Origin: Komagataeibacter saccharivorans
GTDB lineage: Bacteria > Pseudomonadota > Alphaproteobacteria > Acetobacterales > Acetobacteraceae
Length of the DNA: 34,872 nt
Direction: 5' to 3'
NCBI RefSeq assembly: GCF_003207825.1
Contig: NZ_NKTY01000028.1
Location: forward strand, 1-34,872
The notes beneath the pieces are model-generated. The model saw only the letters and a list, made by a program, of their open reading frames with translations, was not told where the DNA came from and did not search any database. Positions 1 through 34,872 of this stretch are shown here, piece after piece. Made by a program: the position numbers and the translations under genes. Each line of letters starts with the position of its first letter. The stretch's first letter is position 1.

Positions 1-46
1 GCAGAAGATACGGCTGGGATCGGTCAAACGGGATGAAGCGGCTCAT
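1..46 (-). CDS. Transposase, N-terminal fragment cut by window edge
   Basis: Reading leftward from an ATG at 44-46 gives MSRFIPFDRSQPYLL and then leaves the window. This opening resembles the start of IS1182/IS5-type DDE transposases, which commonly begin MSRF-P-DR-xx-LLPP. Only 15 codons are visible, so the family is a guess from the N-terminus. The bases just upstream (about 60-105) would then be the terminal region of that element. No catalytic residue can be seen. Confidence 0.45.
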   Translation of the reverse strand, partial: MSRFIPFDRSQPYLL

Positions 47-194
47 CGCGACACTCTACAGCCTTACCCCTTCACAGGGTACCCCAACCCGACAGGCTGC
101 TAAGCTATGATATGTACGTGGCGTGATTCCACCGACAGGGCACAGGCCATACGGCTGTAAAATAACGGCAGACATATAGAATCACAAAGTATTG

Positions 195-223
195 TTACAT
201 TAAAACAACGATATAAATATAAC
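195..223 (+). promoter_or_regulatory. Candidate promoter of the hyu operon
   Basis: TTACAT (195-200) and TATAAC (218-223) are separated by 17 bp in an AT-rich stretch, 40 bases before the preferred hyuA start. This is a sigma-70-like match by eye. No operator dyad was recognised beside it. The rest of 47-262 holds no gene that I can support. Confidence 0.35.
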
Positions 224-262
224 TTCCTTCGTTTCATGACATCGTGGAGACCTGTGATAGTT

Positions 263-2350
263 ATGGATTCTGATGCGCGGCTGTCCGCCGACATAGGCGG
301 CACATTTACCGATATCGTTCTGGACGCACGGGGCAAAAGACTGACCCGCAAGGTCCTGACCACGCCCCATGCCCCCGAAGAAGGTGTGCTGGAGGGCATC
401 ACCCTGGTACTGGCGGACGCGGGACTGACGCTGTCGGATATCAACATGTTCGTGCATGGCACGACGCTGGCCACGAACGCCATTATCGAACGCCGTGGTG
501 CACGCACCGCGCTGGTCGCGACGGAAGGTTTTCGTGATGTGCTGGCCATCGGCACCGAAAGCCGCTTTGACCAGTATGACATCATGCTGCAGAAGCCACA
601 GCCGCTTGTGCCCCGCGATCTGCGTTTCACGCTGCGCGAACGCATGGATGCCCGTGGCGGGGTCCAGATTGCCCCCGATGATGAACAGATCAGGCAACTG
701 GGCCTGCAGCTTGCCGCCGCCGGGGTGGAAAGCGTGGCCGTAGCGTTCCTGCATGCCTATGCCAACCCCACCCATGAACTGCGGGTGCGTGACATACTGA
801 CGGATGTGCTGCCACCGGGCGTAACCCTGTCACTGTCATGCGAAGTGTGCCCGCAGGTCCGTGAATACGAACGGACCTCCACCACGGTGGCGAATGCCTA
901 TGTGCAGCCCCTGATGGCAGGCTATCTGGCCCGATTGGATCAGGCGTTAATGGCGCGGCATTTTGCCGGTACGCTGTATCTTGTCACGTCCAGCGGTGGC
1001 CTGACCTCGCTTGAGACCGCACGCACCTTCCCCGTCCGTCTGGTTGAATCCGGCCCTGCCGGGGGGGCCATTTTTGCCGCCCGCATTTCGGAATGCCTGC
1101 ATGAAGAACGCGTGCTGTCCTTTGACATGGGCGGTACTACGGCCAAGATCTGCCTGATTGAACGCAATGAACCTGCCCAGTCACGCATATTCGAAGTTGA
1201 CCGGACCGCCCGCTTCCTGAAGGGGTCGGGGCTGCCACTGTGCATTCCGGTTATTGAAATGATCGAAATTGGCGCAGGCGGCGGTTCAATCGCCCGACTT
1301 GACGCCATGAAGCGCGTTACGGTCGGCCCTGAAAGCGCTTCGTCCGTTCCCGGGCCCGCAGCCTACGGGCGCGGTGGCGCCCGGCCGACCGTGACAGACG
1401 CTGATGTGATGCTGGGATTGCTGCGACCGGAAGGTTTTGCCGGTGGCAGCCTGACCCTCCAGCCAGCCCTGTCCGCGCGTGCCCTGAGTGACGCCATCGG
1501 GACCGAGCTTTCGCTTTCTGCCGAGATGGCCGCTCATGCGGTATATGAAATCGTATGTGAAAGCATGGCCAGCGCCGCACGCGTCCATGCGGCAGAACGT
1601 GGCGCCGTCCTGTCCCGGCATACCATGGTCGCCTTTGGTGGGGCGGCCCCGCTGCATGCCGCGCGGGTTGCGGAAAAACTGGGAGTACGGCGACTGGTCA
1701 TTCCCAACAGTGCCGGTGTGGGGTCGGCTGTCGGCTTCCTGACGGCGCCTGTTTCGTATGAGATTGCCCGTTCCCATCATACCAGGGTCGATGAACATAC
1801 CGATTATGCGGCCATTTCGGCCCTGCTGTCGGATATGGAAGAAGCCGCACGCAGCATGGTGCAGACCGGTGCCGGAAGCGCGCCACTGGTCAAACGGGCT
1901 GCGGCCTTCATGCGCTATGTTGGTCAGGGGCATGAAATCATGGTGGAACTGCCGGACCGTCCCTTGTGTCAGGCTGATGCCCGGGGCCTGCGTGAAGCTT
2001 TCACGCAGGAATATGCCCGTCAGTTCGCCCGTAGCATTCCCAATGCGCCGATTGAGGTGCTGAACTGGTCGGTACGTATTTCCACCATTCCCGCCCCACC
2101 CGTGCCGTTTATCCCGGCGGGCGAGAAGATCACCCTGTCTCCGCTGGAGATACGTCGCTTCTTTGATGGTGGCAGCAATGGGTGGGTGGATCTTCCGGTC
2201 TATGATCGCGCAGGTGCCCCGTCTGGCGCGTTCGTGCCCGGCCCGGCCATTATTGTTGAAAAAGAAACCACCACCTACGTTTCCGCCCGTTTTGACGCGC
2301 AGATTGATGGCAGCGGTAACATCATCATGAACCAGAAGGATGCGGCATGA
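263..2350 (+). CDS. hyuA: Hydantoinase/oxoprolinase subunit A (HyuA family)
   Basis: ATP-dependent hydrolase subunit of the N-methylhydantoinase/5-oxoprolinase family, which opens cyclic amide rings together with HyuB in the cytoplasm. The ASKHA-type nucleotide-binding motifs are visible: DIGGTFTD at residues 10-17 and DMGGTTAK from residue 288, with HGTTLATNAI between them and a glycine-rich GAGGGSIA stretch. At 695 residues it has the usual length of the family. An earlier ATG exists at 236, but the ATG at 263 is preferred because GGAGA (246-250) precedes it, though the 12-base spacing is long, and because the protein then starts just before the conserved motif. The stop overlaps the hyuB start by 4 bases, so the two are translationally coupled. 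Substrate (hydantoin, N-methylhydantoin, 5-oxoproline or another lactam) cannot be read from the sequence. Confidence 0.9.
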   Translation: MDSDARLSADIGGTFTDIVLDARGKRLTRKVLTTPHAPEEGVLEGITLVLADAGLTLSDINMFVHGTTLATNAIIERRGARTALVATEGFRDVLAIGTESRFDQYDIMLQKPQPLVPRDLRFTLRERMDARGGVQIAPDDEQIRQLGLQLAAAGVESVAVAFLHAYANPTHELRVRDILTDVLPPGVTLSLSCEVCPQVREYERTSTTVANAYVQPLMAGYLARLDQALMARHFAGTLYLVTSSGGLTSLETARTFPVRLVESGPAGGAIFAARISECLHEERVLSFDMGGTTAKICLIERNEPAQSRIFEVDRTARFLKGSGLPLCIPVIEMIEIGAGGGSIARLDAMKRVTVGPESASSVPGPAAYGRGGARPTVTDADVMLGLLRPEGFAGGSLTLQPALSARALSDAIGTELSLSAEMAAHAVYEIVCESMASAARVHAAERGAVLSRHTMVAFGGAAPLHAARVAEKLGVRRLVIPNSAGVGSAVGFLTAPVSYEIARSHHTRVDEHTDYAAISALLSDMEEAARSMVQTGAGSAPLVKRAAAFMRYVGQGHEIMVELPDRPLCQADARGLREAFTQEYARQFARSIPNAPIEVLNWSVRISTIPAPPVPFIPAGEKITLSPLEIRRFFDGGSNGWVDLPVYDRAGAPSGAFVPGPAIIVEKETTTYVSARFDAQIDGSGNIIMNQKDAA

Positions 2351-3993
2351 TGGACGCCTCTCATACCCCCGGCAGCACAGAAATTGACCTGCAGATCATG
2401 TGGAACCGGCTGATCACCGTTGTAGGTGAACAGGCGCAGGTGCTGATCCGCACGGCGTTCAGTCCTATTGTGCGGGAATGTGAGGACATTTCCGCCGGTG
2501 TGTTCGATCTGGAAGGGCGCATGCTGGCGCAGGCCGTAACCGGCACGCCGGGCCATGTGAATTCCATGGCGGAAGCCGTAAAGCATTTCATTCGCCATTT
2601 CCCGCTCGAAACCATGCGTGAGGGCGATGCCTATATCACCAACGACCCATGGATGGGCACCGGACACCTGAACGACTTTGTGGTTACGACTCCCGCTTTT
2701 CACAAGGGGAAGCTGGTCGCCCTGTTTTCATGCACCAGTCACCTCATGGATATCGGGGGGCTGGGCAATGGTCCTGAAGCTTCCGACGTGTTCATGGAGG
2801 GACTGTACCTGCCCATGCTCAGGCTGCTGGATCAGGGACAGGTCAATGAAACCCTGATGGCGGTCATCCGCGCCAATACGCGCCTGCCGTTGGATACGGA
2901 AGGCGATACCTATTCCCTCGCCGCCTGTAACGATGTGGGCGCGCGGGCGCTTTCAGCCATGATGGAAGAATTCGGCATAACAGATCTTGGCCCCTTGGCC
3001 GATTTCATCATTACACGCTCCCGCATGGCGGTGGAAGAACGTATTGCCGCCCTGCCCCAGGGGAAATGGACCAACACCATGCGGACGGATGGCTATGACC
3101 ATCCTGTCCTGCTGGCCGCAAGCCTGGCCATAGCGCCGGATCATGTCCTGGTGGATTACGCGGGCACATCGCCCGCCGTCATGCGCGGGATCAATGTGCC
3201 GCTGGCCTATACCAAGGCCTATACGGTATTTGGCCTCAAATGCATCATCGCCCCCGATGTACCGAACAATGCCGGTTCCCTGGCACCCTTCCGTGTAACC
3301 GCGCCGACGGGCACGATCCTGAACGCCCTGCGCCCCGCCCCGGTTTCCGCCCGGCATGTCATCGGGCAGATGCTGCCTGACGTCGTGTTCGGCTGCCTGC
3401 ATCACCCCCTGCCCCACCGGGTTCCCGCGGAAGGGACTTCATGCATATGGAACATTACCGTACGCGGTACATGGCACGATGCTGGCAATACCAACCCGGC
3501 CTATGCACTGGCCATCACCACCAATGGTGGCACGGGCGCGCGCCCGGGACTGGACGGTCTTTCCGCTACGGCGTTCCCATCCGGCGTACACGGAACACCG
3601 GTTGAAATTGCCGAAATCCAGTCCCCCCTCATCTTCTGGCGCAAGGAACTGCGGCCTGGCAGCGGGGGAGAAGGCACAACGCGTGGCGGGCTGGGGCAGG
3701 TCATGGAGATATCCAACACCGAATCTGCCCCTTTTGAACTGCTGGCTGCCTTTGACCGCATTGCCAATCCGCCCCGTGGGCGCGCAGGTGGCCGGAACGG
3801 CATGGCAGGTCATGTCAGCCTGTCTTCCGGCCGGGTGCTGCCCGGCAAGGGACTGCAGGTCATTCCGGCAGGCGATCGGCTGATGGTTCTGACACCAGGC
3901 GGCGCAGGACTGGGTGATCCGGCGCAGCGCGACCCGGCACTGGCTGAAAGCGACCAGACCCAGGGCCTGCTGGCAGACGGGGCGCAGGCATGA
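2347..3993 (+). CDS. hyuB: Hydantoinase/oxoprolinase subunit B (HyuB family)
   Basis: Partner subunit of HyuA in ATP-dependent ring opening. The family signature NDPWMGTGHLND lies at residues 99-110, and the C-terminal third carries the glycine-rich GGEGTTRGGLGQ and GGRNGMAG stretches followed by a TPGGAGLGDP end typical of HyuB. The length of 548 residues is normal. The start ATG at 2347 overlaps the hyuA stop (ATGA). A second in-frame ATG follows immediately at 2350 and could serve equally. The 3' end overlaps the next gene by 4 bases. The A, B and dehydrogenase genes therefore form one transcript; what the third enzyme adds suggests that the ring-opened product or a keto acid derived from it is processed further. 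Confidence 0.9.
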   Translation: MMDASHTPGSTEIDLQIMWNRLITVVGEQAQVLIRTAFSPIVRECEDISAGVFDLEGRMLAQAVTGTPGHVNSMAEAVKHFIRHFPLETMREGDAYITNDPWMGTGHLNDFVVTTPAFHKGKLVALFSCTSHLMDIGGLGNGPEASDVFMEGLYLPMLRLLDQGQVNETLMAVIRANTRLPLDTEGDTYSLAACNDVGARALSAMMEEFGITDLGPLADFIITRSRMAVEERIAALPQGKWTNTMRTDGYDHPVLLAASLAIAPDHVLVDYAGTSPAVMRGINVPLAYTKAYTVFGLKCIIAPDVPNNAGSLAPFRVTAPTGTILNALRPAPVSARHVIGQMLPDVVFGCLHHPLPHRVPAEGTSCIWNITVRGTWHDAGNTNPAYALAITTNGGTGARPGLDGLSATAFPSGVHGTPVEIAEIQSPLIFWRKELRPGSGGEGTTRGGLGQVMEISNTESAPFELLAAFDRIANPPRGRAGGRNGMAGHVSLSSGRVLPGKGLQVIPAGDRLMVLTPGGAGLGDPAQRDPALAESDQTQGLLADGAQA

Positions 3994-4952
3994 CGGATCA
4001 CTCCTCCCGCCTTAACGAGATGCCGGCTGTCATTCTGACTTTTCCCCTGCCGGATCTGGTGACACAACGGCTGGGCACGCAATACCACGTCGAATCCCTG
4101 CTTACGCCAGCGGCCCGGCAGGCCTATGTCACGCATTCGGGCAACCTCGTACGTGCCATTGTGACCAATGGTTCCACCCGACTGGATGGTGCCTTCATGG
4201 ATACGATGCCGAACCTGTGCATCATCCATACGTTCGGCGTCGGTTATGAAGGGGTGGATGTAGATGCCGCGCGGGCACGCGGGATCGAGGTCGCCTATAG
4301 TCCCGGCACGAATGCCGATAGCGTGGCGGATCAGGCCTTCGCCCTGCTGCTGGCGGTCATGCGTGATATCGTGCCCAATGACGGTCTTGTACGACAGGGT
4401 GCATGGCGGCCCGTCCGGCCCGTTCCGCCCCAGCTATCGGGACAGAAAATTGGCATTCTGGGCATGGGGCATATCGGGCAGCGGATTGCCGCCCGCGCAG
4501 CCGGTTTTTCCATGCCGGTATTTTATTACAGCCGCAGGCCACGCAATCAGGCGCAATGGACCTACTGTTCTTCCGTTATGGATATGGCGGCACGGGTCAA
4601 CGTACTGGCGATCGCCCTGCCGGGCGGGCCGGAGACCTGCCACCTGGTTGATGCGGATGTACTCCAGGCGCTTGGCCCGCAGGGCTATGTTGTCAATGTG
4701 GGCCGGGGGAGTGTCATCAGCAATACGGCGCTGAGCGATGCACTGGAAAAAGGCATTATCGCCGGGGCCGGCCTGGATGTGACTGAAGGGGAACCGGACG
4801 TACCTGCAACCCTGCGGGAACAACCAAATATTGTCTTTTCTCCACACGTCGGCGCACGTTCGCCGCAATCTCTGCTGACATGCCTCGATCAGGTCATGAC
4901 CAACCTGCATGCCGCACTGGCGGGACGGTCGGTTCATACACCCGTGCCCTGA
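3990..4952 (+). CDS. NAD(P)-dependent D-2-hydroxyacid dehydrogenase
   Basis: Interconverts a 2-oxoacid and its D-2-hydroxyacid using NAD(P)H. The Rossmann motif is G158-x-G160-x-x-G163 in GILGMGHIG. The catalytic residues fit Arg239 (NVGRG), Glu268 (TEGEPD) and His286 (FSPHVG). The stretch IHTFGVGYEGVD (80-90) is typical of the glyoxylate/hydroxypyruvate reductase branch. At 320 residues it has normal length. It overlaps hyuB by 4 bases, so it belongs to the same operon. The link to hydantoinase subunits is unusual for this enzyme and suggests reduction or oxidation of the acid released from the ring-opened substrate; that is inference. Exact substrate is unknown. Confidence 0.88.
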   Translation: MTDHSSRLNEMPAVILTFPLPDLVTQRLGTQYHVESLLTPAARQAYVTHSGNLVRAIVTNGSTRLDGAFMDTMPNLCIIHTFGVGYEGVDVDAARARGIEVAYSPGTNADSVADQAFALLLAVMRDIVPNDGLVRQGAWRPVRPVPPQLSGQKIGILGMGHIGQRIAARAAGFSMPVFYYSRRPRNQAQWTYCSSVMDMAARVNVLAIALPGGPETCHLVDADVLQALGPQGYVVNVGRGSVISNTALSDALEKGIIAGAGLDVTEGEPDVPATLREQPNIVFSPHVGARSPQSLLTCLDQVMTNLHAALAGRSVHTPVP

Positions 4953-5040
4953 CGGCATCCGGGCCGACTTGCCTTATGGATTAAAAATGCCAGTATGGGA
5001 TACAGGACACGACCTCGAAATAAGGTGCATTGCGGCCACG

Positions 5041-5604
5041 ATGAAGCAGAACCGGAAAAAGGCACAGACCCGCCCGCCTGAAGAAACGTCACGGCAGGAT
5101 GGCATGTTCATTGTCTCCTCCTCCCATCTCGCCGTGCCGGGTGCCGAGGATCTGAGTGAATTCGAGTTCGCGCTGACGGTGGCGAACCATGCCTTTCAGC
5201 GCTGGATGACATGCGGCATGCAGGCGGTGGGCGTGCGCGATCTATCCCCACTGGATGTATTGGTGCTTCACTGCATCAATCACCGCAATAGACCCAAGAG
5301 CATTTCCGACATCCTGTTCATGCTCAACATCAGCGAACGGCACTATCTTAATTACTCCATGAAAAAACTTGAAAAAATGGAGCTTATTTCAAAATCAAAA
5401 GCAGGAAAGGAAGTGTTCCTGCAGGCGACACCGAAGGGTAGCGACGCCTGTCAGGATTATGCACGGGTTAGACAGGCCTGCCTGCTGGACCTCATACCCA
5501 AGGACCGCAGCGTGGCCCAGAGCCGTATTGATGAAGTGGCCCGTGCTTTACGTGTTCTCACCGGTTTTTATGAACAGGCCTCCCGTGCAGCTACATCCCT
5601 GTAA
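5041..5604 (+). CDS. MarR-like winged-helix transcription regulator
   Basis: Predicted DNA-binding regulator of the MarR-related group often annotated as a winged helix DNA-binding protein (COG5631 type). After a basic N-terminal tail, the EDLSEFEFALTVANHAFQRW helix (37-55) leads into the winged helix at about 68-135: SPLDVLVLHCI, then SISDILFMLNISERHYLNYS as the recognition region and KAGKEVFLQATPKG as the wing. The start at 5041 is chosen because homologues as I know them have a short basic tail before the first helix; starts at 4987 or 5104 are also possible, the latter with an AGGA just before it. It lies 88 bases after the dehydrogenase in the same direction, so it is probably the local regulator of the hydantoinase cluster. 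Confidence 0.72.
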   Translation: MKQNRKKAQTRPPEETSRQDGMFIVSSSHLAVPGAEDLSEFEFALTVANHAFQRWMTCGMQAVGVRDLSPLDVLVLHCINHRNRPKSISDILFMLNISERHYLNYSMKKLEKMELISKSKAGKEVFLQATPKGSDACQDYARVRQACLLDLIPKDRSVAQSRIDEVARALRVLTGFYEQASRAATSL

Positions 5605-5880
5605 TAGCCATGATACGTTTATTGAGACAGGGAACCGAAGAGGTCGAGACATGGAAGGCAAAGCGAGAGCGTCACGGAAGCGGGTACTGTCATCGCCCCT
5701 GTCCGCAATCAGATAGTGGGCATCTGGCAGGACTGGCTGCAGGATACGTCATTCATGGAATTCAGGCGAACAGCATGATGCCTTAACTTTCTGCTCTGAA
5801 CGGGATATCGGTCCTGTCGAAAGCCCTTGCGGGAGGGGTTCGTCCCCTATAATCGGATGGGACTGCAGACAGGAGGTCGA
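5605..5880 (+). other. Intergenic stretch, possible unrecognised gene remnant
   Basis: Between the two regulators there is no gene I can support. One frame reads GTVIAPVRNQIVGIWQDW and continues to a stop near 5778 but has no credible start. It could be the tail of a lost gene; I do not recognise it. A strong ribosome-binding site (AGGAGG, 5871-5876) belongs to the next gene. Confidence 0.3.
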
Positions 5881-6558
5881 ATGGCGGATCAGGACAGAAA
5901 AAGGAAATTTTCAGGTCGCCCCGACAGTCGCATGTCGGAAGAACTGGACGCCCTTATCCTGAAAACCGCCACCCGACTGTTTGGGGAACAGGGCTACGCG
6001 GCCACATCGGTCGAACAGATCGCAGCCGTGGCCAAGGTGGGCAAGCAGACCATCTACCGGCGGCACCCGTCCAAGGAAAACCTGTTCAAGACGGTCATTT
6101 CCGAACTGGGAAACAGCTTCCTGCTCGCCGCCTCCCCATCAGATGAAATGGTTTCCAGCGATCCGCTACAGGCGCTGTACAAAACCATGCGGATGCTGCT
6201 TGACCTGATCCTCAGCCCTGAAACGCTTTCGCTAAGCCGCACCTTTATCGCGGAAGGATGGCGTTTTCCGGATCTGGTAAACCATGCCGGCGCCCATATC
6301 TTTGATCCGCTTGAAAAACTGACATGCAAGCTCCTGACCGCTGTCTCCCGCGCGGGCCTTCTGAAGGCGGGGTGTGACCTTGAAGAAACCAGCCAGATGC
6401 TTGCCACGCTCTGCCTTGGCGGTCCCCACCAGCAGATGCTGTTCGGGCGCAGGGTTCTGACAACGGCAGAGGAGCGCGACGGCTACCTTGACCACGCATG
6501 GCGTGCCTTCATGACGGGCATACTGGCAGCCCCTGCTTCCAGCCCGTCCGGCAATTAG
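5881..6558 (+). CDS. TetR/AcrR family regulator
   Basis: TetR-type repressor of 225 residues. The N-terminal helix-turn-helix spans about residues 22-68: ALILKTATRLFGEQGYAATS followed by VEQIAAVAKVGKQTIYRRH and the usual SKENLFKTV helix. The rest is the variable ligand-binding and dimer domain. The start is decided by AGGAGG at 5871-5876, four bases before ATG 5881; the open frame extends further upstream but without support. It faces the leftward efflux operon and converges with its last gene, 76 bases away. By family habit it could repress that pump, but convergent placement leaves this open. Confidence 0.85.
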   Translation: MADQDRKRKFSGRPDSRMSEELDALILKTATRLFGEQGYAATSVEQIAAVAKVGKQTIYRRHPSKENLFKTVISELGNSFLLAASPSDEMVSSDPLQALYKTMRMLLDLILSPETLSLSRTFIAEGWRFPDLVNHAGAHIFDPLEKLTCKLLTAVSRAGLLKAGCDLEETSQMLATLCLGGPHQQMLFGRRVLTTAEERDGYLDHAWRAFMTGILAAPASSPSGN

Positions 6559-6581
6559 GACCGGTAAAAGAAGAGGCTGGT

Positions 6582-6614
6582 TTTTTCCCGGCACCGACCC
6601 GCAGCCGGGAAAAA
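6582..6614. terminator. Hairpin between convergent genes
   Basis: A perfect 11-bp inverted repeat, TTTTTCCCGGC (6582-6592) and GCCGGGAAAAA (6604-6614), with an 11-base loop, lies in the 76-bp gap between the convergent tetR and outer-membrane factor genes. The T and A runs are inside the stem rather than after it, so it is not a textbook U-tailed terminator in either direction; location makes a two-way terminator the best guess. Confidence 0.4.
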
Positions 6615-6634
6615 CTGGCCCCCCCACCCCACCG

Positions 6635-8056
6635 TTACTTCTGTTTCCTGTCCTGCGGGGCGCTGGTGTCAAATCCGCCCCCTATTGCCCTGTACATGTC
6701 AACCGATGCATCAAGGCTGGACAGAAGTGCTGTCGTATGCGCCAGTTCCGCCTGCTGCGCGAGTACCTGTGCGGAAAGCACATCCAGCCTGCTGGAATAA
6801 CCGTGTTCCAGCCGCAGCTGCGTCAGTTCCACGGTTTTTTCGGCGGCTGTTTCCTTGTCCCCGTCACCCTGTTCGCGCTCATGGGCATTGTTCTGTTCAA
6901 GCAGGGCGTCATGCACTTCCTTGAAGGCCGTGCGGATACTCTGCTTGTACAGGATGACCTGCTCGTTCTTCTCGGCTTTCGCCAGTTTGACGCCGCTTGC
7001 CGTTCTCCCGAAATCCATCACCGGCGCCGCCATTGATGCCGCCAGCGTCCATGACCGCGTGGTGGCGCGATAGAGGTTGTCGATGTCGATGTTGTTCACC
7101 CCCGCCAGACTGGCCAGCGAGATGGTGGGGAAATAGGCCGCGCGCGCAAAGCCGATATTGAAGTTGCTGGCGATCAGCGTCTGCTCATGCATGGCGATGT
7201 CGGGCCTGCGCTCCAGCAGGGAGGACGGGATTTCCGGCGGTGTCGGGATAGGGATTGTCAACGCGTCTATGTCCCTGCCCCGCTCCATTGCCTGCCCGAT
7301 GATCTGCTGGGGCGAGCGGCCCAGCATGACGGCCAGCGCGCTTTCCGCCTTGCCGCGCTGGTCCTCCACATCCGGGAGCGCAGCCTGTGCGGCATCACGC
7401 TGCTCGGTTACGTTCTGCACCACCAGCGCGTCCACTGCACCCACCTCATGCTGGCGCTGCACCAGGGCCAGCAGATCTGTCTGGGTCTGGATGGTCTGTT
7501 GCAGGATGTCGCGTTGCCGATCCAGCGCACGCAGGCTGAAATACAGCTTTGCGGTCGCGGCAGCAATAGACAGCCGGGCTGCCTCGTGACCATAACCCGC
7601 CGCCTTCACGCCCGCCTTTGCCGCTTTGCTCAGGCTGGCATTCTTGCCCCAGAAATCCGCTTCATAATTCAGCATGCCGCCGATGAAGCCAAGGTTGCTC
7701 ATCTTGTGCGCGACAGGCAGGTCGTCGTTCAGGTGCAGGCGGCCATAGGCATCTGATCCCGCAACCGAAATGGAGGGCAACTGGTTGGCGAAGGCATATT
7801 TGTACTGCGCGCGCGCCTGCTGAAGTTTCGCACCCGCCAGCGCAAGGTCGTCATTGTTTTTCAGCGCTTCCGCCACCAGCGCGTCCAGCACCGGATCACC
7901 ATAGCTGCGCCACCATTCGCCGCCATCTGGTACGGTGGCGGCCTGCTGCGTGCCCCATTTATCGGGCATGTGCATCTGTGGCCGATGATAGGTCGGCGCC
8001 AGCCATGCGCAACCTGCCAGCAGCGCGGGCAGCAGGAGGATCGGGGTGCGTTTCAT
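6635..8056 (-). CDS. Outer-membrane efflux lipoprotein, NodT/OprM type
   Basis: Outer-membrane channel of a tripartite RND pump, 473 residues. A signal peptide with lipobox LLAGC puts the lipidated cysteine at residue 16, followed by the family's W-x-x-P-x-Y start of the mature protein. The body shows two repeated coiled-coil OEP halves, with ALAGAKLQQARAQYKYAF and LERRPDIAMHEQTL, the latter the usual RPD motif at the start of the second half. It overlaps the permease stop by 4 bases (8053-8056), so it is the last gene of the leftward operon adaptor-permease-channel. The protein is complete and has normal length. Confidence 0.9.
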   Translation of the reverse strand: MKRTPILLLPALLAGCAWLAPTYHRPQMHMPDKWGTQQAATVPDGGEWWRSYGDPVLDALVAEALKNNDDLALAGAKLQQARAQYKYAFANQLPSISVAGSDAYGRLHLNDDLPVAHKMSNLGFIGGMLNYEADFWGKNASLSKAAKAGVKAAGYGHEAARLSIAAATAKLYFSLRALDRQRDILQQTIQTQTDLLALVQRQHEVGAVDALVVQNVTEQRDAAQAALPDVEDQRGKAESALAVMLGRSPQQIIGQAMERGRDIDALTIPIPTPPEIPSSLLERRPDIAMHEQTLIASNFNIGFARAAYFPTISLASLAGVNNIDIDNLYRATTRSWTLAASMAAPVMDFGRTASGVKLAKAEKNEQVILYKQSIRTAFKEVHDALLEQNNAHEREQGDGDKETAAEKTVELTQLRLEHGYSSRLDVLSAQVLAQQAELAHTTALLSSLDASVDMYRAIGGGFDTSAPQDRKQK

Positions 8057-11000
8057 CGGGTGGCTCCCTCAACCTGCGGCGATGGCGTTTCCTTCACCCG
8101 GAACCACAGCACGTACAGCGAAGGCAGGAAGATCAGCGTCAGCACTGTCGCCACGGCAAGCCCGCCCATGATGACATCGGCCATCGGGCCCCAGAACACG
8201 CTGGACGCAATGGGCAACATGCCAAGGATGGCGGCAACAGCGGTCAGCATGATGGGACGGAAGCGGATTTTGGCGGCATTCATCACTGCATCCCATTCCG
8301 ATTGCCCAAGGTCCTTCTCGATCTGGATCTGGTGCACCAGAATGACCGAATTACGGATGATCATGCCAATCAGCGCCACCAGTCCCAGCATGGCGATGAA
8401 CCCCATCGGGTGCTGGGTCAGGAACAGCGCGCCCACCACCCCGATCAGGCCGAAGGGAGCAACACTGATGACCAGCGCCAGACGCCTGAAGTCCTGCAAC
8501 TGGATCATCAGTACGCCCAGCATGACCAGGACCATGAGTGGCACGACGGCAATGACGGATTTCTGGGATTTCGCACTTTCCTCGACCGTGCCACCCACCG
8601 CGACATGATAGCCCGATGGAAGACCCGCGTTGAACGCCGCGATTTTCGGCGCCAGCGTGGCAACAGCCGTATCCGCCTGCACCCCGTCACGGAGCTGCGC
8701 CTGTATGGTCAGGGTCGGCAGCCGGTCACGCCGCCAGATCAGGGGATAATCCTCGACATAGGAGACGCTGGCCACGGTGGAAAGCGGCACCGTCTGGTCA
8801 TTGGGCAGGCGGATGTCAAGGTTGCGCAGGTCCTCGATCGACAGGCGCTGGGCGTGGTTGGCGCGCAGCACGACATCGACCAGATAGATGCTGTCGCGCA
8901 CCTGCGTCGCCGTAAGCCCGGTCACCGCCGAATTGATGGCCAGCGCAATCGCCCCGGATGACAGGCCCAGACGGTGCGCTTCATCCTGCCGCACGTCGAT
9001 CTTCAGCTTGCGCGCAGGGTCGCCCCAGTCGAAATTGACCATGTGCAACTGGTTGCTGTCGGCCATGATCTTCGCCACGCCATGCGCGTAATGCCAGACC
9101 CGGTCCGTGTCGCGGCCCGTCACGCGGTACTGCACCGGCCAGCCCACTGGCGGCCCGAGTTCCAGCGGGAACAGCCCATGCACCACATCAGGCATGTCGC
9201 GGCTTAACGCCACGTCCAGTCGCCTGCGCAGCCGGTCGCGCGCCACGGCACTTTTGGCCACGATAACGGTCTGGGTAAAGAAGTCGTTGGGAAGCTGCTC
9301 GTTAAGCGACAGGTAAAAGCGCACGGCCCCGCGCCCGATATAGGAACTCCAGTGGTCAATATCGGGATCATTGCGCAGGAGAGCGTCCAGTCGGTGCGAG
9401 ACATCCGCAGTCGCCCTGATCGACGCACCCTGCCGCAGCGACAGGTCAACCAGCAGTTCCGGCCGGTCGGATGCCGGGAAGAACTGCCGGGGTACCAGTG
9501 GCGAGAGCGCAATGGCCACGACCAGCGCCGCAAGGCTGGCCAGCACGGTCGCACGCGGCCGGCGCATGGTGAACAGCAGCGCACGGCTGAACACGCGCAG
9601 CAGCCGCCCTTCCGGCGGGGCATGGGGCGCTGCTGCCGGGCGCTGCTTCAGGATGGTCACGCCCACCAGCGGGGCCACCAGCACGGCCACGAACCATGAC
9701 GCGATCAGCGCCATGCCCACCACGGCAAAGAGCGAGAACGTGTATTCCCCCGCCACACTTTTCGCGAACCCGACCGGGATGAATCCCGCCACGGTCACAA
9801 GGGTTCCGGTCAGCATGGGGAACGCGGTCGAGACATAGGCATAGGTCGCAGCCCGCGTCAGGGTCCAGCCCTCCTCCAGCTTGCTGACCATGCTCTCCAC
9901 CGTAATCATGGCGTCATCGACCAGCAGGCCGAGGGCAATGATCAGCGCGCCGAGCGAGACGCGCTGCAGGTCGATGCCGAACAGCTTCATGCACACGAAC
10001 ACCACCGCCAGCACGAAGGGAATGCAGAACGCCACCACCGTCCCCGCGCGGCCACCGAGGCTAAGAAAGCTTATGCCCAGCACAATGGCGATGGCTTCAA
10101 ACAGGGCTTCGGTAAAATCGCCCACCGCGTCATGCACGACCTTGGGCTGGTTGGCGACCAGGTGCGCCTCGATCCCGATGGGCATGCGGGCATGCAGTTC
10201 GGCCATTTTCGCCGTGATGTTCTTTTCCAGTTCCAGCACGTTGCCACCGCTGCGCATGGACAGGGCCAGTCCGATCGCGTCCTGCCCGCCCACGCGGAAC
10301 ATGGTCTGCGGCGGGTCGGAATAGGTGCGGGTGATGGTGGCGATGTCGCCCAGCCGGACCTTGCGGCTGCCTGCATAGACCGTAACGTTGGCAATATCCG
10401 CCACCGACCCGAACTGCCCGGTCGGCTGGACCTGTATCTGCTCGCGCCCGGTATCGATCACGCCTGATGGCACCGTGGCGTTCTGCGCCAGCAGGGCGGC
10501 GGCGATCGTCGCCCCGTTTATACCCAGCCGGGCCAGGTGGTGGGTGGAGAAATCGACATAGATCTTCTCATCCTGCGCGCCGAGCGTATCGATCTTGGCG
10601 ACATCGGGCACATGCAGCAGTTCGTCGCGGACCGTCTCGACATAGTCGCGCAGGTCGCGATGGGAAAAGCCATCGGCGGTAAAGCCGTAGATGATGCCGT
10701 AGGTATCGCCGAACTCATCATCAAAGAACGGGCCGACCGTGCCCTGCGGCAACTGGGCCTTGATGTCGCCCACCTTCTTGCGCACCTGATACCAGATGTC
10801 AGGCACTTCCGCCTTGGGCGCGCCCGACAGCAGGTTGACGAAAATCGTGGTCTTGCCCGCCAGCGTATAGCTCTTGACGTAATCGAGGTCGGGCGTTTCC
10901 TGCAGCTTTTTTTCGATGCGCTCGGTCAGCTGATGGGTCGTTTCCTCCACCGAGGCTCCAGGCAGAAACGCCTCCACCACCATGGTCTTGACGGTAAAGG

Positions 11001-11157
11001 GCGGGTCTTCATTCCGGCCCAATCTGAAGTAGGACTGGATACCGGCCACGCCAATCAGGATCATGAAGAACAGGACCAGAGCGCGATGGCGGATGGACCA
11101 GTCGGACAGGTTTATGCCCCCCGGCGCGCGTGGCTCAGGGGCGGACATCGGCTTCAT
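8053..11157 (-). CDS. RND efflux permease, AcrB/HAE1-like
   Basis: Inner-membrane proton-driven pump subunit of 1034 residues. The first membrane segment is near residues 28-46 (ALVLFFMILIGVAGIQSYF), then a large periplasmic loop, then the membrane block with the proton-relay Asp pair at 414-415 (LLVDDAMITVE), a second periplasmic loop and a C-terminal membrane block containing GMIIRNSVILVHQ. This is the drug-type VDDA pattern and not the CzcA-type metal pattern. ATG 11157 and ATG 11148 are both possible; both overlap the adaptor's 3' end, giving tight coupling. Substrates are likely hydrophobic drugs or organic acids but cannot be read here. Confidence 0.9.
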   Translation of the reverse strand: MKPMSAPEPRAPGGINLSDWSIRHRALVLFFMILIGVAGIQSYFRLGRNEDPPFTVKTMVVEAFLPGASVEETTHQLTERIEKKLQETPDLDYVKSYTLAGKTTIFVNLLSGAPKAEVPDIWYQVRKKVGDIKAQLPQGTVGPFFDDEFGDTYGIIYGFTADGFSHRDLRDYVETVRDELLHVPDVAKIDTLGAQDEKIYVDFSTHHLARLGINGATIAAALLAQNATVPSGVIDTGREQIQVQPTGQFGSVADIANVTVYAGSRKVRLGDIATITRTYSDPPQTMFRVGGQDAIGLALSMRSGGNVLELEKNITAKMAELHARMPIGIEAHLVANQPKVVHDAVGDFTEALFEAIAIVLGISFLSLGGRAGTVVAFCIPFVLAVVFVCMKLFGIDLQRVSLGALIIALGLLVDDAMITVESMVSKLEEGWTLTRAATYAYVSTAFPMLTGTLVTVAGFIPVGFAKSVAGEYTFSLFAVVGMALIASWFVAVLVAPLVGVTILKQRPAAAPHAPPEGRLLRVFSRALLFTMRRPRATVLASLAALVVAIALSPLVPRQFFPASDRPELLVDLSLRQGASIRATADVSHRLDALLRNDPDIDHWSSYIGRGAVRFYLSLNEQLPNDFFTQTVIVAKSAVARDRLRRRLDVALSRDMPDVVHGLFPLELGPPVGWPVQYRVTGRDTDRVWHYAHGVAKIMADSNQLHMVNFDWGDPARKLKIDVRQDEAHRLGLSSGAIALAINSAVTGLTATQVRDSIYLVDVVLRANHAQRLSIEDLRNLDIRLPNDQTVPLSTVASVSYVEDYPLIWRRDRLPTLTIQAQLRDGVQADTAVATLAPKIAAFNAGLPSGYHVAVGGTVEESAKSQKSVIAVVPLMVLVMLGVLMIQLQDFRRLALVISVAPFGLIGVVGALFLTQHPMGFIAMLGLVALIGMIIRNSVILVHQIQIEKDLGQSEWDAVMNAAKIRFRPIMLTAVAAILGMLPIASSVFWGPMADVIMGGLAVATVLTLIFLPSLYVLWFRVKETPSPQVEGATR

Positions 11158-12226
11158 CCAGCAGGCTGACCTTTTCTTGCGGATACAGCGCCTGCACGCC
11201 TGCCGTCACCACCCGGTCCCCGGCATTCAGGCCGGATGCGATCGCCACGTCATCGGTGCCGTAGCGTGCGATGGTGACGGGGCGCTGGGATACGCGCTGC
11301 GTGTCGGGAGCCACGATCCAGACCGCAGGCTTGCCGTCCTGTGTCGTCAGGGCAGCGGGCGGCAGATGGACGGTTGGCGCTAATGGCACGGACAGATGTC
11401 CTGTCACCACTGCCCCCAGCGGCATCATGTCCCGCGTGGCGCGCAGCAGCGCCCTGGTATGATAGGTGCGGGTCAGCGGATCGGTATCGGGCGCGATTTC
11501 GTAGATCGCGGCGGGCGCGCAGACCACGGGCGCCGCATCAAGACATACCTTCATGGTCATGCCCACGGTTAAACGGGACTGCACGAGGGCCTCGGGCATG
11601 TCGAACTGTGCGTCCAGCCCGTCATTGGCCGCCATGCGCAACACCGGCTGGCCTGCGGCGACCACCTCGCCTGCTTCCACCAGCCGGTCGGTCACGATGC
11701 CGTCCTCCGGAGCCACAAGGCGGGTATAGCCAAGCTGTTCCTGCGCCACGCGCACCTGTGCCTGTGTGGCCTGCACCTGATCCTGCGCGGTTTTGTACCG
11801 GCGAACCGCATCATCATAATCATTGCGCGAAATCGCCTGCACCGGCAGCAGGGCTGCAGCGCGCTGTCTAAGGGGCGCAGCCTGTTCCAGCGCCGCCCGT
11901 GCCGTGGCGTTTTCCGCCAGCGCCGTGCGCAGGGTCTGCTGCGGCACCGTGTCATCCAGCCGTGCCAGCACATCCCCCGCATGCACGACGCTGCCTGCGG
12001 ACACAGTGCGTTCCACCACCTTGCCAGGCAGGCGGAAGGCGAGATTGATGGACTGATGGGCCGCGATCTGGCCTGTCACGACCTCCCCATTTGCATCGGG
12101 CGCGGGTTCGACAATGACGGAACGGACGGGCCGGACTTCCTCCACCGCCACCTTTTTATGGCACGCGGAGAGCAGAAGCAGCAGGCAGAGCAGGATCAGG
12201 CCCGGAGCACTACCCGCTTTTTTCAT
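11135..12226 (-). CDS. RND periplasmic adaptor lipoprotein (HlyD/AcrA-like)
   Basis: Membrane-fusion subunit linking the permease to the outer-membrane channel. From the ATG at 12226 the protein begins MKKAGSAPG, then a hydrophobic stretch ending LLLSAC, so the lipid-carrying cysteine is residue 22. An upstream in-frame ATG at 12355 would put 43 residues before the signal peptide and is rejected. The order is lipoyl half (FRLPGKVVERTVSAGSVVHA), a coiled-coil hairpin rich in Ala and Gln, second lipoyl half (YTRLVAPEDGIVTDRLVEAG) and beta-barrel. First gene of the leftward operon; its stop lies inside the permease gene start. Confidence 0.88.
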   Translation of the reverse strand: MKKAGSAPGLILLCLLLLLSACHKKVAVEEVRPVRSVIVEPAPDANGEVVTGQIAAHQSINLAFRLPGKVVERTVSAGSVVHAGDVLARLDDTVPQQTLRTALAENATARAALEQAAPLRQRAAALLPVQAISRNDYDDAVRRYKTAQDQVQATQAQVRVAQEQLGYTRLVAPEDGIVTDRLVEAGEVVAAGQPVLRMAANDGLDAQFDMPEALVQSRLTVGMTMKVCLDAAPVVCAPAAIYEIAPDTDPLTRTYHTRALLRATRDMMPLGAVVTGHLSVPLAPTVHLPPAALTTQDGKPAVWIVAPDTQRVSQRPVTIARYGTDDVAIASGLNAGDRVVTAGVQALYPQEKVSLLDEADVRP

Positions 12227-12464
12227 GACTGCCGCAGGGCACCGGTCTGGCGGGGCGCTGTCTTCCCTGTGCAGGGCCGGATAAAAAATGGTGGTCAGGA
12301 AGGATGAAGGCTGCACATGGCCCACGACCTCACTGCCAGTATGTCTGGTTTGCATGGATACCGACCACCCTCAGTCATTTCCAGAACCGGCGGCAGGACG
12401 CAGCCGTTATGGATTACATAGACGAGACCGTATCGTATTGCAACGACGGAAACTTCGAAGCATC

Positions 12465-12581
12465 TGCCCGTCCCCGACGGCTGGCAAGGGGACACATATC
12501 AATGGTTTCTACAATCCACATCGACGCCATTCATATCTGGGCGGTATCAGTCCCCTCACTTTCGAAGCAGGAGTGGCATAA
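12465..12581 (+). pseudogene. IS3-family transposase C-terminal relic
   Basis: One frame ends FYNPHRRHSYLGGISPLTFE from 12507, the unmistakable tail of IS3-family OrfB transposases (YN-xx-RRHS-x-LG-xx-SP-xx-F motif). The DDE core is absent upstream: the preceding sequence in this frame does not look like transposase. It is therefore a decayed end of an IS3 insertion in the gap between the leftward pump operon and the rightward receptor. The rest of 12227-12756 shows no other gene that I can support, although promoters for both flanking units must lie in it. Confidence 0.75.
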
Positions 12582-12756
12582 TCACGTCCTGACCGGCACA
12601 AAACCGTCACAAGTCCACTCTATCGAGGTGACGATACGCTTCAGACCTGACGACGAATTTCGAGCACGTATGCCCGCACGGCTGCGTACCTGCTATTGCA
12701 AATTACTATCAGTTGCGAAATAAGGTGCTGGAAACATCATTATATGGGCTCTGATA

Positions 12757-15024
12757 ATGAATCTTCGTGCGCTTTGCCTGACCACCGTCCTGGCATCCAG
12801 CCTGCTGCTGGGCGTTGACTGTCGGGTGGCAGCTGTCGCTGCTACAAATGCGTCTTATCCCGTGCCTAAGAAAGTCCGGTCTTCTTCTCCCAGCGATGTG
12901 CCACCTCGCAATGTTGCAGCGAAGGGCGCGGATACGAACGCAAAAGACATGCCTGACGGCGCGCCGGGCCAGCACGAAGATATCGTCGTCACCGCCGCGC
13001 GCCAGAACCGCATGTATGTCAGCAGCGGTGGTGATCTGGGGGCGCTTGGAAAGAAGAAGGGCCTGGATGTGCCCTTCAATATCCGTAGTTACAATTCCAG
13101 CCTCATCCTGAACCAGCAGTCACAGACGCTGGGCGATGTGCTGCTGAACGATCCCACCGTGCGCACGACAATGGGGTATGGCAATTACGCGCAGCTGTTC
13201 CAGATCCGCGGATTCACGCTGTATGGCGATGACGTGGCGATTGACGGCCTGTATGGCGTCACCCCACGGCAGCTTGTCTCACCCCAGCTTTATGATTCGG
13301 TGCAGGTGCTCAATGGCGCTAGCGCGTTCCTCAATGGCGCGGCCCCCGGCGGTTCGGCCATTGGCGGCAATGTCAACCTGATCCCCAAGCGCGCGGCGGC
13401 AACCGACATCACACGCATCACCGGCGATTACACCAGTGGCGGGCAGGGGGGCGGCGCGCTTGATGTCAGCCGCCGGTTTGGCCGCGACCATGCCTTTGGC
13501 TTCCGCTTCAACGCAGCAGGCATGGATGGGGAAACGGCGATCAGGGGCGAGCGGCGCGATGACGTCGCCCTTGGCGCGGCTTTTGACTGGCACAATGACG
13601 ATACGCGCATCGACATGAACATGAATTACCAGAAACAGCAGGTCTATGGCGGACGCAGCGCGATCATCGTCTCCAGCCTGGCTGATGGCATGCCTGCGCC
13701 CAAGGCGACCGCGCCGTCGGAAAACTGGGGGCAGCGCTGGGCCTATACCGACCTGAGTTACCTGTTCGGCACGCTGAACATTGAACATGATTTTGGCAGC
13801 CACATTACCGCGTATGGCAAATTCGGCGCACAGGGTGGCAATGAAATGGGCAATTACGCCACCACCACGCTGACCAATTCCCGCACCGGGGCTGGCACCG
13901 TGGGCGCGATGGCGGATGCGTACAACGTTATGAACGAGGCCACGCAGGCCGGTATCCACGCGCATGTCACCACTGGCCCGATCAAGCACGAAATCAACGC
14001 GGGCGGGTCAGCGATATGGGAAGAATCAGACGCCGCCTATTCCATGAGCCTGACGTCACAGGCAGGCAATATCTATCATCCCACGCAGTTCACCCCCTCA
14101 GAAACCTATAGCGGCGGCACGCTGGACAATCCCGGTCGCGTGGCGTGGAACAAGCTGTACAGCCTGTTTCTGTCAGACACGATGACATTCTGGCACGACC
14201 GCATCGCGTTGACGGGCGGGTTCCGGTATCAAGATATTCTGTCGGACTCCTTTGCCTACGGCACCGGCACGCTCAGCACCCATTACGATGCAGCGGCGTT
14301 CTCCCCAGTCATTGGCCTTGTCATCCATCCGGTCAAACATGCGGCCCTGTATTTCAACCGGATCCAGGGCCTGTCGGCGGGGCAGACGGTAGGAGCCACC
14401 TATGTCAATGCCGGGCAGGTTTTCGCGCCATACCAGAGCACCCAGTACGAGGTAGGCGCGAAATACGATATCGGGCGGTTTGCCGCCGGTGTCGCATTTT
14501 TCCAGACATCCATGCCACAGGGTATGACCGAGGCCTATGGCAATACCGGACAGGAGATTTACACACAGGACGGCAGGCAGCGGAACCGGGGCATGGAACT
14601 GACCTTCAATGGCGAGATCCTGCGCGGCCTGCGTTTTAACGGTGGCCTGACACTGATCGACGCCAAGCAGATGCATACGGCGGGCGGCGCGTATGACGGC
14701 AAGACCGTGATTGGCGTACCGAACTATACCATCAACGGCAACCTTGAATACGACGTGCCGTTCGTAAAGGGGCTGACACTGGTTGGTCGTGTCATCAGCA
14801 CCGGCAAGCAGCAGTTCAACAACATGAATACGACGCACCTGCCTGCATGGTCACGTTTTGACCTTGGCGCGCGCTATACCTTCCTTGCGGCGAAGAAGCC
14901 GCTGACCGCACGTTTTGAGGTCGATAACATCGGTAACCAGCGGTACTGGGCCTCGGTTTACCAGAGTGATCTGGTCATGGGTGACCCCGAAACCTTCAAA
15001 TTTTCGATTAGTTCTGATCTCTGA
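12757..15024 (+). CDS. TonB-dependent siderophore receptor
   Basis: Outer-membrane beta-barrel receptor, 755 residues, for ferric siderophore uptake powered by TonB-ExbBD. It has a signal peptide (about 1-29, ending VAAVAA), a linker, a TonB-box-like EDIVVTAAR (74-82), and the plug domain with QTLGDVLLNDPTV and the QIRGFTLYGDDVAIDG stretch. The plug continues to the SVQVLNGASAFLNG-type motif, and the barrel fills the remainder. The final residues are ETFKFSISSDL; most barrels end in Phe or Trp, so the terminal Leu is slightly unusual. No strong ribosome site is visible before ATG 12757. It is alone in its direction; ligand unknown. Confidence 0.9.
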   Translation: MNLRALCLTTVLASSLLLGVDCRVAAVAATNASYPVPKKVRSSSPSDVPPRNVAAKGADTNAKDMPDGAPGQHEDIVVTAARQNRMYVSSGGDLGALGKKKGLDVPFNIRSYNSSLILNQQSQTLGDVLLNDPTVRTTMGYGNYAQLFQIRGFTLYGDDVAIDGLYGVTPRQLVSPQLYDSVQVLNGASAFLNGAAPGGSAIGGNVNLIPKRAAATDITRITGDYTSGGQGGGALDVSRRFGRDHAFGFRFNAAGMDGETAIRGERRDDVALGAAFDWHNDDTRIDMNMNYQKQQVYGGRSAIIVSSLADGMPAPKATAPSENWGQRWAYTDLSYLFGTLNIEHDFGSHITAYGKFGAQGGNEMGNYATTTLTNSRTGAGTVGAMADAYNVMNEATQAGIHAHVTTGPIKHEINAGGSAIWEESDAAYSMSLTSQAGNIYHPTQFTPSETYSGGTLDNPGRVAWNKLYSLFLSDTMTFWHDRIALTGGFRYQDILSDSFAYGTGTLSTHYDAAAFSPVIGLVIHPVKHAALYFNRIQGLSAGQTVGATYVNAGQVFAPYQSTQYEVGAKYDIGRFAAGVAFFQTSMPQGMTEAYGNTGQEIYTQDGRQRNRGMELTFNGEILRGLRFNGGLTLIDAKQMHTAGGAYDGKTVIGVPNYTINGNLEYDVPFVKGLTLVGRVISTGKQQFNNMNTTHLPAWSRFDLGARYTFLAAKKPLTARFEVDNIGNQRYWASVYQSDLVMGDPETFKFSISSDL

Positions 15025-15234
15025 TCCAAGAAATTTTATTCAATACATTCGGTAAATAAATAATACATAGAGGAAATATATCATTATTAATTTTATTATA
15101 TTGTCAATCTATACTATTATATAATTGTATGATTTATTTTATTTCTAATAGTTGAATTAGAACAAAGGTGTTGGGTAAGTTCCCGGGATCTCTGTCCTGG
15201 AATGCAGGGCCTGATCCCTTTTTCTTCCAGGGCA
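15025..15234. other. AT-rich intergenic stretch
   Basis: 15043-15170 is strikingly AT-rich compared with the flanks and holds no open frame, tRNA or clear dyad. It may be the 3' region of the receptor gene or the edge of an insertion. 15171-15234 returns to GC-rich sequence and abuts the IS5 relic. Confidence 0.5.
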
Positions 15235-15372
15235 GCTCAGACCATTTCGGTTCACGAAAATGATCCCGCTCAACACTCGGCGGTCGTCAACCCGAGGTCA
15301 GCCAAGGCTCCTGGGAAAGAACGGCCGCAGACGCTCCATCTGTTCGTCCGTCAGCCAAAACAGGTCACTCAT
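15235..15372 (-). pseudogene. IS5-family (IS1031-like) transposase relic
   Basis: Leftward from ATG 15372, preceded by GAGGAGACTGGAA as ribosome site, the frame reads MSDLFWLTDEQMERLRPFF and meets an in-frame TGA at 15298-15300. It then continues in the same frame as PRVDDRRVLSGIIFVNRNG down to about 15235, after which family similarity ends. This is the N-terminal fifth of an IS5-type transposase, killed by a nonsense codon and truncated. The segment to about 15430 is its upstream terminal part. It lies directly behind the ScpA gene's 3' end. Confidence 0.8.
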
Positions 15373-15439
15373 TTCCAGTCTCCTCGTAGAGCCTGAAACA
15401 GATTTTTCACCTCAGACCAATATGTACTGAGCCTGGCAA

Positions 15440-16216
15440 TCACATGAGAAAAGCCATTTGCTTTGCCGACATCTCTCCCTGCCGCACCAGTTCAAGTCCA
15501 GCCACGAATGTCGCAGCAACAGTCGCTCGGCGACTGATGGCTCCAACCGGCTCAGCTGGAGCTCTCGCGGGCATGCAGTCTTTCCATATATTCCGGGCTG
15601 TACCTTCTCCTATTTTCTTGCGGACAAGGGCCAGTGCATCTGTCACACGCCAGTATGTGGGCAGGTTGATCCGATAAACAGGAACGGACGTCTCAACCCG
15701 TGCCAGTTCCCGCTCCAGCACACCAAGGCAGGCTTCCATCAGACTGAAATACGTCCCCTGCCTTCCTGAAACGCCGCTCTCCACCACTGCCTTGCCCCGC
15801 GCAAAAACCAACACGCCAAGTTGTGGCTTCGCCTCCAGCCAGTCTGCCGCCGCGCGCATCCGCAGCAGTTCGTCGATCTGATCCACCGTCCGGCGCGCTT
15901 CGTTCTCGGCTGCGTGCTTTTCCACCTGGGTGGCGAACAGCAGCCGCGAGCGCAGGAAAACCAGCCGGGCAATCCAGATCACCCAGTCCGCGCGCTGCAT
16001 GAGCGGTGTCGTTTGCGCCAGCCGTTCCGCCTCCTCGACAAACTGGTCTGCCAGATCCGCAATGGACAGGACGCCCATATCCAGACGCTGCCGTTCCGCC
16101 AGATCCAGCAGCAGGTCAAGCGGCCCGTCAAACCCCTCAACATGGAACTCCGGCACCACCGGACGCGGCAGCCGACGCGGCGGATCACCCCATGCTTCGT
16201 CCTCATCAGGCGACAT
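15440..16216 (-). CDS. scpA: ScpA-family kleisin (segregation and condensation protein A)
   Basis: Kleisin subunit of bacterial SMC complexes, which bridge SMC head domains during DNA compaction. The conserved start FHVEGFDGPLDLLLDLAERQ (24-43) is diagnostic, followed by the IADLADQFVEEAERL helix, the FLRSRLLF segment and a C-terminal winged-helix-like part ending RRATVAATFVAGLELVRQGE. At 258 residues it is near normal length, but the end MSAKQMAFLM lacks the usual few extra residues, and IS5 relic sequence follows, so slight truncation is possible. Its start overlaps the upstream gene's stop by 11 bases. No scpB or smc lies nearby, so it either serves the host SMC or has a replicon-specific role. 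Confidence 0.88.
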   Translation of the reverse strand: MSPDEDEAWGDPPRRLPRPVVPEFHVEGFDGPLDLLLDLAERQRLDMGVLSIADLADQFVEEAERLAQTTPLMQRADWVIWIARLVFLRSRLLFATQVEKHAAENEARRTVDQIDELLRMRAAADWLEAKPQLGVLVFARGKAVVESGVSGRQGTYFSLMEACLGVLERELARVETSVPVYRINLPTYWRVTDALALVRKKIGEGTARNIWKDCMPARAPAEPVGAISRRATVAATFVAGLELVRQGEMSAKQMAFLM

Positions 16217-17543
16217 CGGCGGTCTCCCCGGCGTCTGCCGGCACGTAATGGGGCCGGATGCCGAAAACCAGTTCCGGCCAGTCCGCCCGCACCCGCTCCA
16301 GCGCCTGCCAGGGCGTCCACTCCGCCGACCAGAAGCTGTAGACCAGCCGGGCGCTGCGGCGGACGCGCTGATCGCGGACGGCTTCGACCTTCACCCGGCG
16401 CAACGGCAGCGACGTGCCCCAATGCGCCTGCAGCCAAGCTGCCGCAACGCGGGAGTCCGACCCGGCTTCCAGAACATCGCCAGGAACCGGCACCAGCCGG
16501 TGCAGGTCAAAGACACAAGCCGACGTACCCGCCGCCTGATGCTGCAGGGCGATCCGATGCAGGCGCTCGGATGCCTGCCGCAGCAGCCGGGCCAGAGTTA
16601 CCGCCTGCGCTCCCATGCCCGCCATCGGTGCCAACAGACGGGCCTGTTCGTAGTTGAAATCTACCTGCCAGGGAACGATCCCAGAGCCCTGCGCCGCCAC
16701 CCGGAACCGGGCCACTGCGTCCACCGGACCGCTCACCGTAACCGTCGTCCGGATCCAGTCCGGGGCCAACATCGCCGTGCACCGACGCGCCGCCGTCCCG
16801 ACTGAGGACTCTGATGGGCGCGCGGACTTTTTCCGGCGCGCCCGTTGGGCCGGGCGATCAGAACGCCCCAACGCCCGGTCCAGCACGAACCGGACCCCGG
16901 GCACCGAGAGCGGGTCACCGACGGTGCCATGCGCGTCGATCCCCCGGAACGCCGCCCCCCACCGCAACTGCGCGGCGTCCCGCCAGGCAGCCCAATGCCG
17001 CACCGGACAGACCGCCGGATCCCGGCGCCGCCGCAGCCGACGCAGATGGTGGCGCCCGGACCGGGGCCGCAGCAGGGCGACGGTCATCCCGTCCGTCGTG
17101 TCGGTGATGTCGTCGATGGTCAGCCGGGCCAGTGCCTCGGCGCCGATGCCCAGCGTGGCTGCCAGCAGCAGCAGGGCCCGATCGCGCAGGCCGGGCAGGT
17201 CGGGCCCGCAGCGGCGCGCGGCGGCCAGCAGGGAAGCCGCATCGACCCCGGCCCCGGTCCGGCGCACCCGGGTGGCGGGCAGAGCGACATCAAGCCCCTC
17301 GCCATTGGCGGCGGACCATGCCGTCAGCGCCGCGCGATCCACCACCAGGCTCTGCCGCGGTCGTCCGGCCTTCGCCCGTGCTTCCAGCCACGCTGTCACT
17401 ACGGCCTGGCCGACTGGAAAACAGCAATCGGCTGTCTGGGTCCCGACGAAAGCGCGCCACGACGCTGCGTAGGCCCGTGCCGTGGCAGGCGAGAGGCCGG
17501 TCGGCGGCCGGGCCGCCTGCAGCAGTCGGCCGGTCTCAACCAT
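16206..17543 (-). CDS. Degenerate tyrosine-recombinase fold fused to Api92-like ferredoxin-fold domain
   Basis: Large protein of 445 residues from ATG 17543 (an in-frame ATG at 17603 would add 20 residues; no ribosome site decides). Numbered from the 17543 start, residues 15-80 resemble the SAM-like core-binding domain (LSPATARAYAASWRAF). Residues 118-150 match the start of a recombinase catalytic domain (LRDRALLLLAATLGIGAEAL then ARLTIDDI). The catalytic Arg of the usual LRISEL/FRRSEL motif is replaced by Gly, and no HxxR, second His or Tyr follows, so it should not cut DNA. From about residue 265 a different domain begins: VTVSGPVDAVARF, CVFDLHRLVPVPGDVL, HWGTS and FWSAEWTPWQALERVRADWP, the pattern of Api92/DUF1281 ferredoxin-like proteins. 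It is co-operonic with scpA. The role is unknown; a DNA-binding adaptor for segregation is my inference. Confidence 0.6.
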   Translation of the reverse strand: MVETGRLLQAARPPTGLSPATARAYAASWRAFVGTQTADCCFPVGQAVVTAWLEARAKAGRPRQSLVVDRAALTAWSAANGEGLDVALPATRVRRTGAGVDAASLLAAARRCGPDLPGLRDRALLLLAATLGIGAEALARLTIDDITDTTDGMTVALLRPRSGRHHLRRLRRRRDPAVCPVRHWAAWRDAAQLRWGAAFRGIDAHGTVGDPLSVPGVRFVLDRALGRSDRPAQRARRKKSARPSESSVGTAARRCTAMLAPDWIRTTVTVSGPVDAVARFRVAAQGSGIVPWQVDFNYEQARLLAPMAGMGAQAVTLARLLRQASERLHRIALQHQAAGTSACVFDLHRLVPVPGDVLEAGSDSRVAAAWLQAHWGTSLPLRRVKVEAVRDQRVRRSARLVYSFWSAEWTPWQALERVRADWPELVFGIRPHYVPADAGETADVA

Positions 17544-17812
17544 CCTGACCGGATCCCCGGCTTTCCGCCCTGAAATCCCTGCGGACCGACACCGGGCAGG
17601 CATCCAAAGCGGGCAGCCTGCCCACCCTCAGCAGAAAAACGCGCCTCCCGACATCGGCCCGATTAAGGCGGTTATATCTCATACAATACGTCGTATCATG
17701 TTAACGGGTTCTGGAGAACAAAAAATCGCCTGATTGATCCTCAAAGGCGCGGTTTTCCAGACTTTCTAGCCTCGCCGCTTCCCGCCGGGCAAAATCCGCC
17801 CGAACAGAAGTT

Positions 17813-17842
17813 TACTTCCGATAAGTTATCTTGTCGGAAGTA
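17813..17842. repeat. 30-bp near-perfect palindrome upstream of the recombinase-like/scpA operon
   Basis: Arms TACTTCCGATAAG (17813-17825) and CTTGTCGGAAGTA (17830-17842) flank a 4-base centre TTAT. Twelve of 13 arm positions pair. A related half-site TTATCGAAAG lies at 18924-18933, beyond the IS630 insertion and originally only some 40 bp away. Arm length is like that of tyrosine-recombinase or dimeric-regulator sites. The surrounding 17604-17866 has no gene; a small palindrome ATACG-T-CGTAT lies at 17686-17696. Confidence 0.65.
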
Positions 17843-17866
17843 GGACAAATCTGGAAATTCCTGCTA

Positions 17867-18919
17867 GAGCATAATCCGGTCAGTCTGGTTCATATCCAGC
17901 GGCGGTGAAGCACGCGGCAGCCTGGCGATGAGAGATATCGTCAATTGCTCCACAGACGGTATTTTGAAGAGCGTCGAGGGTTCGCGGTGCCACCCGTCTG
18001 ATCCACGCCTTCATTTTGGCGAAGATGTTTTCGATCGGGTTGAAATCAGGACTGTAGGGCGGCAGGAACAACAACCTGGCGCCGACTGCCTCCACAGCCT
18101 CGCGGGCAACGGCTCCTTTATGGGCGGGCAGATTGTCCAGAATGACGACGTCTCCCTGCGACAGGGTTGGAACGAGCACCTTGCGGGTATAGGCGGCAAA
18201 CCATTCGCCGGTCATTGGGCCGTCCAGCATCATCGGTGCTGTCATGCCGGAGAGGCGCAGCCCGCCGATGAACGTCGTGGTTTTCCAGTGCCCGTGGGGC
18301 ACGGACATTCGACAGCGCGTGCCCCGTTGTGACCGCCCCCGCAGGCGGGCCATCTTCGTTGAGACGGCTGTTTCGTCGATGAAGATCAGACGGGCCGGAT
18401 CAAGGTCAGGCTGACTGTCAAACCAGGCCTCGCGCCGCTGTGCGACGTCGGGCCGTGTCTGCTCGCTGGCGTGCGCCGTTTTTTTTGATGGTCATGTCGT
18501 GACGGTCGAGACAGCGCCAGATCGTGCTCGGCGCAAAGCGGACACCGTGTTCTGCTGCAAGTGTCTCCGCCAGTTCGACAAGGGAAATATCGGCCTTTGT
18601 TTCAATCGCGGCCAGCAGGAAGGCTGACCATGCTTCAATCCGGTGAGAACGGCGATCACCGCCCTGTTTAAGCGCATGGTCACGACCGCTGGCCTGCCAC
18701 TCAGCAACCCAGCGGATAACGCTCGACGAAGACACACCAAAACGAACCGCCGCCGCACGACGGGTCATGCCAGAGGCAACAGCCGCAATCGTGCGGCGGC
18801 GAAGGTCAGCAGACAGGGCTCGGGTCATACGGGCCGGCCTCCATACCGGCACATAGTATGAATCAGATTTCGACCAGTATGGGAATCTTAAAATGAACCT
18901 ATTAGATCGGATTATGCTC
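17867..18919 (-). mobile_element. IS630-family insertion sequence, complete
   Basis: The element is 1053 bp, bounded by TA on both sides (17865-17866 and 18920-18921), the target duplicated by IS630/Tc1-mariner transposons. The ends are inverted repeats: GAGCATAATCCGGTC on the left (17867-17881) and, read inward on the other strand from 18919, GAGCATAATCCGATC, 14 of 15 identical, with a further GGTTCAT match inside. One transposase in two frames fills it. It sits between the 30-bp palindrome and the TTAATAAGGA repeats. Confidence 0.9.
17880..18828 (-). CDS. IS630-family transposase, two frames joined by slippage at A8
   Basis: The first frame (18828 to a stop at 18418) carries the helix-turn-helix DNA-binding half, with MTRRAAAVRFGVSSSSVIRW and the WRCLDRHDMTIKK end. 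The second, in the -1 frame and ending at 17880, carries the DDE catalytic half: IFIDETA (first Asp), VVILDNLPAHKG (second Asp) and PPYSPDFNPIENIFAKMK (Glu). The frames overlap around eight A residues (complement of 18479-18486). A -1 shift there reads on as KKTAHASEQTRPDVAQRREAW into IFIDETA, so a single protein of about 316 residues results. IS630 relatives are known to use such shifts. Both halves look intact. Confidence 0.85.
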
Positions 18920-18923
18920 TAAT

Positions 18924-19018
18924 TTATCGAAAGGCCCTTAATAAGGAGAATGTCAGGTTTGCCGCGATCCTCTCCGATTCAGGTTCCCCTTAATCAGGAG
19001 AAAAATGATCCTTATTAA
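18924..19018. repeat. Iterated TTAATAAGGA-type repeats beside the IS630 insertion
   Basis: CCTTAATAAGGAGAA (18936-18950) and CCTTAATCAGGAGAA (18988-19002) differ at one base and are 52 bp apart. TCCTTATTAA (19009-19018) is the same core inverted. TTATCGAAAG (18924-18933) matches 9 of 10 bases of the palindrome arm upstream. They could be binding sites, or iterons, of a local DNA-binding protein. The remaining gap to 19264 has no gene; an 8-bp hairpin CCCTGTCC/GGACAGGG (19182-19202) has no T-run. Confidence 0.5.
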
Positions 19019-19264
19019 TGCGAAAAAGTACCTTTAATTCGGTTACGCATCATCAGTGCTTCCAGGCAGCAGCCTCCCCCAGCCCGCTATGCTTGGATGA
19101 CGCCACTGCAAAAAACTCTCTGGACTGAATCGCGTTGCTTTCCTCTCCCCACGGGGCGCCGTCGACTTGTCCCGCCAAGCCCCCTGTCCATCCCGGACAG
19201 GGCTGAAGAAAACACTCATTCTGGTCCGTTATGGCGATCTCCTGACAGCTTTACTCCGTCATGG

Positions 19265-19292
19265 TTGAGCGCAAAACAGCATATGCGATAAT
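19265..19292 (+). promoter_or_regulatory. Sigma-70-like promoter before the hydrolase pseudogene
   Basis: TTGAGC (19265-19270) and GATAAT (19287-19292) are spaced by 16 bp and lie 44 bases before the ATG at 19337. It is a good match by eye to -35 and -10 consensus. Confidence 0.45.
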
Positions 19293-19336
19293 CTGACCTG
19301 CCCCTCGCCCGTCCCATAACCGAAAGAGAAACGTCA

Positions 19337-20125
19337 ATGATCCGTTTGCGTCCGCTCGTCATTGCCGCATTGCCGTTCCTTATTTCCGGGCATGCACGTG
19401 CCCGCATGGTCGACAGGCCAGTTTCGTAGACGTTCGAGGGCGCGCGTTATGACTGCGTCCTAATCTACGACGACACGACTGCCGCGCGGCGGCCGGGTCT
19501 TCTGATGGTGCCCGCATGGTTCATGCGTCAACGAGAGCGTGATCCGCAAGGCCGAGGACATCGCAGGGCAACGCTACGTGATCCTGCTGACGGATATGTA
19601 TGCCGCCGCGATCCGCCCGAAAGACGCCGCTGGCGCACGCGATGCCATATCCCCCTTCTGCTCGCTGACCGTTCCATGATGCGCCGTCGCGTGGCCTTTG
19701 CCCTGGCACAGTTCAGGTCGTTTGTATCGCAGGCACCAATCGACACGACCCATCTTGCGCCATCGGTTATTGCTTCGGCGGCGCGGCCGTGCTGGATCTC
19801 GCGCGGTCCGGTCCGGTCCGGTCCGGAGATCGCAGCCGTGGTCGCGTTCCACGGCAATCTCTCGACGGATAATCCCGCCCTGGCACATGCGATCCGGGCA
19901 CGGGTTCTTGCCATGAACGGGGCGGATGATACCTCGACCAGCCCCCAGTTTGACGGCTTCCTGACCGAAATGTACGGCAGCCCTGCCCCGTGGCAGTTTC
20001 TCGCCATCGGCCATGCTGTCCATTGCTTCACCGAAAAGGAGGCCGTGGCCTCATCCGGCCTATGCCGGTACGATGCGCAGGCAGATGCCTGGTCAATGCA
20101 TATGGCTCGACAAAAGTTTCTCCTC
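19337..20125 (+). pseudogene. Dienelactone hydrolase family protein, broken
   Basis: A secreted or periplasmic alpha/beta hydrolase can be followed through several frames. It begins MIRLRPLVIAALPFLISG (signal-like), then meets TAG at 19427-19429. YDCVLIYDD and LLMVPAW follow, the frame shifts to NESVIRKAEDIAGQRYVILL, and another shift leads to RRRVAFALAQF. The nucleophile motif GYCFGGAAVLDLARSG lies in one frame (about 19767-19815), while EIAAVVAFHGNL, VLAMNGADDT and the catalytic-His segment AIGHAVHCFTEKEA are in another. With a stop and at least three frame changes it cannot be functional. The end near 20125 is approximate; the frame runs on to 20308 with unrelated sequence. Confidence 0.82.
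19805..19824. repeat. (GGTCC)x4 tandem pentamer inside the hydrolase pseudogene
   Basis: Four perfect GGTCC units sit exactly where the reading frame changes between LARSG and EIAAVVAFHG. Adding one unit or losing two would restore the frame, so slipped replication here explains one of the frameshifts. Confidence 0.85.
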
Positions 20126-20342
20126 GCATTGACGATCCGGGATGAATGTCCCGCTTCGGTCCAGATTGCGAGGAAGAGCGAACCAGATCCGCACCATTTA
20201 TCTACTGTTGGGAATATCTCGCCTTCATCAGAAAACGGCGGATATGATGCCCGTCTTAGTGAACATTATGGAATGCTGCGGGCCACTCTGGGTTCATACG
20301 CAGCATAATCCGTCACGCCGAAGGATCGATAGATTAGACTTC

Positions 20343-20397
20343 TATCAATCATAAAAATGCGATAGAATGATTGATATAGCCTTGGGGTATCAATCAT
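20343..20397. promoter_or_regulatory. Three decamer sites overlapping the fic start
   Basis: TATCAATCAT occurs at 20343-20352 and 20388-20397, and inverted (ATGATTGATA) at 20367-20376. The last copy overlaps the fic ATG at 20396. The two direct copies are 45 bp apart and the region is AT-rich. The layout suggests an operator where a bound protein would block transcription or translation of fic, perhaps the protein's own C-terminal helix-turn-helix. Confidence 0.6.
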
Positions 20398-21496
20398 GCT
20401 TTGGAATTGGCAGCTTCCGGACTGGCCACATTTTCACTTCGAGAAAAGCTGTCTGCGAGACGCCGAAACGGAGTTCCTGAAAGGTTCAGGCGTGGTCGTC
20501 GGTGCGATGCAGCATCTGGACAAAGACGCCAATCAGCATCTTGTCGTTCAACTCATGTCGCAAGAAACGGTCGAGAGCTCCGCTATTGAAGGCGAGGTGC
20601 TTGATCGGGCCAGTGTGCAATCGTCGATTGCGCGACACCTTGGCTTCGCCACAGACAGGCGACGTTCTACGCCAACTGAGGCTGGGGCCGCTGAATTGAT
20701 GGCGGACCTCTATCGGCATTATGCGGCCCCTTTGACTGACCAGAGTCTCTTTGAGTGGCATGCCATGCTCATGAACGGTCGGCGAGATCTGGATGTCATT
20801 GGCAGGTATCGGACGCATGCCGAGGCAATGCAGATTATCTCCGGCCCCATCCATGCGCCGCACATCCACTTCGAAGCCCCGCCATCTCGAAGCGTCCCTT
20901 CGGAGATGGCGCAGTTTATCGGCTGGTTTAACAGGACCGCCCCAAGCGGGATCGACCCCTTGCCCGCGATTGAGCGGGCTGCGATTGCGCATCTGTGGTT
21001 TGAGACCATTCATCCCTTTGAAGATGGAAATGGTCGCATCGGACGGGCTATTGCTGAAAAAGCATTGGCGCAAACCCTCGCAGCCCCAACGCTGACGGCG
21101 TTGGCCGCGACCATCAATACATACAAGAAAGCGTATTATCTCGAACTGCATCGGGCCAGCAAGACGAACCAGATAGAGAACTGGATGGTCTGGTTCTCTC
21201 AGGTCGTGTTGGAGGCGCAATCCCGCACGCTTCGGAACATCCGGTTTCTTATTGAGAAAACGCGGTTTCTGGATCGCTTACGCGGAAAACTGAACATTCG
21301 TCAGGAGAAGGCCCTGCTTCGAATGCTGGCAGAAGGGCCTGATGGTTTTCAAGGTGGCCTGAGTGCCCAGAATTATCGGTCGATTACAGGGGCGACGTCT
21401 GCCACGGCGACGCGTGATCTGGTTGATCTGGTGGCGCTTGATGCTCTTATTCGGACAGGAGAAAACCGGTATGCCCGGTATTCTCTTCGTCTCTGA
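20396..21496 (+). CDS. Fic family AMP-transferase, class II with N-terminal inhibitory helix
   Basis: Fic enzymes transfer AMP or a similar group from a nucleotide to hydroxyl side chains of target proteins. The complete active-site motif HPFEDGNGRIGR is at residues 206-217, with catalytic His206. The autoinhibitory S-x-x-x-E-G motif is at 61-66 (SSAIEG), which makes it class II, with inhibition in the same chain. The N-terminus (WNWQLPDWPHFHFE) is the DUF4172-type lead-in common in bacterial Fic proteins of this size. The C-terminal 70 residues (RQEKALLRMLAEGPDGF then SITGATSATATRDLVDL) look like a winged helix. At 366 residues it appears complete. No antitoxin gene is adjacent, in line with class II. 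Confidence 0.9.
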   Translation: MLWNWQLPDWPHFHFEKSCLRDAETEFLKGSGVVVGAMQHLDKDANQHLVVQLMSQETVESSAIEGEVLDRASVQSSIARHLGFATDRRRSTPTEAGAAELMADLYRHYAAPLTDQSLFEWHAMLMNGRRDLDVIGRYRTHAEAMQIISGPIHAPHIHFEAPPSRSVPSEMAQFIGWFNRTAPSGIDPLPAIERAAIAHLWFETIHPFEDGNGRIGRAIAEKALAQTLAAPTLTALAATINTYKKAYYLELHRASKTNQIENWMVWFSQVVLEAQSRTLRNIRFLIEKTRFLDRLRGKLNIRQEKALLRMLAEGPDGFQGGLSAQNYRSITGATSATATRDLVDLVALDALIRTGENRYARYSLRL

Positions 21497-21874
21497 CAAA
21501 CATGTAGTTTACTGTTCAGCCACGAAAAAACCTTCAAGGTCGCTGCTTATGGACGCGGATAATCTGACAGAGCTCCCGACCGCGCTGGATAGCATTTTCT
21601 GCCACGATTAACTGGACGGTGCCAAATAGGTGGTTGGTAAAATAGGATTTCTGTTCCCATTCATGAGGCATTTCGACAAAAATCCCAAAATGCGCTTGTT
21701 CCAGAGCCTTTCCACCCTACCTGCCTGTCTGCCCCTCCCCTGCTGCCCGCGTAGCGGTCGGCTCTGTCCTGCCGAACCGATCGCCCAGCCTAGGCCGGGC
21801 CAGCGGAAAAGAGGCAGGGGCGACCCCGTTCACCTTTTCTGCACCCAGGGGTCTTCGGACCGGGAAAGCCGGTC
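21497..21874. other. Intergenic stretch upstream of the recombinase
   Basis: No gene is supported here. A short open stretch ends at 21611 without a recognisable family, and a GC-rich segment with CCCAGCCTAGGCCGGG (about 21785) precedes the recombinase start. Promoter position is not clear. Confidence 0.4.
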
Positions 21875-23320
21875 ATGCTGAGCGACATCCGCATCCTCGG
21901 CTCCAGCAGGCGCGCGCAGGCCGCGCTGCACGCCCGCGTTGACCATTTGACACGACAGCGTCTGGCCGAGACACAGGACCCGACGCGCTGGCGCGAAATC
22001 CTCTCGACCGCGCGGTTCACCCCGCCCCTGCCCCTGCTTCTGGCGGGCATCGAATTGCCGGACGGGACCTATTCCCCGGATACGCCCCTCGCCCAGGGCG
22101 TGCCGTATGCGTCGGCTGCCCAGCAGATGGCTCAGGACCATGTGGCCGATGTCCCATCGGGGTTCGAACTGGCTGTCGGACTGGAAATCGACGACGGTAC
22201 GCCCAGCTTCCTGGCCTGGTTCCGGCCGATCCAGCCCGTAGGAGCCTGTCCCAAGACGTCAGACGCATCGCCTCCTGCGCCCGTCGGCCAGCCGGCTGCT
22301 GCCGTCGCGCAATGGTTTTCCGCCGTCTCGGCACAGCCCGTCCCCGAACATGATGGCCGCCTGGCCACGGCCCGTCAGGCGGCCGATGCCTATATGCACC
22401 GCAGCAAGGCCGAAAACACGCTGCGCACCTATCGCGCCGCCGTGCGGTCCTGGTGTCGCTGGGCTGCCGGTCATGCCCTGCCCGCCCTGCCGGCCCGCGG
22501 CGAGGATGTTGCCGCCTATCTGGCCGACATGGCGCTGCAGGGCCGCAGGACCAGCACCATCGACCTGCATCGGGCCGCCCTGCGCTACCTGCATCACCTG
22601 GCGCAGATTGCCGTACCCACCGCCCACCCGATGGTGACCGCAACGCTTGCCGGCATCCGGCGGGAGGCAAAGGAGACCCTGCCCCGCCAGAAAACCGCGC
22701 TCACCTGGGACAGGCTGGTCCGGGTCGTCGAAGCCATCAGTCCACATGATCTGGTCGGTGCGCGGGACCGGGCCATTCTCCTGATCGGTTTTGCTGGCGC
22801 GTTCCGGCGCTCCGAACTTGCCGCACTGAAGGTGGACGACATCACGGTGGACGAGGATGGCATGCAGATCCGGCTGGGCCGGTCCAAGGGTGATCCCCAG
22901 CGCAAGGGTACTCTGATCGGCATCCCGCGGGGCCTGACCCGGAACTGCCCGGTTCTGGCATACGAGACCTGGCTCCGGCAGGCCGGGATCACGGAAGGTC
23001 CGGTCTTCCGGCGCATCTGGTCCGCGCGGGGCCACAGGGCGGGAGTCACTCCCGTCGGAGCCCCGCCCAGGATCGGGCCGCACGCCCTGTCGGACCGGGC
23101 GGTCACGGACATCATCCGTAAGCGATGCGGCGACACCCACCTCGAAGGGGACTTTGGCGGGCACAGCCTGCGCCGCGGGGCCATCACCACGGGGGCGAAA
23201 GACGGGTATGATCTCCTGGAACTGAAGCGCTTCTCGCGGCACAAAAGCCTTCAGGTCGTCGAGACCTATATCGACGCGGCCAGCATCAAGGCCCGGCACC
23301 CGGGAAGATCGAGATTCTGA
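21875..23320 (+). CDS. Tyrosine recombinase with long N-terminal extension
   Basis: Site-specific DNA recombinase of 481 residues. The core-binding domain begins near 168 (AADAYMHRSKAENTLRTYRA) and the catalytic domain near 275. All catalytic residues are visible: Arg311 (AFRRSEL), Lys338 (GRSKGD), His430 and Arg433 (GGHSLRRG), His456 (SRHKSL) and nucleophile Tyr465 (VVETYID). The first 160 residues form an extension I do not recognise (PLPLLLAGIELPDGTYSPDT), about twice the usual N-terminal length for XerD relatives. It resembles the N-terminal half of the degenerate protein at 16206-17543, of which it could be the active partner. The start is the first ATG, with no strong ribosome site. Confidence 0.88.
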   Translation: MLSDIRILGSSRRAQAALHARVDHLTRQRLAETQDPTRWREILSTARFTPPLPLLLAGIELPDGTYSPDTPLAQGVPYASAAQQMAQDHVADVPSGFELAVGLEIDDGTPSFLAWFRPIQPVGACPKTSDASPPAPVGQPAAAVAQWFSAVSAQPVPEHDGRLATARQAADAYMHRSKAENTLRTYRAAVRSWCRWAAGHALPALPARGEDVAAYLADMALQGRRTSTIDLHRAALRYLHHLAQIAVPTAHPMVTATLAGIRREAKETLPRQKTALTWDRLVRVVEAISPHDLVGARDRAILLIGFAGAFRRSELAALKVDDITVDEDGMQIRLGRSKGDPQRKGTLIGIPRGLTRNCPVLAYETWLRQAGITEGPVFRRIWSARGHRAGVTPVGAPPRIGPHALSDRAVTDIIRKRCGDTHLEGDFGGHSLRRGAITTGAKDGYDLLELKRFSRHKSLQVVETYIDAASIKARHPGRSRF

Positions 23321-23406
23321 GCCTGTCTTGACCCCTGCCGCCAGAGCGCTTCAACTCGCCTTCAACCGCAACACGTCAGGGCGGATCAAAGAGAGGAAAC
23401 AGCGTC

Positions 23407-24333
23407 ATGGGTTCCAGAATTCTTGTTGTCGGCGCAGGCGCCGTGGGTGGGTATTTTGGCGCCCGCATGGCCAGCGCCGGGCATGACGTGACCTTTCTGG
23501 TGCGCGAAAGGCGCCTGCAGCAGCTCCGTGCCGGGGGCCTGTGCCTGATCAGTTCCGTTGGCAACGTCACCATGACCCCCCGGATGGTGATGGCCGGTGG
23601 GATGGAGGGGCCCTACGACATCATCCTGCTCAGCGTAAAAGCCTATTCCCTGATGGCTGCAATGAACGATTTCGCGCCTGCGGTGGGACCGCAGACACGG
23701 ATTGTCCCGCTTCTCAACGGCATGCAGCATCTTGATATTCTGGCAGACCGCTTTGGCCCTGCCGCGGTCATGGGAGGCACGTGCTTTATCGTCAGCATGC
23801 TTGATGCGCAGGGGCGCATTGTCCAGACCGGTTCTCTGCCCCGTCTTTCGATTGGAGATCGGGTAGGCGGCGATACGCCAGTGACACGCAGTATTGCGGA
23901 AGCCCTGTCGGGTTCCGGATTTGAAACGGTGTGTTCCACCCACATCCTGCAGGACATGTGGGACAAATGGGTCCTGCTCGCCGCCCTGGGCAGCATCTGC
24001 TGCCTGATGCGCGGAACCGTGGGGGATGTCGCCAGCCAGCCAGCAGGTCAGGCCTTTGCGCAGGCGGTCATCCATGAATGTGCGTCAACGGCGGCGGCGG
24101 CTGGTTATCCCCTACGGGATGCCACGCTGAAGGGCACTGTCAGTCTCCTGACGAAAACGGACTCCACCCTGACGTCCTCCATGTTCCGGGATCTGCTGCA
24201 GGATGCTCCTGTGGAAGCGCAACAGATTATTGGTGACCTGGTCAGGCGGGCATGCGCGCTTCAGATCCCTACGCCCATCCTGGATCTCACCGATCTGAAT
24301 CTGCGCGTGTATGAACAACAAAGGCACGCATGA
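23407..24333 (+). CDS. Ketopantoate reductase family (PanE/ApbA) dehydrogenase
   Basis: NADPH-dependent 2-ketoacid reductase fold, 308 residues. The nucleotide motif G9-A-G11-A-V-G14 opens the protein, LLSVKAYSL carries the conserved Lys of the family's first domain, PLLNGMQH follows, and Lys187 in DKWVLLAALG is the likely catalytic lysine. AGAGAGGAAACAG gives a ribosome site before ATG 23407. It stands alone between a recombinase and an IS91-type unit. The host surely has its own panE for pantothenate, so a catabolic 2-oxoacid role, perhaps once linked to the hydantoinase cluster, is equally likely. Confidence 0.85.
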   Translation: MGSRILVVGAGAVGGYFGARMASAGHDVTFLVRERRLQQLRAGGLCLISSVGNVTMTPRMVMAGGMEGPYDIILLSVKAYSLMAAMNDFAPAVGPQTRIVPLLNGMQHLDILADRFGPAAVMGGTCFIVSMLDAQGRIVQTGSLPRLSIGDRVGGDTPVTRSIAEALSGSGFETVCSTHILQDMWDKWVLLAALGSICCLMRGTVGDVASQPAGQAFAQAVIHECASTAAAAGYPLRDATLKGTVSLLTKTDSTLTSSMFRDLLQDAPVEAQQIIGDLVRRACALQIPTPILDLTDLNLRVYEQQRHA

Positions 24334-24583
24334 AGAGGCACAGTGCAGATACGACGTCCCAGCGGACATATCCACTTCACAGATCATGCCCGCCTTGCTC
24401 AAAGATAATTTCTTCCTGAATGAACAGCCGGAATGGAACGTCTGACTTGGCGGGTAGAACGAACCCGCTGCGCGGGATTGGTGCGATGTGGAGGTCTGTC
24501 ACCACGCCGTGAGCGATCTGTTTTATTTGGAACTGTCCTGATCGGGCCAAGCACTCTGGCTTCTTCCCACCAGAAGGAGCCGG

Positions 24584-25495
24584 ATGATGACAGAGTCCCT
24601 GTGCATTGCTGCAATCAGTCCCCTTCGCCAGCGCCTGCTTGATGACATGGCGGTGCGGCGGTTCTCCCGGGAGACGCAGCGCAATTACCTTCGCGATGTC
24701 GGCCGTTTCGCCACGTTTCTAGGCCGCTCACCCCACACGGCAACAGTCGAGGATGTGCGCCAGTTTCAGATTGCGCAGAACGCGGCTGGCATGCCGACAC
24801 CGACCATGAACGCCATCGTGTCGGCGCTGTGGTTTTTCTTCACCCAGACGCTCGACCGCCCCGACCTTGCACGCAAGTTGGTCCGGGTAGCGCAGCCCCG
24901 CAACCTGCCCGTCGTGCTGAGCCGTGATGAAGTTGCCCGTCTGCTCAACGCGACCGTATGCCTCAAGCATCAGGCCGCCCTGTCGGTCGCCTATGGGGCA
25001 GGCCTGCGGGTGGCCGAGGTCGCCGCTCTCAAGATCAGTGATATCGACAGCGAGCGCATGCTGCTCAGGGTCGAACGGGGCAAAGGGGGACGATATCGCA
25101 ACGCCATGCTTCCGGCAGACCTTCTGCCCCTGCTGCGGGAGTGGTGGAAGGCCGGACGCCAGCAGGGCGTGATGCATTCGGGTGGCTGGCTTTTTCCCGG
25201 GCAGGACACCATGAGGCCCATCAGCACACGGCAGCTCCATCGCGTGGTTGTCGATGCCGCGCGGGCTGCTTCGATCACCAGACGTGTGGGGCCTCATACC
25301 CTGCGGCATAGCTTTGCCACGCACCTGCTTGAGGATGGTGTCGATGTCCGCGTGATCCAGGTCCTGCTGGGTCATTCCCGCCTGGAGACCACGGCCCTTT
25401 ATACAAAGGTTGCGACACGGACCGTGCGGGCCGTTATCAGTCCGCTCGACAGGCTGGGCATGCTGACGACGGCGCAGGCAAGGCCCGACGGCTGA
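24584..25495 (+). CDS. Tyrosine recombinase of the IS91-type unit (XerD-like)
   Basis: Complete site-specific recombinase of 303 residues. The catalytic set is present: Arg142 (AGLRVAEV), Lys167 (ERGKGGR), His238 and Arg241 (PHTLRHS), His264 (LLGHSRLETT) and Tyr273 (ALYTKV). AAGGAG at 24574-24579 precedes two possible starts, 24584 and 24587. It is 19 bases before the HUH transposase gene and surely cotranscribed. In such elements it may resolve or assist transposition intermediates; this is inference. Confidence 0.88.
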   Translation: MMTESLCIAAISPLRQRLLDDMAVRRFSRETQRNYLRDVGRFATFLGRSPHTATVEDVRQFQIAQNAAGMPTPTMNAIVSALWFFFTQTLDRPDLARKLVRVAQPRNLPVVLSRDEVARLLNATVCLKHQAALSVAYGAGLRVAEVAALKISDIDSERMLLRVERGKGGRYRNAMLPADLLPLLREWWKAGRQQGVMHSGGWLFPGQDTMRPISTRQLHRVVVDAARAASITRRVGPHTLRHSFATHLLEDGVDVRVIQVLLGHSRLETTALYTKVATRTVRAVISPLDRLGMLTTAQARPDG

Positions 25496-25514
25496 TCCCG
25501 GAGCAGGGGCGGTC

Positions 25515-26705
25515 ATGTCCGCCTCGCTCGCACTGGGGGACATCTTCCGGGCTGCCGGTCCTGCCTGGCGGGCAGCCCATATCGGCCGTCTCCCCCTGCA
25601 GCAGCTCAAGGTCATGTCGGCGATCGAACATTGTCGCACCGCAGCCCTTGGTGGCCATGTCGCGGCCTGTGGGGACTGCGGACACTGGCGCATTGCCTAT
25701 AACAGTTGTCGCAACCGCCATTGTCCGCGCTGCCAGGGGAACGCCGCACGGACATGGCTGGCCGAACGCGAGGCCGATCTGCTGCCGGTCGGGTATTTCC
25801 ATGTCGTCTTCACCTTGCCGGCGCGGATCGCCGACATCGCGCTCCAGAACAAGGCCGTTCTCTACGCCCTGCTGTTCCAGGCCGCCTCGGAGACGATGAT
25901 GACGATCGCCGCCGATCCCCGGCATCTGGGTGCCCGCATCGGCATCACCGCCGTGCTGCACAGCTGGGGGTCGGCGCTGACCCACCATCCCCATGTGCAC
26001 ATGATCGTGCCGGGTGGCGGTCTCTCGCCCGATGGCCAGCGCTGGATCTCGTCGCGCCCGGCCTTCCTCCTGCCCGTTCGCGTGCTGGGCAAGCTGTTCC
26101 GCCGCCTGTTCCTGACCCGGCTGCGCGCACTTTTCGATGCCGACCGGCTGGTCTTCCGGGGCCATCTTGCCCCTCTGGCAGAGCGTCGTGCCTTTCTGCG
26201 GTATCTGGCTCCTGTGCGCAGCAGGCGCTGGGTCGTCTACGCCAAACCGCCTTTTGCCGGTCCCAAAGCGGTGCTGGCCTACCTGTCGCGCTATACCCAC
26301 CGCGTCGCTATCTCGAACCGCCGCCTCCTGGCGTTCAACGAAAACGGTGTGACGTTCCGCTACAAGGACTACCGGCGGGACACGGCCCACCAGCAGCAGG
26401 TCATGACACTCGCCACGGATGAGTTCATCCGCCGCTTCATGCTGCATGTCCTGCCACGGGGATTTCATCGCATCCGCCATTATGGCCTGCTGGCCAGTTC
26501 CAGCCGCAAGGCCAGCCTCGCCCGGGTGCGGGAATTGCTGAATGTCATATCCACACCAGCGCCAGAAGTCCCGGAAGCCGAACCGGTCACGCCACCGCCG
26601 TGCCCATGCTGTGGTGGTCCGATGGTCGTCATCCAGATCCTTCCCCGATGGTGCCAGCCTCGAGGGCCGCCACAGGCGAGTGATCCAACCAAGGGATCAC
26701 CATGA
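25515..26705 (+). CDS. IS91-family rolling-circle transposase
   Basis: HUH endonuclease that nicks single strands and drives one-ended rolling-circle transposition. Residues 52-73 form the N-terminal zinc finger (CGDC, then CRNRHCPRC). The metal-binding HVH is at 160-162 in HHPHVHMIVPGGG. The paired tyrosines are Y256 and Y260 in AYLSRYTHRVAIS, matching the Y2 spacing of IS91. The C-terminus has a second Cys cluster, PPCPCCGG. The ribosome site GGAGCAGGGG precedes the start. It looks full length (396 residues) and intact. Confidence 0.9.
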   Translation: MSASLALGDIFRAAGPAWRAAHIGRLPLQQLKVMSAIEHCRTAALGGHVAACGDCGHWRIAYNSCRNRHCPRCQGNAARTWLAEREADLLPVGYFHVVFTLPARIADIALQNKAVLYALLFQAASETMMTIAADPRHLGARIGITAVLHSWGSALTHHPHVHMIVPGGGLSPDGQRWISSRPAFLLPVRVLGKLFRRLFLTRLRALFDADRLVFRGHLAPLAERRAFLRYLAPVRSRRWVVYAKPPFAGPKAVLAYLSRYTHRVAISNRRLLAFNENGVTFRYKDYRRDTAHQQQVMTLATDEFIRRFMLHVLPRGFHRIRHYGLLASSSRKASLARVRELLNVISTPAPEVPEAEPVTPPPCPCCGGPMVVIQILPRWCQPRGPPQASDPTKGSP

Positions 26706-27196
26706 CAGCCCGCAGATACGACAGCATGACCGATCCCGATGTCGGAGTGGCTCCGCGCCGGCAAACCGAGGCTCCTGTACGCATCACTGAAAAAATCGGG
26801 AAAATCGCTGCCTGCACCGCCAGTTCTGACATCGCGTCATGCAGATCCGGTCACAAAAACCCGTTCCAGTTCCACAAACGCACCTGTATGCTCTGGCTCA
26901 GGCTCTCTCACGGGGTGGCGCCAGTTGCAAATTCTCCATAACTGAGTCCCGGTGTCGCGGGTTCGGTCTTCCCAGACTTTCGTACGCCTCGCGGCGCCCG
27001 AAACCCTTCAGGGGAAGCCGAATGTCTGCTTCAGAACTGGCCTGATCATAAACTGCCACCATGGGAGCACGTATAGTCCTTGAATTTTCCATGAGGATTT
27101 TTCAGATTCTGACACGTGAGGATGAGGCCGCATAACTATTTCGGGTAATCTTCCGTCAAATGCAGAATCGACTGGCTGCGAAAAAAGTCAGGAGAA
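26706..27196. other. Non-coding stretch between IS91 unit and merR
   Basis: No gene is supported. The first part probably includes the terminus of the IS91 unit. A 14-codon ORF at 27091-27135 (MRIFQILTREDEAA) is too short to call. The leftward frame 26898-27092 has no recognisable domain. Confidence 0.4.
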
Positions 27197-27595
27197 CTAA
27201 TTATCAAACGGAGAAAGTGCTTCAATAATTCGGCATTCTGAAATATTACCTCCCCCGCATGATTCTATCATCGTAGAAAGTTCATGGCGCAATGCGATGA
27301 GATCCGCAATTTTGCGCTCAATTTCTGCCATATGGTCACGAGCAATTCTATCAACTGTCTTACAATCCTGGGTTCCCTGATCCGTTAGGGATAATAGAGC
27401 TCTTACCTGGTCTAATGAAAAACCCAGATCCCGAGATCGACGAATAAAAGACAGTCTCGCGAGTGCCTCATCATCATAAGTGCGATAATTGCCATCGGTC
27501 CGCTGTGGCGGAGCCAGAAGACCGATCCGTTCGTAATAGCGGATCGTCTCGACTTTGGTATTCGTCGCCTTCCCCAAGGCACCAATCGATCGCAT
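27197..27595 (-). CDS. MerR-family metal-responsive regulator
   Basis: Transcription activator that untwists a long-spacer promoter on binding metal. The N-terminal winged helix-turn-helix shows VETIRYYERIGLLAPPQRTDG, the recognition signature of the family, followed by YRTYDDEALARLSFIRRSRD and the dimerisation coil. Cys78, Cys113 and Cys121 (ESCGGG and ECRIIEAL) match the positions of the metal-binding cysteines in ZntR-like proteins, so a divalent soft metal such as Zn, Cd, Pb or Co is likely. The start at 27595 has GGCAGGG close in front; the frame continues upstream across its own promoter and is rejected there. It is 132 residues and divergent from the transporter operon. Confidence 0.88.
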   Translation of the reverse strand: MRSIGALGKATNTKVETIRYYERIGLLAPPQRTDGNYRTYDDEALARLSFIRRSRDLGFSLDQVRALLSLTDQGTQDCKTVDRIARDHMAEIERKIADLIALRHELSTMIESCGGGNISECRIIEALSPFDN

Positions 27596-27605
27596 TCCCT
27601 GCCTC

Positions 27606-27638
27606 TTGACCCTGTAGTTGCTACAGGGAGCATACATT
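27606..27638 (+). promoter_or_regulatory. MerR-type operator and promoter of the metal efflux operon
   Basis: TTGACC (27606-27611) is the -35 element. A perfect dyad, CCCTGTAG (27610-27617), TTG, CTACAGGG (27621-27628), lies in the spacer, and a weak -10 (CATACA or TACATT) starts at about 27631-27633, leaving about 19-21 bp. This over-long spacer with the dyad inside is the hallmark of MerR-activated promoters. The same dyad would also control merR leftward. Confidence 0.82.
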
Positions 27639-27668
27639 AAAACAGATGATTCGTCAGGGAGGCGCTGG

Positions 27669-28319
27669 ATGGCAGGAGGATGCTGTGGTGGATGCACAGA
27701 TACGCCGCTACCAATCAATAAATCATGGCGGAGAGCGCTCCTGATCGCGCTTTTTCTCAATGCCAGCATGTTTGCCGTTGAAGCTGGGGCTGGCGTGTCG
27801 GTTGGATCTGCATCCGTACAGGCGGACGCGATTGATTTCCTTGGCGACAGCGCCAACTACGCAATAAGCCTCAGTGTTGCCGGAATGGCATTGCGATGGC
27901 GAGCTGGCGCGGCCTTTCTGAAAGGCCTGACCCTGTTCATGGCTGGGCTATGGGTAATGGCCAATGCTGGGTGGATAGTAATGAACAGCAACCATCCGCC
28001 TCACCCAGACGCAATGGGCGGCATTGGTCTGCTTGCCCTCGCGGTCAATCTGGCCTGTGCCCTCATATTATGGACACACCGGAAAGGTGATGCCAACCGC
28101 CGTTCTGTATGGATCTGCTCTCGTAATGATGCGATCGGAAATGTTGCCGTTGTGCTGGCAGCTCTGGGCGTGTTTGGCACTCGTTCTGCGTGGCCGGATA
28201 TTGCGGTAGCTGCCATCCTTGCGATGCTTGGTATTAGTGGAGGTGTGCAGATTATGCGACAATCGAGAGTAGAACTAACAGATAACAAATCAGATATATC
28301 ACGACATATCAATGTATAA
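27669..28319 (+). CDS. CDF-like cation transporter, short form without cytoplasmic tail domain
   Basis: Membrane protein of 216 residues with an N-terminal Cys cluster C5-C6-x-x-C9 that could bind soft metal. The segments are about 21-41, 62-80, 85-105, 117-135, 156-171 and 176-195. D56-x-x-x-D60 (DFLGD) and D154-x-x-x-N158 (NDAIGN) stand at the metal sites of CDF helices II and V. The C-terminal domain of classical CDF proteins is missing, but this short form is a recognised group. AGGGAGG (27656-27662) marks ATG 27669. It is first in the MerR-driven operon and overlaps the next gene by 8 bases. It should move metal from cytoplasm to periplasm, where the RND unit collects it. Confidence 0.8.
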   Translation: MAGGCCGGCTDTPLPINKSWRRALLIALFLNASMFAVEAGAGVSVGSASVQADAIDFLGDSANYAISLSVAGMALRWRAGAAFLKGLTLFMAGLWVMANAGWIVMNSNHPPHPDAMGGIGLLALAVNLACALILWTHRKGDANRRSVWICSRNDAIGNVAVVLAALGVFGTRSAWPDIAVAAILAMLGISGGVQIMRQSRVELTDNKSDISRHINV

Positions 28320-29754
28320 ATCATATAATACTCTAGAATATATTAAGCAGGTAAGGAGACGCACACGCTATAATGCGGCATTCATTCTCCTGATTTTTCC
28401 CCTGCTCTGTGGCTGTACAAATAGTGATCACTCAAATATTTCGCCGGAATCAGATGTCCAGAAATTTTCCAGCCGTCAATTTACGGATGCCGGATTGCAA
28501 GAATTCATTACAAAAGTTCTCGGACCAAACGTATCGAGTCAGGAAAACGCATGGGGCATCACTCGCCTGACGCTTGCTACCTTGTATTTTCATCCCGATA
28601 TCCTTGTAGCTAAAGCTGAACTGGAAACGGCTCGCGCTGGAATCAAGACAGCCGGTCAACTGCCCAATCCCAGTTTCACGGTGCTGGGTGGCCCATCGGC
28701 TCATTACGTCGGCTACGGCGCGTCAATACTGATCGAATTTTTCGGCAGGCGTTATCACCGTATCAAAGAAGCCAGATATCGGGCTGCCGTCGCGCAATGG
28801 GAAGTCATCAATACTGCATGGAAACTACGCAGCGACACGCGGTCTGCTCTTCTCGGCGTCTGGGCTGTATCCGGGCGCCTCAAGCTTGTGGAAGAGACTG
28901 CGGCAGCTAAACGCGAACTCTTTACCCTGGAACAGGCACGTTTTGATCAGGGGCGAGCATCCGCTCTCGAAATATCGCAGGTACGGACGGAAATGATCCA
29001 TGCCGAGTTGTCTGTCAGTGATCTGCGGCGCGAGTATGCCGTCCGTAAGGCAGCTCTGGCAGGAGCAATCGGGGTTCCTGCCGAAGCACTTGATTCCATT
29101 GCTCTTGATACAAAAGCATTTGATGTCTGTCCCGACCTCATGGAATACCGCGATTCACAGGACATGAGATACCAAGCCGTAATGCAACGCGCGGATCTGC
29201 GGGAACTTCTTGCGTCTTATGACGCCGCCCGACAGGCTCTACGGGTCGAAGTTTCCCGACGCTATCCCGATGTCACCATCAGTCCCGCCTATAACTGGGA
29301 TATTTCAAATCGCTTTGAGGTAAATCCCTCTCTGCAAATTCCGATTTTCAATCAGAACGAAGGCCCCATAGCTGAAGCTGTTGGGCAGGAGCATGAGGCG
29401 GCGGCTCGTCTCCGGCGTGCAGAGAACACGGTGTTTAAGTCCATCTCGCAGGCTACGGCCAATTACCGCGGCACGACATCAATTCTGCTACAGGCGGATG
29501 AACTTGCCAAAACCGTACGGGTAAGGCTGAACCAGATGCAGCACCGCCTTCAGTCAGGCGCAATCGACCGACCAACGATGGTTATGACTCATATAGAGCA
29601 GATTCAAGCAGAGACCGCTCTTCTTGAAGCAGAAATTCAGCAACGGCAAGCCATAGGTCAGATCGAAGATGGCATGCAGCAGCCCATTTTTGATCACACC
29701 AGTGCCGCGCAGGTTTCCGGCCTGCTTGAAAATAACCAAAGGAACTCACCATGA
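28312..29754 (+). CDS. Outer-membrane efflux factor (CzcC/CusC-like), lipoprotein
   Basis: TolC-type channel of 480 residues. After a basic leader, the hydrophobic stretch ends LLCGC, so Cys35 is the predicted lipidation site. The leader is long, and no closer start is available. Two OEP halves are seen: LYFHPDILVAKAELETARAG near residues 98-117 and a second repeat with LLASYDAARQALRVEVSRRYPD. This places it near metal-pump channels rather than the OprM-like gene at 6635. It overlaps the CDF gene by 8 bases and the adaptor by 4. No truncation is seen. Confidence 0.82.
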   Translation: MYKSYNTLEYIKQVRRRTRYNAAFILLIFPLLCGCTNSDHSNISPESDVQKFSSRQFTDAGLQEFITKVLGPNVSSQENAWGITRLTLATLYFHPDILVAKAELETARAGIKTAGQLPNPSFTVLGGPSAHYVGYGASILIEFFGRRYHRIKEARYRAAVAQWEVINTAWKLRSDTRSALLGVWAVSGRLKLVEETAAAKRELFTLEQARFDQGRASALEISQVRTEMIHAELSVSDLRREYAVRKAALAGAIGVPAEALDSIALDTKAFDVCPDLMEYRDSQDMRYQAVMQRADLRELLASYDAARQALRVEVSRRYPDVTISPAYNWDISNRFEVNPSLQIPIFNQNEGPIAEAVGQEHEAAARLRRAENTVFKSISQATANYRGTTSILLQADELAKTVRVRLNQMQHRLQSGAIDRPTMVMTHIEQIQAETALLEAEIQQRQAIGQIEDGMQQPIFDHTSAAQVSGLLENNQRNSP

Positions 29755-30785
29755 AAGCGAGGGCCTTCTGGCTGCCTCTTGTAGGTCTTTCTGTCTTCCT
29801 AGTTCTAAACGTGGCGGACATTGCTATTGCAGATGATGATGATCCACCAGTTTCGGTTCTTGGCGAAGAGGCGACCGTGACGGTCTCCCCGGAAGCAGTT
29901 ACGAAGAGTGGTATCGCTTCTGCACGACCCAGCATCGTGCCTTGGAGAAAGTTGGTTCCCGCCTATGGTTACGTTCTGAACGCAACACAACTTATCACTC
30001 TTGTTAGTGATTATGCTGACATGAAAGCGCGGCTGGAGAGCATGCAGGCACAGCAGACGCTTGCCCGTGCGAAACTCGATCGTGACAAAGGACTGTATCG
30101 CGACCGGCAGAATATCTCTCAGGAACAATTCCAGGAGACAACAGCCAGATTTCAGTCCAACTCAGCTATGGTAAAAGCAGAACAGGTCCGGGTGAATAAC
30201 GCACTTAATATTATCAGACAGCAATTTGGTTCGGTCATATCTGACGCTACCGAAAAAAATACAATTTTCATTACACAGTTACTTCAACAACAAGTGGTCT
30301 TGGTCAAGGTGACCCTTCCACCAGATACGGATCTACCAACCCCACCAAGTCAGGCGGATGTGACCGATTATGGAAACACGGGTGGACACGGGACAATGCT
30401 CCACTATTTGTCTCCTGTAACCATGACCGATCCTGCTATTCAGGGGCGTAGCTTTTTCTATTTTGCGTCGGCTGAAAGTCAGCTTGTCGCGGGCATGAAT
30501 GTTTCCGTTCTCCTGCCTACCGAAGAGGAACGTCCCGGTATCCGGATACCTGCATCAGCTATTATCTGGCTGCAAGGTAAGTCGTGGATATACCGTGATA
30601 ACGGACACGGAAAATTTACACGCCTACCCCTTACGACCGACGTGCCGGACCGAGAAGGTGGCTACCTGATCCAAGATACTCCAGGACAAATCACACACGA
30701 AACGCAAATCGTCGTAGAGGGTACGCAATTACTTCTGTCTGAAGAATTCCGAGCTCAGCTTGAATCAGGAGACGATGACGACTGA
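29751..30785 (+). CDS. RND periplasmic adaptor of the metal pump
   Basis: Adaptor of 344 residues with a signal-anchor-like N-terminus (AFWLPLVGLSVFLVLNVADI). A coiled-coil hairpin follows (DMKARLESMQAQQTLARAKL then RDKGLYRDRQNISQEQF), and a beta-barrel region with RIPASAIIWLQGKSWIYRDN. The usual lipoyl half-motif around GxVxxLxVxxGDxVxKGQ is not visible where expected: after the strand YGYVLNATQLITLVS the protein runs straight into the hairpin. Acidic runs flank the mature part (DDDDPP near 28-33 and GDDDD at the C-terminus), perhaps metal-binding. It overlaps its neighbours by 4 bases and 1 base, so its dose is coupled to them. Confidence 0.82.
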   Translation: MKARAFWLPLVGLSVFLVLNVADIAIADDDDPPVSVLGEEATVTVSPEAVTKSGIASARPSIVPWRKLVPAYGYVLNATQLITLVSDYADMKARLESMQAQQTLARAKLDRDKGLYRDRQNISQEQFQETTARFQSNSAMVKAEQVRVNNALNIIRQQFGSVISDATEKNTIFITQLLQQQVVLVKVTLPPDTDLPTPPSQADVTDYGNTGGHGTMLHYLSPVTMTDPAIQGRSFFYFASAESQLVAGMNVSVLLPTEEERPGIRIPASAIIWLQGKSWIYRDNGHGKFTRLPLTTDVPDREGGYLIQDTPGQITHETQIVVEGTQLLLSEEFRAQLESGDDDD

Positions 30786-33700
30786 TGACGGGACGTTCTT
30801 TCAGCCTTCAGGCAGCTATTATCGGGTTTTCGATCCGCTTCCGGGGCGTGGTTATCGCAACCGCATGTCTGTTGTTCTTCTATGGCCTGTATGGCTTGAG
30901 ACATGCCAGCTATGATGTGTTTCCGGAATTCATTCCGCCACGGGTCACGATCCAGACCGAAGCCGCTGGTTTTACGCCGGAACAGGTCGAAACATTGGTT
31001 AGTCGCCCAATGGAAATTGCCCTGACCGGCCTCCCGGGTATTCAGCGCGTGCAATCGACTTCGATTCAGGGACTGTCAGTCGTCAACGTCCTGTTTGCGA
31101 CATCGACCGATATTTATCGCGCCCGGCAACTGGTCGGGGAACAAATGAATGTTGTTGCACAGCAATTGCCAGCCGGTGTTCATGCTCCGACTATGACGCC
31201 ACTGACCTCATCCGCCGGTCTGGTACTGGTGATTGGTCTGACGTCGGAACAACAGTCCCTCATGCAGTTGCGCACGCTTACTGACTGGTCATTAAGGCCG
31301 CGTCTGCTGGCGTTGCCTGGTGTGGCTGGAGTCAGTGTGTTTGGCGGGGAGCGTCGGTCACTCCAGATACAGGTACATCCAGACCAACTCATCTTGCATC
31401 ATATCGGACTTGATGACGTCCTTGCGGCTGCCCAGGAAGCAACTGGCATACAGGGGGCCGGCTTTATTGATACCCCGAACCAAAGAGTCGTTCTTCAGTC
31501 TGACGGTCAGGCCCTGACGCCAGAAAGTCTGGCCCGCACTGTGATTGTCCGCTCTGATAATGGTGCTGTCACACTGGGCAGTATTGCCACTGTAACTGAA
31601 GCCCCTATTCCCGCCTTCGGCGCGGCCAGTATCGAGGGAAAGACAGGCATTGTGGTTAATATATGGGAACAGTACGGTGCCAATACGATGGCTGTGACCC
31701 GGGAAATCGAGGCGGCACTTACCGATTTCCGCCCGCAATTGCAGGGACAGGGGATTACATTGCATGCTGACCTGTTCCGACCCGCCAATTTCATTACGAC
31801 CGCATTGGGGAATGCCACACGAGCATTGCTTCTGGGCGGTTTTCTAGTGGTTGCCGTAATCTTTCTTTTCCTTTTTGACCTGCGAACCGCTGCAATCTGT
31901 TGCGCCACCATACCTTTGGCTATTCTGATAGCCCTGTCGTTGCTGGAGACACTCGGGGTTACTTTGAATGCCATGACCCTGGGGGGGCTTGCTATCGCCA
32001 TCGGCGAGGTCGTGGATGACGCCGTGATCGGGGTCGAAAATGTTACACGCCGATTGCGTGAAAACCGGCTTCTGGTCCAGCCCGCATCTACAGCGCGCGT
32101 CGTACTCGATGCATGCGTTGAAGTCCGCAGTGCAGTGGTTTACGCGACCTTTGCTGTCATTATCGTTTTCTTGCCTGTCATCGCCCTTCCCGGACTTTCG
32201 GGACGACTGTTTGCTCCACTGGCAACAGCTTATGTTCTTGCGGTCATGGCTTCTCTTGCCGCTGCTGTAACCGTTGTACCTGCACTCTGCGCATGGCTCT
32301 TGGCGACGCCTGGAGAAACCCGGAGAGAGCCCCCCCTGGCAGGATGGACCGCCAGAGCTTATGAATGTCTTCTGGCCAGATTAATGCGCCATCCCCGATT
32401 TGTTATAGGCGGGATGATCCTGACCACCTTGATAGGGTTTGCGGCCCTTCCATTCCTTGAAAGCGATTTCATTCCTGATTTCAAGGAAGGTCACCTTATC
32501 ATTCATATGACGGCTGCTCCGGGGACTTCCCTGGAACAGTCTCTGAAATTAGGTAGACAGGTTACAGAAAAACTTCGTCAGCTTCCCGAAATCCGTTCGG
32601 TTGCTCAGAGAGTCGGACGCGCCTCGCTGGATGAGGACACGTATGGACCACATACCAGCGAGTTTGAGGTTGATTTGAATCAGGTGGATGGGAAGGCTTC
32701 CCGACAGATTGATGCCCGCGTTCGCAAAGCGCTTGACGGGTTCGTTGGGGCCAGTTTTTCTGTCAGTAGTTTTTTGACGATGCGCGTAAACGAAACCCTT
32801 TCTGGTTCGTCTTCGGCTGTGGCAATCAATATTATTGGCGATGATCTGGATGTATTGGATATCCAGGCAAATAATATTGTCCGCATGTTGCATCAGATAC
32901 ATGGCGCAACAGATGTCCGGATAGAAGCACCCCCTGGTGTTCCGGAACTTGCTATTCGGCTACGCCCTGCTGATCTGGAGCGCTGGGGGCTTCGGTCGGC
33001 GGATGTACTCCGATCCATCCATACAGCCTGGCAGGGTGAAACCGTGGGGCAGATATACGAGCGTTCTGCGGCTTTTAATGTTATGGTTCGTCTTGATGAC
33101 GCAAGTCGTAATGATGTTGCGTCTGTCGGCTTCCTGCCACTGCATACTGTTCACGGAAACTACGTACCACTCCGCGCTGTCGCAGACATATATGAGACGA
33201 ACGGTCGCTATCAGGTGTCACATCTGGGAGCACAGAGAACACAGACTGTCACCGCAAATGTTACAGGACGATCAGCTCAATCTTTCGTTCAGGACGCACG
33301 CACGGCTATAGCAAAAAATATCAAACTGCCTCTTGGAACCTACGTTCAGTTTACATCCGCAGCGGAAGCTGAATCACAATCACGCAAGGAACTGTTTATA
33401 AATTCCGGGCTCGCTGCCATAGCGGTCATGATTCTGCTCTCAATAATCACACAAGGATGGCGCAATCTCGCTCTGATACTCGTCAATCTTCCCTTCGCAT
33501 TTGTCGGCGGCATTCTGGCAATCATTGTTTCCGGCACAACGCTAACTCTTGGGGCAACAGTCGGCTTCGTTACTCTATTCGGGATTACGCTTCGGAATTC
33601 GGTGATGATGATTTCGCATTTTGAGACTTTGGTCGAGCGGGAACATCTCACATGGGGAGTAACAACAGCGCTCCGGGGGGCCAGAGACCGCGTCGTCCCC

Positions 33701-33919
33701 GTACTCATGACATCGCTCGTTACGGCGCTTGGACTGGCGCCTCTGGCTGTTGATATGAATGCGCCTGGGCGGGAAATCGAAGGACCTATGGCAGCTGTCA
33801 TTCTTGGAGGGCTCATGACATCAATGATACTTAACCTGTTTGTTTTGCCTATTCTTGCTGTCAAATTTGGTAGTTTTTCTGAAAACGAAACGGGAGTTCC
33901 GGAAACCTTGTTCAAGTGA
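30785..33919 (+). CDS. RND efflux permease of the metal pump (CusA/CzcA-like family)
   Basis: Inner-membrane pump of 1044 residues. YDVFPEFIPPRVTIQTEAAG (about 44-63) is the N-terminal signature of the heavy-metal group. The proton-relay region reads TLGGLAIAIGEVVDDAVIGV with Glu408, Asp411 and Asp412, not the DFG-x-x-VDGA form of classical CzcA. Later blocks include FDLRTAAICCATIPLA and the GITLRNSVMMISH segment. TGATG joins it to the adaptor. The CBA trio is completed by the two upstream genes; substrate metal is unproven, with the MerR sensor pointing to a divalent soft metal. GC content appears lower than in the first half of the window. Confidence 0.88.
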   Translation: MTGRSFSLQAAIIGFSIRFRGVVIATACLLFFYGLYGLRHASYDVFPEFIPPRVTIQTEAAGFTPEQVETLVSRPMEIALTGLPGIQRVQSTSIQGLSVVNVLFATSTDIYRARQLVGEQMNVVAQQLPAGVHAPTMTPLTSSAGLVLVIGLTSEQQSLMQLRTLTDWSLRPRLLALPGVAGVSVFGGERRSLQIQVHPDQLILHHIGLDDVLAAAQEATGIQGAGFIDTPNQRVVLQSDGQALTPESLARTVIVRSDNGAVTLGSIATVTEAPIPAFGAASIEGKTGIVVNIWEQYGANTMAVTREIEAALTDFRPQLQGQGITLHADLFRPANFITTALGNATRALLLGGFLVVAVIFLFLFDLRTAAICCATIPLAILIALSLLETLGVTLNAMTLGGLAIAIGEVVDDAVIGVENVTRRLRENRLLVQPASTARVVLDACVEVRSAVVYATFAVIIVFLPVIALPGLSGRLFAPLATAYVLAVMASLAAAVTVVPALCAWLLATPGETRREPPLAGWTARAYECLLARLMRHPRFVIGGMILTTLIGFAALPFLESDFIPDFKEGHLIIHMTAAPGTSLEQSLKLGRQVTEKLRQLPEIRSVAQRVGRASLDEDTYGPHTSEFEVDLNQVDGKASRQIDARVRKALDGFVGASFSVSSFLTMRVNETLSGSSSAVAINIIGDDLDVLDIQANNIVRMLHQIHGATDVRIEAPPGVPELAIRLRPADLERWGLRSADVLRSIHTAWQGETVGQIYERSAAFNVMVRLDDASRNDVASVGFLPLHTVHGNYVPLRAVADIYETNGRYQVSHLGAQRTQTVTANVTGRSAQSFVQDARTAIAKNIKLPLGTYVQFTSAAEAESQSRKELFINSGLAAIAVMILLSIITQGWRNLALILVNLPFAFVGGILAIIVSGTTLTLGATVGFVTLFGITLRNSVMMISHFETLVEREHLTWGVTTALRGARDRVVPVLMTSLVTALGLAPLAVDMNAPGREIEGPMAAVILGGLMTSMILNLFVLPILAVKFGSFSENETGVPETLFK

Positions 33920-33939
33920 CAGGTATGGGCCACTGCTGC

Positions 33940-34150
33940 ACAGAACTACTTGAAGATTATGTCCGATATGCCAATAGAACCCAGAATGAAAACTGCTTCC
34001 GTATCACGCTCGGCCACCATTCGGTCTGGCTCGACCTTCTGGTTGGGTTCGGAATTGCCTTCATGAATCTTGACGCTGTCCAGAAAATCTGGATTGCCGC
34101 CCGCACCGAACATCATCGTGTCAAGGCCGAAAACCGAAAGCATCGTTGCC
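33940..34150 (+). pseudogene. Fragment of a CDF-like transporter C-terminus
   Basis: From 34021 one frame reads SVWLDLLVGFGIAFMNLDAV, then QKIWIAARTEHH. The intact transporter at 27669 has SAWPDIAVAAILAMLGISGG at the equivalent place, so the S-x-W-x-D-[IL]-x-V pattern and the amphipathic continuation agree. Upstream in the frame no NDAIGN motif or membrane segments follow, so only the last transmembrane helix seems preserved. Confidence is limited because it rests on one short similarity seen by eye. Confidence 0.45.
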
Positions 34151-34374
34151 CGATCCAAATGATTTATACTCCCTGCCCAGTGGCTTCGGGCGTGTCTTGC
34201 TACGGCCAACCTAAGCGCCTGTATTCTTGCTGGTTATTTCCCATAACGATCACCCCACTCTCGGCTCCAAGTGATAGCGGGGGACTGCGCGGACTATGTC
34301 CGTTATGCGAAAGGCGAGCCAACCCACTTTTATGTCCGACATGAGGCGGAAGCCGACATGGAGGCATCGCTCCG
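34151..34374. other. Unassigned stretch between CDF fragment and helicase
   Basis: A rightward frame from 34271 reads VIAGDCADYVRYAKGEPTHF and remains open to 34435, running into the helicase gene on the other strand. It lacks a start and I do not recognise it. It may be the end of a lost gene. Confidence 0.3.
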
Positions 34375-34773
34375 TCATGCAAAACTACCCGCAAGCCACT
34401 CCCTGAGCTTCGACCACCGTCGCCTGCCACCCTGATTGCGCACGGCGATAGCAAGCGCCTTCTTCTGGCCCACGAGCACGACGAGCTTCCGCCCCCGTGT
34501 GACGCCGGTGTAGAGCAGGTTCCGCGCCAGCATGGCGTAATGCTGCGTCACCAGCGGAATCACCACCGCCGGGTATTCCGAGCCCTGGCTCTTGTGGATG
34601 GTGGTGGCGTAGGCCAGCACCAGTTCGTCCAACTCGCCGAAGCCATAAACGACATCCCGTCCATCGAATGAGACCGTCAGTTCGCCCTCTTCCACATCGA
34701 TCCTGCCGATAACGCCGAGGTCTCCATTGAAGACATCCCGGTCATAATCGTTGGCGATCTGCATCACCTTGTC
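34375..34773 (-). pseudogene. RecD-like DNA helicase, C-terminal remnant cut by IS66-type element
   Basis: Leftward frame [20 protein letters not shown], then [20 protein letters not shown] (helicase motif V region) and [20 protein letters not shown] (motif VI with the arginine finger) to the end EWLAGSFA. This is the last fifth of an ATP-dependent RecD2-type superfamily 1 helicase, which is normally about 700 residues or more. Homology begins exactly at the Asp codon 34771-34773, where IS sequence starts; the codons before it read into the IS. The ATPase Walker A is therefore missing here, and the fragment should be inactive unless the rest lies beyond the window. Confidence 0.82.
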
Positions 34774-34872
34774 GTAAGCATCCGGCGGGAGACGCGGGCG
34801 TATTCAGGCGGCGATGGTATTGTGGACCTGCTGGTGGGCTTTCCAGTGCCAGGGCAGGAGTTCATGGAGGCG
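34774..34872 (-). mobile_element. End of an IS66-type element, continues past the window
   Basis: GTAAGCATCCGG at 34774 has the GTAAGC start of IS66-family terminal repeats and lies precisely at the break in the helicase gene. The transposase 3' end follows 30 bases inside. Only this end is in view, so the 8-bp target duplication cannot be checked. Confidence 0.65.
34804..34872 (-). CDS. IS66-type transposase, C-terminal 22 residues
   Basis: The leftward frame enters from the window edge as RLHELLPWHW and ends with TGA (34804-34806). The R-[IL]-x-ELLPW-x-W pattern is the usual tail of IS66-family TnpC transposases. No catalytic residue is in view; the gene continues beyond the window on its 5' side. 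Confidence 0.65.
   Translation of the reverse strand, partial: RLHELLPWHWKAHQQVHNTIAA

Follow-up and report, generated by a model that had tools for sequence, protein, structure and literature searches.

In this study, we find that a gene fusing a dead tyrosine-recombinase-like half to an Api92-like half, together with the scpA gene that overlaps it, is a derived form of a conserved operon encoding a tyrosine recombinase, an Api92-like protein and an ScpA-like kleisin. The operon is found on large plasmids of vinegar bacteria and their kin, with some chromosomal copies. We have moderate confidence that it is a replicon-specific resolution module of the Xer/dif-like type, coupled via the Api92-like protein as an adaptor to a plasmid-encoded kleisin that would engage host Smc. 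The site and the recombinase are of an already known kind; their coupling to an scpA paralog and an Api92-like gene, and the pairing of a dead, fused recombinase with an intact divergent partner, are described in none of the titles and abstracts listed by our literature searches. The first-pass annotation of this DNA had read the two genes as a recombinase-derived DNA binder paired with a kleisin; its observations stand, and its interpretation stands in part.

Results

A conserved operon on plasmids of the Acetobacteraceae

The window, by which we mean the whole stretch of DNA analyzed, is the entire contig C42 (34,872 bp); the genome, 3.35 Mb in all, is split into 107 contigs. On its minus strand, the fusion gene (16206..17543) is followed by the ScpA-like gene (15440..16216, 258 aa), whose start overlaps the fusion stop by 11 nt, in agreement with the overlap first reported. 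A second set of the operon genes lies on contig C31 of the same genome, all on one strand and with separate Api92-like and ScpA-like genes. The operonic recombinase of that set (288 aa) has R, HxxR and Y, and its catalytic Lys is absent. Since the recombinase and the Api92-like gene are separate on C31, we regard the window fusion as a derived form of a three-gene operon. The locus is thus no two-gene novelty; it derives from a three-gene module in which the recombinase is intact in 71 of 113 scored operons.

The Api92-like part is present in 45 of 200 Acetobacteraceae genomes, the window's own included; among 385 genomes of the class, we found just one clear and one weak match beyond the window's own. 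Of the 74 places that the family survey yielded, 69 were read, 67 of them in other genomes and two in the window's own; the remaining five were short and left out. In the named-genome survey, which covered the best 80 of 112 loci, the closest named relative of the fusion C-half came from Komagataeibacter diospyri (90% identity). Matches also occur in 50 of 72,556 plasmid records, spread over seven Acetobacteraceae genera, which bears out the plasmid setting proposed earlier; phage records gave no Api92-like match at E<=0.01. The Api92-like and ScpA-like genes are both found on the same nine Komagataeibacter plasmids, and the window region, compared over 11.5 kb, is matched along 41-69% of that length by seven Komagataeibacter plasmids 159-309 kb in size.

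For comparison of neighborhoods we used a table of 126 loci with one row per distinct Api92-like sequence and scores below 100 excluded; it includes several loci from the same species, and its two genome sets overlapped before reduction to distinct sequences. The scpA gene is directly 3' of the Api92-like gene in 103 of the 123 loci having at least 800 bp downstream in view, so that the conserved pairing suggested by the first-pass annotation is confirmed by a survey of homologs. The other 20 loci have no adjacent scpA, which speaks against the module reading; in pTT14-4, an IS6 transposase gene comes after the Api92-like gene.

Carrier strains often hold one module per large plasmid, and 41 of the 50 plasmid records have a single place, with two or three in the other 9. 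In Roseomonas mucosa TT14, six plasmids (45-204 kb) carry the Api92-like gene, and for five of these an scpA match is listed as well; the 396-kb pTT14-1 gave no Api92-like match. Acidisoma PAMC 29798 has the gene on three plasmids of 85-204 kb and lacks it on a 13-kb plasmid, Komagataeibacter oboediens NCIB 8034 has it on plasmids of 259 and 174 kb and lacks it on the 35-kb pKOB4, and Lichenicola cladoniae has it on four plasmids and lacks it on a 43-kb plasmid. One Komagataeibacter genome has a module copy on a 3.5-Mb contig. With Pfam, no ParA-type ATPase or centromere-binding protein was found among the operon proteins of the window and C31, as a parABS system would have. ParA or Rep genes do lie near the operon on some plasmids, and rep or par genes were in view in 6 of the 15 annotated regions read.

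The fusion protein has lost catalysis and is under purifying selection

The longest open reading frame of the fusion begins at 17603; its likely start is the second Met, giving 445 aa, as annotated in the Komagataeibacter plasmid pKOB2. It comprises a core-binding (SAM-like) DNA-binding domain (17274..17543, minus strand, residues 1-90), a remnant of the catalytic domain (16899..17273, minus strand, residues 91-215) and an Api92-like, ferredoxin-like half (16209..16757, minus strand, residues 263-445). The N-half has the core-binding domain fold of tyrosine recombinases. At the columns of the catalytic R, H, R and Y, the alignment shows G, R, R and W; with Gly in place of the first Arg, and HxxR and Tyr missing from these columns, the fusion is not an active tyrosine recombinase by residue, and the description of a catalytically dead N-half was correct. 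The AlphaFold model, built from 63 rows, has low confidence over residues 133-261, and the catalytic remnant is modeled with low confidence. The dead recombinase half is nevertheless kept by purifying selection: among 15 fusions, median dN/dS is 0.149 for residues 1-215 (104 pairs), compared with 0.212 for the Api92-like half and 0.349 for the linker (105 pairs each).

The top solved fold for the C-half is Api92/DUF1281 (PDB 2ijr), its score tied with that of 2nzc, and the C-half shares with Api92 a short motif around PVP...WGT. Sequence searches, run with an alignment of 53 of 74 distinct sequences, gave little: 0 of the 53 members match DUF1281_C (PF18406) in Pfam at E<=1, and a PDB sequence search with the profile returned nothing at E<=1. 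No Pfam or NCBIfam family was assigned to the window's Api92-like half, with scattered matches in 1-3 of the 53 members and none for the consensus, and PHROGs gave no family either (best match 7.3e-4, to a family matching 3 of the 53 members). The assignment of this half as Api92-like is thus tentative, favored by the fold search and weakly by sequence. What sets it apart from Api92/DUF1281 is its place in a recombinase-kleisin operon.

Operonic recombinases are mostly intact, and a divergent recombinase is present in the window lineage

The catalytic R, H, R and Y are kept in 71 of the 113 scored operonic recombinases and lost in 42; of the remaining 13 of the 126 loci, 7 have no operonic recombinase and 6 have it outside the sequence in view. 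This count led us to abandon the view that operonic recombinases are dead as a rule. A divergent tyrosine recombinase (21875..23320, plus strand, 481 aa) lies further upstream in the window. It matches Pfam Phage_integrase at 44.4 bits (cut-off 27.1), and all six catalytic columns (R, K, H, R, H, Y) are intact, as in an active enzyme.

In the window, this gene is about 4 kb from the palindromic site described below, compared with 135 bp in pKOB1 and pKOB2. The intervening DNA (17880..21496), which lies outside the module, contains IS630-type genes (17880-18852), a dienelactone-hydrolase-like gene (19505-20308) and a Fic/DUF4172 gene (20396-21496). In the plasmid pB of Komagataeibacter xylinus, the intervening DNA is the same, Fic gene included, except that the IS630 genes are missing, a comparison indicating that insertions have probably moved the divergent recombinase away from the site. 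Catalysis would therefore still be available at the locus, since the site has an intact divergent recombinase next to it in several relatives, and some 4 kb away here.

The divergent type is found in 24 of 38 degenerate loci, a class that includes fragments, frameshifts and single-residue cases (such as L091, L093, L122, L126 and L167), versus 4 of 63 intact loci, all with at least 2.5 kb upstream in view (Fisher p 8.6e-10); the family models that sort the recombinases were built from part of the same loci, and the intact and degenerate states were scored from residues. Locus L054, counted as having no divergent gene, has one about 15 kb away, and its count was left unchanged because intact loci were not extended likewise. 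Some of the divergent copies are broken frames (L118, L138, L152 and L193). In a quick tree, made without bootstraps and carrying a warning of long branches, the divergent recombinases form their own clade (13 rows, SH-aLRT 99), and five changes between dead and intact states are needed, two of the dead clades being large and separate (9 and 12 rows). The tree excludes slices shorter than 180 residues and keeps two of 13 near-identical fusions and one of a set of near-identical divergent copies. A phylogenetically independent comparison gave 5 independent pairs and a sign test that was not significant. With so few independent events, the association of a dead operonic recombinase with the divergent type is suggestive only.

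A 28-bp dif-like site lies upstream of the operon

When the DNA that separates the divergent recombinase from the fusion was aligned across nine relatives, a conserved 28-bp dif-like palindrome stood out, ACTTCCGACAA-GATAAC-TTATCGGAAGT, with an 11-6-11 layout and one change in L131. It is exact in the window at 17814..17841 (minus strand), 270 bp upstream of the likely fusion start, with 0 matches in 100 shuffles; the first-pass annotation had guessed at a specific DNA site, and this palindrome answers to it, although that annotation had noticed neither the palindrome nor the divergent recombinase. As in Xer/dif-type systems, an 11-6-11 palindromic site thus sits beside recombinase genes. Allowing up to 3 mismatches, the 28-mer occurs in 16 of 19 Komagataeibacter genomes at 20 places, and its reversed control in none. 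Four of the 16 site-bearing genomes have two places, and in the one checked, G135, each place has its own operon copy. A chromosomal attB was considered and set aside, no unexplained site having been identified in the 19 genomes, with G135 checked out of the four two-place genomes.

Similar sites are found beyond this lineage. In an open scan, we looked up to 900 bp upstream of operonic recombinases for 11-bp palindromes of any sequence whose arms are 6-8 bp apart. This yielded 83 palindrome windows versus 6.8 expected from shuffles, where overlapping spacers are counted separately and one site may count twice. A narrower pattern of the type GAYAA-N6/7-TTRTC with arms matching at 8 or more of 11, written after the open scan and applied to the same loci, gave 67 sites over all loci (1.38 Mb) versus 9 in the reversed control. 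By this pattern, a site lies within 1.5 kb in 57 of 108 loci; the 51 loci with none in that range count against the module reading. The chromosomal copy of this genome and its kin (L111-L116) likewise have no site by this pattern, and their catalytic Lys column is not Lys. Of 20 whole module-bearing genomes, 13 have the exact core with 7 bp between its halves, at 20 places in all versus 1 for the control, and the other 7 have no exact core. Eleven of the 20 places are beside the operon and 9 are away from it; around these 9, roughly 5 kb on either flank (less on one flank of two that lie close to a contig end) contained no module gene. At 5 of the 9, the arms match at 9 or more of 11 positions, and orphan sites may therefore exist.

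The outer arm letters vary among modules, with 35 distinct arm pairs in 62 sites. The inner arms and the spacer differ with the state of the recombinase. Within 2 kb of degenerate operonic recombinases, the two inner arms differ in 24 of 25 sites (GACAA vs GATAA in 23), and 24 of 25 have a 6-bp spacer. The corresponding figures near intact ones are 5 of 37 and 4 of 37; there, the arms are mostly equal, in 32 of 37 sites, and the spacer is 7 bp in 33 of 37. This asymmetry is the pattern expected if two different proteins occupied the arms at degenerate loci and one protein did so at intact loci. Seventeen of the 25 degenerate-locus sites, from Komagataeibacter and Novacetimonas, share one identical arm pair, so the independent cases are few.

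The downstream gene encodes an ScpA-like kleisin

The downstream protein had been called an ScpA kleisin, and a profile of 40 sequences, host ScpA included, matches the solved ScpA 3w6j at 5.8e-22, in support of an ScpA-like kleisin. The alignment comprises 40 of 66 distinct sequences; 38 of the 40 members, again with host ScpA among them, match Pfam SMC_ScpA at E<=0.01, the window protein itself scoring 20.6 bits, under the cut-off of 24.6. Against the NCBIfam ScpA equivalog (cut-off 234), it scores 51.5 bits and host ScpA itself 96.4. Fold searches with its AlphaFold model (42 rows), little informative because the protein was modeled alone, listed no ScpA. The protein aligns with host ScpA over nearly its whole length, with identity of 44% in the N region, 38% in the middle and 30% in the C region.

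Unlike the ScpA of host Smc-ScpAB, this paralog is encoded outside the scpAB locus, in an operon without smc. No scpB lies beside the window scpA as in a canonical scpAB locus, and the genome's only ScpB match is on contig C57. The reported absence of a nearby scpB therefore holds in the window; it fails in a few relatives, since 4 of the 126 loci have an scpB paralog upstream on the same strand, two of them on Gluconobacter and Acetobacter plasmids. For host Smc, one open frame with both SMC_N ends was found in this genome.

Discussion

From the gene content, conservation, catalytic residues, site and selection observed here, we infer a mechanism in which a tyrosine recombinase would resolve plasmid multimers by acting at a private dif-like site next to the operon. 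In most relatives, a single intact recombinase would do so at a symmetric site. In the window lineage, the operonic recombinase would have lost catalysis and been retained, in fusion with the Api92-like adaptor, as the subunit that binds the site, with the divergent recombinase (21875-23320) providing catalysis and each of the two proteins presumably holding one arm. The co-translated ScpA-like kleisin would join host Smc and host ScpB, or the plasmid ScpB where present, and the Api92-like part would connect the DNA-bound recombinase to the kleisin. By coupling Smc loading or unloading to the site, the adaptor could then individualize sister plasmids as dimers are resolved. Multimer resolution at the dif-like site is the better-supported core of this model, ahead of the loading of host Smc.

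A more specific version, which we put forward tentatively and regard as possible rather than probable, is that each large replicon addresses host Smc through a kleisin of its own. A hybrid Smc complex might then load or unload at the recombinase-bound dif-like site, the adaptor might couple multimer resolution to SMC action, and the window's operonic recombinase might serve as a purely structural address tag. PMC8669397 and PMC12322038, citing Karaboja 2021, report that B. subtilis Smc-ScpAB is unloaded by XerD, and coupling of a recombinase to Smc therefore has a precedent. The B. subtilis system, as reported there, resembles ours in that an Xer-type recombinase acts on an SMC complex at specific sites, contact with Smc being a predicted part of our model. 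The B. subtilis system is chromosomal, whereas the kleisin of the module is co-encoded with the recombinase.

We know of no dedicated kleisin for XerD unloading in B. subtilis. Among recombinase/site systems, including those for plasmid multimer resolution, XerCD/dif, XerCD/cer and the Cre/loxP of P1 are well known. The module shares with them a tyrosine recombinase, a 28-29-bp palindromic core site with 11-bp arms, and a plasmid location that is sometimes near rep or par, with one site per operon copy where checked. It differs from them in that an Api92-like gene and an scpA paralog are encoded in one operon with its recombinase, and in that the window lineage has a dead, fused operonic recombinase and an intact divergent one. 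GmtY, of the Gamma-mobile-trio (NCBIfam NF040693), is also a tyrosine recombinase, and has other partner genes; in NCBIfam, neither the window fusion nor the C31 operonic recombinase matches it, and a solo recombinase elsewhere in the genome does so weakly (19.6 bits, cut-off 340). Among the matches listed in the open literature, no title or abstract describes the module.

Several other readings of the locus must be weighed. The recombinase could serve to integrate a mobile element or an integrative plasmid, with the palindrome as its attachment site and with scpA and the Api92-like gene as passengers. Tyrosine recombinases commonly integrate elements, and such a role would accommodate the patchy occurrence in the family (45 of 200 genomes), the copy on a 3.5-Mb contig in one Komagataeibacter genome and the possible orphan sites in other genera. 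We consider it unlikely, however, because 12 of the 16 site-bearing Komagataeibacter genomes have a single site, with no second one at up to 3 mismatches to serve as attB. G135, from among the four two-place genomes, has its own operon at each place, and passengers would hardly have kept the adjacency of scpA seen in 103 of 123 loci.

It has also been considered that the kleisin is a decoy, which would shield the plasmid by competing either with host ScpA or with a complex of the SMC type that acts against plasmids, such as Wadjet/MksBEFG. SMC complexes are reported to have such anti-plasmid activity, and the closer likeness to host ScpA in the N region (44%) than in the middle or C region (38%, 30%) would suit a competitor. 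We think this improbable. A decoy leaves the conserved recombinase, the site and the gene overlap unexplained, and a few modules do have an scpB paralog, as expected of a working complex.

There is similarly little probability, in our estimation, that the site is an operator at which the dead half represses a divergent promoter pair, the module being autoregulated rather than recombining. The position of the site between divergent genes in the Komagataeibacter lineage would fit such an operator, but the 11-6/7-11 site is also found beside 37 intact operonic recombinases. Moreover, 11-6-11 is the layout of dif sites. That the fusion is a decaying pseudogene, retained merely through its overlap with scpA, is very improbable, for while the protein lacks catalysis and its AlphaFold model has low confidence over residues 133-261, the dead half has a lower median dN/dS (0.149) than the Api92-like half. 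Moreover, two large separate clades, with 9 and 12 rows in the quick tree that warns of long branches, have retained dead forms.

Altogether, we return to a replicon-specific resolution module coupled to a kleisin, an operon that probably lets each plasmid untangle and segregate its own copies. If this is true, it would constitute a natural genetic link that ties an SMC kleisin to an Xer-type recombinase and its site, all encoded next to one another. Such a module would be small enough to be rebuilt in the test tube, where the removal of Smc by XerD could be studied with a dedicated partner. Given the 35 arm pairs in 62 sites, it may also explain how multi-plasmid strains keep their large plasmids apart.

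Genes around the site and its recombinase in the window

The dif-like site and its divergent recombinase are kept apart in the window by intervening DNA (17880-21496), in which IS630-type genes are accompanied by one gene resembling dienelactone hydrolase and one of the Fic/DUF4172 type. The same insert, minus the IS630 genes, is found in K. xylinus pB, and the K. rhaeticus p9b3 record holds Fic, the recombinase and a ketopantoate reductase in the absence of the operon. Further along the window, a tyrosine recombinase is followed by an IS91-type (Y2) transposase (24584-26705), a pair with close copies on Acetobacter plasmids. The hydantoinase A/B genes and the two outer-membrane efflux protein sets, one with an AcrB-type pump and the other with an HlyD-type protein (236-3993, 6635-12355 and 28312-33919), are ordinary cargo.

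Variation in the module among relatives and within the genome

Upstream of the operonic recombinase, and on its strand, four loci of relatives carry an scpB paralogue (L048:8042-8566, L049:5809-6345, L078:4236-4862 and L099:7915-8556). On a Lichenicola plasmid, the dead recombinase comes after a gene whose annotation is a DnaB-like helicase domain (L045:8233-9075), and a homologue of that gene lies upstream in L117 (1557-2840). In some Roseomonas plasmids the usual position of the operonic recombinase is occupied by a VapC-like gene (L047:9353-9922 and L200:6353-6922), which a divergent recombinase adjoins.

The genome of the window contains a second copy of the module on contig C31 (L010:3871-6276), whose neighbours resemble adenine deaminase, thiC, tonB and exbB. 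In the residue alignment, this copy and its kin (L111-L116) have a residue other than Lys in the column of the catalytic Lys, and a site-pattern scan found no dif-like site at any of them. Contig C47 encodes another recombinase of this family that stands alone (L013:7398-8486), with no Api92-like or ScpA-like gene detected in the surrounding L013 stretch.

Dif-like sites may also occur away from a full module. At L238, from a genome of another family (G550), a recombinase and an Api92-like gene are present with no scpA detected, and an 11/11 palindrome at 9277 has the outer arms of the window's site. Palindromic dif-like sites with arms of 9-11 of 11 were identified at L239:1232, L244:5031, L245:5029, L246:5077 and L247:5059; no module genes were detected in the stretch analysed around each, and it is possible that these are orphan sites.
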